Part shown: positions 1-64,000 of the stretch, one piece after another
How the letters are laid out: each line of letters starts with the position of its first letter
How positions within the stretch are numbered: position 1 is the first letter of the stretch
From: Planctomycetales bacterium 10988
GTDB taxonomy: Bacteria; Planctomycetota; Planctomycetia; Pirellulales; Pb10988
Direction of reading: 5' to 3'
Length of the DNA: 64,000 nucleotides
Assembly: GCA_009664345.1 (NCBI GenBank)
Contig: CP043547.1
Coordinates: 5,918,709 to 5,982,708 of the forward strand
The notes under the pieces: generated by a model
The model's database searches: none
The model's input: the letters and a program-made list of their open reading frames with translations, nothing else
Told to the model about the DNA's origin: nothing
Position numbers and translations under genes: made by a program

Positions 1-155
1 GCAATACCTGTCCAAGAGGAATGGCTTCAAGTATGATGGGGTTGACCATTCAGGCGAAACATTGGGAGGCCTTCACCATGACGGTTCCTTGTCTGCGACA
101 CCCTGAAGGTAGCCTTGGTTTGATGACTGCAAAAAGCTCGGAAGAGAAGAACACC

Positions 156-1214
156 ATGAGCGTGACTTTGAAACAGGTTGCTGATGCCTCGAAGGTTTCC
201 GTAAGCACCGCGAGCCGGGCTTTGAGTGGACACCCAGGAATCAATACTAAGACAGCAACCCGCGTTCGCGAGACCGCACAGAAACTCCAATATAAATTTC
301 GCAGTCCAGAAAGCAATTCTAGCCCTTTCGAAGGGATGGAAGTTGGAATCCTTTGTCTAGGCATGGCGAACTCTCTTACTGCCCTGCCAACAGTAGCTGC
401 TGCGATCGGAGGAGCTGAAAGCATGCTCGCCGCCGAGGGAGCCCGCACCATCTATGCTTCCGTTCCAGACCTTCAAAATCCACCAGAGAGCCTGCTTTCG
501 AAACTTCCGGATGCGTTGATTCTCAACAGTGCATTGCAAGGCAATGTGATCCAATCTGGATTGAAATATTTTATGCAAAATTTGCAGAGCCGTCCCACAG
601 TTTGGTTGCTCGGAAAGCCTGTCAGAGGATGGGGAGATGTAGTCGGAACGAATGATTACGAAGTCGGTGCCATCGCCGCGAGAACCTTGCTTAAGGCAGG
701 TCATCGACGCTTAGCCTTCATCAACCCTAAGCCGGATCATCAATTATTTCAACGAAGAGAGGATGGGTTCCGAGCGGCCGCCAAGCGTGGAGGGGCCGAG
801 GTAGTGTTGAGTTTGTGCGACTCTTCGTCTACGGAGTGGGATTTCCCCTTGGAGGTTCCCGAGAATGTCGAACTCATCGACAGCTCGATTGATGCTTTGC
901 TGAAAAGAAGAAATCGACCGACTGGGTTGTTCGCCGCAGCTGATAGTGTTGCCGTGTTGGTGTATCGAGCCTTGACAACACGAGGGCTGGTTGTAGGGAA
1001 AGACTTTAGCCTCGTCTCAGGAAACAATGACTCGACCTTAATCGCCGGACTGCATCCTACGCTCACTACCTGTGATGTCGAAGCGTTTGCGATCGGTCAG
1101 CATGCCGTGCGACAATTGGGGCTGCGTCTCCGAGTCGGCAACACGATGCCAGAAACAGAAACTTGGCTCCCTCCGAATTTGAAAGTAGGAGAGTCCGTCA
1201 CTTCCATCCAATGA
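156..1214 (+). CDS. LacI/GalR-family transcriptional regulator
   Basis: A 352-residue DNA-binding regulator. Residues 3-24 form the LacI-type helix-turn-helix (TLKQVADASKVSVSTASRAL), and the rest is a periplasmic-binding-protein-like effector domain ending in typical LacI segments such as 'GLFAAADSVA'. I chose the ATG at 156 because homologues begin one or two residues before the helix-turn-helix and a purine-rich stretch (GAAGAGAAGA) lies just upstream. The same frame stays open to position 21, but those residues look non-coding. The gene lies 118 nt upstream of two co-directional sulfatase genes, so it may control sulfated-glycan use. That role is inference; the effector is unknown. Confidence 0.9.
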   Translation: MSVTLKQVADASKVSVSTASRALSGHPGINTKTATRVRETAQKLQYKFRSPESNSSPFEGMEVGILCLGMANSLTALPTVAAAIGGAESMLAAEGARTIYASVPDLQNPPESLLSKLPDALILNSALQGNVIQSGLKYFMQNLQSRPTVWLLGKPVRGWGDVVGTNDYEVGAIAARTLLKAGHRRLAFINPKPDHQLFQRREDGFRAAAKRGGAEVVLSLCDSSSTEWDFPLEVPENVELIDSSIDALLKRRNRPTGLFAAADSVAVLVYRALTTRGLVVGKDFSLVSGNNDSTLIAGLHPTLTTCDVEAFAIGQHAVRQLGLRLRVGNTMPETETWLPPNLKVGESVTSIQ

Positions 1215-1260
1215 TCCGACGAAGTGAATCGAATCCTCAGAACCGAATGATCCATGGGAA

Positions 1261-1289
1261 TTGATTTATGGATGGTTGGTAAAGATAAT
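1261..1289 (+). promoter_or_regulatory. candidate sigma70-type promoter before sulfatase genes
   Basis: TTGATT (1261-1266), a 17-nt spacer, then GATAAT (1284-1289), about 45 nt upstream of the first sulfatase start. Spacing is ideal and both boxes are near consensus, but nothing independent supports it. Confidence 0.35.
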
Positions 1290-1332
1290 AGCATCGAAAC
1301 TGTCTCCTTCCCCCAACTAGAGAAAGATTCGC

Positions 1333-2934
1333 ATGCTTTCCATACCAGCCCTGTCAAACCTGCCGGCGATGGTCGGTCTACTACGAAAGAATCGTAACGC
1401 GAAATGGAACCACCTTTCGATCGTTCTTGGTTTCGTCTTCTGCTTTCCTTTCTGTTTACTGAGCTTTTCCCAATCTTTTGCCGAAGCAAAACGCCCCAAC
1501 ATTGTGCTGATCATGGCGGATGATATGGGTTTCTCGGACCTTGGGTGTTATGGCGGCGAGGTGGAAACCCCGAATTTGGACCGGTTGGCAAGCGAAGGCT
1601 TACGATTTCGAACCTTCTATAATAACGCCAAGTGCGAACACACGAGGGCTTCGCTGCTGACGGGCAGGTGGTGGCATCACGTTGGTGCTTCGGCTACCGT
1701 GCATTATCGCGGTCCGACCTTTGGCGAACGGATGCGGGAGGCCGGCTACCGAACCTTGATGGTGGGTAAGTGGCATGCCGGAGAAACGCCCTACCAGCGA
1801 GGTTTTGATCGTTATTATGGCTTGACCGATGGTTGTTGTAACTTTTGGAATCCCGGTCACGCCCGACCCGGGGAACCAGAACCGGCCAAGAAACGAATCC
1901 GACGTTGGGCCATTGATGAACAAGAATTCGAGCCTTTCACACCCGAAGAAAAAGACTTCTACACCACCGATGTCTTTACCGATTATGCCGTGAAATATCT
2001 GGAAGAGTATAAGAACGAAGAGCAACCGTTCTTGCTTTATGTCGCTTACACGGCCCCACATTACCCTCTTCATGCCAGTCCCGAGGATGTGGAAAAATAC
2101 CGGGGGAAATATAAAAAGATCGGTTGGGATAAGCTCCGCACGCAACGATTTGCCCGGCAGAAAGAATTGGGCGTCCTTCCCCCGAATGCCAAGCTTTCTC
2201 CGCGAGACCCGTCGTTGCCTGCCTGGGAGGAAATTCCTGAGGAAGAACGTGATTGGTGGGACCTCCGCATGGCGACCTACACGGCGATGATCGATCGCAT
2301 GGATCGAAACATTGGACGAATCCTTGCCAAGATCGAAGAGCGAGGAGAAACCGAAAACACGGTGATCTTCTTCTTGTCCGACAACGGGGCCAGCGAAGAC
2401 TCCGCGGATCGTTCGACCGTGGTGGGTTCGATGCCTTGGGAAGTAACGAGCTACCTCACGCAAGGTCGGGTATGGGCCAACGCCTCGAATACCCCTTATC
2501 GCAAGTATAAAACGACGGACTACGAAGGGGGAACGCGAACGCCGATGATTGCGTCTTGGCCGGGAACGATCGAACCGGGAACCATCACCGATTATGTTGG
2601 GCATTTGGTCGACTTCACCCCTACGATGCTGGCCTTGGCCGAACAAGAAATTCCTGCGGAGATGGCTGGCTATCCGCTTGTCCCTGTTTTAAAAGGGAAA
2701 GAGGTTCAACGAGAGTGGCCCCTTTATTGGCAATTTCGAAAGTCGCAAGCGATCCGCAATCAGGATTGGAAACTGATCAAACACGATAGCGGGAAGTGGC
2801 AACTCTATCACCTTACCAACGATCCTACGGAACTGACGAACCTCGCCTCGGAACACCCCGACCGCGTCGAGCAAATGGCCTCCCAATGGGAAACTTGGTG
2901 GGCCACGCAAGGTGAAGCCAAGAAGAAAAATTAA
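1333..2934 (+). CDS. secreted sulfatase with atypical Cys motif
   Basis: A 533-residue sulfatase of the alkaline-phosphatase fold, expected to hydrolyse sulfate esters outside the cytoplasm. A hydrophobic segment near residues 28-50 ending before EAKRPN is a signal peptide or anchor. Family blocks are clear: 'RPNIVLIMADDMGFSDLG' with the metal-binding Asp pair (63-64), 'MVGKWHAG', and 'FFLSDNGAS' later. The formylglycine motif reads C101-E-H-T-R-A-S-L-L-T-G, so the usual Pro at +2 is His while Cys and Arg remain. An in-frame ATG at 1369 would give a shorter leader. The gene is followed after 50 nt by a second sulfatase, probably in one transcript. Substrate unknown. Confidence 0.9.
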   Translation: MLSIPALSNLPAMVGLLRKNRNAKWNHLSIVLGFVFCFPFCLLSFSQSFAEAKRPNIVLIMADDMGFSDLGCYGGEVETPNLDRLASEGLRFRTFYNNAKCEHTRASLLTGRWWHHVGASATVHYRGPTFGERMREAGYRTLMVGKWHAGETPYQRGFDRYYGLTDGCCNFWNPGHARPGEPEPAKKRIRRWAIDEQEFEPFTPEEKDFYTTDVFTDYAVKYLEEYKNEEQPFLLYVAYTAPHYPLHASPEDVEKYRGKYKKIGWDKLRTQRFARQKELGVLPPNAKLSPRDPSLPAWEEIPEEERDWWDLRMATYTAMIDRMDRNIGRILAKIEERGETENTVIFFLSDNGASEDSADRSTVVGSMPWEVTSYLTQGRVWANASNTPYRKYKTTDYEGGTRTPMIASWPGTIEPGTITDYVGHLVDFTPTMLALAEQEIPAEMAGYPLVPVLKGKEVQREWPLYWQFRKSQAIRNQDWKLIKHDSGKWQLYHLTNDPTELTNLASEHPDRVEQMASQWETWWATQGEAKKKN

Positions 2935-2984
2935 ACCTTAGACTATCCTCTTTGAAAACATTCTCTCCAAGGAGATTTATACCA

Positions 2985-4640
2985 ATGAGAAACCTATCAC
3001 TATTTTTGACCTGCTCTCTTTGCCTACTGATGGGGCAAATGAGTTGGGCTGAACAGTCGCCGAATCGGCCCAATATTTTATTTGTCTTTGCAGATGACTG
3101 GGGACAGCAGGCAAGTGCCTATGCCCCTTTCACCCAAAACGACGGGATCAACGAGATTGTTAAGATGCCGAACTTTGACCAAGTTGCCAAGGAGGGCGTG
3201 CTTTTTCCCAATGCCTTTGTAAACGCTCCCTCTTGTACTCCCTGCCGCAGTTCGCTGATGTCCGGCCAATACTTTTGGCGAACTGGTCGCGGGGCGATCC
3301 TCCGAGGTGCTGTTTGGGATGAATCGATTCCTAGCTGGCCGCTCTTGCTGCATGATGCCGAATATCACATCGGAAAGAGCCACAAAGTCTGGGGGCCAGG
3401 CACTCCCGGCGATGCCCCTTACGGCCAAAAGAAATATGCTTATGAGAAGGCCGGCAAGAAGATCAACCAGTTCTCGCAACAAGCGACCAAACTGCTCGAA
3501 TCCGGCAAGTCGGTCGAGGAAGCAAAAGAAATCTTGCTCAACGAAGTTCGGGAGAATTTCCAGGCTTTTCTAAATGATCGGGACAATCAGCAGCCGTTTT
3601 GCTATTGGTACGGAGCGACGAATGTCCATCGCAAATGGATCAAAGGTTCTGGCAAAACCCTCTGGGGAATCGACCCGGATTCGCTCGAAGGAAGGATGCC
3701 GCCGTTCCTGCCGGATGTCCATGAAGTTCGCCAAGACCTTGCGGATTATCTAGGGGAAGCAGAAGCCTTCGATGCCTCGTTGGGCGTTCTTTTAGAAACG
3801 TTGAAAGAGACCGGAGACTATGACGATACGCTGATTATCATCAGTGGCGATCACGGACCTCCGGGATTTCCTCACGGAAAATGCAATCTCTATGACTTTG
3901 GAACCCAAGTCGCTTTGGCCGTCGCTGGGCCGGGGGTCAAAGGCGGCCGCGTTGTCGAAGATTTCGTCAGCGTCCCGGATTTGGCTCCCACCGTTTTAGA
4001 AGCAGCCGGGGTTGAAATCCCTGAAGTGATGACCGCCAAGAGTCTTTGGCCAACCCTCAAATCCTCGAAGGAAGGCCTCGTTGATTCTTCACGAACTTGG
4101 GTTGTCTCCGGGCGAGAACGTCATGTCGAGATGGCTCGGGCGGGAAATCTTCCCTATCCTCAGCGAGCTTTGCGAACCAAGGATTACCTCTTCATCATCA
4201 ACTTCCGCCCGAATCGATATCCGCTGGGAGACCCACATTACCTGAATAGCGACGAGCCTCCGACTACGGAAGAGCTAACGGAAGATACCTTTGTCGCCTT
4301 TCCAGATGACGATGCCGGTCCGACGAAGGCCTGGATTATCAACCATCGCAATGATCCGCAGTGGAAGTTTTTCTTTGAGCATACTTATAGCAAACGGCCA
4401 AGGCTTGAGTTGTATGACCTCAAGCAGGACCCTTATCAAATGAACAATGTGGCGGAAGACCCCGAGTATGGCTCGATTGTCAAGGAGTTGCGGAGCCAAC
4501 TCATGAAAGTTCTCAAGGAGTCCGGCGACCCCCGGGTTGTCGACAACGGCAGTTTCTTTGAGACCTCTCCGATGGCAGGACCGCTGCCGGACGATGTCCC
4601 GAAGCCAAAGCGGAGTCGACGTCCTTCATCCAAAAGGTAG
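2985..4640 (+). CDS. secreted sulfatase (CTPCR motif)
   Basis: A 551-residue sulfatase. The frame is open from a TTG at 2952, but AAGGAGA at 2969-2975 sits 9 nt before the ATG at 2985 and the protein then starts with a clean signal peptide (MRNLSLFLTC to WAEQ), so 2985 is the start. 'NRPNILFVFADDWG' supplies the metal-binding Asp pair. The formylglycine motif is C84-T-P-C87-R-S-S-L-M-S-G, canonical apart from a second Cys at +3. 'IISGDHGPPG' is the second metal block. It partners the preceding sulfatase. A strong terminator follows at 4684. Sulfatases are commonly amplified in planctomycetes for algal glycan use; the substrate cannot be read here. Confidence 0.93.
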   Translation: MRNLSLFLTCSLCLLMGQMSWAEQSPNRPNILFVFADDWGQQASAYAPFTQNDGINEIVKMPNFDQVAKEGVLFPNAFVNAPSCTPCRSSLMSGQYFWRTGRGAILRGAVWDESIPSWPLLLHDAEYHIGKSHKVWGPGTPGDAPYGQKKYAYEKAGKKINQFSQQATKLLESGKSVEEAKEILLNEVRENFQAFLNDRDNQQPFCYWYGATNVHRKWIKGSGKTLWGIDPDSLEGRMPPFLPDVHEVRQDLADYLGEAEAFDASLGVLLETLKETGDYDDTLIIISGDHGPPGFPHGKCNLYDFGTQVALAVAGPGVKGGRVVEDFVSVPDLAPTVLEAAGVEIPEVMTAKSLWPTLKSSKEGLVDSSRTWVVSGRERHVEMARAGNLPYPQRALRTKDYLFIINFRPNRYPLGDPHYLNSDEPPTTEELTEDTFVAFPDDDAGPTKAWIINHRNDPQWKFFFEHTYSKRPRLELYDLKQDPYQMNNVAEDPEYGSIVKELRSQLMKVLKESGDPRVVDNGSFFETSPMAGPLPDDVPKPKRSRRPSSKR

Positions 4641-4683
4641 TTTTTGCTTTCATTTTTAAAAAGTACTTTTTGATTAGATAATC

Positions 4684-4722
4684 ACTCACCCTTGGGCCAT
4701 TGGTCGGAGGGTGAGTTTTTCT
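4684..4722 (+). terminator. rho-independent terminator of sulfatase operon
   Basis: ACTCACCCT (4684-4692) pairs perfectly with AGGGTGAGT (4708-4716), followed at once by a T tract. Confidence 0.85.
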
Positions 4723-4883
4723 TTTCAAGGTCATGCACTCTCCTCCAAGAGGAAGCATCGAGAGAGAAAAGGAGGGCAATGGCAACTTGTGCTCTCTTCA
4801 AGTAGAATAGTTCTTCGCAAATTGGAACCTTTCCTGACTGTTTTCACATAAAGTAACTTCATCAAACCATTTCGGAGGCCCAC

Positions 4884-5798
4884 TTGAGTTTGCCGGAGGC
4901 CCGAAAAAATCCTGACACCCTTTATCGGGATGCCATACGAGCGGGCCTGTTAGGCTTGGTAGTGAACCTTGCGCTGGGGTTTGTCAAACTTGCCGGAGGC
5001 GTCTGGGGCAATTCCTTCGCCCTGATTTCGGACGCTGTCAATTCGCTGGGAGATAGTGTCACTTCGCTGGTAGTCATCTTCGGATTGCATGTTGCTCAGC
5101 GGCCTGCCGACGAAGAACACCCTTATGGACATAGTCGAGCGGAGGCAATCGCCGGTTCGAATGTGGCTTTGTTGGTCATTCTCTCTGCTGTCTACATCGG
5201 CTGGGAAGCGATTCACCGACTCTTTGACAGTCACGCCATTCCGCCTCTTTGGACGCTTTGGATTGCCGGTGCCAATGTTTTGATCAAGGAAAGTCTCTAT
5301 CGGTACAAAGTCCGGGTCGGAAAGCGAACCGGCTCTAGTTCTATTATTGCGAATGCCTGGGATCACCGGGCGGATGCTTTTTGTTCCTTAGCTGTGCTCA
5401 TCGGTTTGGGAATGATCCGCTGGGGAGGGCCAAGCTTTCTCTGGGCCGATGAAGTCGCTGCTTTTGTGGTGGCGATTGCCATCGTTTGCTCGGGGATTCA
5501 TCTGCTGCGACAAAGTTGTAGTGAGCTGATGGACCTACAAGCAGATCGTGAGTTGGTGCAAGAAATCCGCTCGGAAGCCGAAACGGTCCCGGAGGTTAAA
5601 GATGTCGAAAAGCTTTGGGTAAGAAAGTCCGGCCTCGAATACTTTGTGGATATCCACATTGAAGTTGATCAAGCCCTCACGGTTGCGGAAGGGCACCGGA
5701 TTGGTCATCAAGTGAAGGATCATCTCGTGGCAAAATTTCCTTCACTTCGCGATGTCCTGGTTCATTTAGAACCCTTTCCCCATCTTCATGATCAATAA
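4884..5798 (+). CDS. cation diffusion facilitator (CDF) metal exporter
   Basis: A 304-residue inner-membrane CDF transporter exchanging divalent metal for protons. It has about six transmembrane helices, then a cytoplasmic metallochaperone-like domain (about 215-304). The start is TTG at 4884, backed by GGAGG at 4875-4879; no ATG fits. Aligned by eye on FieF, site A reads N53xxxD57 in helix 2 (NSLGD) and D160xxxD164 in helix 5 (DHRAD), rather than D/HxxxD and HxxxD. N/DxxxD in both helices is a feature I associate with manganese-exporting CDFs of the MneP type, so Mn is a reasonable guess. 'HPYGHSRAE' is the conserved loop 2-3. It stands alone between terminators. Confidence 0.92.
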   Translation: MSLPEARKNPDTLYRDAIRAGLLGLVVNLALGFVKLAGGVWGNSFALISDAVNSLGDSVTSLVVIFGLHVAQRPADEEHPYGHSRAEAIAGSNVALLVILSAVYIGWEAIHRLFDSHAIPPLWTLWIAGANVLIKESLYRYKVRVGKRTGSSSIIANAWDHRADAFCSLAVLIGLGMIRWGGPSFLWADEVAAFVVAIAIVCSGIHLLRQSCSELMDLQADRELVQEIRSEAETVPEVKDVEKLWVRKSGLEYFVDIHIEVDQALTVAEGHRIGHQVKDHLVAKFPSLRDVLVHLEPFPHLHDQ

Positions 5799-6328
5799 AA
5801 TGCCCGGCCGTTTGCTATTGATCAAAGTGTCAGATTTTCTATTCTCATGTTTACTCATTTCTATCAGCCTACACTACGTAATTTTCAGCGCTACTTCGGT
5901 AAATATCGTACTATTCCCGGAAAATATCCTATCTGTCTGACACTCAGTCAGCTTCTGAACGTAGTCTTTAACGGTAAGGAAGCCTCCACTCCGGTGGTTC
6001 TCCGTTCGATACTATTCCGAAGATTTCTCTTTATTCCTTCCATATTAAAAAAGTAGAAAACTTCTACTATACAATCAATCCAACCGTTGTAAGAGAGCTA
6101 TACTTTTCATTCTTTTTCTATTGGATTTGCAAAACATAAAGTAGAGATTGATCTTAGCTCCATTCAAAGCTTCCAGCAGTTTAAATCGGGGCGAACAATT
6201 CAACCTTTCTGGAACTTCAAAAACGCAAGCAAGTGAACTAATTCTTTCTGTCTTGGTATCGCACTTGCAGTTTCCCTCGGTGTTCCTTTTGTTTTTATTC
6301 AACAAGATTTATAGAAAGGATGGCCGAC
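5799..6328 (+). other. gene-free interval, 530 nt
   Basis: AT-rich, with no convincing reading frame on either strand. A small hairpin (GTAGAA/TTCTAC, about 6051-6065) precedes the next gene. I see no tRNA, riboswitch or clear promoter. Confidence 0.5.
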
Positions 6329-6841
6329 ATGGGCCTGTTTACTAGTAAAGAATTTTCGACTCTTGACGATCTTCTCGTTGAGCAACTTCAAGACCTCTAT
6401 GATGCTGAACATCGACTCTGCGACGCGATTCCCAAGATGGCGGAAGCAGCGACCTCCCCTCAGCTCAAGACCGCATTCCAAGATCATCTGACTGAGACAA
6501 AATCTCATGTGAAACGATTGGAGCAAGCTTTTGACTTGTTAGGAAAAGATGCGGATCGCGATTCCTGTCAGGCAATGAAAGGGATCATTAAAGAAGGAAG
6601 TGACGTTGTCGATGCCAAAGGGGATTCGGCAGTGAAAGATGCTGCTTTGATCGCCGCGGCACAGCGAGTTGAGCATTATGAGATGGCCGGCTATGGTTCA
6701 GCTCGAAACTTTGCGAAGCAACTTGGTCAGGATCGAGTTGCCCAACTCCTCCAACAAACTTTGGATGAAGAAGGCGAAGCTGATAAGAAGTTGACGCAGA
6801 TTGCAGAAGGCTTGATCAATACACAAGCCGCAAACGCCTAG
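6329..6841 (+). CDS. ferritin-like YciF/DUF892 family protein
   Basis: A 170-residue helical protein of the DUF892 (YciE/YciF) ferritin-like family, linked to stress responses in enterobacteria. Visible features are 'LLVEQLQDLYDAEH' near the N terminus and 'RVEHYEMAGYGSARNFA' in helix 3, which carry the Glu/His residues of the di-metal site. An ATG at 6320 directly abuts the AGAAAGG stretch and would leave no spacing. The ATG at 6329 has 9 nt after AAAGG, so I prefer it. A terminator follows, and then a small co-directional gene that often keeps company with stress genes. Enzymatic activity is not established for the family. Confidence 0.9.
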   Translation: MGLFTSKEFSTLDDLLVEQLQDLYDAEHRLCDAIPKMAEAATSPQLKTAFQDHLTETKSHVKRLEQAFDLLGKDADRDSCQAMKGIIKEGSDVVDAKGDSAVKDAALIAAAQRVEHYEMAGYGSARNFAKQLGQDRVAQLLQQTLDEEGEADKKLTQIAEGLINTQAANA

Positions 6842-6870
6842 GTCTCAGTAGATCGTTTAATATGAGGATA

Positions 6871-6912
6871 AAGTCCGGCCTCTACTTTAACGGGTAGATG
6901 CCGGGCTTTCTT
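6871..6912 (+). terminator. rho-independent terminator
   Basis: AAGTCCGGC (6871-6879) pairs with GCCGGGCTT across 6900-6908 with one wobble, and an inner TCTAC/GTAGA arm extends the stem. The tail TTTCTTC follows. Confidence 0.8.
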
Positions 6913-6961
6913 CATGTGATTCCCCCGATAGAGAAAATCCACCCACCCAAGGAGAACAATC

Positions 6962-7216
6962 ATGACCAAAAATCACGGACCCACCATTAAAGATGATGAA
7001 CAATATGAGGCCCTACGCGAGGATGGAATGAGCAAAGAGAAGGCCGCCCGCATCGCCAACACGGATCGGACCAAGGCAGCCAAACGAGGTGGAAAAGCCT
7101 CGAAATATGAAAAGTGGACCAAAGATCAGCTCTACACTCGCGCGAAGGAAATTGGCATCGAAGGCCGTTCTCATATGAACAAACAACAACTCATCGAGGC
7201 TCTGAGAACCCATTAA
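6962..7216 (+). CDS. small stress-type protein with Rho-N/SAP-like C terminus
   Basis: An 84-residue basic protein with a near-perfect Shine-Dalgarno (AAGGAG, 6949-6954). The first half carries 'YEALREDGMSKEKAARIAN', typical of small proteins also named DUF7218. The second half, 'WTKDQLYTRAKEIGIEGRSHM', followed by a short helix ending EALRTH, resembles the helix-extended-loop-helix fold of Rho N-terminal/SAP-like domains, which bind nucleic acid. The role is unknown; the neighbouring DUF892 gene suggests stress induction. A bidirectional terminator separates it from the convergent cytochrome genes. Confidence 0.8.
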   Translation: MTKNHGPTIKDDEQYEALREDGMSKEKAARIANTDRTKAAKRGGKASKYEKWTKDQLYTRAKEIGIEGRSHMNKQQLIEALRTH

Positions 7217-7237
7217 AGATGATCGTCCCAATCAAGC

Positions 7238-7276
7238 GAAAAGCCCTTGAAAGATCGCATTCCAAGGGCTTCTTTC
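7238..7276. terminator. bidirectional terminator between convergent genes
   Basis: AAGCCCTTG (7241-7249) pairs perfectly with CAAGGGCTT (7263-7271). It is preceded by an A run and followed by TCTTTC, so it can act in both directions. Confidence 0.8.
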
Positions 7277-7294
7277 ATCGGTACTCGCTCGGAA

Positions 7295-8305
7295 TCAACG
7301 ATAGGAACCGTGGCAGGTATCGCATGCTTGGGTAAACTTGCCATACGATTCCGTGGCGAGATCGAATTGTTCTTGTTCCACTGCCGTCTTGATTCCAAGG
7401 GCTCCGGCCAGCATCTCTTCAGCAAAACCCCGGTAATCTTGATCTTCATAACCAAAGTTCGGGTCTTGAATGATTTTCCCATAAGCAGCCATGATCTCAG
7501 CCTCATGCTTGATAGCAGGCATATTCGATTCGAACTCAGTAGGATTCGCGGTCCATTGGCGAAGATCGCCACGGCCACCCTTTTCCATTCGATTCATCAG
7601 CACGCCTAAGTAAACCAATTCCCCCCAGTTCGCCTCTTCCGAGGTCACATCGGGAAAGACGACCTTGATTCCGCGAACGACTTCGTTCAGCGTCTGATAG
7701 GCGGATTCTGAAACGGAATACGATTCATCGCTTCCTTCGTCACAACTGAAAGCCGCTTGACTGAGAATGTTGCGAAGCGGAGCGGCCTCGTATTGCCAGC
7801 GGACATCCCCTCCATATTGAGCGATAATGCCAAAGAGGGTGGTCAGCGTCGTGAAGTGCATCTGAGCGGTTCGATAGTCTTGGGATTTGAATTTTCCCTT
7901 GGATCGCAAGAGCAGAGTCAGGTCATTGGTAATCTTCTTGACTTCATCTTCCAAAGTCACGGTCGAGATGTATTGCCCCCATTCCGCGTTGACGGCTGGG
8001 GTATCGATCAAGAGTCCGCCTCCGCCCATCATCGATGCTCCGGGACTTGGTGTGGAGGCAGCCATTCCCGTCATGGTCGGCAAGTTCGCAATTGAATTGG
8101 TTCCCGATTCAGAACTCTCCTGCGGGGCAAGATCACCGGGCAAACTTCCTTCGCCAACGGCTTCGAGGGCATTGTCAAAGAAGAGACTTTCCAATTCCTG
8201 ATCGAAAACCCGACGGACTTCCGGCTGCGGCGGCTGACCATAAAGGCAAACGACCGGCAGCAGTAAACCAAGCAAAATCAAAGGGCGAAACGGAGAGCGA
8301 TACAT
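7295..8305 (-). CDS. exported protein with C-terminal CxxCH haem motif
   Basis: A 336-residue exported protein with a signal peptide at residues 1-23 (MYRSPFRPLILLGLLLP...). It has a low-complexity stretch at about 60-95, a mostly helical body, and a single haem c motif C328-D-T-C-H at the extreme C terminus. That layout is typical of cytochrome c' four-helix bundles, though this protein is about twice as long. It resembles its upstream neighbour, which also ends CxSCHGTYR, so the two are probably duplicates in one transcript with a 56-nt gap. Electron transfer or gas-ligand binding is plausible; neither is shown. Confidence 0.8.
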   Translation of the reverse strand: MYRSPFRPLILLGLLLPVVCLYGQPPQPEVRRVFDQELESLFFDNALEAVGEGSLPGDLAPQESSESGTNSIANLPTMTGMAASTPSPGASMMGGGGLLIDTPAVNAEWGQYISTVTLEDEVKKITNDLTLLLRSKGKFKSQDYRTAQMHFTTLTTLFGIIAQYGGDVRWQYEAAPLRNILSQAAFSCDEGSDESYSVSESAYQTLNEVVRGIKVVFPDVTSEEANWGELVYLGVLMNRMEKGGRGDLRQWTANPTEFESNMPAIKHEAEIMAAYGKIIQDPNFGYEDQDYRGFAEEMLAGALGIKTAVEQEQFDLATESYGKFTQACDTCHGSYR

Positions 8306-8361
8306 GGAATCAACCGATAACTGAGGAATTGGCGAAGTTGAAAGCGGCGATGCGAAGAGGA

Positions 8362-9288
8362 TCAGCGATAGGTTCCATGACAGGAATCACATTGCAAATT
8401 GATATCGACGATCGAAGTTCGGGCGGTTTCATAGTCGGAATTTTCAGCCGCTTGAGCAGCCCGCAAGGCATTGTCTCGCATGGTTTGCGTCCAACCGATG
8501 TAGTCTTCTTCTTCACCGAGAGGATAACTTTTATCAAGCATCACCTGGGCCAAAGCGGCCAGCAGGTAGGCTTCATGGCGAATCTGGTCTTTTTGGGAAT
8601 TGAACTCTTGTTCGTTGGCGGTCCACCGCGAGAGCTTCATTCGTTGGGCGATCTCCATCCTCCGCATCACTCCGGAGAAATCGGCAATGTCATCCGCCAT
8701 GATAGCTTCGGAATTCCCTTCGGGGACCTCCGCGGGGACAGCTCCCTCTTTAATCTGCATGGCATGTTGAAAGACCTTCGATGCCATTTCAAAGGCTTCC
8801 GTATCTTGATTGTAGCTATAAAGTGATGCCTCGGCGGCTTGATCACGAAGTCCGAGAGCCTGTTCTTTCCAGGGAACGGAAGCATTCTGCTTGGCGGCAG
8901 CGTGATACAAAACCGCCAAGGTTGTCGCATTGGTCAGCGTGGTGCGGAAGCCGCGAGAGGAAAAGAAACCTTCATTCTTGACCGCTTCTTGAGACCCATC
9001 CGCCAGATTGCCGACTTCCTGCTGTATCACATCGGCAGGCAACCACTTCGACCAATCGACTGTCCGGGAGGCCATTTGATCCGAATCACCTTGGGTTTGG
9101 AACGAGGCTGGGTCCGGGAAGGTGATCTCCGCTGGAATGGCTTGCCATTGGGCCTTCTTCGCCATTAGCTCTTCTTCCGTCAAAGGACGAGCGGGCGGAC
9201 GAAATCTCCGCTGTGCTTCCACATCATTCCAAGAAAAGCTTCCCAACAAGAGGAAAAGCCCGAGCAGCAAAAGTAATTGCGTTCGCAT
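8362..9288 (-). CDS. exported protein with C-terminal CxxCH haem motif
   Basis: A 308-residue paralogue of the following gene. The ATG at 9288 gives the signal peptide MRTQLLLLLGLFLLLGS and has AGGAAC upstream; the frame is open further upstream without sense. After a Pro/Arg-rich stretch comes a helical body and a terminal haem c motif, C300-D-S-C-H. Shared landmarks with the paralogue are 'RQWTANPTEFES' against 'SRWTANEQEFNS', and the CHGxYR end. The transcription order is caspase array, then this gene, then its paralogue, with a terminator hairpin before it. A cytochrome c'-like fold is my best guess. Confidence 0.82.
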   Translation of the reverse strand: MRTQLLLLLGLFLLLGSFSWNDVEAQRRFRPPARPLTEEELMAKKAQWQAIPAEITFPDPASFQTQGDSDQMASRTVDWSKWLPADVIQQEVGNLADGSQEAVKNEGFFSSRGFRTTLTNATTLAVLYHAAAKQNASVPWKEQALGLRDQAAEASLYSYNQDTEAFEMASKVFQHAMQIKEGAVPAEVPEGNSEAIMADDIADFSGVMRRMEIAQRMKLSRWTANEQEFNSQKDQIRHEAYLLAALAQVMLDKSYPLGEEEDYIGWTQTMRDNALRAAQAAENSDYETARTSIVDINLQCDSCHGTYR

Positions 9289-9365
9289 TCCTACGTTCCT
9301 ACTTACACCGATTGCGTGTTCTTCAGTTCGTTGTTTGATGGCCAGAACGGACCTGTATCCAGAAC

Positions 9366-9410
9366 AAAAGCCGTACGATTTCAACCCAAATTATGGTCCA
9401 TCGTACGGCT
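9366..9410 (-). terminator. terminator downstream of first caspase-Sel1 gene
   Basis: AGCCGTACGAT (9369-9379) and ATCGTACGGCT (9400-9410) form a perfect 11-bp inverted repeat with a 20-nt loop. On the minus strand it is followed by TTTT, placing a terminator about 90 nt after the caspase-Sel1 stop. Confidence 0.65.
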
Positions 9411-9496
9411 CACTGCAAGTGATTTACAGATTGTTTACAGACTTCCCCAGGAAAGAAAATCCTTACTGAGAAAGAACGATTCGTTGAATTCCCAGA

Positions 9497-12226
9497 TTAC
9501 GGATCAATGGAAAGCCCCATGCGACGAAGTTGGTTAATCGCATCTTCATCGCCATTTCTTGCGGCTTCTCGCCACCAGCGAATGGCCTCTTGTCGATCTT
9601 TGGTAATCCCGAGGCCTGAGTAGTACATGACGCCGAGATTATACTGCCCGAGGCGATTGCCCCCTTTGGCGGCAGCACGGAACCACCAGACGGCTTCCGC
9701 GTCATCTTGTTGAACTCCCCAGCCATTTTTATACATCATGCCGATGTTATTCTTGGCGGAAAGGTCCCCTTTTTCGGAAGCGGAGCGGAACAGACGCATT
9801 GCTTCGTCCATATCGGCTTCGACCCCTTTTCCAGCCAAGTACATGACGCCGAGGCATTTTTCGCCTTCGGGAAATCCTCCATCGGCGGACATCTTATAGT
9901 ATTGGAAGGCTTTGTCTTGGTTCTTCTCGACTCCCATGCCATGTTCGTAGAGAAATGCCAGCTTTTGAGCGGCGTTGGCATCACCCTGTTCGGCAGCTTT
10001 TTGGAACCAGTGAGCGGCTTCGAGATAGCTTTGGGTGACGCCTTCTCCAGACTGATACATTAGGCCGAGGTTGCGTTGGGCACCGGATTCATTTTGCTCG
10101 GCGGCCCGGCGATACCATTTCACGGCTTCGACATCATCGACTTGAACCCCATCGCCGAGGTCGTATTTCACGCCGATTTGACGAATGGAAACGGTATCTC
10201 CCTTGTCAGCGGCCAGACGATACCACCGCATCGCTTCGGAATTATTTTCCGTCATTCCTTCGCCGAAATCATACATCAAGCCCAAGTTCCGCATGGCAAT
10301 GGAATCGCCCCGATCGGCGGCCATCTTGAGCCACTTCATCGCTTCTTGGAAGTCTTGTGAGGTTCCTTCTCCGAAACGATACATGATTCCAAGATTACGT
10401 TGTGCCACAATTTCGTTCGCTTCGGCAGCCTTACGATACCAGCGAACGGCGAGGCCATCATTCACGGAAATCCCCTGCCCGGTATCATACATGACCGCCA
10501 AGTTTCGCATCGCCAGGGCATGACCTGCATCGGCGGCTTGCTCGAAATATCGAAGGGCTTTCGCAGGGTCTTTCGTGACGCCGATCCCATCTCGATAAAG
10601 AACTCCCATGTTGTTCAGAGCTAAGGCCAATTCCGTCTCGGCAGCCCGTTGAATCCATTGGGCCGCGATCGATTCATCTTTTTGCACCCCTTCTCCATAA
10701 AGGTACATGATCCCCAAGTTGTTTTGGCCCATGGCATGCCCTTGCTCGGCAGCCCGGCGATACCAGCGGACAGCTTCGTAATTATCTTCCGAAACTTGGT
10801 TTCCATTGTCGTAGAAAACCCCGAGGTTGTTCTGAGCGAGGGCATCCCCCTGTTCGGCGGCTTTGCGATACCACTCCATTGCAAGTCCTTCGTTGGTATC
10901 CACTCCTAGACCATAGTTATAGAGTCGGGCCAAGAGAACTTGAGCCAAGGGCACCTCTTGATCCGCGGCTCGCTGATACCAGCGGCTTGCTTCATAAGCG
11001 GAGGAAGGCGAATGAACCCCCAACTCCAAGCAAATCGCGTACATCGTTTGAGCGGCAGCGGAACCTTGTCGGGAGGCATCTCGCCAGGCCTCAAAGCGAT
11101 CCGCCGAGTACGAACGGAGATTATCCTCCAGGGCACTCATGGTCCACTGTTTGTTCCAGACGTCCGCCAGGCCTTGAAATTCCTTACGGATGACCGGATT
11201 GCCTTCTTTGATGGATTGCTCAAAGGCCGGGTTCGGAGTGATTTTGGGAGTTTCCTCTTCCCGCGAAGTCATCTGCGGCGGAGTGCTCGGAATGGTGGTG
11301 GAAGGCCGAGGCTTCATCGAATCGGGAGTCGCGATCGGAGTCTCTTCAACAACGACCGGGGCTCCTGTCGTGGAAATTTTTCCGGAAGTGGCCAAAACGA
11401 AGTCCCCATTGATGGTCCCCCGGAGGGTCGGCTGTTGAAATTCGAGGAAGTTCTTGGCGACATATTCCTTGGTATGCGAATTCACATAGCTGAACAGTTC
11501 GAGAATGCTAATCTTCTCGTCTTTGTTGCCGTCGGCATCTCCTTGTAGACCTTTCAGGAGGAAATGAGTAAAAACGCCATGTTGTAAATCGCTCGATTCG
11601 GTGGCGAACTCACCGACATCGCAACTGGTCAGAGTCAAGATTCCTTGCGGTGGCCGTTGCAAAGTTCCCATCAAGCTTCGAGGATTGTTCCCCATCACAC
11701 TGCGGCGACCCGGTAACTCAACACGATTACGGCAGGCATCTACAATCAACAACTTCTGCGAGGCTTCACATTCTTCAAGTTGTTTGTAAATCCAATCGAT
11801 TTCGATCAAGCTTTCCGGTTCTTCCGGATGGGCTTCGATCGGGCAAAAATAGCTTTTATCGCCGACATGCAATCCGTGACCGGCAAAGGCGACCAAGACG
11901 GTATCGTCTTTATCCACAAGATTGAGAATCAGCCGCAAAGTCTTTTCAATCAGCGGCTTGCTTGGCATTTGCTTGCGATCGGTCGCTTCATCATACATCA
12001 AGAAGACGCGTTGATCGGAAAAGCCACTTGCGAGAAGCTGTTTCTGCAAGCCTTGAATATCGGTAGAGCAATAGTCCAGGTCATTGATATGGGTGTAATT
12101 GTTAATGCCGATCAGAAGTGCGTAACGTTGCCCTTTTTCTTGAGCGAAAGCCGTGCCCCCGATCGCCAACAATACCGCACATACTCCCCAAAGAAGGCGT
12201 GACCCTCGACCGCGTACACGCACCAT
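9497..12226 (-). CDS. secreted caspase-fold (C14) protein with 14 Sel1 repeats
   Basis: A 909-residue exported protein with a signal peptide (residues 1-28, ending TAFAQ). Residues 33-280 form a peptidase C14/caspase-like domain. 'YALLIGINNY' is the first core strand, the catalytic His is H117 (AFAGHGLH) and the catalytic Cys is C165 (IVDACRNR). Residues 232-243 (DGNKDEKISILE) match an EF-hand loop, with Glu at position 6 in place of Gly. A Pro/Thr-rich linker leads to 14 Sel1 repeats (about 380-900). It is the most downstream of three tandem paralogues. Likely a Cys protease with Arg/Lys or Asp specificity and a protein-binding solenoid; the target is unknown. Confidence 0.92.
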   Translation of the reverse strand: MVRVRGRGSRLLWGVCAVLLAIGGTAFAQEKGQRYALLIGINNYTHINDLDYCSTDIQGLQKQLLASGFSDQRVFLMYDEATDRKQMPSKPLIEKTLRLILNLVDKDDTVLVAFAGHGLHVGDKSYFCPIEAHPEEPESLIEIDWIYKQLEECEASQKLLIVDACRNRVELPGRRSVMGNNPRSLMGTLQRPPQGILTLTSCDVGEFATESSDLQHGVFTHFLLKGLQGDADGNKDEKISILELFSYVNSHTKEYVAKNFLEFQQPTLRGTINGDFVLATSGKISTTGAPVVVEETPIATPDSMKPRPSTTIPSTPPQMTSREEETPKITPNPAFEQSIKEGNPVIRKEFQGLADVWNKQWTMSALEDNLRSYSADRFEAWRDASRQGSAAAQTMYAICLELGVHSPSSAYEASRWYQRAADQEVPLAQVLLARLYNYGLGVDTNEGLAMEWYRKAAEQGDALAQNNLGVFYDNGNQVSEDNYEAVRWYRRAAEQGHAMGQNNLGIMYLYGEGVQKDESIAAQWIQRAAETELALALNNMGVLYRDGIGVTKDPAKALRYFEQAADAGHALAMRNLAVMYDTGQGISVNDGLAVRWYRKAAEANEIVAQRNLGIMYRFGEGTSQDFQEAMKWLKMAADRGDSIAMRNLGLMYDFGEGMTENNSEAMRWYRLAADKGDTVSIRQIGVKYDLGDGVQVDDVEAVKWYRRAAEQNESGAQRNLGLMYQSGEGVTQSYLEAAHWFQKAAEQGDANAAQKLAFLYEHGMGVEKNQDKAFQYYKMSADGGFPEGEKCLGVMYLAGKGVEADMDEAMRLFRSASEKGDLSAKNNIGMMYKNGWGVQQDDAEAVWWFRAAAKGGNRLGQYNLGVMYYSGLGITKDRQEAIRWWREAARNGDEDAINQLRRMGLSIDP

Positions 12227-12570
12227 GGTGGACCCCTTTTTTAATTTCTCTGAAACCGAACGAAAGACTGATTCATCATTATAATATGCATCGAAAAGAG
12301 AATCACGGAATGAGCTCCGTGGCAGCTCTTCTACTTTTTATTTTAGTAGACCAAAGATAGGCCGACTAAAGCTTCATCGTACTTTTATCCTAATATCTTT
12401 TAAATGAAAAGGAATTTTGTTTCTTTGAAAAGTTGAAGAAATCTTTCTCAACCTTCCCGAGCTTGGGCAATCTGGAATTTGAAGCATCAATCAAGCCGGA
12501 GTCAGGAAGCCGGCACGGTTGCGCTGGCTTCCTGATTCAAACCTCTACTGATCGAAAGAACTCAAGATAT
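12227..12570 (-). other. intergenic region between caspase-Sel1 genes 1 and 2
   Basis: 344 nt that must hold the 3' end signal of the second caspase gene and any promoter of the first. A perfect 10-bp hairpin, TCAGGAAGCC (12502-12511) with GGCTTCCTGA (12526-12535), lies 36 nt after the second gene's stop but has no T tract. A smaller hairpin CACGGA/TCCGTG is at 12304-12321. I see no gene. Confidence 0.5.
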
Positions 12571-15321
12571 TTAGAGATTTTCACTTCGACCGGTGAGTTC
12601 TTGAATTCGTTTAATCGCGACATCGTTTCCTTGATCGGCAGCCTTGCGATAGAGCCGCAGGGCTTCTTGCAAATCACGGTTGACTCCGAGTCCATTTTCA
12701 TAGAGATACGCAAGGTTCGATTGCCCATATTCATTCCCTTGATCGGCAGCCTTGCGATACCATTTGGCGGCTTCGGAATCATTCTGCGAAACTCCCCAAC
12801 CATTGCGATACATGACCCCGAGGTTGTTTTGAGCAGTGGCATAATTCTGATCCGCCGCGAGTCGATACCATTTGACCGCTTGAGCATAGTCTTGTTTGAC
12901 CGACCAACCATTTTGATACATCAAACCAACGCGGTTTTGAGAGTTCGCATCGCCTTGGTTTCCTGCTTTCAAGTAAAGTGGGAAGGCTTTGTCATAACTC
13001 TGTTCCGTTCCGAAGCCATTGGTATAGCACCAACCGAGATTGTTTAAGGCTTTCAAATGATCTTGCTCGACGGCTTTTTTATACCAGTAGACGGCTTGCT
13101 CGGGATTTTTCTCAACTCCCCAGCCATTGTGGTACATCCAGGCTAGGTTATTTTGGGAATTGGCATGCCCTAACTCGGCGGCTTTGCGGAACCAACGAAC
13201 GGCTTCGTAGTCGTCTTCAGTTACTCCGGTGCCGTAATTCAACAAGACGCCAAGATTATCCATCGCGTAGAGATTTCCATTTTCGGCACCTTTACGATAC
13301 CACTCGGCGGCTTTGGCATAGCTTTGCGGAACACCAGTCCCTCGATAATACATCACGCCGATTTCATTTTGGGCCAGGTTGTAATTCAGTTCGGCGGCCT
13401 TTTGAATCCAGCGAATCCCTTCACTGAGGTCCGAACTCACATCGCCCAGGCCGTCTCGGTAAATGATTCCCATGTTATACATCGCATAGGAATTGTTTTG
13501 ATCGGCCGCTTTGCGATACCAATTCAAGGCCTCACGGTAATTCTGAGAGACCCCATTGCCACGGGCATAGAGAAGCCCCATGTTGAATTGCCCTTGGGCA
13601 TAACCTCCATCGGCAGACTTTTTGCACCATTCGAAAGCTTTCGAATAATTCTGGCTGACACCGATACCTTCTCGATACATATATCCGAGCATGTCTTGAG
13701 CGGCGAGTTGGCCTCCGTTTCCGGCTTTCTCAAACCAGTAAGCTGCCGTGGAAGTATCCTTGCGGACGCCGGTCCCTTCGTAGTAAATCCAACCCATCCG
13801 TTCTTGGGAATAGGCGAAGTCTTGTTCGGCAGCCATGCGGTGCCAGCGGGCGGCTTCGGCATCATCTTTGATGACTCCCCAGCCATTGGCATACATCGTG
13901 CCTAACCCGGATTGGGCATTCGGGAAGTTCTGATCCGCGGATCGACGGAACCAACGCATGGCCTCTTGATAATCCTGAGGGATATCTTCTCCACGTTGAT
14001 AGAGCCAAGCGAGATTGCTTTGGGAAAGGGCATCTCCATTACTTGCCGCTCGCAAATACCACTTTTTGGCAGCGTAGCCATCTTTGTCGACGCCGGAGCC
14101 CCCGTGATACATGCGGGCAAGGCGGAATTGAGCAAAGATTTCCCCTTGTTCCGCGGCCTTTTCATACCACTCTCGTGCGGCAGAAAGGTCTTTGTTCGTA
14201 TGAATTCCCAATTCCAAGCAACCCGCATAGAGCGTTTGCCCGGCGGCTCCACCGGATTCGGCAACTTGCTTCCATTCCGGGAAGCGGAACTTGCCCATCT
14301 CTTCCAACTTTTCGGTAAAGGTCGTATCTCCAGGAGCGCGAAGGTAGGCCTCGCGGATTCGCTTCACTTCTTCCTTCGACTCGTCGGAAGCCAGTTCCGA
14401 AGGGGTCATCGTCGGAGAAGTGATCTTGGAAGAAGTCGAACTGGAACCCGTCGTCAAGGTCACCGGCTTGGCAGTTCCTGATACCGTCGCGACCACGAAA
14501 TCCCCGTTGATCGTTCCGCGTAAGGTTGGTTGTTGGAATTCGAGGAACTCCTTGGCGACATATTCTTTGGTGTTTTGATTGACATAGCTGAAGAGTTCGA
14601 GGATGCGGATTTCACCATCGCCATTGGCGTCCGCTTGTCCTTCCAACCCTCGCAGCAAGAAGTGCGTGAAAACTCCATGCGAAAGATCACTGGCTTCCGT
14701 GGCGAACTCGCCGACATCACAACTGGTGAGTGTCAGAATTCCTTGCGGGGGACGTTGCAAGGTTCCCATCAAACTTCGAGGGTTGTTTCCAATTACACTT
14801 CGTCGCCCCGGCATCTCGACGCGATTTCGGCAAGCATCCACAATCAACAGCTTTTGGCCTGCTTGACAATTTTCCATCTGCTCGTAAATCCACTCGATCG
14901 AAAGCAACGAGTCTTTCTCAGTAGGATGGGCATCGAGCGGGCAGAAGAAACTCTCTTCCCCAAGATGCAAGCCATGTCCGGCAAAGGCCACCAACACGGT
15001 ATCGTCTTTGTCCGCCAAGTTCAGAATCACCCGCAAGGTTCGTTCGATGAGCGGTTTGGTGGGCAGCATCTTGCGATCGGTGGCCGAGTCATGCATTAAG
15101 AAGACACGTTGGTCGGCAAACCCACTGTTTAAGAGTTGTTTATGAAGCCCTTGAATATCGGTCGAACAGTATTCCAAGTCCGAGATATGGGTGTAATCGT
15201 TGATGCCAATCAATAAGGCATAACGATCTCCCTTCTCTTCGGCCATCCCCAGCCCAACAAAGATCAGGGGAACCATCCAACTTAAACAAAACGACTTGGC
15301 CTTCCACAGTCCAGATAACAT
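12571..15321 (-). CDS. secreted caspase-fold (C14) protein with 15 Sel1 repeats
   Basis: A 916-residue paralogue of its neighbours. Signal peptide 1-27; caspase-like domain about 32-280 with catalytic His H116 (AFAGHGLH) and Cys C164 (VDACRNR). Residues 231-242 (DANGDGEIRILE) are a perfect EF-hand loop (D-x-N-x-D-G-x-I-x-x-x-E), following the core strand GVFTHFLLRGL. A Ser/Thr-rich linker (about 280-310) precedes 15 Sel1 repeats. Calcium control is known for metacaspases; whether this loop binds calcium is inference. The intergenic gap of 187 nt to the third paralogue could contain its own promoter. Confidence 0.92.
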   Translation of the reverse strand: MLSGLWKAKSFCLSWMVPLIFVGLGMAEEKGDRYALLIGINDYTHISDLEYCSTDIQGLHKQLLNSGFADQRVFLMHDSATDRKMLPTKPLIERTLRVILNLADKDDTVLVAFAGHGLHLGEESFFCPLDAHPTEKDSLLSIEWIYEQMENCQAGQKLLIVDACRNRVEMPGRRSVIGNNPRSLMGTLQRPPQGILTLTSCDVGEFATEASDLSHGVFTHFLLRGLEGQADANGDGEIRILELFSYVNQNTKEYVAKEFLEFQQPTLRGTINGDFVVATVSGTAKPVTLTTGSSSTSSKITSPTMTPSELASDESKEEVKRIREAYLRAPGDTTFTEKLEEMGKFRFPEWKQVAESGGAAGQTLYAGCLELGIHTNKDLSAAREWYEKAAEQGEIFAQFRLARMYHGGSGVDKDGYAAKKWYLRAASNGDALSQSNLAWLYQRGEDIPQDYQEAMRWFRRSADQNFPNAQSGLGTMYANGWGVIKDDAEAARWHRMAAEQDFAYSQERMGWIYYEGTGVRKDTSTAAYWFEKAGNGGQLAAQDMLGYMYREGIGVSQNYSKAFEWCKKSADGGYAQGQFNMGLLYARGNGVSQNYREALNWYRKAADQNNSYAMYNMGIIYRDGLGDVSSDLSEGIRWIQKAAELNYNLAQNEIGVMYYRGTGVPQSYAKAAEWYRKGAENGNLYAMDNLGVLLNYGTGVTEDDYEAVRWFRKAAELGHANSQNNLAWMYHNGWGVEKNPEQAVYWYKKAVEQDHLKALNNLGWCYTNGFGTEQSYDKAFPLYLKAGNQGDANSQNRVGLMYQNGWSVKQDYAQAVKWYRLAADQNYATAQNNLGVMYRNGWGVSQNDSEAAKWYRKAADQGNEYGQSNLAYLYENGLGVNRDLQEALRLYRKAADQGNDVAIKRIQELTGRSENL

Positions 15322-15508
15322 AAAGCCCCCCTATTTGTTGGCGATCGAATGAACAAGCTTTTAAAAAATAAAGATAGATAGCCAGTGATTCTTTCCTGAA
15401 TACGAATGACTTCAGCATTCAGATCTCTGTTTTTAGTTATATGATTTCGTAATTTTAGACTTCTGTCGGATTCATTGAACAAAGATAACGATCCTCACAC
15501 CTACATCC

Positions 15509-17857
15509 TCAATCAGACGAAAGTTCCTTGAGCCGATCTTTAGCCATCGAATACCCTTTGTCGGCGGCCTGTTGATACCACTTTTTCGCCTCCGCCAAGT
15601 CTTTGTTAACGCCCCAGCCGTTTTCGAATAACACGCCGACTCGATAGGCCGCAGGCGCGTAATTTAGATGCGCTGCACGGCGATACCATTTCAAGGCTTC
15701 CAAGTAATCTTTGGAAACAATTTCACCTTCCTCGTAATACCTTCCCATTCGATAGACAGCGGCCCATTGGTCCTTTTCGGCCGCTTTGAGGCACCAATCA
15801 AAAGCCTTTTGAAGGTCTCTCTCAACACCCCAGCCATTGGAATACATATAGCTGAGCGAATAGTAGGCTTCTCGATATTTGAGTCTTGCGGAAAGTCGAT
15901 ACCACTTGATGGCTTCTTGATAGTCCTGAGAAACTCCTCGACCCGTTTGATAAAGAAGTCCTAAAGCATATTGAGCGGCGGCATAGTCATGCACTGCCAC
16001 TAACCGATACCACTTTGCGGCCTCCGCATAACTTTGAGAAACTTCAATACCTTTCTCGTAAAACTGTCCTAGTTTATATTGGGCATTCCAAGAGTTCAGC
16101 TCGGCGGCCTGGCGGGTGTATTGCAAAGCCTTGGAAAGGTCCTTTTCAACGTGCCGCCCATATTCATGATAGTAAGCAAGGTTAATCAGCGCGTCCGTAC
16201 CTCCTTGATCCGCGGCGGAGTGAATGAGTTCTAATCCTTTTTCAACATCCTGCTCAACTCCGCCGAGTCCGTTCAAATACACCTGTCCCAAATAGGTCAA
16301 TGCGGGGAGATGCCCGTGGTCAATTGCTCGTTGAATCCAGCGAAGGCCTTCGCTTTGATCTTGCTCAATCTTCCCATAACCGACGAGGTAGATGTCTCCT
16401 AAACGTATCTCCGAATGGCCAAAATTCTGCGCTGCGGCCATTTGGAGCAATGCTAGCCCTTTTTCTTTGTCTTCGATGTATTCTCCTTGGTCGTCCTGGA
16501 CAAAAGACGCTCCAAAGAAATAGAGGTAACCCAGGTTGTGTTGTGCAAAGCAGGACCCTTGATCAACGGCTTTTTGATACCACGTGCGTGCGAGTTCCCA
16601 ATCCATTCCAATCTCGGGATGGGGATTCTGGTGATGCATCCGGGCATATCGGTACTGAGCAAAACTTTCCCCTTGCTCCGCAGCAGTCTGGTACCACTTC
16701 AAGGCGTCTACCACGTTTTTATCTGTAAAAACACCGGTTTCAAGACAAGCTGCATACAGGGTCTGGGCAGCGGTATCTCCTGCGAGTGCCTGTTGTTTCC
16801 ATTCCTCAAAGCTGGCTTCCTCGAAGCGTTGCAACTCGGCCACAAAGGTTTGATCCCTGGGATTCAATCCATATCGATCCGTAAATTGTTGTAAATCCGT
16901 TTTTGCCGAACTGGTGGAAACCTCCTTCGCTTGGACTTCCATCGAGTCTTCACGACTTGGGACATTTAATTCGGGAAGAACCTTGTCATTCGACTCCGCT
17001 GAAGTTCCAGAAACCGTCGCTACCACGAAGTCTCCATTGATGGTTCCGCGAAGGGTAGGCTGTTGGAGTTCAAAGAAATTCTTGCCGACATAGTCTTTGG
17101 TTTGTCGATTGACATAGGCAAAAATTTCAAGGATGCCGATCTCGCCATCTTGATTCATATCCGCTTGCCCACTGAGTCCTTCCAACAAAAAGTGGGTAAA
17201 GACTCCATGAGATAGGTCTTCCGCTTCCATCGCGAACTCGCCAATGTCACAACTAGTGAGTGTCAAGATTCCTTGCGGTGGAGCCTGAATGGTATTCATC
17301 AACCCTTGAGGACTATTGCCTAAGACACTTCGGCGACCAGGAAGTTCAAGCCGATTGCGGCAGGCATCCACAATCAACAACTTCTGCCCGGCGGAACATT
17401 GCTCTAACTGCTCATAAACCCACTTCACGGATAATAAAGTGCTCTTCTCCTCCGGGTGAGCATCCAAGGGGCAGAAGAAACTTTCTTCCCCAAGATGCAA
17501 ACCATGCCCGGAAAAGGCGACCAGAATCGTATCGCCTTTCTGGGCCAAGTTGGTGACCATCTTGAGCAATCGCTCAATGGCCGTTTTGCTCGGAAGAAGC
17601 CGACGATCCTCGACCTCTTCATGCATCATGTAGACACGGTTCTCATCAAAACCGCTTTTGAGAAGTTGCTTTTGCAGTCCTTGAATATCGGTCGCACAGT
17701 ATTCTAAGTCAGACAGATAGTCATAATCATTGATGCCTATTAAGAGAGCGTAGCGAGTTCCAGCTTGGGGGGACTGAGCAAACAAAAAATGAGCCATTAA
17801 GCAGAAAAACATTCCACTCAAGGCTAAACGCTTAAATCCTCGCCAAGGCAACCACAT
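15509..17857 (-). CDS. secreted caspase-fold (C14) protein with 11 Sel1 repeats
   Basis: A 782-residue member of the tandem set and the first to be transcribed. Signal peptide 1-28; caspase-like domain with H118 (AFSGHGLH) and C166 (IVDACRNR). The EF-hand-like loop is at 233-244 (DMNQDGEIGILE). Only 11 Sel1 repeats follow, more diverged than in the other two copies, so repeat number has changed since duplication. Its upstream region contains two copies of a GGTCT-N7-AGACC palindrome. Function as for the paralogues: probably an exported Cys peptidase or a signalling scaffold. Confidence 0.92.
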   Translation of the reverse strand: MWLPWRGFKRLALSGMFFCLMAHFLFAQSPQAGTRYALLIGINDYDYLSDLEYCATDIQGLQKQLLKSGFDENRVYMMHEEVEDRRLLPSKTAIERLLKMVTNLAQKGDTILVAFSGHGLHLGEESFFCPLDAHPEEKSTLLSVKWVYEQLEQCSAGQKLLIVDACRNRLELPGRRSVLGNSPQGLMNTIQAPPQGILTLTSCDIGEFAMEAEDLSHGVFTHFLLEGLSGQADMNQDGEIGILEIFAYVNRQTKDYVGKNFFELQQPTLRGTINGDFVVATVSGTSAESNDKVLPELNVPSREDSMEVQAKEVSTSSAKTDLQQFTDRYGLNPRDQTFVAELQRFEEASFEEWKQQALAGDTAAQTLYAACLETGVFTDKNVVDALKWYQTAAEQGESFAQYRYARMHHQNPHPEIGMDWELARTWYQKAVDQGSCFAQHNLGYLYFFGASFVQDDQGEYIEDKEKGLALLQMAAAQNFGHSEIRLGDIYLVGYGKIEQDQSEGLRWIQRAIDHGHLPALTYLGQVYLNGLGGVEQDVEKGLELIHSAADQGGTDALINLAYYHEYGRHVEKDLSKALQYTRQAAELNSWNAQYKLGQFYEKGIEVSQSYAEAAKWYRLVAVHDYAAAQYALGLLYQTGRGVSQDYQEAIKWYRLSARLKYREAYYSLSYMYSNGWGVERDLQKAFDWCLKAAEKDQWAAVYRMGRYYEEGEIVSKDYLEALKWYRRAAHLNYAPAAYRVGVLFENGWGVNKDLAEAKKWYQQAADKGYSMAKDRLKELSSD

Positions 17858-18077
17858 AGATTCGCTCCAAAGTTTTCATTCAGTTTATACCGAGCGACTT
17901 CCGCAAAGATGTAACAAGCTTGTAAAGTCTTTCATTTGGTTTGATTTTAGGGTTTTTCCTCAATGGTGAATCAAGGAAGACAAGATCAACCAGTCCTTAG
18001 AAAATACCTGCTTGATAGAATTTCTCCGTACTCTCCTTTTATCAGGAATTCCTGGAGTCTCTCTCGACCCAAAGCCA

Positions 18078-18095
18078 GGTCTCTTGGTCAGACCA
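18078..18095. promoter_or_regulatory. candidate operator, GGTCT-N7-AGACC copy 1
   Basis: GGTCT (18078-18082), 7 nt, AGACC (18090-18094). The half-sites and spacing are the same as in the copy at 18211, 133 nt away. A second overlapping palindrome, TGGTC-A-GACCA, spans 18085-18095. Confidence 0.4.
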
Positions 18096-18208
18096 TCCAC
18101 AAACCCTGGGTGATTTCCCGCATCAAGTCTTTTAAAGAAGATAGAGAAAAACCCTGCATCAGGCGGACTTTTCTGGCTGCGAATTTTAGCCGGGAGAGAA
18201 AGAGTGTT

Positions 18209-18229
18209 CTGGTCTGAATTATAGACCAG
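18209..18229. promoter_or_regulatory. candidate operator, GGTCT-N7-AGACC copy 2
   Basis: CTGGTCT (18209-18215), loop GAATTAT, AGACCAG (18223-18229): a perfect 7-bp inverted repeat. It could also work as a weak terminator, since a T-rich stretch follows on the plus strand. Confidence 0.45.
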
Positions 18230-18361
18230 TTATCTCTTTACTTTTAATATGACCCTCCCCCCTAAATGGGTCAAGGATTTTTTGCAGTTAATCGGTAGAC
18301 TTTCCCTGAAACTTGACGCTTCGAAGCCAGTGGACATTTCTCATCTTGTGAATCTTGATCA

Positions 18362-19552
18362 ATGGAGGTTCGCCCTCCTATAGTTCATAGATTAGACATT
18401 CGAAGTGAGACTCAATCGAGGCAAGAAATAGAGGGCATTGTGGCTAAATCAAAAGGGACGAATCGACGCGAATTTCTTCGCGGCAAGTCTGCCGTTGTTT
18501 CGTTACAAGATGCCCTTGATCGATTCAATGCCTCCGCGGAAGAAGACGAGTCAACGGCGAAACTTCCCCCCGCGACCTATGTCTTGGAAGTAACACGTCG
18601 GGCGATGGCATGTGATTTTCAGCTTTTGCTCAATGCCGGGATGTCCGAACGGGAAACCGCCGCCGCCGTGAAAGCACTGGATAAAGTGGAAGCCCTCGAA
18701 GATCAATTAACGGTGTACCAGGAGACCAGCGAAGTTTCCCTCCTGAATAAGCTCGCCTCGAAGCGTCCCTTTCCGGTCAAGGCAAATCTCTTCGAATTGA
18801 TAGAGCGTTCCATTGCCCTCAGCAAAATGACCGCAGGTGCCTTCGATATCACCGCGGGGCCGTTGGCGAAAGTCTGGGGCTTCTATCGCCGGCAAGGACA
18901 GATTCCCCACACAGATGACTTGCAACAAACCTTGGAACGAGTTGGTAGCCAGCTTCTTGAACTCGATTCGGAAAAGCAAACCGTCTACTTTCAGAAACCC
19001 GGCATGGAATTGAACTTCGGGGCGATTGGCAAAGGTCTCGCCTTGGACGAAGCCGCCGAGGTATTAAAAGAGGAAGGGGTTGGACACTTTCTCTTCCATG
19101 GTGGGCAAAGCAGTATGCTTGCTGCTGGGTGTCGAGCTAGAGGCCGGGAAAATGATCCTGGTTGGGTCGTTGGAATCGGGCATCCGATCCGAAGAGATAA
19201 AAAAATGGCCCACCTTCGCCTCATCAATCGAGGTATCGGGACGTCTGGTTCGGGGGTCCAATTCTTTCGACATGAAGGCAAGAAGTACGGCCATTTGCTC
19301 GATCCTCGCACTGGACAACCCGCCGAAGGGGTTCTCTCTGTCACGGTCTGTGCCGCTTCCGCTGCCGAAGCGGATGCTCTCTCTACGGCTTTTTATGTCC
19401 TGGGAGAAGAGAAAATCCGTACCTTCTGCGAAGCCCATCCCGAGGTTCAAGTCCTTTTAATGCTGCCCACTACCGGGGCAACTTCCGTTCGTATCGAAAC
19501 GTTCAATTTTGAAGACGAATTGGAAATTCTCTCCGAGCCTATCGCTTGGTAA
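18362..19552 (+). CDS. apbE: FAD:protein FMN transferase (ApbE family)
   Basis: A 396-residue ApbE-like enzyme, which attaches FMN from FAD to Thr/Ser of flavoproteins, or acts in FAD hydrolysis. Signature segments are 'GAFDITAGPLAKVW', 'NFGAIGKGLALD', 'GTSGSGVQFF', 'YGHLLDPRTGQPA' and 'AAEADALSTAFYVLG'. The N-terminal RREFLRGK stretch has no lipoprotein or signal-peptide character, so a cytoplasmic location is likely. The ATG at 18362 lacks a clear ribosome site. A GTG at 18440 follows GAGGG by 4 nt and would give 370 residues beginning VAKSKGTNRREF; this is a real alternative. It stands alone, and no Rnf/Nqr or other flavoprotein substrate is nearby. Confidence 0.88.
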   Translation: MEVRPPIVHRLDIRSETQSRQEIEGIVAKSKGTNRREFLRGKSAVVSLQDALDRFNASAEEDESTAKLPPATYVLEVTRRAMACDFQLLLNAGMSERETAAAVKALDKVEALEDQLTVYQETSEVSLLNKLASKRPFPVKANLFELIERSIALSKMTAGAFDITAGPLAKVWGFYRRQGQIPHTDDLQQTLERVGSQLLELDSEKQTVYFQKPGMELNFGAIGKGLALDEAAEVLKEEGVGHFLFHGGQSSMLAAGCRARGRENDPGWVVGIGHPIRRDKKMAHLRLINRGIGTSGSGVQFFRHEGKKYGHLLDPRTGQPAEGVLSVTVCAASAAEADALSTAFYVLGEEKIRTFCEAHPEVQVLLMLPTTGATSVRIETFNFEDELEILSEPIAW

Positions 19553-19577
19553 ATTCCCCTCCTCTTGGGGATTTTCT
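19551..19577 (+). terminator. rho-independent terminator of apbE
   Basis: CCCC (19556-19559) pairs with GGGG (19567-19570) and is extended by AAAT/ATTT with a one-base bulge. TTTTCTT follows. It overlaps the stop codon. Confidence 0.6.
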
Positions 19578-20014
19578 TATCCAGTTATCCAATCTTAGCA
19601 TAGTATTCATTCGATCACCCATTCATCCTACTTATCCTCAAAATGTGAAAGCTAGGTAAAGATCGAGTGCTATTTGAAATGATTGTCCTAGTATTTGGCT
19701 AAAAAATTTCAGATTGAGCCAATACAACAATTAGAAATATTAATAGACCGTAAGTTATTTTAAATGATAACCTTACAACGAACTACACCACAGCCATCTC
19801 TAAAAAAATTCCGAAGTTCGCATTCTTGGCCTTCCCTAAATTTCGTTTGTCTTATAGAAAGTTAGTGCGTGATGCCGATCTACTTATTCAAGAGAGCCTG
19901 TAATAGGGATTGAATGAATAAAAAGTGAAATCCAGGTTTTAAGTATGAACCATTTGTAAGGCAGTCGTGAAGACCAAAATACGTGGAATCACGACGGTCT
20001 GAAAGGCGGAGTGA
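19578..20014. other. gene-free interval, 437 nt
   Basis: AT-rich sequence with no open frame of note on either strand and no recognisable repeat or RNA. It presumably contains the promoter of the following gene. Confidence 0.45.
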
Positions 20015-20554
20015 ATGCAAGGCAAACATTCAGCGAACCTCCTCCCAAGATTTTTTGGAGGACTGACCGAACATGCTTTTCATACCAAACTCGGGGTTGC
20101 CGACCCTGCCTTAGTCGACTACCTGGTCGACCTGTTGATACGGTTTACACGATGTGATTCGCTCTTCACTTACAGGAATGAGCGTGGCGAACGACTTGAA
20201 GAAGTAGTGGATCTTCTCGGGGAAGCTCAAGAGCGAGTTGGCTCAGCTCAGAGAGATATCTACAGGCATGTAGGAGATTTCACCCTCTTCTGGACAGGCG
20301 TCTTTCCAGAAGCCCTCTCGCGATTGCGAGGTCGGGGGAAAAAAGATCGGTTCGTCGATTACTGCCAACAGGGAAAAAGAAGTTACTACCTGGCGAGCAC
20401 GCTTCCCTCAGAGACGGATGACGAGGAGAACGAAGTACTCAAAAGGATCAGTGTTGAGTTTGAATTATGTGCTTATGGTCTCGGAGAAGTTCGACGGGAA
20501 TGGGAACGCCGAGAGCCAGAGTCGGCCCAATCAGGGCCATGGTTGCTTACCTAA
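20015..20554 (+). CDS. conserved-looking hypothetical protein
   Basis: A 179-residue soluble, charged protein with no signal peptide or membrane segment. I do not recognise a named domain. It begins with 'PRFFGGLTEHAFHTKLGVAD', followed by 'LVDYLVDLLIRFTRCDSLF', and later has 'DRFVDYCQQGKRSYYLAS'. The helical, evenly charged composition and good codon use argue for a real protein; from memory, similar unnamed proteins occur in planctomycetes. The ATG at 20015 has AAGGCGGAG (20004-20012) just upstream, close to the start but usable. The next gene encodes a small exported protein 243 nt downstream; a functional link is not evident. Confidence 0.7.
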   Translation: MQGKHSANLLPRFFGGLTEHAFHTKLGVADPALVDYLVDLLIRFTRCDSLFTYRNERGERLEEVVDLLGEAQERVGSAQRDIYRHVGDFTLFWTGVFPEALSRLRGRGKKDRFVDYCQQGKRSYYLASTLPSETDDEENEVLKRISVEFELCAYGLGEVRREWERREPESAQSGPWLLT

Positions 20555-20590
20555 CGTTCTGTTAGGGAGGCATCACACGCAAGGAAACAA

Positions 20591-20615
20591 CGCTTGCCGT
20601 CGCGGCAGGCTAGCG
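20591..20615. repeat. REP-like GC-rich palindrome (single copy here)
   Basis: CGCTTGCCGTCGCGGCAGGCTAGCG-type imperfect palindrome: CGC/GCG outer arms and GCCG/CGGC inner arms around TCG. It is GC-rich in an otherwise average intergenic stretch. Only one copy is in the window, so repeat status is a guess. Confidence 0.3.
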
Positions 20616-20797
20616 AGTGAAAAGACGAACGAGCGAGAGAACTTTTCTTACCTATTCTCTCGGGCGATTTTGCTGCTTTCCACTTGCGCCCTTTGTACGG
20701 AAGTCGTCTATCGGTTGGGGCAGGAGGCTCCAAGGATAGCGCGTCTCCGATCACCCTATTCGTTAGGTTGTTTCCTCTATCCCAGGGATGGTGGCCT

Positions 20798-21190
20798 ATG
20801 CGCGCCTTACTGCTGTTGTCATTTTGCTTATGTCTTTTCTCTTTTCCGATGGATGTCAAAGCCGAGGAACGCACCTTGCCTTTGATTGAAGAACAAGTTG
20901 ATGAAATCATCATTGTTCGCACGGTAGGAAACCAATACGCCCGCGTTGTCTTTATCCGTGACCAGAATGTCTTGGCAAGCCGCTTGCTCTTGGACGAGAT
21001 GGTTTGGACCATGGAAGATGGAAATTTCCGTCTGATGTGGCAGGATTATTCGACAGCTGAACGCGTCGTAGAAGCACCAAAGTTTTCCTATCTGCTGGCT
21101 CAAGAGAATCCGACCTCCAACCAAGGAGCCCCCTGGTGGTGTATGGAACGCAACATGCGAAATCTCAAACAGCCCGAACGTGAAGACTAA
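20798..21190 (+). CDS. small exported protein of unknown function
   Basis: A 130-residue protein starting at the ATG at 20798, with AGGGA upstream. The N terminus MRALLLLSFCLCLFSFPMDVKAEE is a clear signal peptide with an AxA-like cleavage site (VKA). The mature part is about 105 residues, rich in beta-type residues ('DEIIIVRTVGNQYARVVFI'), with one Cys in WWCMERN. The frame is open further upstream, but that part has no protein-like character. I recognise no family. A large hairpin lies 211 nt downstream. Confidence 0.65.
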   Translation: MRALLLLSFCLCLFSFPMDVKAEERTLPLIEEQVDEIIIVRTVGNQYARVVFIRDQNVLASRLLLDEMVWTMEDGNFRLMWQDYSTAERVVEAPKFSYLLAQENPTSNQGAPWWCMERNMRNLKQPERED

Positions 21191-21401
21191 GCTCCTTGAT
21201 TGCTTTAGTAATTCGTCGTTGAGTCATTCTCGATCCAACAAAAAACAGCCTCAACGAAATTGGGCTGACTTTACTAACGCGTCGAAGATCAGGCTTAGAC
21301 CGAAATTAAATCGGCAGGCGGCAAGGTCTTCATTAAGAAAAAAGGAGAGGTTTTGCGTGCAGACTTTTACGCAATCAAGCGACGACTCTGAAAACGATTG
21401 A

Positions 21402-21457
21402 GGGGGAAGTCGAATTCAGTTGAACCATCGCCGGCTCAACTGGAACGAACTTCCCCC
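21402..21457. other. long imperfect inverted repeat between convergent genes
   Basis: GGGGGAAGT (21402-21410) pairs with ACTTCCCCC, and CAGTTGA (21417-21423) pairs with TCAACTG (21435-21441). Together they form a nearly 22-bp stem with a 4-nt internal mismatch and an 11-nt loop. There is no T tract on either side. It lies between a plus-strand gene and argG on the minus strand, where a bidirectional end signal would be expected. No gene is seen in 21191-21529. Confidence 0.7.
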
Positions 21458-21529
21458 ACATGATCGTCATCTCTTTATCGTTGAATGATTCGCTGCGATC
21501 ACCCTCTTATCTGAAGTGTCCGCTTCAGA

Positions 21530-22744
21530 TTAATAACTGCGAGGACGAACTTTCCCTTGCACTCGCGAAGGCAATCCTTGGATTCTCAAGAAGCCTTCCG
21601 CATCATCTTGGTCATAAGAACCACCACCTTCCATGGTAGCGATCCCTTCATCGTAGAGGCTATTCTCACTTGATCGGCTGACCGGCAAGATATTTCCTTT
21701 ATACATTTTGACCACAATTTCCCCAGTGACGGGCTGCTGTGCTTCTTTGATAAAGGCAAAAAGAGCATCCATCTTCGGGGTATACCAAAAGCCGTAATAA
21801 ACACTTTCCGCCACCACCGGGGAAAGCTGATCGCGTAAGTGAACCAAGTCGCGATCGAGCGTCAGTTGTTCAAGCAAGCGGTGAGTTTCATAAAGCATTT
21901 CCATGCCAGGGGCTTCATAAATCCCTCGACTTTTCATGCCGACAAAACGATTTTCAATCATATCCAAGCGACCGATGCCGTGTTTACCGGCACGTTCATT
22001 CAAAGTCGTGACAATCGTGCCGGGGCTCATCGCTTCGCCATCGATGTGCGTCGGAACGCCTTCTTTGTAAGTAATCGCGATCGTCTCCGCTTCATCGGGA
22101 GCTTCTTGCGGAGAGACCGTCATCCCGAACTCAACCAAGTCAAAGCCATCGGTATCAAGGTGTTCAAGCTTGCCGGCTTCGTAGCTGATATGTAGACAGT
22201 TTTCATCGGAGCTATAAGGTTGGCTGGTCGTCGCTTTGACGGGAATGTTCTTCTCTTCGCAATAGGCAATCATCTCGGTCCGACCAGGGAAAGTCTTTCG
22301 GAACGATTCCATTCGCCACGGGGCAATCACTTTGACACTTGGGCAAAGGGCCTCGGCGGCGAGTTGGAAACGGCATTGATCGTTCCCTTTTCCGGTTGAT
22401 CCATGAACAAAAGCATCGGCACCCACTTCGCGAGCCACTTGTAAACAGACCTTGGAAATCAACGGCCGAGCGATCGAGGTTCCAAGCAAATAAACGCCTT
22501 CATAACGGGCTTGCCATTGAAGGACCGGGAAAGCGAAATCACTGCAAAGTTCTTCGCGGACATCCAGAATCCGAGCGGTTTTCGCTCCAATACGCTTCGC
22601 TTTGTCCAAGATGGCTTGGCGGTCTTCACAAGGTTGGCCCAAGTCCACATAGACCGCATGGACCTCATAGCCTTGATCTTGCAACCAGCCCAATAAGACC
22701 GAGGTATCCAGACCTCCCGAATACGCCAACACGCAACTTGGCAT
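21530..22744 (-). CDS. argG: argininosuccinate synthase
   Basis: A 404-residue enzyme that joins citrulline and aspartate with ATP to form argininosuccinate in arginine biosynthesis. The N-terminal ATP-pyrophosphatase P-loop is 'AYSGGLDTSV' (residues 7-16). Further family blocks are 'VYVDLGQP', 'HGSTGKGNDQCRF' (binding citrulline/aspartate) and 'SSDENCLHISYE'. The start is the ATG at 22744, because all homologues begin a few residues before the P-loop; the frame's upstream extension is not conserved-looking. It lies 73 nt downstream of pyruvate kinase on the same strand and may be co-transcribed. No other arg gene is nearby. Confidence 0.97.
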   Translation of the reverse strand: MPSCVLAYSGGLDTSVLLGWLQDQGYEVHAVYVDLGQPCEDRQAILDKAKRIGAKTARILDVREELCSDFAFPVLQWQARYEGVYLLGTSIARPLISKVCLQVAREVGADAFVHGSTGKGNDQCRFQLAAEALCPSVKVIAPWRMESFRKTFPGRTEMIAYCEEKNIPVKATTSQPYSSDENCLHISYEAGKLEHLDTDGFDLVEFGMTVSPQEAPDEAETIAITYKEGVPTHIDGEAMSPGTIVTTLNERAGKHGIGRLDMIENRFVGMKSRGIYEAPGMEMLYETHRLLEQLTLDRDLVHLRDQLSPVVAESVYYGFWYTPKMDALFAFIKEAQQPVTGEIVVKMYKGNILPVSRSSENSLYDEGIATMEGGGSYDQDDAEGFLRIQGLPSRVQGKVRPRSY

Positions 22745-22817
22745 TGTCTCACTCGCTTTCCAACAACCGACGGTTCGACAAAAATGAAAAAGGAATAAAT
22801 AAAAGAATAGTATACAG

Positions 22818-24290
22818 TTAGGAGCCGACTTGGTGAACCATGATGACATTGTGACCACTGGCGGCCAAGTGATTACTGGCAACGAGAACAATCCGGTCCC
22901 CATTTTCCATAATCCCTTTGTCGCGGCTCCAGTCATCGACCGCTTGCAACAATGTTCGGCTACTTCCGGCGGTAGGAATGTCAAAGATCGGCGTTACGCC
23001 CCAATACAAACACATTCGCCGCAATGTTGAATGCGAATCGCTAATCCCAATAATCGGCACCAATCGACGTTGAGCACTCAGAGCAATCGCCGTATATCCT
23101 GTATGCGAACCGACCACGATCATTTCGGCATTCAGGTCTTCGGCGATTTTCACTGCCGACTTGGAAATTGACAAGGTGATCGGATGTAGAAACTCAGGGC
23201 GGCGGTCGGAAATCGAACGCAAGGGGAGTTTCTTAAGCATCGGCTCGGTGGCCAAAGAAATCCGCCGCATCATCTGGACCGCTTCGGTAGGATAATCGCC
23301 GACTGCTGTTTCCCCGGAAAGCATACAAGCGTCGGTTCCATCCAGCAGAGCATTCGCCACATCGGTCGCTTCGGCACGCGTGGGGTACTTCGAATGCGTC
23401 ATGCTATCGAGCATCTGCGTGGCCACAATCACCGGACGTTGGAAACGGCGGCAAGTATCGATGATTCGCTTCTGTTCCACGGCCAAGCGAGCCACATCGA
23501 TCTCAACCCCGAGATCCCCTCGAGCAACCATCACGCCGTCGGCGACTTCCACGATCGATTCGAGATTTTCCAAGGCTTCCGGCTTTTCGATCTTGGCGAT
23601 AATATGCGGCAAGGGAATCGGCAGCGGTGTCGGCGGAGCCTCTTGTTGAAGGAGGGTTTTCAGTTCGCGAATGTCTTCGGCCCGCCGAACAAAGCTCAGG
23701 CCAAGAAAATCAATCTCCAGCCCCGCCGCCCAAATCGCGTTCTCACGATCCTCCGGAGTTAAGGCTTGGACACTTAATTTGACGCCGGGCAAATTGACCC
23801 CTTGCCGACTGCGAATAACCCCCGGCTGAACGACTTTCGCGACGACATGATCCGCAGTCTTTGCCTGAGCTACCATATGGACCGAGCCATCCGCCAACAG
23901 GATATGGTCTCCGACTTCGACATCATCCACAAGTTGCTTATAAGTCGAAACCAGTCGGTTGCGGTCGTCACTATGATCTCCACGAATGAAGTAAAAAAGC
24001 TCGCCGTCTTTGCATTCGGTCGGCTCTTCCGGTAGTTCTCCGAGGCGAATCTTCGGCCCACTTAAATCTACAAGAATCCCTACCGGGCGGTGAAGCCGCT
24101 TGCTGACGGTTTGAATGCGGCGAACGATTTGCTCATGCGAAGCACGCGCACCATGGGCCATGTTAATCCGGAAGACATTTACCCCGGCTTCCACGAGTCG
24201 TTGCAGTTGTTCTTCTTGTTCGCAGGCAGGTCCGACGGTGGCCACGATCTTCGTACGGGCCAGATGTGAGGAAATATCTTCGGAAGCCAT
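22818..24290 (-). CDS. pyk: pyruvate kinase
   Basis: A 490-residue glycolytic enzyme converting phosphoenolpyruvate and ADP to pyruvate and ATP. The start is the ATG at 24290, with AAGGA upstream. The TIM-barrel motifs are 'TKIVATVGPA', 'VDLSGPKIRLG', the catalytic Lys in 'IIAKIEKPEALENL', 'GVMVARGDLGVEI' and 'ATQMLDSM' followed by 'PTRAEATDVANA'. The usual NFSHG block reads NMAHG (Ser to Ala). The B domain (about 85-180) and the C-terminal allosteric domain are both present, so the length is normal. It heads a probable two-gene transcript with argG and is divergent from xylA. Confidence 0.95.
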   Translation of the reverse strand: MASEDISSHLARTKIVATVGPACEQEEQLQRLVEAGVNVFRINMAHGARASHEQIVRRIQTVSKRLHRPVGILVDLSGPKIRLGELPEEPTECKDGELFYFIRGDHSDDRNRLVSTYKQLVDDVEVGDHILLADGSVHMVAQAKTADHVVAKVVQPGVIRSRQGVNLPGVKLSVQALTPEDRENAIWAAGLEIDFLGLSFVRRAEDIRELKTLLQQEAPPTPLPIPLPHIIAKIEKPEALENLESIVEVADGVMVARGDLGVEIDVARLAVEQKRIIDTCRRFQRPVIVATQMLDSMTHSKYPTRAEATDVANALLDGTDACMLSGETAVGDYPTEAVQMMRRISLATEPMLKKLPLRSISDRRPEFLHPITLSISKSAVKIAEDLNAEMIVVGSHTGYTAIALSAQRRLVPIIGISDSHSTLRRMCLYWGVTPIFDIPTAGSSRTLLQAVDDWSRDKGIMENGDRIVLVASNHLAASGHNVIMVHQVGS

Positions 24291-24780
24291 AGTGATCCTT
24301 CTTCGAAGAGACAAGATAAGAAAGCAAACCCGAAAAAGAGGTTCCAAGATCTTCGCCGGACTGGGGGCATACCGGCAAGGAACAACTCTATTCGTTCATT
24401 TCGCAGAGGGCCAGGGAGTCCTGCCGCTAACATAACGCATCCGCCCCGTTTCGAAGAGGGGCTAAATGAGGTATTTTTTAGAGTTTGTGGTCAAAAATCA
24501 TTCGGTCATCACCTTTTCCAGGCGTCATCTGAATCTGACCGGTTTTGACCACTGGTTTTTGGAGTTCAAGCACAAAATTTTAAGACAGCAAGGATTGAAA
24601 CCTTTTGGTGCTTGAAAATCCCCTCTTTTCTGCCAGGATGTTAGAGTTACCGACCTTTAAGAAACAAGAAGCACTGAACATTAACCTAAGTTTTATGTTC
24701 ACCAGCGCAACAACGATCAAGTAAACAACCAAATTTTCTCCTGCCTAACAACCAACCCCCAAGAAGGAGCAACCTCCACA
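24291..24780. other. divergent intergenic region, pyk / xylA
   Basis: 490 nt with no reading frame of interest. It holds a structured inverted repeat (24487-24552) and, presumably, promoters in both directions. The xylA Shine-Dalgarno AAGGAG is at 24765-24770. Confidence 0.5.
24487..24552. promoter_or_regulatory. nested inverted repeat upstream of xylA
   Basis: GTGGTCAAAA (24487-24496) and TTTTGACCAC (24543-24552) are perfectly complementary. Inside them CGGTCA (24503-24508) is complementary to TGACCG (24536-24541). This is either an operator pair for a looping regulator or a leader hairpin of the xylA transcript. Confidence 0.5.
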
Positions 24781-26091
24781 ATGTCCGCTTTCCCTGAAAT
24801 TGAACGCATTCCCTACGAAGGCCCCGAGTCCAAAAACCCGCTCGCCTTTAAACATTATAAAGAAGATGAAGTCATCGCCGGGAAGACGATGAAAGATCAT
24901 TTCCGTTTTTCGATTGCCTATTGGCACACCTTCCGCGGAGCGGGGAGTGATCCGTTTGGCCCCGGCACGATGGATCGCCCGTGGGAAGGAAGCGTCGATG
25001 ATGTTGAAAACGCCAAGAATCGCGCTCGAGTGGCGTTTGAATTTATTGAAAAGATCGGGGCTCCTTTCTATTGTTTTCATGATCGTGATGTCGCTCCTGA
25101 AGGGGCAACGCTCAAAGAATCGCATGCCAACCTTGATGCCATTGTTGATGTTTTCTTGGAAGAACAAGAACGCACTGGAATTAAACTGTTGTGGGGTACG
25201 GCAAATCTATTCAGCAATCCCCGCTTCATGCACGGGGCCGCGACTAGTTGCAATGCGGATGCCTTTGCTTATGCCGCCGCTCAAGTCAAGAAGATGATCG
25301 AAGTCACGCAAAGACTCGGCGGGGAAAACTATGTCTTCTGGGGCGGTCGTGAAGGCTATCAAACCCTGTTAAATACCGACATGAAACGTGAGCTGGATCA
25401 CTTGGCCAAGTTTATGCACATGGCCGTGGATTATGCCAAAGAGATCGGCTTCACCGGACAGTTTTTGTTTGAACCAAAACCGAAGGAACCAACCAAACAT
25501 CAATATGATTTTGATTCCGCCGCCTGCATCAACTTCCTACGAACGTATGGTTTGGAAGATCATGTAAAGATGAACTTGGAAACGAATCACGCCACTTTGG
25601 CCGGGCATGAAATGATGCACGAGATGGAATTCTGTGCCAGTCAAGGTTTTCTCGGTTCGGTCGATGCCAACACCGGTGACTTGTTATTAGGTTGGGACAC
25701 GGATCAATTCCCAACGAATATTTACTTAACGACCCAAACCATGCTCGTCTTGTTGCGCCATGGTGGTTTGGCCCCTGGTGGATTGAACTTTGATGCGAAG
25801 GTTCGTCGGGAAAGTTTTGAACCGGTCGATCTTTTCCATGCTCATATTGGCGGAATGGATGCTTTTGCTCGTGGTTTAAAAATCGCTGCAAAAATTCAAG
25901 AAGAAGGCGAACTCGACAGCATCATCAAAGATCGCTATTCCTCTTGGGACACAGGAGTCGGTCAAGAAATCGAAGCCGGGAAACACAATTTAAAATCGCT
26001 CGAATCTTATATGTTAGAAAAAGGCGAGATCGAACCAAACAAAAGTGGCCGTCAAGAAATGTTAGAAAATCTAATCAATCGTTATATTTAA
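24781..26091 (+). CDS. xylA: xylose isomerase
   Basis: A 436-residue class II-length xylose isomerase interconverting D-xylose and D-xylulose with two divalent metals. The start is fixed by AAGGAG 10 nt upstream. Active-site blocks are 'FCFHDRD'-type at H100/D103 ([12 protein letters not shown]), '[22 protein letters not shown]', '[16 protein letters not shown]' with metal-binding Glu, and '[17 protein letters not shown]'. No xylB or transporter is adjacent, so the gene is isolated in this window. The preceding inverted repeat and the strong terminator at 26122 suggest a single-gene, individually regulated transcript. Confidence 0.97.
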
Positions 26092-26121
26092 TGAATAGAT
26101 TTTTCTGACACTAGAACTATT

Positions 26122-26164
26122 AAGCTTCCGAAGGAAACATGTTTCTTCGGAAGCTTTTCTTTTA
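26122..26164 (+). terminator. rho-independent terminator of xylA
   Basis: AAGCTTCCGAAG pairs perfectly with CTTCGGAAGCTT (12 bp) around GAAACATGTTT. TTTCTTTT follows. Confidence 0.9.
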
Positions 26165-26196
26165 TCTTTTCTAGCCTGAAATAGAGGTTTAGATAA

Positions 26197-26679
26197 TTGA
26201 CGATCATTGGGAATAAACAGAGTATTGGGTTCGAGATTGGTGATTATACAGATGATTCTAAAGTGTATAGAAAGATAATTTTCTGGGTAGGTTCAAATAT
26301 CCTGAATCCTTACGATGACGTAGTTTATCTCCCTGCATTTGTGAATGGATTAGATAAGGAAATAACACGTTTATCTAGATACTCTTTTGTAAACGAGATT
26401 GCAACGAATCTTGACAATAGAGAAGCCTTTTACTTTCTAAAGGACCGTCTCAACCACGGATTTCACAGGGTTCTCATTTATGACATAGCTTTGCCCTCGG
26501 CGATTTGTTTTTATTTAGAACACAAAAACTCTGGATATATTTTAACTTCATTTTTTGGAGATACCTACGAGGATCATCTGCTGAAGGACGAAGTATTTAA
26601 AACTCAGATTGATAAGGATCTATATTTAAAAACAATCAAACAATTACGTGAAGTAATTCCGAATCCATATTATGATTAA
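26197..26679 (+). CDS. hypothetical protein, possibly Imm42-like immunity protein
   Basis: A 160-residue protein read from a TTG at 26197, with AGAGG about 9 nt upstream. The start 'MTIIGNKQSIGFEIGDY' and the following beta-rich segment recall the Imm42 immunity family, as does the overall size, but I cannot confirm this. Composition stands out: hand counts of two 60-nt stretches gave 40% and 33% GC, well below the neighbours. It is bounded by two terminators, and no toxin gene is adjacent. It therefore looks like a horizontally acquired orphan immunity or unknown gene. Confidence in coding is moderate; confidence in function is low. Confidence 0.55.
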   Translation: MTIIGNKQSIGFEIGDYTDDSKVYRKIIFWVGSNILNPYDDVVYLPAFVNGLDKEITRLSRYSFVNEIATNLDNREAFYFLKDRLNHGFHRVLIYDIALPSAICFYLEHKNSGYILTSFFGDTYEDHLLKDEVFKTQIDKDLYLKTIKQLREVIPNPYYD

Positions 26680-26697
26680 AGTTGTTTATTAAAAATA

Positions 26698-26735
26698 AAA
26701 GGATCGTAAGTTTTTGACACTTCCGATCCTTTGTT
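26698..26735. terminator. bidirectional terminator
   Basis: AAAGGATCG (26698-26706) pairs with CGATCCTTT (26724-26732). The minus strand then reads TTTTATTTTT, so it fits the end of the clpX remnant at least as well as the end of the plus-strand gene. Confidence 0.75.
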
Positions 26736-26802
26736 TATTTAAACTTTATGTAAATTAAATATTTAACACCAAGTTTCAATTGAAATGTTTAAAACGTTTG
26801 CA

Positions 26803-27006
26803 TTAGGCACTCTTCGATTTTGGTTCGGTGACCGGGAAGAGTTTGGTGTGTCCACGCACGATGTTTTCATCGATGACGTAATGACCACCGGCTTCTTGAT
26901 CCGGCAGCTCGAACATGATGTCCATCATCACTTTTTCGATGATCGAGCGGAGTCCACGAGCCCCAGTTTCCCGTTCGCGAGCCATCGAGGCGATTTCCTT
27001 GAAACC
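26803..27006 (-). pseudogene. clpX: clpX 3' fragment (C-terminal end only)
   Basis: About 68 codons encode the C-terminal tail of the ClpX unfoldase. They include '[21 protein letters not shown]' split around the conserved [10 protein letters not shown] block (sensor-2 region), '[15 protein letters not shown]' and '[10 protein letters not shown]'. The zinc finger, Walker A/B and pore loops are all absent, so it cannot function. Upstream, the frame loses all resemblance at about 27006. The 3' terminator is retained. It marks a rearrangement breakpoint beside a decayed surface-protein gene. Confidence 0.8.
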
Positions 27007-27136
27007 TAAATCGCCCCACGGCTCCGACTGACACAGCATTGATTCATTTTGAGAGTCGATTCTCTCCAACTAATATTTGAACAATTGTCAAATATTAGTT
27101 GGAGTTAAGCGGACGATTCTTCTCCTGGAAATTGTC

Positions 27137-27907
27137 TTACTCAATACCCAACCCGCTGAAGAGTTTGTCGATCTCTTCCGCTGATTGGAAAAATTCATCG
27201 GCATCGTCTTGCCAGGTTTTTTTCTTTGTAAGGTTATCGAGCGTGATGTCTTCCGGGGTTTCTGTGTTGGTGGTAATTGCCGGATTGGTGAAAAGTGCCG
27301 AGGTTGGAGCGGGGTTTTCGACGAGGATATTGCTAATTCCTCCGGCGATGAAGAGACCATCGGCGTTAGTCGGAGAACCAGAGAAGAAGTTGGAGAGGTC
27401 CGCAAGATCAACACCGCTAAAAGCTCTCGTGTGGGGACCACCGGAAGAACCGGGAACGGTGATGATGTCAGCGAAGCCATCTTGGTTTAAATCAGCACTT
27501 TCCACTCGAACCCCACCGACAAAGTTCGGATAGTATGCGTAAAAGTTCTGAAGTGTCGAACCATCGGCGGAGCTAAAGGCTTGTACATGCGGACCACCCC
27601 CTGCATCAGGAGCGGTGATGATATCGTCGTAGCCATCGTTATTCACATCTCCGGCGGCGACGAAAACGCCCGTTGTCACATTCGGGGCATAAGCATAAAA
27701 ATTATTAAGACCGCCCGTGATTAGCTGACCAGTCCGGCTATCGAAGACTTGCACATGTGGGCCTCCGCCTGGTCCGGCAGCCGTGATGATATCAAGAATC
27801 CCATCCCCATTAATATCGCCGGTGTCCACGCGAACCCCGCCGGTGAAGCCTTCCCCGTAAGGGAAAAAGCTCATGATTTCATTGCCGGAAGTGTCAAACA
27901 CTCGCAC
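27137..27907 (-). pseudogene. broken surface protein, FG-GAP repeat C-terminal part
   Basis: An open segment of 256 codons with three or more FG-GAP/integrin-like repeats. Each repeat has 'GDINGDGxxDIITAAGPGGGPHV'-type text with a D-x-D/N-x-D-G calcium loop, e.g. DINGDGILDII and DVNNDGYDDII. It ends in an acidic tail, EEIDKLFSGLGIE, and its stop is intact. The frame continues upstream as DAGGPATVRVF but is not joined in frame to the Ig-like segment before it. It is the 3' piece of a gene that also includes the next three entries. Such proteins are exported and act in adhesion or envelope structure. Confidence 0.8.
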
Positions 27908-28209
27908 CGTCGCGGGGCCTCCTGCATCACTTCCAGGGAGTAAGTATCGCCATCAACGATCGTAAACGTTCCTGCTGTTCCTCCCGTTACAATGATGTCG
28001 CCAGACTCAAAACCCATGACATCTTCGGCAGAAAAGTCGAAGACCTCTTCGGAAAACTCAAACGTAAACAAGAGAATCTCAGAGTTGGTGAGCGTTCCAT
28101 CCGGGGTAATTTCCAAAGTCGGTACAAGATTGTCATAGATCACCTTGGCAGTGTGACCGAGATTCCCATTGCTAGCCGAGTCGAAAGTCTTGTCGTCTGA
28201 AACAGACAC
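27871..28209 (-). pseudogene. broken surface protein, Ig-like (Big_12-type) segment
   Basis: A segment encoding the end of one and most of another Ig-like domain: 'TLTNSEILLFTFEFSEEVFDF', followed by SGDIIVTGGTAGTFTIVDG. The domain ends prematurely after DGDTYSLEV, where the FG-GAP part begins in a different frame, consistent with a deletion. Upstream, GEIKVSVSDDK continues the sense but is out of frame with the preceding segment. Confidence 0.75.
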
Positions 28210-28720
28210 CTTTATTTCGCCACTCGAATCGACTGTCTACAACTTCAAAAAAAACAGCCGTTCCATTGAGCACTTCGATATCGCCGACTTCAAACCCTAC
28301 CACTTCCTCTGAAAGTATAAAAGTAAAAACTATCGGGACTTCATTGGTAAGTGAGGTTTCTGAGGTGATAGCCAAGGAGGGGGGCGTGCTATCGTAATAA
28401 AATGAGAACCGCTTGCTGACACTAGCATTTCCATTAAAATTTTGAGCCGCATTCTCTTCAAGAGTAATTGTTGATACTTCACCCTCTGCAGATGGGATTA
28501 CTTCGAGAGTAAAAGTATCCTTATCAATTTCAGTAAAGGCACCTTTAACAGCATTGGCAAGCTGAATATCGTTCAAATCGAAATTGTAGACAAATTCTGA
28601 AAAATCGAAGTTGATAAGCACCGGATTGCTATTGGTTATTCCACTCGTTGAGGTGATTGTCACACCCGGTGAAGTCGTATCCTTAAAGGACCATAACTCG
28701 GTACCATTCTCTTCTGTCAT
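28172..28720 (-). pseudogene. broken surface protein, tandem Ig-like segment
   Basis: 183 codons with one complete and one partial Ig-like repeat of the 'vtitS...tNsnPvxxxFxFSExVxxFxxxDIxxxNG' kind. Visible are 'ITNSNPVLINFDFSEFVYNF' and 'VPIVFTFILSEEVVGF'. The start region 'TEENGTELWSF' is the end of an ELWxxDGT repeat. The frame derails near 28200, where the second repeat lacks the expected TFTLEV stretch of about 9 residues, suggesting a small deletion. Confidence 0.75.
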
Positions 28721-29012
28721 TGCCCTAAAAAATAGAACCCATTTGCAATGGTTAAGGAACTGATAGCTCGAACTTCAGCGAACTTGATGCCTGGAACCGA
28801 AATTGTCCCTTGAGAGGTTCCGTTACTCATCCAAAAATACTCGTTTGTATCGCTGTTGTCAGCCTTGAAAAACAGGGGGCCTCCTACATTGGTTAATCTG
28901 TTGGGAGGAACAGCACTTGAGAAGTCGATTAACAAGTGTGTTCCATCGCTTGTCCAGAGATCTCTTCCATAGGCTCTATCATAGGCACGAAAAAATAATG
29001 AATTGCTAGTAT
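28717..29012 (-). pseudogene. broken surface protein, ELWxxDGT repeat segment
   Basis: Read without requiring a start codon, this frame gives 'LFFRAYDRAYGRDLWTSDGT' and then 'YFWMSNGTSQGT', two ELWxxDGT-type repeats. It is separated from the next segment by a frameshift at the T run near 28724-28729: six T where seven would restore FYFRAMTEENGTELW. No promoter, start codon or signal peptide is present at the 5' end, so the gene is also truncated. Confidence 0.7.
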
Positions 29013-29370
29013 GTCTGCAACAGACGTTCGATTAGCCTTTTGAAACCATTTCGTCTTCTGCGATGCATCAACAGGTACAGAGTTATAAGCTCGTTCTCTA
29101 TTGCTTTGGCCTGACATCGATCCATTCGAACCACGATGATCTTCCCAGGTGCGGCCGCGACCGAGTTGCTTGAACATATCAGCGACGAGAAGGTTCAAGC
29201 GGAGTCGAAGGACTTTGTCAGTCAAATCGCGGTTCCAGCCGAGTCCTTCGCAATCAATGAACTTGAGAATGTCGACGCAGCTTAGATGACTTCGTCTATC
29301 AACATTTAAGGGAAGGTCACCGCCGGGTTCTTTGTTGTATTGGTTGCGATCAAAAGACTCCCTTCTGAAT
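29013..29370 (-). pseudogene. unidentified gene remnant
   Basis: An open stretch on the minus strand with protein-like composition and no proper start. It includes 'SHLSCVDILKFIDCEGLGWN', LTDKVLRLRLNLLVADMFKQ and 'TWEDHRGSNGSMSGQSNRE'. I do not recognise it. It abuts the ELWxxDGT segment abruptly and is preceded by stops. It is probably a fragment of a different gene brought next to the surface-protein remnant. From here to 29528 I see nothing else. Confidence 0.4.
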
Positions 29371-29528
29371 CAATCGAGTATTCAAGCTCAGGTTGAAATA
29401 TCTAGCGACTTCTTGGTACAACTATTCAGGGAAAATCACAGGTGGTAAGTATTCGATAGGTCGGAGAACCTTCGAAGTCTTCAAGAAATGATGCCTGATC
29501 GGGGAGTCTGGCGTAAAAGGAGGGGTCC

Positions 29529-30035
29529 ATGAAAGTTGATTGTCCGCATTGCAAGAAACCATTTTCAAGCTCAAAGTTTCTTAAAAAGCAAGATGAGCGT
29601 GGGGTCGTCTGGCAATGCCCCGATCGTTGCGATGAGTTTGTAAAGATACCTAACGCTCAGCCCAGTCAGTCAGTGAGGTCGTTACTGGCCGAGGCCCCTT
29701 CCCCACTTCCTGGCACGATACCGCGTCACAGACGGAGAGTTCTATCGAGAACGTCTCCAAACCCCGGACTTGCAGCGGTGTTTGCGTTTATCTGCCCTGG
29801 CCTTGGTCACATCTATAGCGGACAAATCGCAATGGGGTACCTTATCTTATTGGGGTATGTAATCATAAACGTTGTCTGTTTGATTCTTTTTCATACAACA
29901 CCGTGGGCTGTTCTACTTTTTCTCCTTGTTCCAGGATATCAAATCTGGAATGTATTTCACGCCTTCAACGAAGCGGCATTCACCCGCGACGAGTTTGAAG
30001 GATTCCGAGGAACCGACGAGGTTTTCCCCGCTTAG
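29529..30035 (+). CDS. zinc-ribbon membrane protein, TM2-like
   Basis: A 168-residue protein with a strong Shine-Dalgarno (AAAGGAGGGG) just before the ATG. Residues 5-34 carry four Cys (C5, C8, C30, C34) in a zinc-ribbon arrangement. After a basic linker come about three hydrophobic segments (roughly 78-145), starting with 'FICPGLGHIYSGQIAMGYLI', a TM2-domain-like Gly/Tyr pattern. It is a small inner-membrane protein with a cytoplasmic zinc ribbon; function unknown. Its neighbours are a decayed region upstream and a convergent histidine kinase downstream. Confidence 0.8.
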   Translation: MKVDCPHCKKPFSSSKFLKKQDERGVVWQCPDRCDEFVKIPNAQPSQSVRSLLAEAPSPLPGTIPRHRRRVLSRTSPNPGLAAVFAFICPGLGHIYSGQIAMGYLILLGYVIINVVCLILFHTTPWAVLLFLLVPGYQIWNVFHAFNEAAFTRDEFEGFRGTDEVFPA

Positions 30036-30253
30036 TTTTTTTGACTTCTTTCTTATTCGTAGGACCTCTCGGAGAAACATATTTCTAAGGGGCGGAAAAT
30101 TGATTGATCTCGCTATCTGGTAGACAACGAAGTGTCAAGTCGGCGAATCCCACAGATCACACTCTATGAAAGATGCGGTCTTTAAATGGCTCGGGCAGAA
30201 CCTCCCGATTTGAAGCGAAAAGCTTGTGTTTGAGGGTTTGAGAAAATCATCAA

Positions 30254-32776
30254 TCAGTTTTGGCAGAGTTGTTTCGGCAGTTGAATGATAAATTCCGTTC
30301 CCGATGAATTACTTTTTGAGAGAATCAAACGTCCGTGATGGGCTTCAATAATTCGGGAAGCGATCGCCATGCCGAGGCCGGTGCCATTTAACTTGGTCGT
30401 GAAGAACGGTTCAAAGACCTTCTTGCGAGCCACGGCGGTCATGCCTTCCCCATTGTCGGCGATCGAGAGGGAGACAAACTCACGCTCTTGCAGAGTGTCA
30501 ACTTCACATTTGACTTTTACCTCGACCGCTTGCTCCCGCGAAGCCAAGGCATTTTCCAAGATGTTCCTGACGACTTGTTCCAAGGCTCGCGGATCACCTT
30601 GCACCATGATAGAACAATCTCCATCCTCAAATTCGATGGATGCCTCTTTCTCAGGCTGGAGAGCAATCAGGCGATCCCAGGTGAGTTTTGTTAGTTCATA
30701 AAGATCAACCCCCTGGTTTTTCAGCTTTAAAGGGGCCGAATAGTTGCGGACCTCTTCGTATAAATAATGGAGGTGATCGCTCGCACGTGAGGCACCGCTC
30801 ACCAGGTCCAATGCGTCGTCGTCCCCTTGAAGCCGCGTTTCCAAAATTTCCAGACACGCCTGCATCTCTTGCAACGTATTGCGGCTTTCGTGGGCAAGCC
30901 CAGCCATCATCTCTCCCATCGCGGCCAGGCGTTCATTTTGCAAGGCCCGCTGCTGTGCTTGACGCAGGGAAGTAATATCTTGGAAAACCAACAATAAATG
31001 ATCCGGCTCATCCGGCCGCTCGATCGTCCGCAGCATGGCATCGATGATTCGCTCGGGATTTTCCTCTTCTGGCGTATTCAGATTGATTTCCCAGCGAAAA
31101 AAAGGCCCTTCCGATCTTTGCAAGATCTGCTTGAGCGAGTGCGACCCAAGCTGGACCAAGGGTTCGCCGATCCCTGAGGAGGTCAATTCCGGCAGGAGTG
31201 TCGCGGCTTCCGGATTGGCGAAACGTAGACGGTGTTCGCCATCGAGAAGAATGACCGCAATCGGTAAGTGTTGAATGACGGTCTCAAGATGGCGTTGTTG
31301 GGCTTCCCGAAGCTTTTTCAATTTCTCCACCGCATCGGCAGCCCGTGCGGCCACATCGTAAAGCAGACCCACTTGTTGCTCAGAGAACGCCTTCGGGGAT
31401 TGATTCCCAAACAGCAGAAAACCAAGCACTTCTTTTTCAGAGCCAACAATCAAGGGAACCAAGAAGAGTGATTCCAAGTTCTCAATGGAAGGCAAATGGG
31501 GAGAAAACGCAACCGATCGAACTACCTCCGTACGTACTTCCAAGGAGGAATATTTCTGCCCGGTCATTTGGGTATAGGTTTGCTGAATGCGTTCAATCAA
31601 GCGATCTCGCAACGCGGGACTGACGGTGCGGACGGATTGAAGGGTCATCTCCCAGCGTCTTCCCGTTCGAAGGACGCTCGCGGAAAGATCATGCGGCACC
31701 GCTCGATAAGAGTGTTGCAGCAAGAGCTTCATCAAGTCTCGGTAGTTGGCGGAGAAGCCTACGCGTTGACTCAGATCAAGCAGGATTTCGAGTTTGAACT
31801 GTTGCTCCATCCAGTTCTCTCGATCATGCAGAAAAGAGAGATGCTGGGCCAATAGCCGAAGAATCAATTCGCCGGCATGAATGTCCTCAGGATGAAATTG
31901 ATCCGCCAGCGAGTCGCGAGCAATCAGAACCATCCCAAACATCTGATGATCATAATTTACTCGAAAACCGACCCCTTGTCGGATCTCTGAGGGAAGCTTG
32001 ACGGCGGCCTCAGTGGTGATTTCTTCGCGACGAAACCCCCAAGGTTTTTCGAGGTCGCGAAATTGTTCGAGCAGGTGTTCTAGAGCCGAGGATTCTTCCG
32101 TCCGGCCATTGGTTTCCGAAGATTCATTTTCATTCGATGATGACGAGCCGAGATTACTGGCGGAAGAGTGAACCAGCTTCTGAGGCGTCGTTGTTGAAAA
32201 CCCAAGCGTATAAATCTGTTCGATTGATCCATGAGTGTTTAGCTCTGCGAGGGCTACGCTGTCCGCTCCGGAAATCCTTTGCAATAATTCTAGGCCCTGT
32301 TCTACGATGGTCGATTTGGTGGAAATGAGCCGCCAATCTTCAATCCCTTGGGAAAGTTGATCCAGTAAGGAATCAGAATACGAATACTGCTTCTCTAGGC
32401 AGGCCTTTCGACAACGATTGAAAAGCTGTTCCAACGCGGCATGGTCTTGATTTGTGCCAGGACCGGGCTCATAGGAAAGCGTGGCGAGTGGGGATTCCGG
32501 TCGCCAATTTTCTTGTGCCGAGAACAAGAAGAGGCGGATTCTTGAGAAGAGGCGATCAAGCTGAAGGATTAATTTTTTCGAATTCCAAGTGTTCTGATGA
32601 GAGACCTCCGCGACTCGCGAGGCCCATTGGGAAAGAGGAATCGCCTCCCGGCGTTGATGAGCAGCTAGCAGGAATGCGCCCAAAGAGGGCAGGCCCTCGA
32701 CAAGCGTTTCGTTGCTTTCTTGAGCAGCGAGCCGTTCGATTCGCTGCTGGACTGCATCCGAAAAAATTCCTGACAT
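30254..32776 (-). CDS. GAF/PAS sensor histidine kinase
   Basis: An 840-residue soluble histidine kinase with no transmembrane segment. Order: unknown helical N terminus (1-140), GAF-like domain (about 150-310, with a Ser/Asn-rich insert), second GAF (about 330-490), PAS (about 500-600), HisKA with phospho-acceptor H629 in 'AGLAHESRNTLQEM', and HATPase_c with N box RNILENA, G1 DNGEGM and G2 GTGLGMAIA. The ATG at 32776 has AAGGAA 10 nt upstream; an ATG at 32809 lacks a site at proper distance. It lies 174 nt after a KaiC-like gene in the same direction. No response regulator is adjacent, so the partner is unknown. Confidence 0.9.
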   Translation of the reverse strand: MSGIFSDAVQQRIERLAAQESNETLVEGLPSLGAFLLAAHQRREAIPLSQWASRVAEVSHQNTWNSKKLILQLDRLFSRIRLFLFSAQENWRPESPLATLSYEPGPGTNQDHAALEQLFNRCRKACLEKQYSYSDSLLDQLSQGIEDWRLISTKSTIVEQGLELLQRISGADSVALAELNTHGSIEQIYTLGFSTTTPQKLVHSSASNLGSSSSNENESSETNGRTEESSALEHLLEQFRDLEKPWGFRREEITTEAAVKLPSEIRQGVGFRVNYDHQMFGMVLIARDSLADQFHPEDIHAGELILRLLAQHLSFLHDRENWMEQQFKLEILLDLSQRVGFSANYRDLMKLLLQHSYRAVPHDLSASVLRTGRRWEMTLQSVRTVSPALRDRLIERIQQTYTQMTGQKYSSLEVRTEVVRSVAFSPHLPSIENLESLFLVPLIVGSEKEVLGFLLFGNQSPKAFSEQQVGLLYDVAARAADAVEKLKKLREAQQRHLETVIQHLPIAVILLDGEHRLRFANPEAATLLPELTSSGIGEPLVQLGSHSLKQILQRSEGPFFRWEINLNTPEEENPERIIDAMLRTIERPDEPDHLLLVFQDITSLRQAQQRALQNERLAAMGEMMAGLAHESRNTLQEMQACLEILETRLQGDDDALDLVSGASRASDHLHYLYEEVRNYSAPLKLKNQGVDLYELTKLTWDRLIALQPEKEASIEFEDGDCSIMVQGDPRALEQVVRNILENALASREQAVEVKVKCEVDTLQEREFVSLSIADNGEGMTAVARKKVFEPFFTTKLNGTGLGMAIASRIIEAHHGRLILSKSNSSGTEFIIQLPKQLCQN

Positions 32777-32865
32777 TCTAATCGTATTCCTTACGGCAAG
32801 TTGCTTCATAATATCGAGAGAAAGGTCTCCTTTATAACTTAGGCAGAAAAGGATTCTTGGAAACG

Positions 32866-32887
32866 TGGGAAAATCATGATCTTCCCA
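32866..32887. promoter_or_regulatory. 22-nt near-perfect palindrome before histidine kinase
   Basis: Half-sites TGGGAAAATCA (32866-32876) and TGATCTTCCCA (32877-32887) match at 10 of 11 positions. It sits 90 nt upstream of the kinase start in the gap after the KaiC-like gene. This fits a dimeric regulator's operator better than a terminator. Confidence 0.45.
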
Positions 32888-32950
32888 GATTCTAGGGGGA
32901 ACACTTTCTCAATCGCCACCAAACATGCTTAGACGGCGAGTTCAAGATCA

Positions 32951-34363
32951 TTACGAAGAGGGAGAGATGAGTTCCGCCCCCTGCTCATTCCAACGCAGTT
33001 GAGTTGGTTCGCGTTGTGGCTTGCAGCCGCGCATCTTCACCACTTGCAGCCGGGTTATTTGGGGGTTGTCTTTTGCAAAAGAGAGATCAATCAGCCCATC
33101 CGCGACGGCAGGTTCGAAGGGGTCTTTTCCCGCTGCTCTCGCGAGACCATTGTTTTCTTGCTCCAGCAGCAGGAACCCGACCGCTCCCATCGAGCTGATT
33201 AATTCGGCAAGCTGATCCAGACGTTCGCGGCGTAGCCGCTGTTCCTCCACCCGATAGCAAAGAGAGGACAGGGAATCGACAACAATACGTCGCGGCTGAT
33301 GTTGAAAGGTCTTTTGGTAGAGAGTGAAAAGTTCTTCGTCCACACGTAATTCCGACAAGCGGCAGGTGTGAATTTGCAAAAGGCCTTCGGAAACAAAAGA
33401 CTCGATATCCCACCCCATTCGCTGGGCTTGTTGGATGATTTGCTTTTCGGAGTTTCCATAACCCACAAAAAGCCCCGGTTCGCCGGCTCGCAAGCCTGCC
33501 AAGAGAAATTGCCAGCTAAGGAGCGTTTTTCCACTCCCGGAAGGGCCACGAAGTAAAACGGTATTTCCCCTGGGAATGCCTCCTTCCAGCATCGGGTCGA
33601 GTCCAGGGATACCGGTTGGGGCTTGAGAAGTTTCAATCGAATGTGAACCGTAATCGGATTGAAGACAGTCAACAAGCTGGGAAAAATCGAGTATTTCGAC
33701 CCCGTCTTTGTTCAAGAGAATCGGATAGCGCTTCATCGGAGCGGCGATCCCCCGAGATTTGATGACTTGGAAATAGCGGCGATGTTCTCCTTCCTCTTCA
33801 TCGAAACTCAGCGAGAAAATCGCATCGACAATGGCCGCTTCTCCGTGAGCGGTCATCTCCTCACGAGGATACTCTCCAATCAACAGAGCCGTGCAGCGTT
33901 TGGTTGCCAGCAGGGAGGCCAAATCAAAGCAGAATAATCGAAAGGCCGCCAAGTCCTTGGTCAGGTCCCGAATCGCTTTGAGGGAATCAATCACGACAAA
34001 TTTGGGCTGATATTTATCGATCTGGGTGTGGATAAACGAAAGCATCCGGTCAAATCGTTCTTCTCGAAGCGAGGAGACCAGATTCGAGAAGATGACCTTT
34101 TGCCCAAATGCGTCCGGATCGAAAAAGGAGAAATGTTGCGCATAACGCAAAACCTTGGGAAGTGGTTCGGACGCAGTGCTCAGATAGAGTGAGCGATAAT
34201 CATCCTTCATTCGAGAAGGATGGAAAAGCATTTGCAGGGCCATTATCGTTTTTCCGACACCAGGAGGCCCTGCAATTAAGTTGACGGAAAAGAGGGGAAG
34301 TCCACCACCTAGAATCCCGTCAAGTTGAGGAATTCCAGTCTTTAGCAGTTGCATCTTGCTCAT
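32951..34363 (-). CDS. KaiC-like double RecA-fold ATPase
   Basis: A 470-residue protein with two KaiC/RadA-type ATPase domains. Walker A motifs are GPPGVGKT (32-39) and GPSGSGKT (273-280); Walker B-like strands are 'FVVIDSLKAI' and 'RIVVDSLSSL'. Both domains open with the KaiC-type 'TGIPQLDGILGGGLP' / 'TGIPGLDPMLEGGIP'. The ATG at 34363 is preceded by GAGAG; an in-frame GTG at 34378 is the alternative. It is shorter than cyanobacterial KaiC (about 519), and no kaiA or kaiB is in the window, so a clock role should not be assumed. It follows a second KaiC-like gene by 62 nt. Confidence 0.9.
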   Translation of the reverse strand: MSKMQLLKTGIPQLDGILGGGLPLFSVNLIAGPPGVGKTIMALQMLFHPSRMKDDYRSLYLSTASEPLPKVLRYAQHFSFFDPDAFGQKVIFSNLVSSLREERFDRMLSFIHTQIDKYQPKFVVIDSLKAIRDLTKDLAAFRLFCFDLASLLATKRCTALLIGEYPREEMTAHGEAAIVDAIFSLSFDEEEGEHRRYFQVIKSRGIAAPMKRYPILLNKDGVEILDFSQLVDCLQSDYGSHSIETSQAPTGIPGLDPMLEGGIPRGNTVLLRGPSGSGKTLLSWQFLLAGLRAGEPGLFVGYGNSEKQIIQQAQRMGWDIESFVSEGLLQIHTCRLSELRVDEELFTLYQKTFQHQPRRIVVDSLSSLCYRVEEQRLRRERLDQLAELISSMGAVGFLLLEQENNGLARAAGKDPFEPAVADGLIDLSFAKDNPQITRLQVVKMRGCKPQREPTQLRWNEQGAELISPSS

Positions 34364-34425
34364 TTCTCTCACTCTCACTCAACGACTGGAAGAAGGGGAG
34401 ATACGACTTCCAATCGACCCTTCGA

Positions 34426-36087
34426 TCAAACCGTTGGTTTATAAACCTCGTCCCCTAGTTTTGTGAGCGAAATGACGAGTCCTTGCTCTCGCAGATTTAA
34501 CAATTCCTGGCGAAGTTCCTCTTCGCGCATCCCTGTCGATTTACTGAGCGTATCGAAACTACAAGCCCCTTCCCGCTTCAATAAATCAAGCAAATACTGA
34601 CTACGAAGCGGCAAGTGCTTTTGTCCGACGGGTTGGGTTCCCACAGGAGTCCCCGTTAGGACCCCGGTCAAGGCTTGCATCGGTTCGAGGATGCGAATCC
34701 CTTCCGGATCAATCTCAAAAGACCAAATCGCTTTACTATGTTGGGAGCCCCGGACCTTGAGCACGCTCATGGCTCGACCCATCCGGCCGGTAGATTCCAC
34801 ATATCGCAGAAGCAAAACATTGTCTGCGATGAACGAAACACCATATTCACTCAATTGGAACGAGCCAAAGAGCTCAGGAATTTCATTGGTTACAATCGTG
34901 GTGATGCCTTCGCGTTTAAATTCACTTACTAGCGAATAGAGATAATCGCGGTAACGGACTTTATCAGGCGTGGCAATTTCCAGGTCTTTGACCGAATCAA
35001 TCAATACCCGTTTCGCACCGATACGAGCGACTTCGGTTCGCACGCGGGCGAAATGCACATCCGGCTGTATTTCCACAGGAGAGCGATGCAATTGATAGAG
35101 AAGGTCTTCCTCTTCAAGCTTTTGCAGGTCCCAACCAAACGTACTGGCAATGGTATTGAGTTGCGCAGGACTTTCTTGAAATGAGACTATCACCCCAGGC
35201 TCGGGTTCCTCAAGGTTCAGGCCCCCGGTGATGAAGTGCAAGCCAAAAAGTGTTTTTCCTGTTCCGGCGCTTCCGGCGATCATCGTCGTTGTTCCGCGGG
35301 GAATTCCGCCTTCCAACATAGCATCGACTTCCGCGATCCCAGTAGAAATCCGATTCAGTTTGTAATCGTACTTGGGAATTTCGCCTGAAGTCCGTATCCG
35401 AGGATAAACATGAAGCCCGTCTTCGGAGATCGTAAAAGGATGGGAACCGTTGAGGAAATCCGTTCCCCGCATTTTGACGACATCGACATAACGCTGATTG
35501 TGCATGCCATGGCGTTGATTTCGCAGATGAATAATCCCATCCGCGATCGCAAAGATCGGTTCGGTCCCGACGGCTTCTTCGTCGTATTCCCCGATCAACA
35601 TGAGCGTTACGCCCCAGGCACTCAATTGGGCAGCTAAGTGATAGCCAAAATCCCGTGACTGCAAGACACTCGTTCCAAGATCGTGAACCGCCTTAAAGCT
35701 ATCAATTGCAATGATTTGTGGCTGATGTTCACGGACCAAATCCAAGATATATTCCAGGCTTCCTTCCATCCCCTTATTGCGGAGGACTTCCGAAATATCC
35801 AGGTGAATCACCTCTTGGCCGATCTTCTCCAAATCAACGAAATTGAACTTTTGAAGGTGGTAAAGCATCTTTACCGAGGGTTCCGATAACGTCCCCAAAT
35901 AAAGTGCTTTGCAGTTCTCTCCCGCGTTGGCATGGATATATTGATAGGCGAAAATCGTCTTTCCCGTGCCGGGCTGACCAAAGACAATATTGATGGAAAG
36001 ACCAGGGAGGCCGCCACGAAGTATCGTATCGAGGCCGGGAATCCCCGTAGGCCGTTGTTCTAAATCAGGGCGTTTCGGTGGGTTCAT
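34426..36087 (-). CDS. KaiC-like double ATPase with C-terminal winged-helix-like tail
   Basis: A 553-residue KaiC-family ATPase with Walker A motifs GQPGTGKT (37-44) and GSAGTGKT (272-279). Each domain opens with 'TGIPGLDTILRGGLP'-like text. Walker B-like strands are 'QIIAIDSFKAV' and 'RVLIDSVKDL'. Beyond the second domain, residues about 488-553 ('YLLDLLKREGACSFDTLSKS' then REEELRQELLNL) look like a winged-helix module that could bind DNA or protein. Its ATG overlaps the stop of the upstream gene (ATGA), indicating translational coupling. Together with the next KaiC-like gene and a histidine kinase it forms a probable signalling operon. Confidence 0.92.
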   Translation of the reverse strand: MNPPKRPDLEQRPTGIPGLDTILRGGLPGLSINIVFGQPGTGKTIFAYQYIHANAGENCKALYLGTLSEPSVKMLYHLQKFNFVDLEKIGQEVIHLDISEVLRNKGMEGSLEYILDLVREHQPQIIAIDSFKAVHDLGTSVLQSRDFGYHLAAQLSAWGVTLMLIGEYDEEAVGTEPIFAIADGIIHLRNQRHGMHNQRYVDVVKMRGTDFLNGSHPFTISEDGLHVYPRIRTSGEIPKYDYKLNRISTGIAEVDAMLEGGIPRGTTTMIAGSAGTGKTLFGLHFITGGLNLEEPEPGVIVSFQESPAQLNTIASTFGWDLQKLEEEDLLYQLHRSPVEIQPDVHFARVRTEVARIGAKRVLIDSVKDLEIATPDKVRYRDYLYSLVSEFKREGITTIVTNEIPELFGSFQLSEYGVSFIADNVLLLRYVESTGRMGRAMSVLKVRGSQHSKAIWSFEIDPEGIRILEPMQALTGVLTGTPVGTQPVGQKHLPLRSQYLLDLLKREGACSFDTLSKSTGMREEELRQELLNLREQGLVISLTKLGDEVYKPTV

Positions 36088-36503
36088 TTCAGTTCTCTCC
36101 GATCCACTTGCGTGAAAATTTGTCGAACTAAAATGTCACCAGTCAGGAGGGCTAATAAGTCAATCAAATTCGCGATAAATTCTTCGAGGGTTTGCTGGAC
36201 GGAATCTTCGGAGAGGTCCGATTTCTCCTCTAACTTGATGTCTTCCAGACGGATTCCGTGATTCGTGACGTTGATCTTTTCCGCAAGGGGTTGAGTGACT
36301 CTAGTGAGAGCCAAGGCACGTTCCACAATGGCGGTGACCGTCACGCGGCCCAGCGTCGGTGTGAGCCGATTCCATAGCGTATCGATCAGCGACTGATACG
36401 CTCCTAGCTGGCTTTCGTGCGAGGAAGAATTTTGGGACTCTTTCAATAATTTTCCGGCAAGCTCCCGAGATGAAAGATTCCTCAAAGAGGTATGGTCTGC
36501 CAT
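36084..36503 (-). CDS. small helical protein heading the KaiC operon
   Basis: A 139-residue protein of unknown family. It is mostly helical and acidic at the C terminus, with 'LIDTLWNRLTPTLGRVTVTA' in the middle and 'EEFIANLIDLLALLTGDILV' near the end. It has no signal peptide. The last four bases (ATGA) overlap the start of the KaiC-like gene, so the two are translationally coupled and the products probably interact. A role as adaptor or regulator of the KaiC-like ATPases is inference from position only. Confidence 0.75.
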   Translation of the reverse strand: MADHTSLRNLSSRELAGKLLKESQNSSSHESQLGAYQSLIDTLWNRLTPTLGRVTVTAIVERALALTRVTQPLAEKINVTNHGIRLEDIKLEEKSDLSEDSVQQTLEEFIANLIDLLALLTGDILVRQIFTQVDRRELK

Positions 36504-37337
36504 TAGTAGTTAAACTCTTCCTCCGATGAAACTCGTATGGTCATCAGTTGAGATGGGTTCCCTCTGCGTTCAATCACAACCTAGGCAAGTCAACAACAAA
36601 AGCACAGAGCCAAATTGAAAAAATGCGATAATTATTCATCAAGACAATCGCAGGTACTGCCAATTCTAACTTTTCAAACAGGAGGTAGATTTCAAGAATT
36701 CCCCTGTCGTTTTCATCTTGTTTTGATGTCACGTTCTAACTTTTTATAAAAAGATTACAACGTGTAACCGGATAAAATTTTTTATTTTGCCGGAAGTCGA
36801 GTTTCGCTTTTGGTTCCACCAAGCATGGTACGATAGAACAATCTATCAGCCGGTTGTCTAGTTTCAAAAAGTGAAATATCCAGTAATTCCTGGAATAAAT
36901 CGAAGGTTAGTCTCTTCATTCGTTCCAGAAGCGCGTTTGTTTTTTTCTTCTCTAGATCTGGAAATTTGTTTATTTTTTTCTTGACTAGAGCGTGGCTTAC
37001 GTTATAACCCAGTTAACTGAACTTCGCGTTCAGAATCCACCTTGGCGACCCAGGGGTGATTTCATTGATGAAATACACTTCCTGACCTTCGGGTTGTTTC
37101 GCCTTACAACACGCATCTACCTCATGACTGGGTTGAATTGCGGGTTTCTGATTGACCACTTCCTATTCGAAAAGCCCCTTGTATTTACAAGTTGTTTGTT
37201 TTTCGACCAATACTGCCTGCCCTTTCAAAAGTGTACTGAACGCACTTTCCAGAAAGCATTCCAGGTAACAATCAGGGGATTTATCATTCGCTAGATGATG
37301 ACTCCCAGACCCGAAAATCTTATCAAAGGTGATGGAA
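36504..37337. other. gene-free interval, 834 nt, upstream of csrA
   Basis: AT-rich region between the divergently read KaiC operon and csrA. A 100-codon frame at 36992-37294 has an improbable composition and I do not accept it. Apart from a candidate promoter at 36981 I see no structured RNA or repeat. Confidence 0.5.
36981..37008 (+). promoter_or_regulatory. candidate sigma70-type promoter, possibly csrA
   Basis: TTGACT (36981-36986), 16-nt spacer, TATAAC (37003-37008). If it drives csrA, the leader is over 300 nt. Confidence 0.35.
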
Positions 37338-37565
37338 ATGTTAGTATTAAGTCGTCGTGAAGGAGAACGGATTCAGATCGGTGATGGGATTTCCTTAACC
37401 GTGGTTTCGGTCAGCAACGGGAAAGTTCGCCTTGGGATTGAGGCTCCGCAAGAGGTAAAGATTGTGCGGGAAGAACTGATCGGAATTCCCCCGCGAGCTA
37501 CAAACCCTGGCAATCCTTCGCTTTCTTCCTCGTATTCTTCGGCGATTCTCTCCAATTCAAAGTAA
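37338..37565 (+). CDS. csrA: carbon storage regulator CsrA
   Basis: A 75-residue CsrA: a small RNA-binding dimer that recognises GGA motifs in mRNA leaders and controls translation. The start MLVLSRREGERIQIGDGI is the family N terminus. GTG (37329) and ATG (37332) lie just upstream in frame, but AAGG at 37326-37329 is correctly spaced for 37338. 'KVRLGIEAPQEVKIVREEL' is the conserved second half with the RNA-binding Arg. The tail after residue 50 is Ser/Pro-rich (NPSLSSSYSSAILS), longer than the E. coli tail. No flagellar genes adjoin it; it is followed after 15 nt by a MOSC gene. Confidence 0.95.
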   Translation: MLVLSRREGERIQIGDGISLTVVSVSNGKVRLGIEAPQEVKIVREELIGIPPRATNPGNPSLSSSYSSAILSNSK

Positions 37566-37580
37566 CAATCCCCGGACGAG

Positions 37581-38420
37581 TTGGATGGGGGCACTACCCT
37601 CTTCCTCGTTTTTGGCGGGACGCCTACCTTGAAATTACAGGGAATTGTCTACTATCCATTGAAGTCCGCCCAAGGACTTTCCGTGAATCGCCATCCGATG
37701 GTGGCACGCGGATTGATTCACGACAGACAGTGGATGCTTGTCAATTCACGTGGACAGTTTCTCACTCAGAGACAATTCCCTGCGATGGCAAGGCTGAACG
37801 TTCAGCCTGCTGAAGACTCACTCCGATGCTCCTATGAAGGGCAACCCCCTTGCCATATTCCGCTGCAATTACCTGAAGGTGAGTTACGACCGGTGCGAAT
37901 TTGGCGTGACAAAACTGAAGCCTATGGCTATCCGCCAGCGATTGATCAATGGTTCCAGCAAGCATTGGGAACGGAATGCCATCTGGTGCGGCAAGCGGAA
38001 GAAGTGATTCGCTCCATTGATCGAGACTACGTTTTGAGCGAACGGCCGGTGAGTTTCGCGGATGGGTTCCCCTTTTTGCTCACGAATCAAGCTTCTTTGG
38101 ATGCACTAAACGACCGTTTGGAAAGATCGATTCCGATGAGTCGTTTCCGCACTAACTTGATTGTGGAAGGGTTTCCTGCTTTTGCGGAAGATGATTGGAA
38201 GCAGGTAAAGATAGGGCCGTTCCTCTTCGAAGTGGCCAAACCATGTGCCCGTTGCAAAGTGATCAACATCGATCAGCAAACCGGCGAGCCTACCGGAGAA
38301 CCGCTCCCTACTTTGGGAACCTTTCGAAAACAAACCGGAGGGATTATCTTTGGACAGAATCTTTGGTCCCCAGCTACCGGAGTTCTCGAAGTTGGAATGC
38401 CGGTTACCCCGATTCTGTAG
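37581..38420 (+). CDS. MOSC domain protein (YcbX/mARC-like)
   Basis: A 279-residue protein with an N-terminal beta-barrel MOSC_N domain (LQGIVYYPLKSAQGL...LIHDRQWMLV) and a C-terminal MOSC domain. The C-terminal block 'AKPCARCKVINIDQQTGEPT' contains the Cys expected to bind the molybdenum cofactor. Such proteins reduce N-hydroxylated compounds with an electron-transfer partner; YcbX of E. coli is the model. This one lacks a fused 2Fe-2S domain, so a separate partner would be needed. The TTG at 37581 starts the open frame. A second TTG at 37629 (giving MKLQGIVYYPLKS) matches the family N terminus better, so the true start is uncertain. Confidence 0.85.
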   Translation: MDGGTTLFLVFGGTPTLKLQGIVYYPLKSAQGLSVNRHPMVARGLIHDRQWMLVNSRGQFLTQRQFPAMARLNVQPAEDSLRCSYEGQPPCHIPLQLPEGELRPVRIWRDKTEAYGYPPAIDQWFQQALGTECHLVRQAEEVIRSIDRDYVLSERPVSFADGFPFLLTNQASLDALNDRLERSIPMSRFRTNLIVEGFPAFAEDDWKQVKIGPFLFEVAKPCARCKVINIDQQTGEPTGEPLPTLGTFRKQTGGIIFGQNLWSPATGVLEVGMPVTPIL

Positions 38421-38442
38421 GCGATTCATAAAAAGAAGCTAG

Positions 38443-39153
38443 TTAAAGAACGGCTTTGGTGAATTTTCCAAGCTTGAGAAAATTGAACCAACTCGCTAGC
38501 CCCTTTTTCGGCAACTGATGAACCATGAGTGCCTGATCCATCGGAGGTTGGAAGCCCCGCGGCCAGATGGTGTTTTCATCGTAAAGTACCGACATCATCC
38601 GTGCCCCATCAAGGTAGGCATCCTCCAGGTCTGCCCCGCCAAGAATCGCATAACTAAGATTCGCCCCACGTAAATCAGACCCTCGCAGGTCGGCATCCGT
38701 CAGATCAGCACTCAGCAAATTCACTTCAATCATCGAAGAGTCGGCCAAGATGGCCTTGGTGAGATTGACCCCTTCGAAATCAGCCCCATCCAGTAGAGAA
38801 TTATTCATTTGGCATTGGGTCATTTCTGCCCGACGGAGCAAAGCTTGCCGCAAATCCACCCCGATTAACTCGGCAGATTCCAAAATAGCAAACGATAAAT
38901 CCGCTTGGCGGAGGTCCGATTCACAAAGGAAGGCTCCGTTGAGAATCGTCTCGACCAGCTGTGTATTTTGCAGAACGGATCGGCTCATCGTGGCATGAGA
39001 GAGATTCGCTCGGCTTAGATTCGCTCGACTTAAATCCGCGTCATCCAAATAGGCGGAAGATAAAGAAGCACATTGAAGATTCGCCTTGACGAGCGAATTT
39101 CCAGGAACTTCGTGGAGGACGCGGTTGGTATTCCATTGTCGAATGGTGATCAT
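38443..39153 (-). CDS. pentapeptide-repeat protein
   Basis: A 236-residue protein whose residues about 25-205 are tandem A(D/N)LxX pentapeptides, e.g. 'ADLSRANLSRANLSHA' and 'ADLTDADLRGSDLRGANLSY'. These build a right-handed quadrilateral beta-helix. The short N terminus (MITIRQWNTNRVLHEV) and the C-terminal 30 residues lie outside the repeat. There is no signal peptide. Known pentapeptide proteins include gyrase protectors (Qnr/MfpA), but most have no assigned role and nothing here favours one. It is convergent with the MOSC gene across a 22-nt gap. Confidence 0.9.
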   Translation of the reverse strand: MITIRQWNTNRVLHEVPGNSLVKANLQCASLSSAYLDDADLSRANLSRANLSHATMSRSVLQNTQLVETILNGAFLCESDLRQADLSFAILESAELIGVDLRQALLRRAEMTQCQMNNSLLDGADFEGVNLTKAILADSSMIEVNLLSADLTDADLRGSDLRGANLSYAILGGADLEDAYLDGARMMSVLYDENTIWPRGFQPPMDQALMVHQLPKKGLASWFNFLKLGKFTKAVL

Positions 39154-39589
39154 TGGAATGCTCTCACAGGGACTTTACTCACAAAGCGATCGATCCGTTC
39201 TTTCTTGAAAAGTATTTCTCTTCAGTCAATAACGGGGCTATTCTGCTTTGTTCCACAGGGAAAGTATCGATTGGATTCTCTTCGTAAGTTGAATTCGCGA
39301 TCATCCTTTCGGGGAGTTTTGCAACCTCTTCAAAAGGAATTTATTCAATCTTTATGTATATATATTGCTCTTGGTAGCATAATCTTTCAAAAAAATCCCC
39401 GTGATGATGGACGGAAGGTGAGGATTTGAGGGAAGGTCAAAAGCTGAGCTTCTGACCGATTATAGCAGGAATGTATCCGATTGGATGGTGTGATTGATTC
39501 CAGTATAGCTAATAATGGTACTAGAGGCTACCAATTTCAATAGAAATCGCAAAGATTTCGTGAATGGTAAGTGATTTTCTCCCAAGGAG
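39154..39589. other. gene-free interval, 436 nt
   Basis: AT-rich, no convincing frame. It contains the promoter region of the pentapeptide gene (minus strand) and the 3' flank of the membrane-protein gene. I see no clear terminator. Confidence 0.45.
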
Positions 39590-40711
39590 TTATCGAGGAA
39601 GAAAGCTGGTTGTGATGTGAAGAATGCTTAACAAAAACAAGGCTTGCTCAGAGATCGGCGGAGGAAACCCAAACCCATAGACAGCAATCACCGTGGCGAC
39701 GAGCCCAAGTCCGATGAGCCCATGATGCAAGGTCATGAAACCCAAGGGTCGTGAGCGGAGCCATTTCCAAAGGTTGTCCATTTTGAGTTTGAGTTGGAAG
39801 GGCTTGGCTCCCCGTTGGTGCAATTGCCAGACGCTGAAATGATACCAAACAATACAGTGTAAAAGTAACAGCGGATATGCCCGGCCCGTCAGCACTCCTG
39901 CCAAGATCAAAACGACCAGCTCTCCGGCAAAGACTCTGAATAACGGAGCATGTCGCGACATCAATCCCAAGAGGGAACCTTCCGCATATTGCCGAGCGGA
40001 CCATGTCAAAAAGACCGTTGAACCAAGTAACCACGTTCCCATCGGAAGAAGTCCTGCGATGAGTTGCTGACTTAAAGGAAGTTCAAGCAGCGACCAATTT
40101 GCGACTTTTTCCGGCGTTCCCCAAATAGTGATCGGCCAAACGATCGCTGCAATCCCACCGATGGTGATAGCCACCAGCCCTGCGGTCAGGATGGGCATTT
40201 CGCGTTGCTGGAGATTTTTAGGAAGCGGCCCCAGCATTCGGTAGAAGAAGGCCTCATCCCGAAGATCATGAATCAGGAAGTAGGTATAAACGAACCCCAT
40301 CATGACCAGATTGGCATGCCCATATCTTCGAGGTTCCGCTAATTGCGGTGCCGGCAGCCATTCGCTGATCCATTGAAAAGCGAAACAAAGCCCGACACCC
40401 AGGAGCAACAATCCTCCCCATTGCGTACGTCGGGAAAGCGATTGGTTCCGGCGACTTGTCAAAGCAAAGATCGCGGCCAACGCAAAATGCGGCACCAAAA
40501 AGAAGGTTGAAACCGACATCGAAGGTTCGGAGACAACCCGTTCCAGCCGGGATCGATCCCACATTTCTCTTTCAACAAAATGAAAACCTTGAAAGAGAAA
40601 CAAAAGAGCAAACATCCAGAGGGCAGATTTCCAAAAGATGGACTCCGCCACGGTTTGCGGGATCAGCCAATCCCAGGATTGCCAACGAGTTGGTGCAAGA
40701 ACGCGATTCAT
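39590..40711 (-). CDS. polytopic membrane protein of unknown function
   Basis: A 373-residue inner-membrane protein with roughly ten hydrophobic helices. The ATG at 40711 is backed by AGGAG 8 nt upstream; the longer frame upstream of it is not protein-like. A conserved-looking segment, 'RYGHANLVMMGFVYTYFLIH', and several other intramembrane His (LLLLHCIVWYHFSVW, FMTLHHGLIG) resemble haem- or metal-binding membrane proteins such as NnrS, but I do not claim membership. It is co-directional with the TPR gene 250 nt upstream. Confidence 0.75.
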   Translation of the reverse strand: MNRVLAPTRWQSWDWLIPQTVAESIFWKSALWMFALLFLFQGFHFVEREMWDRSRLERVVSEPSMSVSTFFLVPHFALAAIFALTSRRNQSLSRRTQWGGLLLLGVGLCFAFQWISEWLPAPQLAEPRRYGHANLVMMGFVYTYFLIHDLRDEAFFYRMLGPLPKNLQQREMPILTAGLVAITIGGIAAIVWPITIWGTPEKVANWSLLELPLSQQLIAGLLPMGTWLLGSTVFLTWSARQYAEGSLLGLMSRHAPLFRVFAGELVVLILAGVLTGRAYPLLLLHCIVWYHFSVWQLHQRGAKPFQLKLKMDNLWKWLRSRPLGFMTLHHGLIGLGLVATVIAVYGFGFPPPISEQALFLLSILHITTSFLPR

Positions 40712-40963
40712 GGGGAAACTCCTAAGCTCGGGGAAGGCTTGGCAGCTTCTGAATCGACACGATTTTTCGCACGAACATCCATGTTCGGGTCCATCATGAG
40801 TTCCGAAGTCCCTTCGGTGGTGATTTATGCGGAGCGAGGGCCGCAAACCGAGGAAGCCGGGGCCATCCGACTTCGACAGTTTGAAGTGATTGAAAGTAGA
40901 CCGGTTTTCCGGCGAGCACTTTCTTATAACAGTTCGAGCCTGGGGTCAATGCCAGTCAAGAAG

Positions 40964-42907
40964 TTAGGATTCCGTTGTTTCCTCCGGAGTGCCCGCTGGA
41001 ATGGGGAAGACGGGGACGTCGGAATCCTCTTCCGTCTCCGCCTTCTCGGGGGAAGTCTCTTTCGGCTCTTCCTTACTTTCAGATGCTTTGGTTTCTGATT
41101 CCTCTGTTTTTTTGGTCTCCTTCTCCTTGGCCTTGTCTTGGACGGGATCGCCGGGTTTGACTTCTCGCCAAGGCTTTTTCTGTTCGTACAGGTCTTTTTC
41201 TTCTTTGAGTTGGGTTTTGAGATCGTCATCCGCGACGGCCATCGCGCGATCCATCCAACGCATGGCCTGTTCGAAGTCGCCTTGTTCGGCAAAGGTCGCC
41301 GCTAAAGTACTGAGGATAAATGCTTGCTCATACTCGGTTTCCGAAGCAGCCATCAAGGCGTATCCCATTGCCTCTTTGCCATCGCGGAGTTTATCCTCCG
41401 GCGAAGTCGACAGGAGCCAAGCCAAGTTATTGAGGGCCCCGACATCTTTCGCATCCCGTTTGAGGGTTTCGCGGTAATCAGAGATCGCCTCTTCGTGCCG
41501 GCCTTCACTTACATACAAATCCCCACGGCTGCGGAGAATCTCCGGATTTTCTGGGAAGAGCTTGTGCAATCGCGTGTAAAGATTGACCGCCGGCTGAAAA
41601 CGGCCTTCCAGTCGATAGAGGGTCGCAAGTTGCAACAGAAATTCCGGTCGGGCTTTCGGGACGCTTTGAAGGTATTGTTCCAAGGATTGAATGGCCTTTT
41701 TGATCCGTTCATTGCGAACGAAAATCTCGACTTGCATCGCCACGGCTTGTTCAATGGTTGGATCGAGTTCCAGTAAGGCTCGGAGTTCGACCAACGCATC
41801 GTCATCACGATCCATCTCTTGCAATAACTCCGCACGAAGCAAACGAACGGTCGGTTCTTCAGGGGCGAGCTTGACCGCTTTGTCCAAATCTTTCAGAGCC
41901 AGTTCCGGCTTTTCCATGGCCAAATGGACTTTTGCACGTTGAAGATAAGACGAAACCCGCTCTGGTTCTTGCTTGACGACGGCATCCAGTTGCTTGAGAG
42001 CGACATCGAGCTGATCGTTTTGGGCCAAAGCCAACCCATAGAGTTCCAGGGTTTCCAACTGGGTGGGATCAAGTTGGGTCGCTTTTTGCAGATCGGCCAG
42101 GGCTTCTTCGATTTCCGCCAGTCGCAGATGGAGGACTCCCCGTTGTCGGTAGGCTTCCACATGTTTCGGATCGATTTCAATCGCTTGATCCAGATCGCCC
42201 ATCATAAGATCGACCGAAGGTTGCAACGAGGCCCGCGCCATCAAGGCTTGGACTTTTTCGCTTTGCGTCTTCGCATATTCAAAGGCCAAATCGAAACTCT
42301 TGCGGGCGGCAAGTCGTTCGCGAGGCAGTAATCCCAACAGGCGCCCCATTTGGAAATAGACGGCACTTTGCTCGGGCCGTAAGTCGATCGATTCCTTCAA
42401 ATCTTCCAAGGCAAGCTTGCGGGCATTCAGCAATTCGTCCCGTTGTCCAGCCAATTCAGGATTGAAATTTCGTATCGCAGTCAGATAAAGTTCCGCTCGG
42501 CGAACCAAGGTCGAAGCCAGCATATCTTCGGCAAATTCTTGATCGGCTTCCGGCAGCCCGTCTTTGATCGCCTTCTTTAAATGGCCAATGACCTTGCCTA
42601 AATCCTTCAAAGATTCGGCCGCTAGTTGAGCCTTGATCGCCTCATCCAGAGAAGCCAAACCCGCAGGTTCTTCGCCTTCGGGTTTCTCCAACATCTCCTC
42701 TTTCAGTTCTTTTTGAGGAGTCGGAGCGGGCATTTTAATGGTGGGCTCTTCTTCAGGCTTCGCTTCAGAATCCTCTTCCGATTCGATTGCTGGTTGTTCC
42801 GTCGTTTCTCGAGGTGCTTCTTCTTGGGCAAATCCAGGATCGCAAAGTACCAAGGTTAGTCCTAGCCCCAGCAGGAACCCAGGGATTAAGAGAGTCTTCC
42901 GAATCAT
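40964..42907 (-). CDS. exported TPR-repeat protein
   Basis: A 647-residue protein starting at the ATG at 42907, with AGGAGAAGGAAG upstream. The signal peptide is MIRKTLLIPGFLLGLGLTLV, ending near GFAQ. An acidic Pro/Glu-rich stretch (about 28-85) is followed by ten or more TPR motifs ('AVYFQMGRLLGLLPRERLAA', 'AYRQRGVLHLRLAEIEEALA', 'VSSYLQRAKVHLAMEKPELA'). A second Lys/Glu-rich tail (about 575-640) is probably disordered. It is a protein-protein interaction scaffold outside the cytoplasm; partners unknown. Transcribed after the PhoD-like gene, but a terminator hairpin lies between them. Confidence 0.88.
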   Translation of the reverse strand: MIRKTLLIPGFLLGLGLTLVLCDPGFAQEEAPRETTEQPAIESEEDSEAKPEEEPTIKMPAPTPQKELKEEMLEKPEGEEPAGLASLDEAIKAQLAAESLKDLGKVIGHLKKAIKDGLPEADQEFAEDMLASTLVRRAELYLTAIRNFNPELAGQRDELLNARKLALEDLKESIDLRPEQSAVYFQMGRLLGLLPRERLAARKSFDLAFEYAKTQSEKVQALMARASLQPSVDLMMGDLDQAIEIDPKHVEAYRQRGVLHLRLAEIEEALADLQKATQLDPTQLETLELYGLALAQNDQLDVALKQLDAVVKQEPERVSSYLQRAKVHLAMEKPELALKDLDKAVKLAPEEPTVRLLRAELLQEMDRDDDALVELRALLELDPTIEQAVAMQVEIFVRNERIKKAIQSLEQYLQSVPKARPEFLLQLATLYRLEGRFQPAVNLYTRLHKLFPENPEILRSRGDLYVSEGRHEEAISDYRETLKRDAKDVGALNNLAWLLSTSPEDKLRDGKEAMGYALMAASETEYEQAFILSTLAATFAEQGDFEQAMRWMDRAMAVADDDLKTQLKEEKDLYEQKKPWREVKPGDPVQDKAKEKETKKTEESETKASESKEEPKETSPEKAETEEDSDVPVFPIPAGTPEETTES

Positions 42908-43040
42908 TCTTCCTTCTCCTTCAAGATCGAAGCAAATTGCTTGATGGCTACAGATCGGCATTCCTCTTTCAGTAAAAAGAAAACCGTTGTAGCGATTATT
43001 AGGACTGGTCCTTCAGCCCTGAGTATGAAAACTTCACGAA

Positions 43041-43080
43041 GAAAGGGAAAGAGGGAAAAATCAAATCTCCCTACTTTCCC
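43041..43080 (-). terminator. terminator of PhoD-like gene
   Basis: GGGAAAGAGGGA (43045-43056) pairs with TCCCT-A-CTTTCCC (43068-43080) with one bulge. On the minus strand TTTC follows. Confidence 0.55.
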
Positions 43081-43103
43081 CATTTCTCCTATTACTCTGT
43101 CAC

Positions 43104-45077
43104 TTATTTTTTCTTCGGCGGCTTCATGGGCGTAGTGATGGTTTCCGAATAGGCCAGTTCTCCGGTGAGGCCGTTGTAGTATTGAAAAATCACTTGGGGA
43201 TGCGGATAGGCGATCATCCGTTTGCCATCCCGCTCCAGAGGGTTGTTGAAAACATTGTTGATCTGCACAACGCAATAATGAGGAAACATACGGTTTTCAC
43301 GGGGAATGTCTTCCATGGCAATGGTGGACCAGCGGATTTCACAACTTCGCGGTCCGTATTTAAAGTAGCCATTGACGGGGCGGCCACCTTCGTCTTCTGG
43401 TCGATGATTGACCGAGTTGTGAGGCCCGGAAGCAAATTCCCACACGCGATCGGTGATCTTGACCGCGAAGCTATTGTGCAAATCGCCCGTTAGAATAAAG
43501 ACCGGGGTTCCGACGGCATCGAAGGCCTCGATTAACTTTTCACGCTCATGCAGAAAAGCGGTCCAGGCATCGTCTTTGAGTTCCGTATCGAAATCCACTC
43601 CGCCACCGCCGACATGCGGAACCATGAAGTTGACGGAAGAAACCACGAAGTGGAAGGCGGCATCGCTTTCCTTAATTGACTTGAGAAGCCATTCGGTTTG
43701 CTGATCACCCAGCATGGAAAGATCGGGGTCTTCCGGCTTGCTAAGATTATGCAAATCACGATGCGTACGGGTATCGACGAAATAAAACTGGCAATTGCTC
43801 ACACGGAACGAACCGTAAGAACGCCGCCCAATCGAATACGAGGCCGTGCCATCGGCCGCGGCTTTTGGAGAAATACGAACGCGATGGGCATCGAGAATCT
43901 CCACGATGTCATAAACATTGGCGTTTGGATCGCCCCCTTCGGTGTCGCCAGTGGGGATATCCTTCACGCCGGCGTCATCCGTGCCCCAGTGGACATGCAG
44001 ATTGGCGGCCTTCTTCAAATCAATCTTTGTAAAGTCCGCCTCGGGGTCCGTGAGAATATCGCTTCCCTCTTTGAACTCGCCTTTGCCGAAGTGAATCGGT
44101 TGGGTGAATTCCTGGGGATTGCTCCACCCGAGATAGTCGTACCAAGCGGCGATGCCGATATCGCGAAAGACTGCACGGCGGTTTCGATACCCAGCGGTTC
44201 CGGTGCCGAAGACATCATTGAGGATTTCGTGATCATCAAAAGTGTAATAGCTCGGAACGTGGCGATGCCATTGTGCGAGATTTCTTGCTTTGAGAAACGC
44301 TTTATAGTTCTGCCACACGCCGACAATCGTCGGAGCGATGGAAACAAGACCAGGCAACGGCTTCGAACGCATTCCCGTTTGAAATTTCCAGAGGCGAGGG
44401 GAATAGTCGCGATCTTTTTCATAAAGCCAATCCCCATTGAGAATGGCAAAATCGACCTTGCCTAGAACCTGCTTCAAGAGCGTATCGTAAGTCGGGAGGC
44501 TGGGGCCAAGACCGCCATCGGGGTTTTGATTGTTTCCGCACGCAAATTCAAAGCGAAAGTTAAACAGCCCTTCCGGGTTATGTTCTGGGTCTTTGAGAAG
44601 TTCAGGATCGGGGAGTGTTTTGAAGGAACCCCCTCGATAAACGGCTCCATTTGGATCGACCAACTGATAGAAATATTCCGTCGCCGGTTGGAGATCGGTG
44701 AGTTCGACGACTCCGGTGTTGTCATCTTCAATCTTCGTCTCTGCCCAATCCGATTTCTGATCAAGTTGCGTTTCTTCCATCCCGTAGATCACCGCGAACT
44801 TGCCGCTCTCTTTAGTTCGAGCCCAAACCCCGATGCTCGAAGAGGTGAGCTTGCCCAGCATCGGCCCGTTGGTGATGTATCGAGTGGGAAAAGAACTCAG
44901 GACGATTTTTTTCTTTTCGTACTTTGCTTGCCCAGAAAGTGGCGTTTGCGGCAGTTCCACTTTTTCTTGGGCGATGGTATACGAAGTGATTCCCATAGTG
45001 ACTATGAAGAAGCCAACAAGAGTCAAAGCGGGAAGGAGTTTTCTAGCTTGGGGCAGAGAGTGCATACGCAGGGCCAT
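43104..45077 (-). CDS. PhoD-like alkaline phosphatase/phosphodiesterase
   Basis: A 657-residue exported metallophosphoesterase. The N terminus has a hydrophobic signal (about 14-36, ending TIAQ). Residues about 60-155 form a fibronectin-like domain ('LTSSSIGVWARTKES...LQPATEYFYQL'). The PhoD-like catalytic domain follows, with 'FRFEFACGNNQ', 'FAILNGDWLYE', 'YYTFDDHEILND', 'FYFVDTRTHRD' and 'PVFILTGDLHNS' as the metal-binding blocks. An insert at about 345-395 is unusual. An ATG at 45065 is better spaced from AGGATGG and is a reasonable alternative start. It probably releases phosphate from phosphodiesters outside the cell; no pho box was identified. Confidence 0.88.
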   Translation of the reverse strand: MALRMHSLPQARKLLPALTLVGFFIVTMGITSYTIAQEKVELPQTPLSGQAKYEKKKIVLSSFPTRYITNGPMLGKLTSSSIGVWARTKESGKFAVIYGMEETQLDQKSDWAETKIEDDNTGVVELTDLQPATEYFYQLVDPNGAVYRGGSFKTLPDPELLKDPEHNPEGLFNFRFEFACGNNQNPDGGLGPSLPTYDTLLKQVLGKVDFAILNGDWLYEKDRDYSPRLWKFQTGMRSKPLPGLVSIAPTIVGVWQNYKAFLKARNLAQWHRHVPSYYTFDDHEILNDVFGTGTAGYRNRRAVFRDIGIAAWYDYLGWSNPQEFTQPIHFGKGEFKEGSDILTDPEADFTKIDLKKAANLHVHWGTDDAGVKDIPTGDTEGGDPNANVYDIVEILDAHRVRISPKAAADGTASYSIGRRSYGSFRVSNCQFYFVDTRTHRDLHNLSKPEDPDLSMLGDQQTEWLLKSIKESDAAFHFVVSSVNFMVPHVGGGGVDFDTELKDDAWTAFLHEREKLIEAFDAVGTPVFILTGDLHNSFAVKITDRVWEFASGPHNSVNHRPEDEGGRPVNGYFKYGPRSCEIRWSTIAMEDIPRENRMFPHYCVVQINNVFNNPLERDGKRMIAYPHPQVIFQYYNGLTGELAYSETITTPMKPPKKK

Positions 45078-45140
45078 CCTATCGTGACTTTGACGGCAAT
45101 TCGAAACGAATCGTCGCCGGGGAGGAAACTTGCTGGGAAA

Positions 45141-45182
45141 CTTGGTTCCGACGGAAGCGAAGCGTTCGCGACTCGGAACAAG
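45141..45182 (-). terminator. terminator-like hairpin after WD40 kinase
   Basis: CTTGGTTCCGA (45141-45151) pairs with TCGGAACAAG (45173-45182) with one bulge. An inner CGAA/TTCG arm adds structure. The minus strand continues TTTCCC. Confidence 0.45.
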
Positions 45183-45273
45183 TGGGGTTTTGGTGATTGC
45201 TCCGGATTTTTGGGAGCCGGCCCAGATTATAGTGTGCCTGTTTCCTGTTTGCCATGCGCTTTGGCTGGAAAGA

Positions 45274-48200
45274 TTACTCTTTCAGGACGACCTTCTCCTT
45301 CGCCTCTGGCTGGTTGTGCCAATCGTTCGCTTGCCAGATTTTCGCACTCGCATCACGACTGGTAGTGATCAGGGAAAGCCGATCGGGGGAAAGTGCCAAG
45401 TCGGTCAGTTCCCGCAGATGGCCCTTCAAGGTAAGGATTTCATCGCCGGTTCGCAGGTCCCAGACCTTTGCCGTTAGATCGTCGCTGGCCGTGACAATCC
45501 GCTGGGGGGCTTCTTGATCTGGATGCGTCGAAGGGGGATAAGGAAAGAATTGCACCGCGCGAATCGCTTCGGCATGTCCTTCGAAAATGCGAATGAGATC
45601 ACCCGATTCCACTTCCCACAGCCGGGCCGTGGCGTCTTGGCATCCGGAAAGAACGTACTTCCCATCGGGGGAAAAGGCAGCATCCAAGGTCCAACCCTGC
45701 ATGGTTCCCGCTAGTCCCAACTTTTTGAGAGGTTTCTCTTGATCAATTGCCCAGATCGTCGAGAAGCCATCTGCCGCTGCGGTGACGACGAACTTGCCAT
45801 CGGGAGAGAAGCGGGCTTGAAAGACTCGATAAAAAGTCCCATCGTCGGCGGAATGAAGCCAACGCTGAAGGATGTTTCCAGATTCTGTTTCCCAAAGGAT
45901 CGCCTGTCCATCATCGCCGGCGGAAACGACGAGTCTTCCATCGGGAGAATGCTCGACACTATTAATATAGCCCCGATGTCCGGGTGGAAGCATCCCCTCG
46001 GAGCGGCCGGTTTCCGCATTCCAACGATGGATAAAACCGTCCCAACTACTCGTGAGCAACTGCGACCCATTGGGGGCATAAGACACTCCGCTTACGGCTC
46101 CCATTTGAGCAAGCATGAGGGCCTGTGTGCCTGTGTTCAAATCCCAGAGCTTGGCTTCAAAATCACCAGCGGTCAGCAAGAATGGCGTGCCCGGCACGAA
46201 CGCCGCCCCAAAGCAAAAGCCTTGATGAGCAGGAATCTCCAGCTTCTTCCGACCAGAGGCCACCTCCCAGAGGGCCACGGTTCCATCCAAACTTGTACTG
46301 ACGAGACTCTTCCCATCGGCAGAAAATTGAACGGAAGTGATCGGCTCTTTGTGGGCTTGGATTTCTTCTGACTGCTCTCCATCTTGCAGATTCCAAAAAC
46401 GCAAGATGCCATCATTCGCCCCGGTGGCGGCCAATTGGCCATCTGTCGGAGAAACATTGACCGCGGACACTCCGACCGGGTGCCGCATGGTTCGATATTC
46501 TTCGCCCGATTCAATATTCCAAAGCGAGGCCACGCGGTCTTCGGAAGCAGTCAGCGCGAAGCGGCCACTTGGCAGGAAGCTAACGGCATTGATCGCCACG
46601 CTATGGGCTTCGAAGAGTTGCACTCGTTCGCCGCTTTGAATGTTCCAAACCCTCGCCCGAGCATTTTCATCGCAAGTGATGGCCAACGTACTATCGGGAG
46701 AGATGGCGATGCAGCGAATGGGGGAGCGATGTTCTTCGAAACGCTGGGCGATTTCGCCCGTTTCGGCATCCCAGACGATAGCCGTGGTGTCGTCTCCTCC
46801 GCTAACGATCCACTTTCCATCAGAGGAATAAGCACAAGCCCGGACCACATCGCGGTGACCTTCTAGAACGCGTTCTTCTACGCCATCGGTCAGGTCCCAA
46901 ACGCGTAAGGTTCTATCCAGACTCGTGGTGACTCCCCATTTCCCATCGGGAGAAACCGCCACGCCGACCACTTTATCACCGTGCCCTTGTTGAAGTGTCA
47001 GCAATTCTTCGCCGGTGGCGGAATCCCAAATCCTAACCGAGCGATCGAGACTCCCGGTGGCGATTCGCTTTCCATCGGGGGAAGTGGTCACCGCCAGGAT
47101 TTCATCTTTATGCCCTTTGAGATCAATGGTTTCTCCAGGGGAGTCCATCTTCCACAGCCGAACCGTTCCGTCCGCACTTGCGGTGACGATGCCACTTTCG
47201 TCAGGCAGGAAATAGGCAGCGATGACCGAACCGCCGTGTCCGCGGAACCGCCGAACTTCTTTCCCTGTTTCTCGATCCCACACTCTCGCCGTATTATCCG
47301 CACTTCCAGAGACCAACCATTTTCCCGAAGGCGAGAACGCCACGGAGTAGACCCTTCCTTGGTGCCCGCTGTTGATCCAGTTCTCCACACAATCGGCAGT
47401 GTTCCAAAGTCGCACGGTTTTGTCATAACTCCCGCTCAGCACTTGCTCGCCATCTTGGGTATAGACCGCCGAGTAGACCGGGCCGGTGTGATGATCATAA
47501 AAGACCAGCCCTTCGCCGATGGAGACCGCTTCCCCGCTGGGGTTGCTTGGCAAAGGGGAACTCTTCGTGCGATTGATACTACTAATGATGACCTTGCCAT
47601 CTTGGCTCGCGGTGAGAACATCCTTGCCATCCGGCGAGAAATCGACGTCCCACACCCAGTCGATGTGATCGGCGAAGAAAACTTCTTCTTCCCCCGATTC
47701 GATATTCCACAGCCTGGCCGTATAGTCCGCCGATCCACTCAGGAGTTGCTTGCCATCTTGGGAATATTCCAAACAGAGAATCGGACCGGCATGATTATCC
47801 AATGTCTGAACAGGACTGTTCGTCTTTTGCGAAAGGTCCCAAAGAAAGATGTTGCTATCATCACCGCCGGTGGCCAAATGCTTTCCATCCGGGGAATAAG
47901 CAACTGCCCGCACATTTCCCTCATGGGCTTGCCACTGACGGACTTGTTCTTGCGTTTTCAAATTCCAAATAGTGAGCATGCCCAAACGATTCGAGGTCGC
48001 GAAGTATTCCCCGTTCGGAGAAAGAGAGGCGGCTTGAAGTGGCTCATCGCCCGGCGTTCCGAGGGTGGAGAAAGCCAATTCGGTAAGGTGTTCCAAACGC
48101 CCCCATTCCCAGTGGCGATAAGGGGGCGAACTCCCAGCGAGTTGCTGACGGGCTTGGCCGAAGCTGTTGCCGGCGATGTTTGCCGAGGCTAGCCCGATCG

Positions 48201-50361
48201 TCGCTACATAGGCCCGATAATTGGCTTCTTCCTTTGCTTGGGCTTCCGAGAGTGCGGACTGTTCGGCTCGTTCCTTTTGTTGTCTAGCCAATTCTTCCGC
48301 GGCGAGGGCGGCGATTCGGGCTTTCTTTTCTTCTTTCGCGGCAGCGATGGCCAGGGCTTCTTGTCGTTCGGCTTCTGCTAAGTTTTTCTCAGCTAGGGCT
48401 TTTTGAGATTCGGCAATTTTCTGTTGATCGATGGCCTTCGCTTCATTTTGCTTGGCCAAGTCTTCCGCTTTTTCGGCCCGTTCCCGTTCGATGCGTTCCA
48501 AGTTGGCCGCTTCCAGGGCGGCATTTCGTTCGGAATGAATCCACAAGGCAGCCACCGCCAGGATAATCAATACCGAGATGACGAGGGCTTGCACGGTTTT
48601 CAAGGCAGCGGCGAGGCGGCGTTTTCTTGCTTTGCGTTCTGCTTGGGCCGCGGAAATTTCTTGATGAAGCGATTGATGTTCGGCGAGATGTTTATCCAAT
48701 AACGAATCGGCGAGGTCCAAGTCTCCCTTGGCGAAAGCCGTGGCCGCGTATCGTTTTTGGGCTTCGTAAATGCCGGCTTGGGCTTGAGGATTTTCGGGCC
48801 AGAGTTCGTAGGCTTCGCGATATCCAAAAAGTGCTTTTGCGAAGTCGTCGTAATCTTTCGTATTTTCTGCTCGCAATAAATCTTGAGAGGCTTTCGACGA
48901 GAGCAGGATACTTTCCGAATGGGAACGGTAATCCCGAATCGCTTGTTGAAAATCTTTCACGGAAGCATAACGGTGTTTCGGCATGGTCGCCATCGCATGC
49001 ATGGCGATATCGAGTAACTCGCCGGATTTGGTCGTCGGCTCAATGCGATTCATGCCTACATTAAAGAGGCAACTCATCGCATCTTTTCCGTTATGCGGCG
49101 GATATCCGGTGACGATTTCAAAGAGGATTGCCCCCAGGAGATAGATGTCGCTGGCGATGCCGATTTTCGAGAGCGGGCCAGTCGCCATCTCCGGAGCCAT
49201 ATAGGCCGGACTTCCGCAAAGCATCACCCGTTGATCTTTCCAGGTTGCCCGACTTTCCTCGGAGACATCGAGGGCCAAACCCCAGTCCATGAGCAGGACT
49301 TCGCCAAAATTCCCCATCATCACGTTCTCAGGCTTGAGATCGCGATGGATGAAATTTCGCGAATGGGCAAATGCCATCGCATCGCAAACCCGAAGCAACG
49401 CATCGAGATTTTCATCAAGCGACATATGGTTGATCGTCTCAGACCACGGGGTGCCGTTCACTCGTTTCATGGCATAAAACAGCGTGCCCGCGTCATTGGC
49501 TCCGAGATCATGCACCGGAACGATATTCGGATGGTCCAAGGCCCCGGTGACGGCTGCTTCGGCCAGAAATTGATTTCGCTGCACCGGATTGTTCGCCATT
49601 TCCGGTTTCAACATTTTCAAGGCAATTTCGCGATCGATCGAAGTTTGCCGGGCAAGATAAACAACGCCCATGCCCCCTTGTCCCAATCGATCCAGCAATT
49701 CAAACTCCGCCGAACTGTCCAAACCCTTTGCTTGGGCAGGGTCACGGAGGGTAACGCTTCGCTGTCGAACGGAAAGAGACGTTTGCCCTGATTTCCAAAG
49801 TTCGCTGGGTTTTGTGCCGAAAGGCTTGAGCGTTTGATTGACGTTCTTCCTGCCGGCCGCCACTGATCCCCAAGTCGAGGAAATACTCTCCTGCAAATCA
49901 TCCGCAAGTCCCGCAAACGGATCACCCGAATCCGATGGAGGCTCAGCCATTTCGCCATCACTGGGGGGAATCGTGGTATCCGAGAAGTTCTCCGAAGCAG
50001 AAGCTTGCCCTACTACCGTTGCTTCGAAAGGATTGATCGGAGGCTTCTGGGAAGTTGGAGGGATTGTCTGCTGGCTGGCAAACTCTTTCAACGCTGGGTC
50101 GTCTTCATCTAAAGTCGCATCCGGGTCTACTTCTTCTTCCGGGGAAATCGTATCTTCCGAGTAAGACTGTGCCGGAGAATATTGAGTCTGCTGAGCACTA
50201 AAATCGGCTTTCTCCTCCCCCGGCTCTTCTGGGAAAGAAGTCTCCGAACTTTCCGGCGAAAGCCGCGTCTTTCCTAACTCTTCCTGGGGAGAACCCGGAG
50301 AAGGGTTGGTCTTCTGAGAATCGAACTCGGATGAATCGGAAGGAGAACGGTCCATAGTCAT
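45274..50361 (-). CDS. transmembrane Ser/Thr protein kinase with 21 WD40 repeats
   Basis: A 1695-residue protein. Residues 1-215 are acidic, Ser/Pro/Glu-rich and disordered. The Hanks-type kinase (about 221-480) has the Gly loop GQGGMGVVY, HRDLKPEN (H339) and a DWG triplet (359-361) in place of DFG. After a helical region comes one transmembrane segment (VISVLIILAVAALWI), then an Ala/Glu/Lys-rich coiled coil. Last are 21 WD40 repeats (about 790-1690), the number needed for three seven-bladed propellers. The ATG at 50361 has GGAAA upstream. Kinase in the cytoplasm with a sensing or scaffolding propeller array beyond the membrane is the usual planctomycete reading. Confidence 0.93.
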   Translation of the reverse strand: MTMDRSPSDSSEFDSQKTNPSPGSPQEELGKTRLSPESSETSFPEEPGEEKADFSAQQTQYSPAQSYSEDTISPEEEVDPDATLDEDDPALKEFASQQTIPPTSQKPPINPFEATVVGQASASENFSDTTIPPSDGEMAEPPSDSGDPFAGLADDLQESISSTWGSVAAGRKNVNQTLKPFGTKPSELWKSGQTSLSVRQRSVTLRDPAQAKGLDSSAEFELLDRLGQGGMGVVYLARQTSIDREIALKMLKPEMANNPVQRNQFLAEAAVTGALDHPNIVPVHDLGANDAGTLFYAMKRVNGTPWSETINHMSLDENLDALLRVCDAMAFAHSRNFIHRDLKPENVMMGNFGEVLLMDWGLALDVSEESRATWKDQRVMLCGSPAYMAPEMATGPLSKIGIASDIYLLGAILFEIVTGYPPHNGKDAMSCLFNVGMNRIEPTTKSGELLDIAMHAMATMPKHRYASVKDFQQAIRDYRSHSESILLSSKASQDLLRAENTKDYDDFAKALFGYREAYELWPENPQAQAGIYEAQKRYAATAFAKGDLDLADSLLDKHLAEHQSLHQEISAAQAERKARKRRLAAALKTVQALVISVLIILAVAALWIHSERNAALEAANLERIERERAEKAEDLAKQNEAKAIDQQKIAESQKALAEKNLAEAERQEALAIAAAKEEKKARIAALAAEELARQQKERAEQSALSEAQAKEEANYRAYVATIGLASANIAGNSFGQARQQLAGSSPPYRHWEWGRLEHLTELAFSTLGTPGDEPLQAASLSPNGEYFATSNRLGMLTIWNLKTQEQVRQWQAHEGNVRAVAYSPDGKHLATGGDDSNIFLWDLSQKTNSPVQTLDNHAGPILCLEYSQDGKQLLSGSADYTARLWNIESGEEEVFFADHIDWVWDVDFSPDGKDVLTASQDGKVIISSINRTKSSPLPSNPSGEAVSIGEGLVFYDHHTGPVYSAVYTQDGEQVLSGSYDKTVRLWNTADCVENWINSGHQGRVYSVAFSPSGKWLVSGSADNTARVWDRETGKEVRRFRGHGGSVIAAYFLPDESGIVTASADGTVRLWKMDSPGETIDLKGHKDEILAVTTSPDGKRIATGSLDRSVRIWDSATGEELLTLQQGHGDKVVGVAVSPDGKWGVTTSLDRTLRVWDLTDGVEERVLEGHRDVVRACAYSSDGKWIVSGGDDTTAIVWDAETGEIAQRFEEHRSPIRCIAISPDSTLAITCDENARARVWNIQSGERVQLFEAHSVAINAVSFLPSGRFALTASEDRVASLWNIESGEEYRTMRHPVGVSAVNVSPTDGQLAATGANDGILRFWNLQDGEQSEEIQAHKEPITSVQFSADGKSLVSTSLDGTVALWEVASGRKKLEIPAHQGFCFGAAFVPGTPFLLTAGDFEAKLWDLNTGTQALMLAQMGAVSGVSYAPNGSQLLTSSWDGFIHRWNAETGRSEGMLPPGHRGYINSVEHSPDGRLVVSAGDDGQAILWETESGNILQRWLHSADDGTFYRVFQARFSPDGKFVVTAAADGFSTIWAIDQEKPLKKLGLAGTMQGWTLDAAFSPDGKYVLSGCQDATARLWEVESGDLIRIFEGHAEAIRAVQFFPYPPSTHPDQEAPQRIVTASDDLTAKVWDLRTGDEILTLKGHLRELTDLALSPDRLSLITTSRDASAKIWQANDWHNQPEAKEKVVLKE

Positions 50362-50635
50362 GGTTGGATTTCCGGTCAGTTGCAAACTTGGGGAATCAAG
50401 GCAGATCGGAAGCGTAAACGAGGGTTACTCCAAAATGGTTCAAATTAGGTGAACTTCCGGAGATTCTTCTATTGAGAATACCTTTCTCCTAGCTGAAATG
50501 ATAGCGGTTTCCATTCCCGCTTGTTGATCGGAAGAAGTTCGCGACGGATAGTTTCTCAAGTTTTCATTCGTCTTCCTGTGAGGAAGCCCCTATAATAAGG
50601 ACGACGTTCACAGGCAACCTGCAAAGGAATCGCAC

Positions 50636-51139
50636 ATGCCGGGACCTACTTGGTATCAATTTGATACGGTCATTCAGATTGCCCCTTCTGAGCCGAACGA
50701 TGGCGCTTTCCAGGTCATTTCTGGAAAGAACGTTCGCCCCTTTCAACTTACCCCATCGCAGCAGGGGCTTCCGTTTCCGATTCGCTTTGAAGAACTCATG
50801 GAGCAATTCGCCCAATGGCCGCGGATGTTCTGTGAATGGGATGGCTCGTTTGTTTGGACGGGTGAAGAATCTATTTCTTCTGAAGAAGAACTCCGCTGGC
50901 AACTTGATGGGAATCTGTACGATCGCGATGATCGGCTAATTTATATAGAACTAAAGGGAATTTGCCCTCAAAATCGCTTGGAGCAATTTCTGACTGCTTG
51001 TGGATGGCCGCAAGATTCTTTCATGTTTGGACTTACGAATCACGGAACGTTTCTGAACGAGGCAGATTTCCGTGAAGTTTCCGCACTCTCCGAGGAAAAT
51101 TTTTTAAAAATGACCGGCGATTCATTAAGAAAACGGTGA
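50636..51139 (+). CDS. hypothetical protein
   Basis: A 167-residue soluble protein with AAAGGAAT at good distance from the ATG. It is rich in aromatic and acidic residues ('MFCEWDGSFVWTGEE', 'LYDRDDRLIYIELKG'), with two Cys near the end of a beta-rich centre. No signal peptide, no membrane segment and no family that I recognise. It is divergent from the WD40 kinase with a 274-nt shared upstream region, which might mean shared control. Confidence 0.7.
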   Translation: MPGPTWYQFDTVIQIAPSEPNDGAFQVISGKNVRPFQLTPSQQGLPFPIRFEELMEQFAQWPRMFCEWDGSFVWTGEESISSEEELRWQLDGNLYDRDDRLIYIELKGICPQNRLEQFLTACGWPQDSFMFGLTNHGTFLNEADFREVSALSEENFLKMTGDSLRKR

Positions 51140-51395
51140 ACCTTTGATTCTTATTCTTCGTTTCTTTCTATGTAAATACCCACAATTTCCTCTTTAACCC
51201 GGCCTCTTGAAAGTTTTTCGAAAATTTTTCGCCTCGTTTCACAAGATTCCCCCGGTCGCAACGAATAACTGGATGAAAACACGGGAGCAACCCTTCACAA
51301 GCCCCCGTCTTACTAACCGAGACGCCAACTCGTTCATTATAAATTTCTCGAACTGTTCAAAAAGAATATCTTTTTTACGTTTTAAAGGAGCAACC

Positions 51396-52205
51396 ATGTT
51401 TAGATGCTGCCGCAAAATGATGATGTCCGGCCTATTGATTTCAGGTCTTGTGGGCACCTACTTCCTCACTCCAGTAGGAAGCTACGTGAATACCGTGGCA
51501 GGTATTTTCGGAACCACGTTTGAAGAGAACGTGCCGCTTGATTTTGAAATCAAACGCGTTCGCCAATTGATCGCCAGCCTCGAACCGGAAATCAACCGGG
51601 CACGCAATATCATTGCCGAAGGCGAAGCCGATCTCGAAATCATGGAAGACAAGTTGGCCACTCAAGAAGCCCGTCTTGGAAAAGAAGAGCAAGCCATGGC
51701 CACCTTGAATCGTGATCTCAAAAACAAAGACGTCTTTGTTTATGCCGGTCACAGTTACACCGAAGGCGAAGTTCGCAACGATCTGCAAAATCGTTTGGAA
51801 CTCTGCAAGGTGTTGAAATCGACCTTGACCAAGAATCGCGAAATCTTGGAGCACAAAAAGTCCACCCTCAATAGCAATGTCCAAAAATTGGAAAACATGA
51901 TGGCTGAACGCGATCAACTCCAAGCCGACGTTGATCAATTGGAAGCGGAACTTCGTGCCCTGGAAGCAGCGGAAATCGTCAGCGACGTCAAAGTCGATGA
52001 CAGCCGCTTGAGCGAAACCAAATCCGCCGTGGATAAAATCCGCAAACGTATCTTGGTCCGCTCGAAGCGAATCGAAGCCGATCGCCAATACACCGGACGT
52101 ATCGAACTCGATGCCCAAACCCCGGCTGACTTGGAAGATCAAGTCGCGGACTACTTCACTGGCGAGAAAAAAGAAGGTAAAGCCCTTATCGCCTTGGATA
52201 AATAG
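51396..52205 (+). CDS. membrane-anchored coiled-coil protein
   Basis: A 269-residue protein starting at the ATG at 51396 behind AAAGGAG; the longer frame upstream is not protein-like. A basic, Cys-containing start (MFRCCRKMMM) and a hydrophobic segment (about 10-28) form an anchor or signal. Residues about 50-235 are almost continuous heptad-type helix with Glu/Lys/Leu patterns ('LEIMEDKLATQEARLGKEEQ', 'LQADVDQLEAELRALEAA'). It has the look of envelope coiled-coil proteins, with no closer family recognised. It opens a co-directional series (FHA-like, kinase, membrane protein, sigma factor), although a strong terminator follows it. Confidence 0.8.
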   Translation: MFRCCRKMMMSGLLISGLVGTYFLTPVGSYVNTVAGIFGTTFEENVPLDFEIKRVRQLIASLEPEINRARNIIAEGEADLEIMEDKLATQEARLGKEEQAMATLNRDLKNKDVFVYAGHSYTEGEVRNDLQNRLELCKVLKSTLTKNREILEHKKSTLNSNVQKLENMMAERDQLQADVDQLEAELRALEAAEIVSDVKVDDSRLSETKSAVDKIRKRILVRSKRIEADRQYTGRIELDAQTPADLEDQVADYFTGEKKEGKALIALDK

Positions 52206-52229
52206 TTCACGATTATTGAATGACGATCG

Positions 52230-52270
52230 AACTTCGGAGCGTGCCTCCAGTAAGCTCCGAAGTTCGTTTT
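52230..52270 (+). terminator. terminator between coiled-coil and FHA-like genes
   Basis: AACTTCGGAGC (52230-52240) pairs perfectly with GCTCCGAAGTT (52254-52264), followed by CGTTTT. It lies inside an open frame, which supports the later start of the FHA-like gene. Confidence 0.8.
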
Positions 52271-52428
52271 CAAAAGCAAAGAAACTCAAGAATACTCTTT
52301 GCCATCGACCCCGGCCTGTGGAAGCGGGCCGATCCCTCTTGCGTTCCGAACATGAAAACAGGCGGTTCGCTGAACGCAGGAAGGATGGATTCGCTTCCTT
52401 GAAGGAAACAGAGACAAAGGAAAGCCCT

Positions 52429-53154
52429 ATGTTTTGGAGAAAGAAATCAACGGCAACGCAACCTTGTTGGACTTCAGGGCGTTTTGCGAACAAGGAAGAC
52501 CACCCTGCGGAAACGTTGTCGGAGACGAATCCTCCGGAGCGATTTTTGTTGTGGATTGATGAAGTGGGCAGCGTCCTTGTTTGTACTTCGGACACGATTA
52601 CGATTGGGCATCCGCAAGCGAGTCCGCAACCGACCTTTGCCCTCTGGGCAGCGATCGCCAGCCAAGAAGTAACGATTCGCCGCGATGCAAGCGGATATTT
52701 AATCGACCCGTTGCTTCGTCCTGGAAAACAGCCGCCAAAGAGTAACGACGTTCCGTTTGAGGAGCCGCAAAACCTTCAAGATGGCGATTTGATTTCTCTC
52801 TCGGGTGGGGTGGAGTTCCGTTTTCGACAACCTCATGCTTTGAGTCAATCAGCTCGCTTGGAATTGTTGAGTTCGCATCGCACACAACCAACGGTAGACG
52901 GAGTCGTGCTGATGGCCGATTCACTCATCCTCGGCCCGGTGAGTAGTAGTCACTTAGTGATTCCCGATGCAAAAGAAGAATGTTTGATTTATCGGAATGC
53001 TGCGGGAAAGCTTCATTGTCGAACGAAAAACCGAACCCCCGGCGAACGCGTGGAAAGTTTTCCACTCGAAAAACCAACCCAACTAGAAGTCGGAAACCTC
53101 AACTTTTCCTATGAGCCGATCGCCAGCAACAGCCTTGCGGCTCGATTCGCTTGA
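52429..53154 (+). CDS. FHA-like domain protein
   Basis: A 241-residue protein, start at the ATG at 52429, 7 nt after AAGGAAA. Two beta-rich regions look forkhead-associated: residues about 42-128 ('VLVCTSDTITIGHPQASPQP...LQDGDLISLSGGVEFRF') and about 150-236 ('DSLILGPVSSSHLVIP...LEVGNLNFSYEPI'). The second contains the G-x(4)-S-x-H arrangement used by FHA domains to bind phosphothreonine. It is followed by a Ser/Thr kinase gene 152 nt downstream, which fits an FHA reader of kinase products. Domain identity is by eye and fairly weak. Confidence 0.72.
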   Translation: MFWRKKSTATQPCWTSGRFANKEDHPAETLSETNPPERFLLWIDEVGSVLVCTSDTITIGHPQASPQPTFALWAAIASQEVTIRRDASGYLIDPLLRPGKQPPKSNDVPFEEPQNLQDGDLISLSGGVEFRFRQPHALSQSARLELLSSHRTQPTVDGVVLMADSLILGPVSSSHLVIPDAKEECLIYRNAAGKLHCRTKNRTPGERVESFPLEKPTQLEVGNLNFSYEPIASNSLAARFA

Positions 53155-53306
53155 GAGCTTCTGCAAACAACAAAGCAAACGAACGATTGATAGAAACAAA
53201 GACAAAACGACAGGCAAACAATCATGGTTGGAAGCGATGGATTCAACCGCAGAGAGAAACATCTCTCAATGAGCCAAACCATGCAAAAACAACTACAGGA
53301 GGCACC

Positions 53307-55556
53307 ATGAAATTTACCTATCCAAGCGGAGCGAAAACGCTCCCTGGCTTTACGCTAAAACGAGGAATCGGGCATGGTGGCTTTGGCGAAGTCTATTTCG
53401 GTGTCAGTGATGCCGGCAAGGAAGTCGCCCTCAAGCTAGTGCAACGAGGCCATGAAGTCGAACTCCGGGGAGTCTCTCACTGTTTGAATCTCCGCAGTCC
53501 CGACTTGGTGGAACTGTACGATATTCGCTCGACGTCTTCCGGGGAAACCTGGGTCGTGATGGAATATATGCCCGGCCCGACTTTGCAAACCGTCCTCGAT
53601 AGCTATCCCAAAGGGCTGGATCGTTCGATCGCTCTGCCGATGTTCTTGGGGCTGTTGCGAGGCGTCGGCTATTTACATCAACAAGGAATCGTGCATCGCG
53701 ATTTAAAACCTGGAAACATTTTCCTCTGCGGAAAAGCCTCCTCGGATACCTCCATGGCGGAGGTCCTTTCGGCAGAGAGTCGAGTCAAACTCGGCGATTA
53801 TGGATTAAGCAAATTTATTACGGCAAGCCGCCGTGCAGGACATACCGAAAGCATCGGGACCGTGCATTACATGGCCCCGGAAGTCTCGCAAGGACGTTAT
53901 GGCAAAGAGATCGATATTTATGCCCTCGGTGCCATTTGGTACGAGATGATCTCAGGCGAGCCGCCGTTTGATGGAGAAAGCGTGGCGGAAATTTTGATGA
54001 AACACTTAACAAAACAACCTGATCTCAGTGGTCTCCCTTCGCCGGATCGCGAAGTGATTGCCCGCTGTTTGGCAAAAGACCCGGAAGATCGATTCAAAGA
54101 CACAGCCGAAATGGCACGAGCTTTGAACCCCGAATCTTCTACCGAAGATGTCTTCTATATTGGTCCCGAAGAAGATTCCAAGCAGGAAGCTACCAAAGAG
54201 GAAGCGACCGCCGCTAGCTCCGGGATTTATTGGACCGATGAAAAGTCCGAGGAACCTTCTCGTCATCAATGGCGAAAACATCAACGTCGTCAACAACGTC
54301 GCGAGGAAGCTGCTCAAAACGCTGAGGAAGCTGAGGAAGTCAAACATGCGGCCAGTGGTCGCCAACTTCCCCCGGAACCGATTGCCCAAGGGGTTGCCTC
54401 GCTCTTCAAAGCGTGTAATGGAAACCCGCTCTTGGCGATTGCGATGGTGTTGGGGATCTTTGGCATGTTCCAAATCCTGACCCCGCGTGGAGCCTTCGTC
54501 ACGCTGATCGGCGGTGCTTGGCTGTATGCAATCTATTATGTCGTGCGATATGTCGGCTTGAGTCTGACAGAAGCTTACGATTTGCCAAAAGTCGGGGCGA
54601 GCGGGCATCGTACCCATGGCAAGCGACATGCTCACCGTTCGAGACAACCGAATCCGGCACAAGCTGCGAACCACGAACAACCTCGTCGCGATCCTCACTT
54701 CCAACGAGTGCCTTATCGTGTTCCTACGCGATTACGGGTTCCTCGACCAAGTGAACGGTATCGCCGAGCGAATCAATTATTGGCTGAAAAGCCCAAAGTC
54801 GAGCGACTTCGCGAACTCACCGGAGGGATGCTCAAAGGTGGTTTCTTGGCGGTAGCTCTGCCACTTTTCATGGCGGGGATCGTCCAATTTGCGTTCCTCA
54901 ATCAACCGATGGAGCTTGGACAACTTGCCCTCTTCGCGGTCACGGCCTTGGCTGGAGTCTGGGCGGTGTTGATCCCCGCTCGATTCTGGGAGAAGCAACC
55001 TGGCTTCAACCTTCGACGTCGTTTCTTGATGGCCTTTGCCGGGATGTTGGTCGGCTTGGTTGGTTTCTCGGTCCATCAGATGGCGACCCCGCACCTACCG
55101 GCAGAACTTCCCGTATCCGAACAAACGATCGTTCATCAGACCGCTTATTCCCCGCAAGGGCTCGAGTGGGATGATACTTTCGAAGATGCCCTGGAAGATT
55201 GGGATGGGGCGGTTGAGTTCTCAGGTCAATCCTGGGCAACCCTCTCCACCAATAACCTGCTGATTCCCTACGTCGGGTTCTTTGGCTCGCTCTTCTTCTT
55301 GATGCGATGGTGGATGATGGCCTTCCCGCTACGCGTTCGTAGCATCAGTTTAGGAAGTTTGTTCCTCGCTGGTTTGTTGGGAATCGGCTTACAAACGGTT
55401 TGGCTACTGCCTGGCATGTGGGGACCTGCTTGGGCAATCTTGATTGCTCTCTGTGTGCAAGCTGCCTCGCCGCGACAACCGGAATACCTCCATCGAGCCG
55501 ACGCCTCCTTAAGAGAAGAAGTCAATCAAGAATCCGCAGGGATCAAATTTGTCTAA
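53307..55556 (+). CDS. membrane Ser/Thr protein kinase (Hanks type)
   Basis: A 749-residue kinase starting at the ATG at 53307, with AGGAGG just upstream. The kinase domain is residues about 15-280: GHGGFGEVY loop (22-30), Lys43 in VALKLV, HRDLKPGN (130-137), a DYG triplet (164-166) in place of DFG, and GTVHYMAPE. A charged linker (about 285-370) with basic repeats leads to a membrane domain with about six hydrophobic helices (380-720), interrupted by an Arg/Pro-rich loop near 450-490. It probably phosphorylates Ser/Thr of neighbours, with the FHA-like protein as a candidate reader. The next gene, a small membrane protein, may join the complex. Confidence 0.9.
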   Translation: MKFTYPSGAKTLPGFTLKRGIGHGGFGEVYFGVSDAGKEVALKLVQRGHEVELRGVSHCLNLRSPDLVELYDIRSTSSGETWVVMEYMPGPTLQTVLDSYPKGLDRSIALPMFLGLLRGVGYLHQQGIVHRDLKPGNIFLCGKASSDTSMAEVLSAESRVKLGDYGLSKFITASRRAGHTESIGTVHYMAPEVSQGRYGKEIDIYALGAIWYEMISGEPPFDGESVAEILMKHLTKQPDLSGLPSPDREVIARCLAKDPEDRFKDTAEMARALNPESSTEDVFYIGPEEDSKQEATKEEATAASSGIYWTDEKSEEPSRHQWRKHQRRQQRREEAAQNAEEAEEVKHAASGRQLPPEPIAQGVASLFKACNGNPLLAIAMVLGIFGMFQILTPRGAFVTLIGGAWLYAIYYVVRYVGLSLTEAYDLPKVGASGHRTHGKRHAHRSRQPNPAQAANHEQPRRDPHFQRVPYRVPTRLRVPRPSERYRRANQLLAEKPKVERLRELTGGMLKGGFLAVALPLFMAGIVQFAFLNQPMELGQLALFAVTALAGVWAVLIPARFWEKQPGFNLRRRFLMAFAGMLVGLVGFSVHQMATPHLPAELPVSEQTIVHQTAYSPQGLEWDDTFEDALEDWDGAVEFSGQSWATLSTNNLLIPYVGFFGSLFFLMRWWMMAFPLRVRSISLGSLFLAGLLGIGLQTVWLLPGMWGPAWAILIALCVQAASPRQPEYLHRADASLREEVNQESAGIKFV

Positions 55557-55644
55557 GCCCTGCGGCCCTCTTAGCTAACAACATGGCAACGTAGACCTCG
55601 ACAACTCGAACAACTACGACCATACGACAATAAAGGAATGAACC

Positions 55645-56526
55645 ATGAAAGTATTACTTGTCCTCTTTTTGGGCCTAGGCTTCATCATGCTGGTGATCGC
55701 CGGGGTCGTTGGACTGGGACGGTTGCTGCAATCGAACCGCTTTTCTCAAGGCCTCGTCTTTTTCCTCGGGGTCAGCCTGTTCATGACGGCTGGTATTTTA
55801 CCGATCTTCGGCGAAGGCCGGGTCTTTGACGATTGGCGTGATCAAGTGTTAGCTCCCCCTCCACCGCACGCTCATCAAGTCGCTTTCCATGGGGAAGAGC
55901 CGCGGGATGGCAAAAAGTCGGACTGCGGCTGGAAGAACTGTCCTTTCGACACCCATGACAAAGATCATTTTCGTGGGAAACACTCGAAAGGTCCTTTTGC
56001 TCAAGCCAGTCATGCTCGGGATATGGAACCTTTCACCATCCCCTTGGAATCGATTTTAGAGAAAGAAGCCCCCAACTGGCTGAACCGAGCACCTTCGGAA
56101 AAGAATGGCGTTTTGGAAATGGTAGCCAAGACGGCTCGCTTTGGTACGCCGGAGGAAGCGGTCCTCGCTGTTGACGAGTTGCTACAAGATACGACCAAAC
56201 GTTATATCAACGACTATATGAATCGTTATGATGTTCCGCAGATGGCCCGTTTGAATCTGGACCCGATCTCCTCCCGACTGGTGCAAGATTACTATGTCGA
56301 GCCGATCGAAAGCAAGCTCTTGGACCAAGATGTCTACTCGGCTCACGTGTTACTTCATTTCGATGAGGAAATGGATCAAGCCTTGAATTTTGAGCTGGCC
56401 AAGATTCAATCGAACGAACGTGTTCTTCATCTTTCAGGTGGCATCGCCTTACTCTTTGCGGGACTTGGACTCTGTTGGGGATTTCTCCGATGGGGGAGTC
56501 GCAAGCCGCAACCAGCGACTAACTAA
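55645..56526 (+). CDS. membrane protein of the kinase/sigma cluster
   Basis: A 293-residue protein with AAAGGAA before its ATG. Two N-terminal hydrophobic helices (about 3-28 and 35-58) and one near the C terminus (about 260-283) enclose a large soluble part. Its first portion is His-, Asp- and Cys-rich ('PPPPHAHQVAFHGEE', 'KKSDCGWKNCPFDTHDKDH') and could bind metal. I recognise no family. It is 89 nt after the kinase and about 70 nt before the sigma factor, so it probably shares their transcript. Confidence 0.78.
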   Translation: MKVLLVLFLGLGFIMLVIAGVVGLGRLLQSNRFSQGLVFFLGVSLFMTAGILPIFGEGRVFDDWRDQVLAPPPPHAHQVAFHGEEPRDGKKSDCGWKNCPFDTHDKDHFRGKHSKGPFAQASHARDMEPFTIPLESILEKEAPNWLNRAPSEKNGVLEMVAKTARFGTPEEAVLAVDELLQDTTKRYINDYMNRYDVPQMARLNLDPISSRLVQDYYVEPIESKLLDQDVYSAHVLLHFDEEMDQALNFELAKIQSNERVLHLSGGIALLFAGLGLCWGFLRWGSRKPQPATN

Positions 56527-56596
56527 CGGCTTTTCTGTCAGACGTTTAATGTGAAGATTGATCGAATCCGGCCTTGCTGACCCCGACGAGTTATCT

Positions 56597-57235
56597 ATGA
56601 ATGTCTCCCAGGAATCAGAACGAAGGCTAGTCGAACGAGTCCGACAAGGGGAAGAATTAGCCTGGAACGAGTTGATTTCTCAATTCGAAGGCCGGCTCTT
56701 GGCTTTCGTGCAAGGGCGACTTCCCCGCAAGGATCAGGCCGAAGATGTCGTGCAAGAGACGTTTATCGGTTTTGTCACCAGTCTGCCGAATTACGATAGC
56801 TCCCGTTCGCTGGAGAGCTATCTTTTTTCGATCGCGGCCTATAAATTGACGGACTTTCTCCGCAAAGAAGGCCGCCGTCCCACCCTTTCGCTGACGGCTC
56901 CCACTTCCAATCATCCTGGGGGAGAACCCGTCGGCTCCGCCCGTCGTGCCAGTAGTCTTTATCTCAGTCGTGAAAAAAAGGCCCTCGAAGAACAAGCCCT
57001 GGTAGCCGCAATTCAAAAGCAATTGCAACACTATCGCAAACGCTCCGATTGGGAGAAGCTAAAAACCTTGGAACTCCTCTTTGTTAAAGGAACTCCGAAC
57101 AAAGAGGTCGCCCAAATCCTCTCACTCAGCGAACAGCAAGTTGCTAATTTCAAAAGCGAATTTCTGCGACGCCTGCGAAAAGAAGTCCCCAACGGAGAGC
57201 AACTCGATCAACTCGCCTCAGACTCGGACGAATAA
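56597..57235 (+). CDS. ECF-like RNA polymerase sigma factor
   Basis: A 212-residue sigma-70 family protein. Region 2 covers residues about 10-85 ('LVERVRQGEELAWNELISQ', 'DQAEDVVQETFIGFV', 'LESYLFSIAAYKLTDFLR') and region 4 about 145-200 ('NKEVAQILSLSEQQVANFKS'). A Ser/Pro-rich linker joins them, as in ECF factors. I took the ATG at 56597; an in-frame TTG at 56558 would add 13 residues, and neither has a strong ribosome site. The next gene encodes a small protein with a His/Cys cluster that may be its anti-sigma factor, 100 nt downstream. Confidence 0.88.
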   Translation: MNVSQESERRLVERVRQGEELAWNELISQFEGRLLAFVQGRLPRKDQAEDVVQETFIGFVTSLPNYDSSRSLESYLFSIAAYKLTDFLRKEGRRPTLSLTAPTSNHPGGEPVGSARRASSLYLSREKKALEEQALVAAIQKQLQHYRKRSDWEKLKTLELLFVKGTPNKEVAQILSLSEQQVANFKSEFLRRLRKEVPNGEQLDQLASDSDE

Positions 57236-57335
57236 AATCCTTTCTTCTTTCCAGCCAGCTTCTATAATTCCTCTCATGGGAAGTAATTCGCATTTATCTA
57301 TCTAGAAAACATCTCTCTGGCCAAGGCTTCGCTTT

Positions 57336-57758
57336 ATGCCACCGATCCTCTCGACCAAGTCGCTGGAAAATTATCTCGACGAGGCCCTTCCGCCCGAAGA
57401 AATGGCAGCCATCGAAGAACAGCTTCGTGAGGACCTTTCGCTCCGCGAGCAACTTACCTCAATCATTGCCCGACGCGATGCCGGCGTACATTCCTTAGGA
57501 GAAATCTGGCGAAGACACCGATTAAGCTGCCCTTCTCGGAACCAGCTTAGTAACTATCTGCTGGGGATCTTGGAGCCTGAGGAAAGCGACTATATTCATT
57601 TCCATTTAAAAATAGTTCGCTGCCGATATTGTATGGCGAATCAAAGTGATTTAGAGCAGGCACAACAGGTGAAACAACCGCCACTCGAACAACGCCGCCG
57701 CCGCTATTTTGAATCGAGTGCGGGTTATTTACCTGCCTCGGGATCAAAAAATTCATAA
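57336..57758 (+). CDS. possible zinc-binding anti-sigma protein
   Basis: A 140-residue protein. The first 45 residues ('LENYLDEALPPEEMAAIEEQ' and on) resemble the helical start of anti-sigma factors. The centre has 'CPSRNQLSNYLLGILEPEES' followed by HFHLKIVRCRYC, a His/Cys cluster similar to, but spaced differently from, the Hx3Cx2C of zinc-containing anti-sigma (ZAS) domains. No transmembrane helix, so it would be a soluble anti-sigma. Position right after a sigma factor supports the idea; sequence support is moderate. Confidence 0.7.
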   Translation: MPPILSTKSLENYLDEALPPEEMAAIEEQLREDLSLREQLTSIIARRDAGVHSLGEIWRRHRLSCPSRNQLSNYLLGILEPEESDYIHFHLKIVRCRYCMANQSDLEQAQQVKQPPLEQRRRRYFESSAGYLPASGSKNS

Positions 57759-57870
57759 AGCACGCCAAAAACACTTGGCTATTACAAGTAATTAGATAAG
57801 ATAGTCCTTTGTACTTCCCTCTCCGCCACCAGCCTACGACTCGAACAAATTCAAAGGATATCCTTCCCCG

Positions 57871-58251
57871 ATGTCGGAACCCAACGATCCCTCCATCTAC
57901 GACCTCATCGGTGATGAGGGCTTTCAAGAACTCGTTCACAACTTCTACCAGCAAATCCCTGCCGATCCGATTTTAGGTCCGCTTTACGAGGAAGTTGACT
58001 TGCAAGAAGCGGAGCAAAGACTGCTGGATTTTCTGATCTTTCGCTTTGGCGGGCCCGATACGTACCTTCGCGAACGAGGGCATCCTCGGCTGCGCATGCG
58101 GCATGCTCGCTTTCCCGTCACGCAAGAAGCCCGCGATCGCTGGATTCAATTAATGGAAAATGCGTTGCGGGAGTGCGATTTCCTTCCCGATATCAAACAA
58201 ACGTTGATGAAGTACTTCGAAGACGCCGCGACCTTCTTGCGAAATTCCTAA
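57871..58251 (+). CDS. truncated haemoglobin, group II-like
   Basis: A 126-residue 2-over-2 globin. 'YDLIGDEGFQELVHNFYQQI' is the start of the fold. 'GGPDTYLRERGHPRLRMRHARFPV' (quoted in part: RLRMRHARFPV) holds the proximal His H78, and 'RDRWIQLMENAL' carries the conserved Trp of group II. It binds O2, NO or similar ligands on haem in the cytoplasm. It lies 112 nt after the putative anti-sigma gene and 18 nt from the convergent pyruvate carboxylase stop. No partner reductase nearby. Confidence 0.92.
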   Translation: MSEPNDPSIYDLIGDEGFQELVHNFYQQIPADPILGPLYEEVDLQEAEQRLLDFLIFRFGGPDTYLRERGHPRLRMRHARFPVTQEARDRWIQLMENALRECDFLPDIKQTLMKYFEDAATFLRNS

Positions 58252-58269
58252 GCTATGATCGTGGAAGTT

Positions 58270-61200
58270 CTACTCTTCGAGACAAAGCAGTAGATCGCCG
58301 GTTTCCACTTGCAAGCCAGGTTTTGCCAAAAGCTCCGCGACCTTCCCGGCGTTTTCCGCATAGACGGTTGTTTCCATCTTCATCGCCTCCATCGTGACTA
58401 GCTTTTGCCCCTGTTTGACTTCGTCTCCTTCTGCCACCGCGACGGTGACAACCATGCCGGGCATCGGAGCGGCGATTTGCAGCGGGTCTTTCGGGTCCGC
58501 CTTTCGGGTGGAAACGGTCACGTCTTCCAAGGATCGATCCACAACCGTTACATTGCGCGGCTGCCCATTCAATTCAAAGAAAATCGTCCGCGTTCCATCG
58601 GGATGCGGGTCGCCAATCGCCAGCATTTTCAAGAACAAAGTTTTGCCTAATTCCAACTCGATTGTTTCTTCAATTCCTGCTTCTAAACCATAAAGAAAAA
58701 TAGGCGTCGGCAAGATGCTTGTGTCAGAAAATTTCTCCTCATGATCGACAAATTCTTCAAACACTTTGGAATACATTAAATAAGCCAGGATCTCTTGTTG
58801 TGTGGCAGGCCGATTAAGAAGCTTTTCAAGATGTTTTGCCGTGGCTTCAAAATCCGCCGGAGGTAAAGTTTCGCCAGGACGTTCGGTTAAAGGGGCCTCG
58901 CCTCGCAAAATACGTTGTTGCAAGTTTTCAGGAAAGCCACCCATCGGTTGCCCCATCCGACCGGACATTAAATCAACAATCGAAGCGGGGAAAGATAGAT
59001 CGCGAGCCGAATTTAACAAATCTTCTTCCGTTAAATCATTGGTAACCATATATAAAGCAAGATCGCCGACGGCTTTTGAAGTTGGTGTTACTTTGACAAT
59101 ATCACCGACGAGACGATTCACTTCAGCATAGGCTTTACAAACTTCCGGCCAACGCTCCCCAAGGCCAATCGCTTCGGCTTGTTTATAAAGATTTGTATAT
59201 TGACCGCCAGGCATTTCATGAAAGTAAACATCCGCCGTACTGGCTTGCAGGCCACTTTCAAACGGTTGATAGAACTCTCGAACCGCTTTCCAGTAAATGG
59301 CATTGTCATCCCAAGTTTTAGAATCAAGCTTGGTATCTCGGTCTTGGAATTTTAAAGACTCAATTAAAGAGTTTAAATTCGGCTGACTCGTTAAACCTGA
59401 CAGTGGGGCACAGGCAGCATCTGACACATCAAGCCCTTCTTCAGCAGCCATTAAAATACTTGCCGCTTGAACTCCGGAAGTGTCATGCGTGTGAAAATGA
59501 ACAGGAATCCCGATCGCTTCCTTTAACGCTTTCACAAGTTGTTGAGCAGCGAACGGTTTACAAAGTCCTGCCATATCCTTGACGGCTAGAATATGGGCGC
59601 CACGTTTTTCTAAAGCTTTGGCCAATTCTACATAATAGTTTAAATCATATTTCGTTCGCTTCGGATCGGTGATGTCACCCGTATAACAAATGGCCGCTTC
59701 ACAAAGACCGCCAGATTCAATGACGGCCTCCATCGCGAGTTCCATATTTTCCACCCAATTTAAAGGGTCGAAGATTCGAAAAACATCAATCCCACCGTCG
59801 ACGGCTTCTTTGACAAACGACTTCACAATGTTATCGGGATAGTTAGAATATCCCACCGCATTCGAGGCCCGCAATAACATTTGAAAGAGAATATTGGGAA
59901 TCTTCGTTCTTAACTCTGTCAAACGTTGCCAAGGCGATTCCTTTAAAAATCGCATGGAAGTGTCAAACGTTGCTCCGCCCCACATTTCAAGAGAAAACAA
60001 ATCACTACACTTATAAGCATAATGATCTGCAATTTGTAACATGTCATAAGTACGCATGCGGGTGGCTAACAACGATTGATGGGCGTCACGAAACGTTGTA
60101 TCCGTAATCAATAAACGCTTTTCATTGAGAACCCATTCACCAAATTTCTTTCCCCCTAGCTCTTTAAACTTTTGGCGAGTTCCTTCCGGTGGTTTTCCTT
60201 TCGTGTTGACTTCAGGAACCGGGGCAGCCAAGCGGCGAATGACTTCTGGCTTCTTAGGGACAAGCGGATGCCCGTTAACGGTCACATCGGCTAAATATTC
60301 AAAGAGTTTCGTCGCTCGATCGCGATGAGGTTCAAATTGAAAAAGTTCCGGTGTTTCATCTAAAAAACGGGTAGTACATCCTCCTGACAAAAATTGGGGA
60401 TGGGTGACTAAGTTCACAAGAAAAGGAATATTTGTTTTGACCCCACGGACGCGGAATTCTAACAACGCCCGCTTCATGCGTCTGGCGGAATCTAAAAAAC
60501 TTAAACTGGATGAAGTGACTTTAACTAACAAAGAATCATAATAAGGAGTGACTAAAGCTCCACTAAAGGCGGTCCCCGCATCCAAACGAATACCCATGCC
60601 GCTGCCGGAACGATAATGACCGATTCTTCCATAGTCAGGTAAGAATTGATTTTCCGGGTCTTCGGTAGTGACTCGACATTGTAAAGCATAGCCTCTTGTG
60701 GAGATTGTTGATTGATTTCCCAAGTCGATACTGGGGTCACTTAAGGGAATGCCTTGAGCAATCAAAATCTGACACTTTACAATGTCAATTCCAGTGACCG
60801 CTTCGGTAACCGTATGTTCCACTTGAATGCGAGGATTGACTTCAATGAAATAGAATTGATTGCTTGCCGTGTCTAATAAAAATTCTACAGTACCCGCATT
60901 GTTATAGGCGACTTGATTTCCAATCTTCACCGCGGCCAGACAAAGTTCTTCACGTGTTTGCGTGTCAAGTTTTAACGCGGGTGCAATTTCAACAACTTTT
61001 TGATGCCGACGTTGTACCGAACAATCTCTTTCATAAAGATGAACTAAATGTTCGTGTTGATCGCCGAGGATTTGAACTTCAATATGTCGCGGCTGGGCAA
61101 TAAACTTTTCTAAAAAGACATCGGCACTTCCGAACGCCGCCAACGATTCCCGCCGGGCTTGTTCAAAGGCTGTTTCTAGTTGTTCCTTCTTCTGAACCAC

Positions 61201-61719
61201 CCGCATTCCGCGACCGCCGCCTCCTTTTGCCGCTTTGAGCATTACCGGATACGCAAGCTCATCCGCAAGCTGTAATGCTTCCCCAAGGGTACTTAGGGGC
61301 GATTCACTACCGGGCAGAATGGGGGCACCGGCCTCTTCCGCGATTTGGCGGGCTTCGACTTTATCGCCTAGTTTCTGCAAGATATCGACCCGTGGACCAA
61401 TGAAGGCAATTCCCGCTTCTTCACAAGCTTTTGCTAAGTCAGGGTTCTCGGAAAGAAACCCATATCCAGGGTGAAGACAATCAACGCCATGTTGTTTGGC
61501 GGTGCGGATAATGCCGGGGATATCCAAATAAGCACGGATCGGCTCGCCGGGAGAACCAACTTGGTAGGCTTCATCCGCTTTAAAACGGTGCAAGGCATAG
61601 CGGTCTTCGTGCGAATAAATCGCAACAGTGCGGATACCTAGCTCGGTTGCAGTACGAAAGACGCGGATGGCAATCTCACCACGATTGGCCACCATTAACT
61701 TTTGAAATGTTTTCATCAT
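58270..61719 (-). CDS. pyc: pyruvate carboxylase
   Basis: A 1149-residue single-chain, biotin-dependent enzyme forming oxaloacetate from pyruvate, bicarbonate and ATP. Domains: biotin carboxylase (1-455: 'KLMVANRGEIAIRVFR', ATP-grasp 'KAAKGGGGRGMRVV', 'FIEVNPRIQVEHTVTE'); carboxyltransferase (about 530-800: 'DTTFRDAHQSLLATRMRT', 'HFHTHDTSGVQAAS'); PYC/OADA linker; and biotinyl domain with K1114 in EAMKMETT. Length is normal. Starts at 61719 and 61716 (two adjacent ATGs) both fit the conserved N terminus. Codon choice and GC shift strongly inside the gene: hand counts of 60-nt pieces gave 67% near 58441, 33% near 59341 and 60841, and 62% near 61201. Confidence 0.97.
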   Translation of the reverse strand: MMKTFQKLMVANRGEIAIRVFRTATELGIRTVAIYSHEDRYALHRFKADEAYQVGSPGEPIRAYLDIPGIIRTAKQHGVDCLHPGYGFLSENPDLAKACEEAGIAFIGPRVDILQKLGDKVEARQIAEEAGAPILPGSESPLSTLGEALQLADELAYPVMLKAAKGGGGRGMRVVQKKEQLETAFEQARRESLAAFGSADVFLEKFIAQPRHIEVQILGDQHEHLVHLYERDCSVQRRHQKVVEIAPALKLDTQTREELCLAAVKIGNQVAYNNAGTVEFLLDTASNQFYFIEVNPRIQVEHTVTEAVTGIDIVKCQILIAQGIPLSDPSIDLGNQSTISTRGYALQCRVTTEDPENQFLPDYGRIGHYRSGSGMGIRLDAGTAFSGALVTPYYDSLLVKVTSSSLSFLDSARRMKRALLEFRVRGVKTNIPFLVNLVTHPQFLSGGCTTRFLDETPELFQFEPHRDRATKLFEYLADVTVNGHPLVPKKPEVIRRLAAPVPEVNTKGKPPEGTRQKFKELGGKKFGEWVLNEKRLLITDTTFRDAHQSLLATRMRTYDMLQIADHYAYKCSDLFSLEMWGGATFDTSMRFLKESPWQRLTELRTKIPNILFQMLLRASNAVGYSNYPDNIVKSFVKEAVDGGIDVFRIFDPLNWVENMELAMEAVIESGGLCEAAICYTGDITDPKRTKYDLNYYVELAKALEKRGAHILAVKDMAGLCKPFAAQQLVKALKEAIGIPVHFHTHDTSGVQAASILMAAEEGLDVSDAACAPLSGLTSQPNLNSLIESLKFQDRDTKLDSKTWDDNAIYWKAVREFYQPFESGLQASTADVYFHEMPGGQYTNLYKQAEAIGLGERWPEVCKAYAEVNRLVGDIVKVTPTSKAVGDLALYMVTNDLTEEDLLNSARDLSFPASIVDLMSGRMGQPMGGFPENLQQRILRGEAPLTERPGETLPPADFEATAKHLEKLLNRPATQQEILAYLMYSKVFEEFVDHEEKFSDTSILPTPIFLYGLEAGIEETIELELGKTLFLKMLAIGDPHPDGTRTIFFELNGQPRNVTVVDRSLEDVTVSTRKADPKDPLQIAAPMPGMVVTVAVAEGDEVKQGQKLVTMEAMKMETTVYAENAGKVAELLAKPGLQVETGDLLLCLEE

Positions 61720-62192
61720 TTGCCACCAAGGGGGGATGCGAGCAATTTGATTCGATGTCGGCTGTCTGGGTTTTCGCGTATGGGTAGAGGGATTCAGCAG
61801 CGAAGAAAAGCGTCTCAAAGCAATAGCTACAACAGGGGAATGCTGTAGACGCTCGCTCCGAAATGTGAACCCTCTTTATTTTCTGCGTATCCCATATGGT
61901 GGCGTGTCAGGCGACCAATGCAAGACCTGGCGGATATTTTGAAAGGATTTCGTGGAAAATTTCACAAGGGTGGGAACATCCTCGATGAGAAGCTTGGATT
62001 GGATAAGAAGGGAGGTCGTTGCCAATTATAAGGGTTCGTAGCGAGAATCCTTAAAACATTTCAATAAAAAGCTTTAGGCTCTCTTGGCGAACGGGTGGAA
62101 GTGTGTTAAATTTGCATGGTTCGCTATGATATGAACAACGATAGGGCAATGCTTGGCAACTAAAGAGCAGCCCTCGCAAGAAATATGAAATG
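61720..62192. other. gene-free interval upstream of pyc
   Basis: About 470 nt with no convincing reading frame. A TTGGCG-N17-TAAATT pair (62084-62112, plus strand) could be a promoter for a short transcript ending at the hairpin near 62232. Confidence 0.4.
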
Positions 62193-62237
62193 CTCCTCTC
62201 CTGCCGTCCTCTGCTGTCCCTCTGGAGAGGAGTTTTT
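62119..62237 (+). ncRNA. speculative small RNA ending in a perfect terminator
   Basis: A candidate promoter (TTGGCG 62084-62089, 17 nt, TAAATT 62107-62112) is followed about 120 nt later by a perfect 9-bp hairpin with five T on the plus strand, and no plus-strand gene lies upstream. The hairpin may simply end the minus-strand hydrolase gene, so this is only a candidate. Confidence 0.2.
62193..62237. terminator. hairpin terminator, CTCCTCTCC/GGAGAGGAG
   Basis: CTCCTCTCC (62193-62201) pairs perfectly with GGAGAGGAG (62224-62232), with TTTTT on the plus strand. It also lies 50 nt after the stop of the minus-strand hydrolase, where CATTTCATATTTC follows the stem. Confidence 0.7.
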
Positions 62238-62281
62238 CATTCCCCTACCTTGCAATTTCTCCAGAGATTTGCCGCTCCCGA

Positions 62282-63016
62282 CTATCGCGTGATGAGTTTC
62301 ATCATCCAGCGGTTCGTCTCTTCCAAAGCCGTGGCCGCCAACGATTCATGGGCTTGGAATTCTCGTAAGCAATAAGAAAGTCCGGCATTGTGCATCAATT
62401 GCAAATCTTGCTTGGCTCGATCTAAAGGATATTGCTGACTCTGATTGGTGCGACCGAAAAAGAGTGGCAGACTTCGTGCTTCTTTCCAACGAGCAAGCGG
62501 GGCACCATCTTGGGGAAGACCCCCATCTAAGGAAATGACCCCGGCGAATTGGTCCGGGAAGGCCAGCCCGATTCGCATGGCCATTGTTCCGCCACAGCCA
62601 TGTCCGGCGAGAAAGACACGGTCAGGATTGAGACGGAAGCGGCCGGCTCGTTCGGCTGCGGCAAAGACCGCATCGATCGCCGTCGAGAAATGATCGCCTT
62701 GATCTCCCCAAGTGTAACCTCGCGTCCCTTCCGAAACTTGAGGGGCACGCGGAGCAACCGAGACAAAGTTCCGCAAACTGATCTGCGGCATGATTTGATT
62801 GAGCTGACATTCGGTTTGGCCCGGGCCATGCAACCAGATGAACAGTGGATAAGCATAGTTGGGTTCGTAGTGCATCGGGCTGAAGACAGAGAGAATCCCG
62901 CTGAACGCATACGATTCAATCCTCAGCGATGAGGCCGCCTCTGGCCATGATTGGCTCCGTGATTCCGCGTCCAGCGCATCCTTGATCGCTGTCCAACGGG
63001 ATTCCAATCGATTCAT
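62282..63016 (-). CDS. degenerate alpha/beta hydrolase (phospholipase/esterase-like)
   Basis: A 244-residue protein of the alpha/beta-hydrolase fold, closest in layout to carboxylesterase/phospholipase or feruloyl-esterase-like proteins. 'PLFIWLHGPGQ' is the oxyanion strand and 'VFLAGHGCGGTMAMRIGL' is the nucleophile elbow. That elbow reads G138-H-G140-C-G142, so the catalytic Ser is replaced by Gly. The expected acid position reads GRTNQ (Asn in place of Asp), while a His (H223, QAHES) remains. It may therefore be non-catalytic or use Cys141. The ATG at 63016 follows GAGG by 5 nt. No signal peptide; isolated between intergenic regions. Confidence 0.8.
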   Translation of the reverse strand: MNRLESRWTAIKDALDAESRSQSWPEAASSLRIESYAFSGILSVFSPMHYEPNYAYPLFIWLHGPGQTECQLNQIMPQISLRNFVSVAPRAPQVSEGTRGYTWGDQGDHFSTAIDAVFAAAERAGRFRLNPDRVFLAGHGCGGTMAMRIGLAFPDQFAGVISLDGGLPQDGAPLARWKEARSLPLFFGRTNQSQQYPLDRAKQDLQLMHNAGLSYCLREFQAHESLAATALEETNRWMMKLITR

Positions 63017-64000
63017 CACTTCCTCTCTTCCTTTCCAGCAGGCCGCCATCTCAACGAGTCAGCAGAACACTTTCAGCACAAACAGACTTCTTGCTCAGGT
63101 CTTCTTCTGCGACAGATTTGCAAAAGATGTCAATTTGTCCGTTTGAGTAAAAAATTTGCCCCAGGCATCAAAACATAAGCTACGTTGTAGTAGTGTCCAA
63201 AAATCGCGCTTACTTGCAGTTCGCAGACAGCAAATGCAATGCGTTAGGCGATTCAGTCTCATCCTACTTCGCGCCGGTCCTCTGCCTAGAGGGAAAGTGC
63301 CTCCGAAAAGCAACTCTTTTATTTTCTGAGACAACGCAATTCCTTCGTTCGATCGAAGTTATATAATCGCAATAACTTACGGACTGCATTGATAGCCCTG
63401 CTAGTAATACTGCTAGCATACTAGCATATCGCCTAAGACCATTTCGCAGCAAAATCCGGCGAGTTGTTGTAAGAAGATTCATCCTTACGGTCAATAGCAG
63501 AGTTCTGATCGCTCCAATCAGTGTGAAAAAATGGATAAACTTCAGTGAATTAATTAGCTGTATCATACATGGTTTTTATATCATTTTGGCTTTATCCTGA
63601 CTTCTCTCCTCATTGGGAAAGCGAGATTCTCACTCTGTGAACCGTTGAACTTTTCGCAAAAGGATCTGCCACCAACTCTCAACTTACAAAGCATTCCATT
63701 CGTAGCCCGTTCCTTATTCAATCAGGGGCTTAGGACGCTCAGAGGTGATAGAGGGAGACTCCATCCTATGAATCAAGGCAATAATCGGTCTTGCGGTTCT
63801 TGAGGAATCCGAAAGATAAAATTCCGAATGTTGATCAAAGGATTAAAATGGATTTCACCGCGAAGGATACTGCTGAAATAACAGCCCATTCTACGTCGAG
63901 AGAGTGATAATTATCTTATAAAAATCGACGGTGAATCACCCAAGAACGTAAAATGGTTCTTCGTTTCAAGAAGAGCTAGCGGCTGATAAATCCTACCTTG
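63017..64000. other. gene-free interval to the window end
   Basis: Nearly 1 kb with no acceptable coding sequence. Minus-strand frames at 63095-63334 and 63264-63566 have basic, unstructured composition and no ribosome sites. CTGCTAG-type short repeats occur near 63400-63428. The sequence may be the upstream region of a gene beyond the window. Confidence 0.45.

What the first reader, a model, noticed from the sequence alone, without database searches (positions are those of the whole stretch)
9497..17857. Three tandem secreted caspase-Sel1 proteins with an embedded EF-hand-like loop
Three paralogues in a row keep the His/Cys dyad (AGHG or SGHG, and DACRN) and a signal peptide. Each also has a 12-residue loop matching D-x-N-x-D-x-x-I-x-x-x-E right after the GVFTHFLL strand. 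Sel1 repeat number varies (14, 15, 11). The dyads and loops are seen directly; metacaspase calcium dependence is known. A calcium-switched exported protease family with variable recognition solenoids is inference. Local amplification suggests selection for diversity.
Basis: partly seen in the sequence, partly recalled or inferred. Interest (0 to 1): 0.65.

Follow-up and report, generated by a model that had tools for sequence, protein, structure and literature searches.

The report
Exported bacterial caspases with calcium-type loop
Three neighbouring genes encode exported caspase-like proteases with repeat-built binding arms, and their catalytic domain carries a calcium-binding-type loop that is widespread in related bacterial caspases rather than special to these three.

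Summary
Confirmed: three minus-strand genes (9497-12226, 12571-15321, 15509-17857) encode signal peptide + Peptidase_C14 + 14/15/11 Sel1 repeats, each with an intact His-Cys dyad and a 12-residue D-x-N-x-D-x-x-I-x-x-x-E loop. The dyad aligns with MALT1/metacaspase catalytic residues, and AlphaFold (pLDDT 91) puts the loop in a helix-loop-strand-helix exactly as in an EF-hand.

Reinterpreted: the loop is not private to these genes. It occurs in all seven C14 paralogues of this genome and in 149/253 Planctomycetota and 17/60 Bacteroidota C14 domains sampled; Pseudomonadota have a shorter hairpin (0/27). Ligand positions are conserved together and lost together, good evidence for real Ca2+ binding. 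It is not the metacaspase Ca2+ site, which is missing, so metacaspase calcium dependence cannot be borrowed. By topology it lies on the edge away from the active site; a constitutive structural Ca2+ staple is likelier than a switch.

Not supported: selection for diversity (solenoid dN/dS about 0.27). Association of loop with export: strong in discovery, one of two fresh samples weakly positive, not significant after tree-based pairing. C14-Sel1 architecture has been known since 2012. Acid-side-chain convergence could not be measured (no coordinates).

The parts
9497..12226 (-). P0001: signal peptide + C14 + 14 Sel1 repeats, 909 aa
12571..15321 (-). P0002: signal peptide + C14 + 15 Sel1 repeats, 916 aa
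15509..17857 (-). P0003: signal peptide + C14 + 11 Sel1 repeats, 782 aa
12143..12226 (-). signal peptide region of P0001 (about aa 1-28)
   Evidence: hydrophobic core and AFA-Q site read in the sequence; hydropathy 2.66; no dedicated predictor run
15238..15321 (-). signal peptide region of P0002 (about aa 1-28)
   Evidence: hydropathy 2.28
17774..17857 (-). signal peptide region of P0003 (about aa 1-28)
   Evidence: hydropathy 2.2
11468..12127 (-). C14 domain of P0001 (aa 34-253); His117, Cys165
14566..15225 (-). C14 domain of P0002 (aa 33-252); His116, Cys164
17096..17758 (-). C14 domain of P0003 (aa 34-254); His118, Cys166
11498..11533 (-). EF-hand-type loop of P0001, DGNKDEKISILE (Glu instead of Gly at loop position 6)
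14596..14631 (-). EF-hand-type loop of P0002, DANGDGEIRILE
   Evidence: helix-loop-strand-helix in the model
17126..17161 (-). EF-hand-type loop of P0003, DMNQDGEIGILE
16910..17014 (-). low-confidence, probably flexible linker between C14 and Sel1 in P0003 (about aa 282-316)
   Evidence: pLDDT below 50, but 165-315 is all low there because only 4 rows were given
15512..16912 (-). Sel1 solenoid of P0003 (helices from about aa 317 to 781)
   Evidence: pLDDT mostly 85-96

Best explanation
Each gene makes an exported orthocaspase: a signal peptide sends it across the inner membrane; a C14 catalytic domain closest in fold to the MALT1 paracaspase carries a His-Cys dyad; a short, probably flexible linker joins it to a rod of Sel1 repeats that holds it on a partner or substrate in the periplasm or at the surface. 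An EF-hand-type loop joins the two last helices of the catalytic domain and most likely binds one Ca2+ ion all the time in a Ca2+-rich compartment, pinning these helices at the edge of the domain away from the active site. Thus Ca2+ would be a stabiliser, and perhaps a requirement for correct folding after export, rather than a fast switch. The three genes, a fourth C14-Sel1 gene elsewhere and a tandem of three C14 genes at 4.80 Mb are one paralogous family of this genome. Shown: architecture, dyad, loop, homologues, ligand conservation. Predicted: fold. Inferred: Ca2+ binding, its role, location, substrate.
For: Pfam architecture. Dyad: GHG and DACR align with AGHG and DMCR of MALT1 and with metacaspases. 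Model of the P0002 domain: pLDDT 91.4, pTM 0.89; helix 191-203, loop from Asp205, strand 211-213 (loop positions 7-9), helix 214-233 holding Glu216 (position 12). Best PDB folds are MALT1 structures, E 6e-15, TM to the caspase-only entry 3v4o 0.66/0.74. In 160 same-length homologous segments Asp1 91%, Asp/Asn3 89%, Asp/Asn5 93%, Glu12 88%; 123 keep all four and 11 keep none or one, never equalled in 2000 column shuffles; position 8 is Val/Ile/Leu in 99% of 105, while positions 2, 4, 7, 10 and 11 vary. Sub-threshold Pfam EF-hand matches in 13 of 67 homologues not chosen by motif. A loop profile finds calmodulins and other EF-hand proteins in the PDB (its rows were chosen by motif, so partly circular). 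The Sel1 part is a confident continuous solenoid. The characterised orthocaspase MaOC1 is Ca2+-independent (PMC5756287, PMC8283722), so an activity switch is not the default expectation.
Against: No Ca2+ or protease assay exists. An isolated, unpaired EF-hand can bind Ca2+ weakly. P0001 lacks the usual Gly at loop position 6. Two homologues (L233, L251) look cytosolic with a perfect loop, which does not fit a purely extracytoplasmic role.
Confidence: 0.55

Rival explanations
1. Calcium switch: Ca2+ binding to the loop turns the exported protease on, so that it is silent in the Ca2+-poor cytoplasm and active outside.
For: Ligand set conserved and lost as a block. Loop-bearing domains more often follow an export signal: 49/55 against 30/44 in the two fresh samples, p 0.012. 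Helix 191-203 starts just after the loop that shapes the substrate pocket, so a movement could be passed on (inference).
Against: The metacaspase Ca2+ site is absent and is not the same element. MaOC1 is Ca2+-independent (PMC5756287). The first fresh sample alone did not replicate the export association (12/16 against 14/23, p 0.49), and tree-independent pairs are only suggestive (about 7 to 2, p 0.18). Outside the cytoplasm Ca2+ is usually plentiful, so little switching is expected.
Confidence: 0.22
2. The loop keeps an EF-hand-like shape but binds no metal in these proteins; the acids cap helices and make hydrogen bonds.
For: Unpaired EF-hand; P0001 has Glu at position 6; homologues with the same loop length but no ligands exist and keep the position-8 residue.
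Against: Joint conservation of exactly the Ca2+ ligand positions, with neighbours free to vary, is hard to explain by capping.
Confidence: 0.15
3. The three proteins are exported scaffolds in which the caspase domain no longer cuts; the Sel1 rod does the work.
For: Planctomycetes are among the phyla with the most dyad-less C14 domains (64% intact; PMC3501461); C14 changes slowly, Sel1 quickly.
Against: Dyad and surrounding motifs are intact in all seven paralogues and C14 is the most constrained part.
Confidence: 0.08

Closest known systems
Orthocaspases / prokaryotic C14 with Sel1 repeats (Asplund-Samuelsson 2012, PMC3501461)
   Same: C14 domain with His-Cys dyad, Sel1 in 40 of 671 prokaryotic sequences, frequent N-terminal hydrophobic segment
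   Different: EF-hand and calcium are not mentioned there; here three tandem copies plus a fourth, with an embedded EF-hand-type loop
MALT1 paracaspase (PDB 3v4o, 8v4x, 3uo8)
   Same: Closest solved fold; DxCR around the catalytic Cys; dyad aligns
   Different: No Ig or death domain here; that MALT1 lacks the EF-hand loop and is not exported is from general knowledge, not tested
Type I and II metacaspases (TbMCA2, CgMCA-I, AtMC4, AtMC9)
   Same: Caspase fold, dyad, sequence similarity of the p20 half
   Different: Their Ca2+ site (Asp198, Asp214, Asp245 of CgMCA-I, PMC9622860) is not conserved here; their Ca2+ loop is elsewhere
Archaeal orthocaspases with an EF-hand motif (7 proteins, PMC6426788)
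   Same: EF-hand motif together with C14
   Different: Described there as an additional domain in archaea; its position was not compared with the loop here
Periplasmic Sel1 proteins (MotX, AlgK, ExoR, HcpC-type)
   Same: Exported Sel1 solenoids
   Different: No protease domain; scores far below the curated cut-offs

Membership tests
Orthocaspase (prokaryotic peptidase C14) | C14/p20 domain over the curated cut-off | tested here: met
   69.7-75.4 bits against 21.4
Orthocaspase (prokaryotic peptidase C14) | His-Cys catalytic dyad | tested here: met
   GHG and DACR in all seven paralogues, aligned to MALT1
Orthocaspase (prokaryotic peptidase C14) | cleavage after Arg/Lys | not testable with these tools
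   needs an assay
Metacaspase (types I-III) | Ca2+ site Asp198/Asp214/Asp245 (CgMCA-I numbering) | tested here: not met
   Asp214 falls on Ile, Ile, Val; Asp198 on Lys, Glu, Glu; Asp245 lies beyond the alignment and was not placed
Paracaspase (MALT1 type I) | fold closest to MALT1 | tested here: met
Paracaspase (MALT1 type I) | Ig and death domains | tested here: not met
   one search lists none
EF-hand Ca2+ loop | 12-residue ligand pattern 1-3-5-8-12 | tested here: met
EF-hand Ca2+ loop | helix-loop-helix with a short strand at positions 7-9 | tested here: met
   predicted structure
EF-hand Ca2+ loop | match to a Pfam EF-hand model over the cut-off | tested here: not met
   none for the window proteins even at E 10; sub-threshold in 13 of 67 homologues
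EF-hand Ca2+ loop | side chains converge on a Ca2+ ion | not testable with these tools
   no coordinates returned
EACC1-associated caspase (NF047832) | curated cut-off 140 bits | tested here: not met
   69.5-77.1 bits

The most novel reading that the evidence does not exclude
Bacterial caspases with the EF-hand loop form a Ca2+-dependent class in which Ca2+ marks the compartment: the domain matures or becomes active only after export, using a Ca2+ site unrelated to that of metacaspases. This would overturn the view that orthocaspases are Ca2+-independent.
Probability: 0.2. Interest if true: 0.65.

Novelty: new variant of a known kind. Interest (0 to 1): 0.42.

Why it matters
The literature read here treats orthocaspases as p10-less and Ca2+-independent on the strength of few enzymes. 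About half of the C14 domains sampled in Planctomycetota and Bacteroidota (166 of 313) carry what looks like an intact EF-hand Ca2+ site within the catalytic domain. If it binds Ca2+, bacterial caspases acquired Ca2+ control or stabilisation separately from metacaspases, and a simple loop-mutant test can decide it.

Tried and rejected
(1) 'The loop is special to these three genes': rejected, family-wide. (2) 'Metacaspase-type Ca2+ site': rejected on two ligands. (3) 'Selection for diversity': dN/dS does not support it; most dS values are saturated, so only weak inference is possible. (4) 'Loop strictly tied to export': seen in the discovery set (25/26 against 16/31, p 2e-4); rule written down and tested on fresh sets: p 0.49, then p 0.045, together p 0.012; tree-independent pairs about 7 to 2, not significant. 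Left as suggestive. (5) Defence system: only a generic 'caspase' model matches meaningfully in PADLOC; no defence neighbours were seen among the flanking genes examined. (6) Promoter and terminator scans gave no more sites than shuffles. (7) One genome-contig scan found only four distant loci. (8) Full-length model with four rows gave a poor C14 part.

Full report
What is there. Three minus-strand genes lie head to tail at 9497-12226, 12571-15321 and 15509-17857. Each encodes a signal-peptide-like N-terminus, a Peptidase_C14 domain (70-75 bits, cut-off 21.4) and 14, 15 or 11 Sel1 repeats. His117/Cys165, His116/Cys164 and His118/Cys166 form the dyad. The loops are DGNKDEKISILE, DANGDGEIRILE and DMNQDGEIGILE.

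Family in this genome. The 6.65 Mb genome holds seven close C14 paralogues: the three here, a fourth C14-Sel1 gene at 1.677 Mb (L068; 10 Sel1 repeats) and a tandem of three at 4.80 Mb without Sel1 (L069). All seven have the dyad and the loop. No genome of the same family or genus was among the relatives returned, so the age of the duplications is unknown.

Fold. A model of the P0002 domain from 67 homologues has pLDDT 91.4 and pTM 0.89. GVFTHFLL lies in helix 191-203; the loop runs from Asp205 to Glu216; a short strand covers loop positions 7-9; helix 214-233 follows and contains Glu216. This is the EF-hand layout. Foldseek's best PDB matches are MALT1 paracaspases, then metacaspases, caspases and the bacterial GSU0716. 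Sequence alignment puts GHG and DACR on MALT1's GHG and DMCR. In this topology the first helix follows the strand that ends at the active-site edge, so the loop sits on the opposite edge; this is reasoning, not measurement, since no coordinates were available.

The loop across relatives. Of 340 distinct C14 domains extracted, the motif is in 149 of 253 from Planctomycetota, 17 of 60 from Bacteroidota and 0 of 27 from Pseudomonadota; the last have a shorter connection, mostly 25 residues for the whole segment against 32. Pseudomonadota were drawn as the best matches to the Pfam model, so rarer loop-bearing members there may be missed. In 160 segments of the standard length, Asp1 is kept in 91%, Asp/Asn3 in 89%, Asp/Asn5 in 93%, Glu12 in 88%; 123 keep all four, 11 keep none or one, and no shuffle of 2000 was as concerted. 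Position 8 is Val/Ile/Leu in 99% of the 105 segments first examined, while positions 2, 4, 7, 10 and 11 vary. This is what Ca2+ ligand selection should look like. Related sequences can inflate such shuffles, but the loop state changes 29 times on a tree built without the loop, so the pattern is not one event.

Is it the metacaspase calcium site? No. The Ca2+ of C. glabrata metacaspase is held by Asp198, Asp214, Asp245, Gly196 and Thr242 (PMC9622860). In the profile alignment Asp214 falls on Ile, Ile and Val of the three proteins and Asp198 on Lys, Glu and Glu. The EF-hand loop is also distinct from the metacaspase '280-loop' (PMC5756287), which as far as the alignment and general knowledge of these structures show comes earlier in the chain. 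Reported orthocaspase activity is Ca2+-independent (MaOC1), but whether MaOC1 has the loop was not checked.

Switch or staple. On the first sample, loop-bearing domains nearly always followed an export signal (25 of 26 against 16 of 31). The rule was fixed in the notebook before fresh loci were fetched. The first fresh set did not confirm it (12 of 16 against 14 of 23, p 0.49); the second did weakly (37 of 39 against 16 of 21, p 0.045); together p 0.012. Tree-independent pairs leaned the same way, about 7 to 2, p 0.18. Two loop-bearing domains look cytosolic (L233, L251). I read this as suggestive only. Position, frequent gain or loss, and a Ca2+-rich destination make a structural ion the likelier role.

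Diversity claim. Between paralogues C14 is 64-81% identical and the Sel1 part 32-41%; where dS could be estimated (P0001-P0002) dN/dS is about 0.27 for Sel1 and 0.06 for C14. The solenoid is less constrained or specialised, with no sign of positive selection. Tandem C14 genes are not rare: a Bacteroidota genome has at least eight in 20 kb (L281).

Known or new. C14-Sel1 has been known since 2012 (40 of 671 prokaryotic sequences). EF-hand motifs were noted in seven archaeal orthocaspases as an additional domain. In eight paper searches I found no description of an EF-hand loop within the bacterial caspase domain; the library lacks most subscription journals, so this is not proof of novelty. Filed as a new variant of a known kind.

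Noticed in passing
7295-8305 (-) and 8362-9384 (-): Two proteins of 336 and 340 aa with hydrophobic N-termini, each ending in a c-type haem motif (CDTCHGSYR, CDSCHGTYR), lie directly downstream of the caspase genes on the same strand, 113 bp from P0001; no Pfam or NCBIfam match.
   Followed up: partly
L069 (genome 4.794-4.812 Mb): Second tandem of three C14 genes in the same genome, EF-type loop kept, but with a C-terminal region without a Pfam match in place of Sel1 repeats.
   Followed up: partly
L281 (Bacteroidota genome G799, contig 96, 329-349 kb): At least eight C14 genes in tandem within 20 kb.
   Followed up: no
L055 (another planctomycete of the same class): Exported C14-Sel1 protein with about 13 Sel1 repeats whose loop has lost the Ca2+ ligands (AVNRSGVVTWNSLSGYV): a natural comparison for the loop's role.
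   Followed up: no
L049, L048, L071, L072: Caspase domains without an export signal that keep about the same helix-loop-helix length but have lost the loop's acidic ligands.
   Followed up: partly

Follow-up and report, generated by a model that had tools for sequence, protein, structure and literature searches.

To our knowledge, no role is known for most KaiC relatives in bacteria. A 64,000-nucleotide stretch of DNA from Planctomycetales bacterium 10988 (the window) raises the question of what such relatives may do, as two double-domain KaiC-like ATPases are encoded there together with a small protein and a soluble histidine kinase (Table 1). The original prediction read these genes as an operon for a signalling device outside the clock, with a dedicated small partner. 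We put the probability at roughly 0.6 that the operon is indeed a KaiC-type two-component signalling module of a non-clock kind.

Table 1 Features of the locus, with positions counted from the first letter of the window
Feature	Position	Strand	Basis or remark
Small helical protein, 139 aa	36084..36503	-	First gene of the operon; family without prior description
kaiC1, 553 aa, double-domain KaiC-like ATPase with C-terminal winged-helix-like tail	34426..36087	-	PF06745, 8.1e-90
Winged-helix-like tail of kaiC1	34426..34632	-	Below-cut-off Pfam matches; model and Foldseek of 34426-34698
kaiC2, double-domain KaiC-like ATPase, second domain strongly degenerate	32951..34363	-	PF06745, 1.7e-73
Soluble histidine kinase, GAF/PAS	30254..32809	-	Pfam domains
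Intergenic region between the operon and divergent csrA	36504..37331	.	ORF calls

The four genes lie on one strand at the positions originally predicted, and the small gene overlaps kaiC1 by ATGA. The predicted gaps of 62 nt (kaiC1/kaiC2) and 174 nt (kaiC2/kinase) are correct for ATG starts at 34363 and 32776, but both vary with the start codon chosen: the longer kaiC2 frame (GTG 34378, stop end 32951) leaves 47 nt and the longest kinase frame (ATG 32809, stop 30254) leaves 141 nt. Judging from this spacing, we infer that the four genes form one operon. Minus-strand terminator-like sites were found in none of the operon gaps, in a scan whose counts were at chance level. All four reading frames are open and of full length. 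In the genome, a single contig of 6.65 Mb, no KaiC gene other than kaiC1 and kaiC2 is double; PF06745 has two more matches, each single and weak. A csrA gene (37332-37562, plus strand, 77 aa, PF02599 7.1e-22) is divergent to the small gene over a spacer of ~830 nt. Elsewhere in the window, three tandem minus-strand genes (9497-12226, 12571-15321 and 15509-17857) each encode a caspase domain (PF00656) with many Sel1 repeats in 782-916 aa, and a 1703-aa protein (45274-50385, minus strand) reads, by eye only, as a Ser/Thr kinase with WD40 repeats.

Both ATPases contain two PF06745 domains apiece and, as predicted, two intact Walker A motifs; the Walker B aspartate is also present in the alignment of the kaiC1 and kaiC2 ATPase domains. 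The catalytic glutamate pair, by contrast, is broken in all four domains, a feature absent from the original prediction: it reads SE and QE in kaiC1 and SE and GN in kaiC2, the first glutamate being lost in four of four. At the phosphosite pair of the last domain, kaiC1 has S/F (serine at the S431 position, phenylalanine at T432) and kaiC2 has P/A, so neither protein carries the glutamate pair or the S/T phosphosite pair of circadian KaiC. Scores also fell below the circadian KaiC cut-offs, at 210.3 versus 546.25 (TIGR02655) and 274.9 versus 408 (PRK09302) for kaiC1 and at 112.3 and 189.3, respectively, for kaiC2. Replacement of both glutamates (E62Q/E63Q) is reported to abolish CI ATPase activity in Rhodobacter KaiC (PMC10076222); we infer that loss of the first glutamate alone would make hydrolysis slow or absent. 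With their Walker motifs retained but the glutamate pair broken, each of the four domains is likely to bind nucleotide and to cleave it slowly or not at all. The predicted lack of kaiB held for the whole genome, in which no match exceeded the cut-off (best 25.5 versus 27 bits, in part of a 512-aa frame). Together, the broken glutamate pairs, the altered phosphosites and the lack of KaiB over cut-off point to a KaiC/two-component device of a non-clock kind.

A C-terminal winged-helix-like tail had been predicted for one ATPase only, and kaiC1 has it, with support from a model and Foldseek. The 90 residues modelled run H-H-H-E-E, with a pLDDT of 64-86 over the last 60, and the best Foldseek matches were mostly winged-helix regulators, at high probability and none at E<=0.001; Pfam matches were weak and under cut-off. 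The tail is absent from the other five aligned KaiCs. A role in anti-phage defence was rejected: PADLOC found nothing for the small protein and nothing for the kinase, and its matches for kaiC1 and kaiC2 were weak (best E 2.9e-6), all to models of ATPase or winged-helix type.

No Pfam or NCBIfam profile matches the small protein over cut-off, and a single-sequence (BLAST-level) search of 146 genomes from the order matched one. We nevertheless rejected the idea that it is an orphan, as profiles recovered a fast-evolving family. The kaiC1 relatives of best identity in 57 genomes, in G022 (36%) and G051 (38% over part), are each closely preceded by a small gene, and the encoded proteins are 25 and 28% identical to the 139-aa protein when aligned. 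In a blind test, a nine-protein profile found the gene directly upstream of KaiC in L034 (2.8e-23) and L030 (8.1e-23), and a held-out profile of nine other members retrieved the window member at E 1.7e-8 and the G390 member at 6e-7, against 0.31 for the best unrelated of 3724 ORFs. The family appeared rare in Planctomycetota, in 2 of 392 genomes with an early three-row profile and a sample that evidently did not include G022 and G051. All 14 members checked are absent from Pfam and NCBIfam, and we found no description of the family in the literature or in profile libraries (Pfam, NCBIfam, PADLOC). KaiB was rejected as an identity for the small protein: none of the 14 members matched PF07689 at E<=1, and the model, built from six sequences, shows a bundle of helices with moderate confidence (pLDDT 72.8, pTM 0.67). 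Foldseek with this model returned nothing at E<1; solved KaiA and KaiB structures are not among the structure-search matches listed, which excludes nothing. Comparison with PDB sequences gave just designed helical repeats and chance matches, and a resemblance to the mycobacterial proteasome activator Bpa was discarded, its VIA-align Z of 5.4 being far too low for helical bundles.

Profile searches for the small family matched at least 11 of 250 genomes in Rhizobacter's order and at least 39 of 195 in Corallococcus's phylum, giving at least 54 matches, 41 of which were fetched as loci. A KaiC-like gene lies directly downstream of the small gene in 31 of the 41, with an ATGA overlap in 26; two loci are cut by contig ends and eight have no KaiC within ~1.4 kb. 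Both KaiC-less loci that were checked (L098, and L110 for the L083 region) have a histidine kinase, and in L118 a kinase follows the small gene with overlapping codons; some downstream ORF chains were chosen by length and GC3, and later steps in them are unreliable. Plasmid arrangements in Paracoccus and Caballeronia run small gene, KaiC, HWE kinase, response regulator and small gene, KaiC, diguanylate cyclase. In G390 (L025, 240-12037) the small gene sits in a chemosensory-type operon among receiver/GAF proteins, an annotation made by eye save for one Pfam-checked receiver-GAF protein. In the same locus the small gene stands just before a receiver/GGDEF-type protein, with an ATGA overlap.

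Approached from the KaiC side, a scan of genome contigs with kaiC1 as the lone query gave no matches; with a KaiC alignment it gave 33 loci, and a similar small ORF lies upstream in L029, L031 and L047. Our census covered 55 KaiC loci (30 and 25 from separate searches). The small gene stands upstream of 20 of the 26 KaiCs with an EP..K N-terminal motif other than SEPHDK (19 of 25 distinct, L030 and L127 being the same) and of none of the 29 other KaiCs, nine SEPHDK loci included, in a census whose KaiC profile was partly made of small-linked members and is biased towards them. The EP..K KaiCs without it are L129 (which starts at a contig end), L132 (none) and L151 (interrupted frames), together with L033, L139 and L140, where a receiver protein occupies the small gene's slot (Pfam-checked for L033 and L139). 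This exchange points to an input in the upstream position that tunes KaiC or the kinase; we found no description of it in the literature.

The motif, [SG]EP..K, reads TLSEPSVK in kaiC1 and TASEPLPK in kaiC2, and we found no published description of [SG]EP as a branch marker. When the domains of 20 proteins are aligned, the N-terminal domains of the small- or receiver-linked branch have [SG]E at the catalytic glutamate pair in 17 of 17 cases; their later domains mostly keep the first glutamate (EE, EQ, EK), with the window (QE, GN) and L033 (QE) as exceptions. The window ATPases are the most degenerate of those compared. EE is kept in L013 and L053, which adjoin real KaiB genes (3.6e-24 and 3.4e-19). 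The kaiB-kaiC pair of L013 comes from a genome of the same order as the window (G047), its EE and S/T residues intact. A tree of 58 KaiC rows contains one 28-row branch (93/84) that gathers all 22 small-linked and three receiver-linked proteins with kaiC2 (win2), L129 and L132; L127, L128, L130, L135, L141, L142, L151, L152, L155, L032 and L111b were left out as the same gene, near-copies, partial or short. On this tree the small-gene label requires five changes, compared with a mean of 17.8 after shuffling and with none of 500 shuffles as low, a clustering to which near-copies add. A recent kaiC1/kaiC2 duplication found no support, as the two stand at different places in the tree, but both branches are long and the placement of kaiC2 is unsure.

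On the output side, the window kinase has the GAF (365-495), PAS (507-612), HisKA (631-691) and HATPase_c (738-847) domains of a predicted two-component histidine kinase. HATPase_c is over cut-off (2e-22), HisKA reaches 21.7 bits versus a cut-off of 26.9, and the phospho-acceptor histidine was spotted by eye. The N-terminal ~340 aa (residues 1-341) have no Pfam match, and the KaiB/SasA-like N-terminal domain published for kinases of the KaiC-HK group (PMC3164672) is itself divergent. A KaiC-specific GAF subtype was unsupported (E 0.087 versus myxobacterial KaiC-linked kinases). Among 15 loci scanned with Pfam, HATPase_c lies downstream of KaiC in 13 (L106, L107, L109, L111, L112, L113, L114, L119, L120, L030, L033, L034 and L139) and GAF at E<=1e-5 in seven (L109, L111, L112, L113, L120, L033 and L139). 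GGDEF accompanies HATPase_c in L114 and L034 and stands alone in L047, and L031 has no Pfam match; outside the 15, L029 and L117 have no clear kinase ORF. Myxobacterial KaiC-like proteins carry three ATPase domains per chain (L106, L107, L109 and L113), split 2+1 between genes in L111, and these three-domain and split forms offer a parallel to the two ATPase genes of the window.

Gene order across these genomes shows that the genes for the small protein, this KaiC branch and a predicted cytoplasmic histidine kinase stay linked, and the codons of the small and KaiC genes usually overlap. Checked for conservation, the module of the original prediction is retained with variation; the precise arrangement of four genes, two of them for ATPases, was not encountered elsewhere, and a tandem of KaiC genes in this form was not seen in the other loci examined. 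The linkage extends over Planctomycetota, Myxococcota, Acidobacteriota and Pseudomonadota, and on that ground a predicted KaiC-based signalling role outside the clock is well supported. The partner is less exclusive than had been proposed: the family does immediately precede this KaiC branch, yet the eight KaiC-less loci and the chemosensory-type operon of G390 indicate that it is not strictly dedicated to KaiC.

The physical mechanism that we propose is deduced from sequence. The KaiC proteins would form rings acting as slow or non-hydrolysing switches of nucleotide state, and the small protein would dock on the ring, the kinase or both, taking the role of the receiver domain in sister loci. 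The resulting complex would gate autophosphorylation of the GAF/PAS kinase by nucleotide state, and the kinase would pass the signal to a response regulator whose gene lies elsewhere; through its winged-helix tail, kaiC1 may gain a nucleic-acid or protein contact. We tentatively entertain a bolder version, in which the small family is a functional counterpart of KaiB or KaiA: a ring-binding regulator, all-helical and unrelated to them, that evolved jointly with a pseudo-ATPase KaiC branch, is interchangeable with a receiver and together with that branch gates a histidine kinase by nucleotide state. If true, this would constitute a second, clock-free wiring of KaiC to two-component signalling in at least four phyla.

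Against the preferred module, the small protein may have a main partner other than KaiC, given the loci with the small gene and a kinase but no KaiC; L132, with a KaiC of the EP..K type and no small gene, also counts against it. The small protein could instead serve the kinase, with KaiC a separate input that is freely lost or replaced, as the eight KaiC-less loci, the kinases following the small gene in L098, L110 and L118, and its place between receiver/GAF proteins in G390 would allow. We regard this as rather unlikely, since the small gene directly adjoins KaiC in 31 of 41 loci, mostly with overlapping codons, and the eight exceptions, found in genomes of much the same size (~9 Mb), may represent one event. 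An hourglass timer, in which KaiC1 slowly phosphorylates its sole remaining serine and so tells the kinase how much time has passed, is improbable. The serine at the S431 position is kept, and KaiC-kinase operons without KaiB have been taken as hourglass candidates, as in the Ramlibacter proposal (PMC3164672); yet phenylalanine stands at the T432 position, the first catalytic glutamate is missing from both kaiC1 domains, the genome has no KaiB over cut-off, and the same paper states that homologues unable to phosphorylate a pair of residues probably do not work as cyclic timers.

The winged-helix-like tail could also take the ATPase to a promoter as a DNA-associated regulator, the kinase being incidental, a reading that we consider very improbable because the other five aligned KaiCs lack the tail and the kinase linkage is kept across phyla. 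Least of all do we expect chance neighbours or a decaying relic: degenerate catalytic residues and rarity in Planctomycetota would fit, but the four frames are open over their full length and the linkage is conserved in other genomes. Under the preferred reading as a non-clock signalling module, an orphan-looking KaiC branch becomes a testable system through its conserved partner, its defining motif and the kinase output that recurs with it, and such a system would show how KaiC-type ATPases can signal without KaiB.

Legionella has an operon of kaiBC with a histidine kinase. The locus resembles such operons, also described in Rhodobacter (PMC5520375), in joining KaiC and kinase, and differs from them in having no KaiB and in its lost catalytic and phosphosite residues. 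A 2011 paper (PMC3164672) described KaiC-kinase operons that lack KaiB; its third group has kaiC near REC, HK or GGDEF genes, and most members have at most one phosphosite. Closest in arrangement is Ramlibacter Rta_04330/Rta_04340 from that paper, a KaiC upstream of a histidine kinase, without KaiA or KaiB, for which a signalling role was proposed; the small-protein family, the EP motif and the receiver/small exchange would set our loci apart from those operons as described in its text, hypothetical proteins being marked in a figure. Archaeal KaiC-like signalling hubs (Makarova 2017, via PMC5847659) likewise place KaiC-like ATPases, some with degenerate domains, in signal transduction. Myxobacterial KaiC homologues (PMC11832031, 2024) are similar in that several occur per genome, mostly without KaiB and many with one or no phosphosite, and our loci differ from them as described there in the small partner and the kinase linkage of KaiC. 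Whereas KaiC-kinase operons without KaiB are already known, the small family, the receiver swap and the [SG]EP branch marker are, judging by the descriptions we found, new here.
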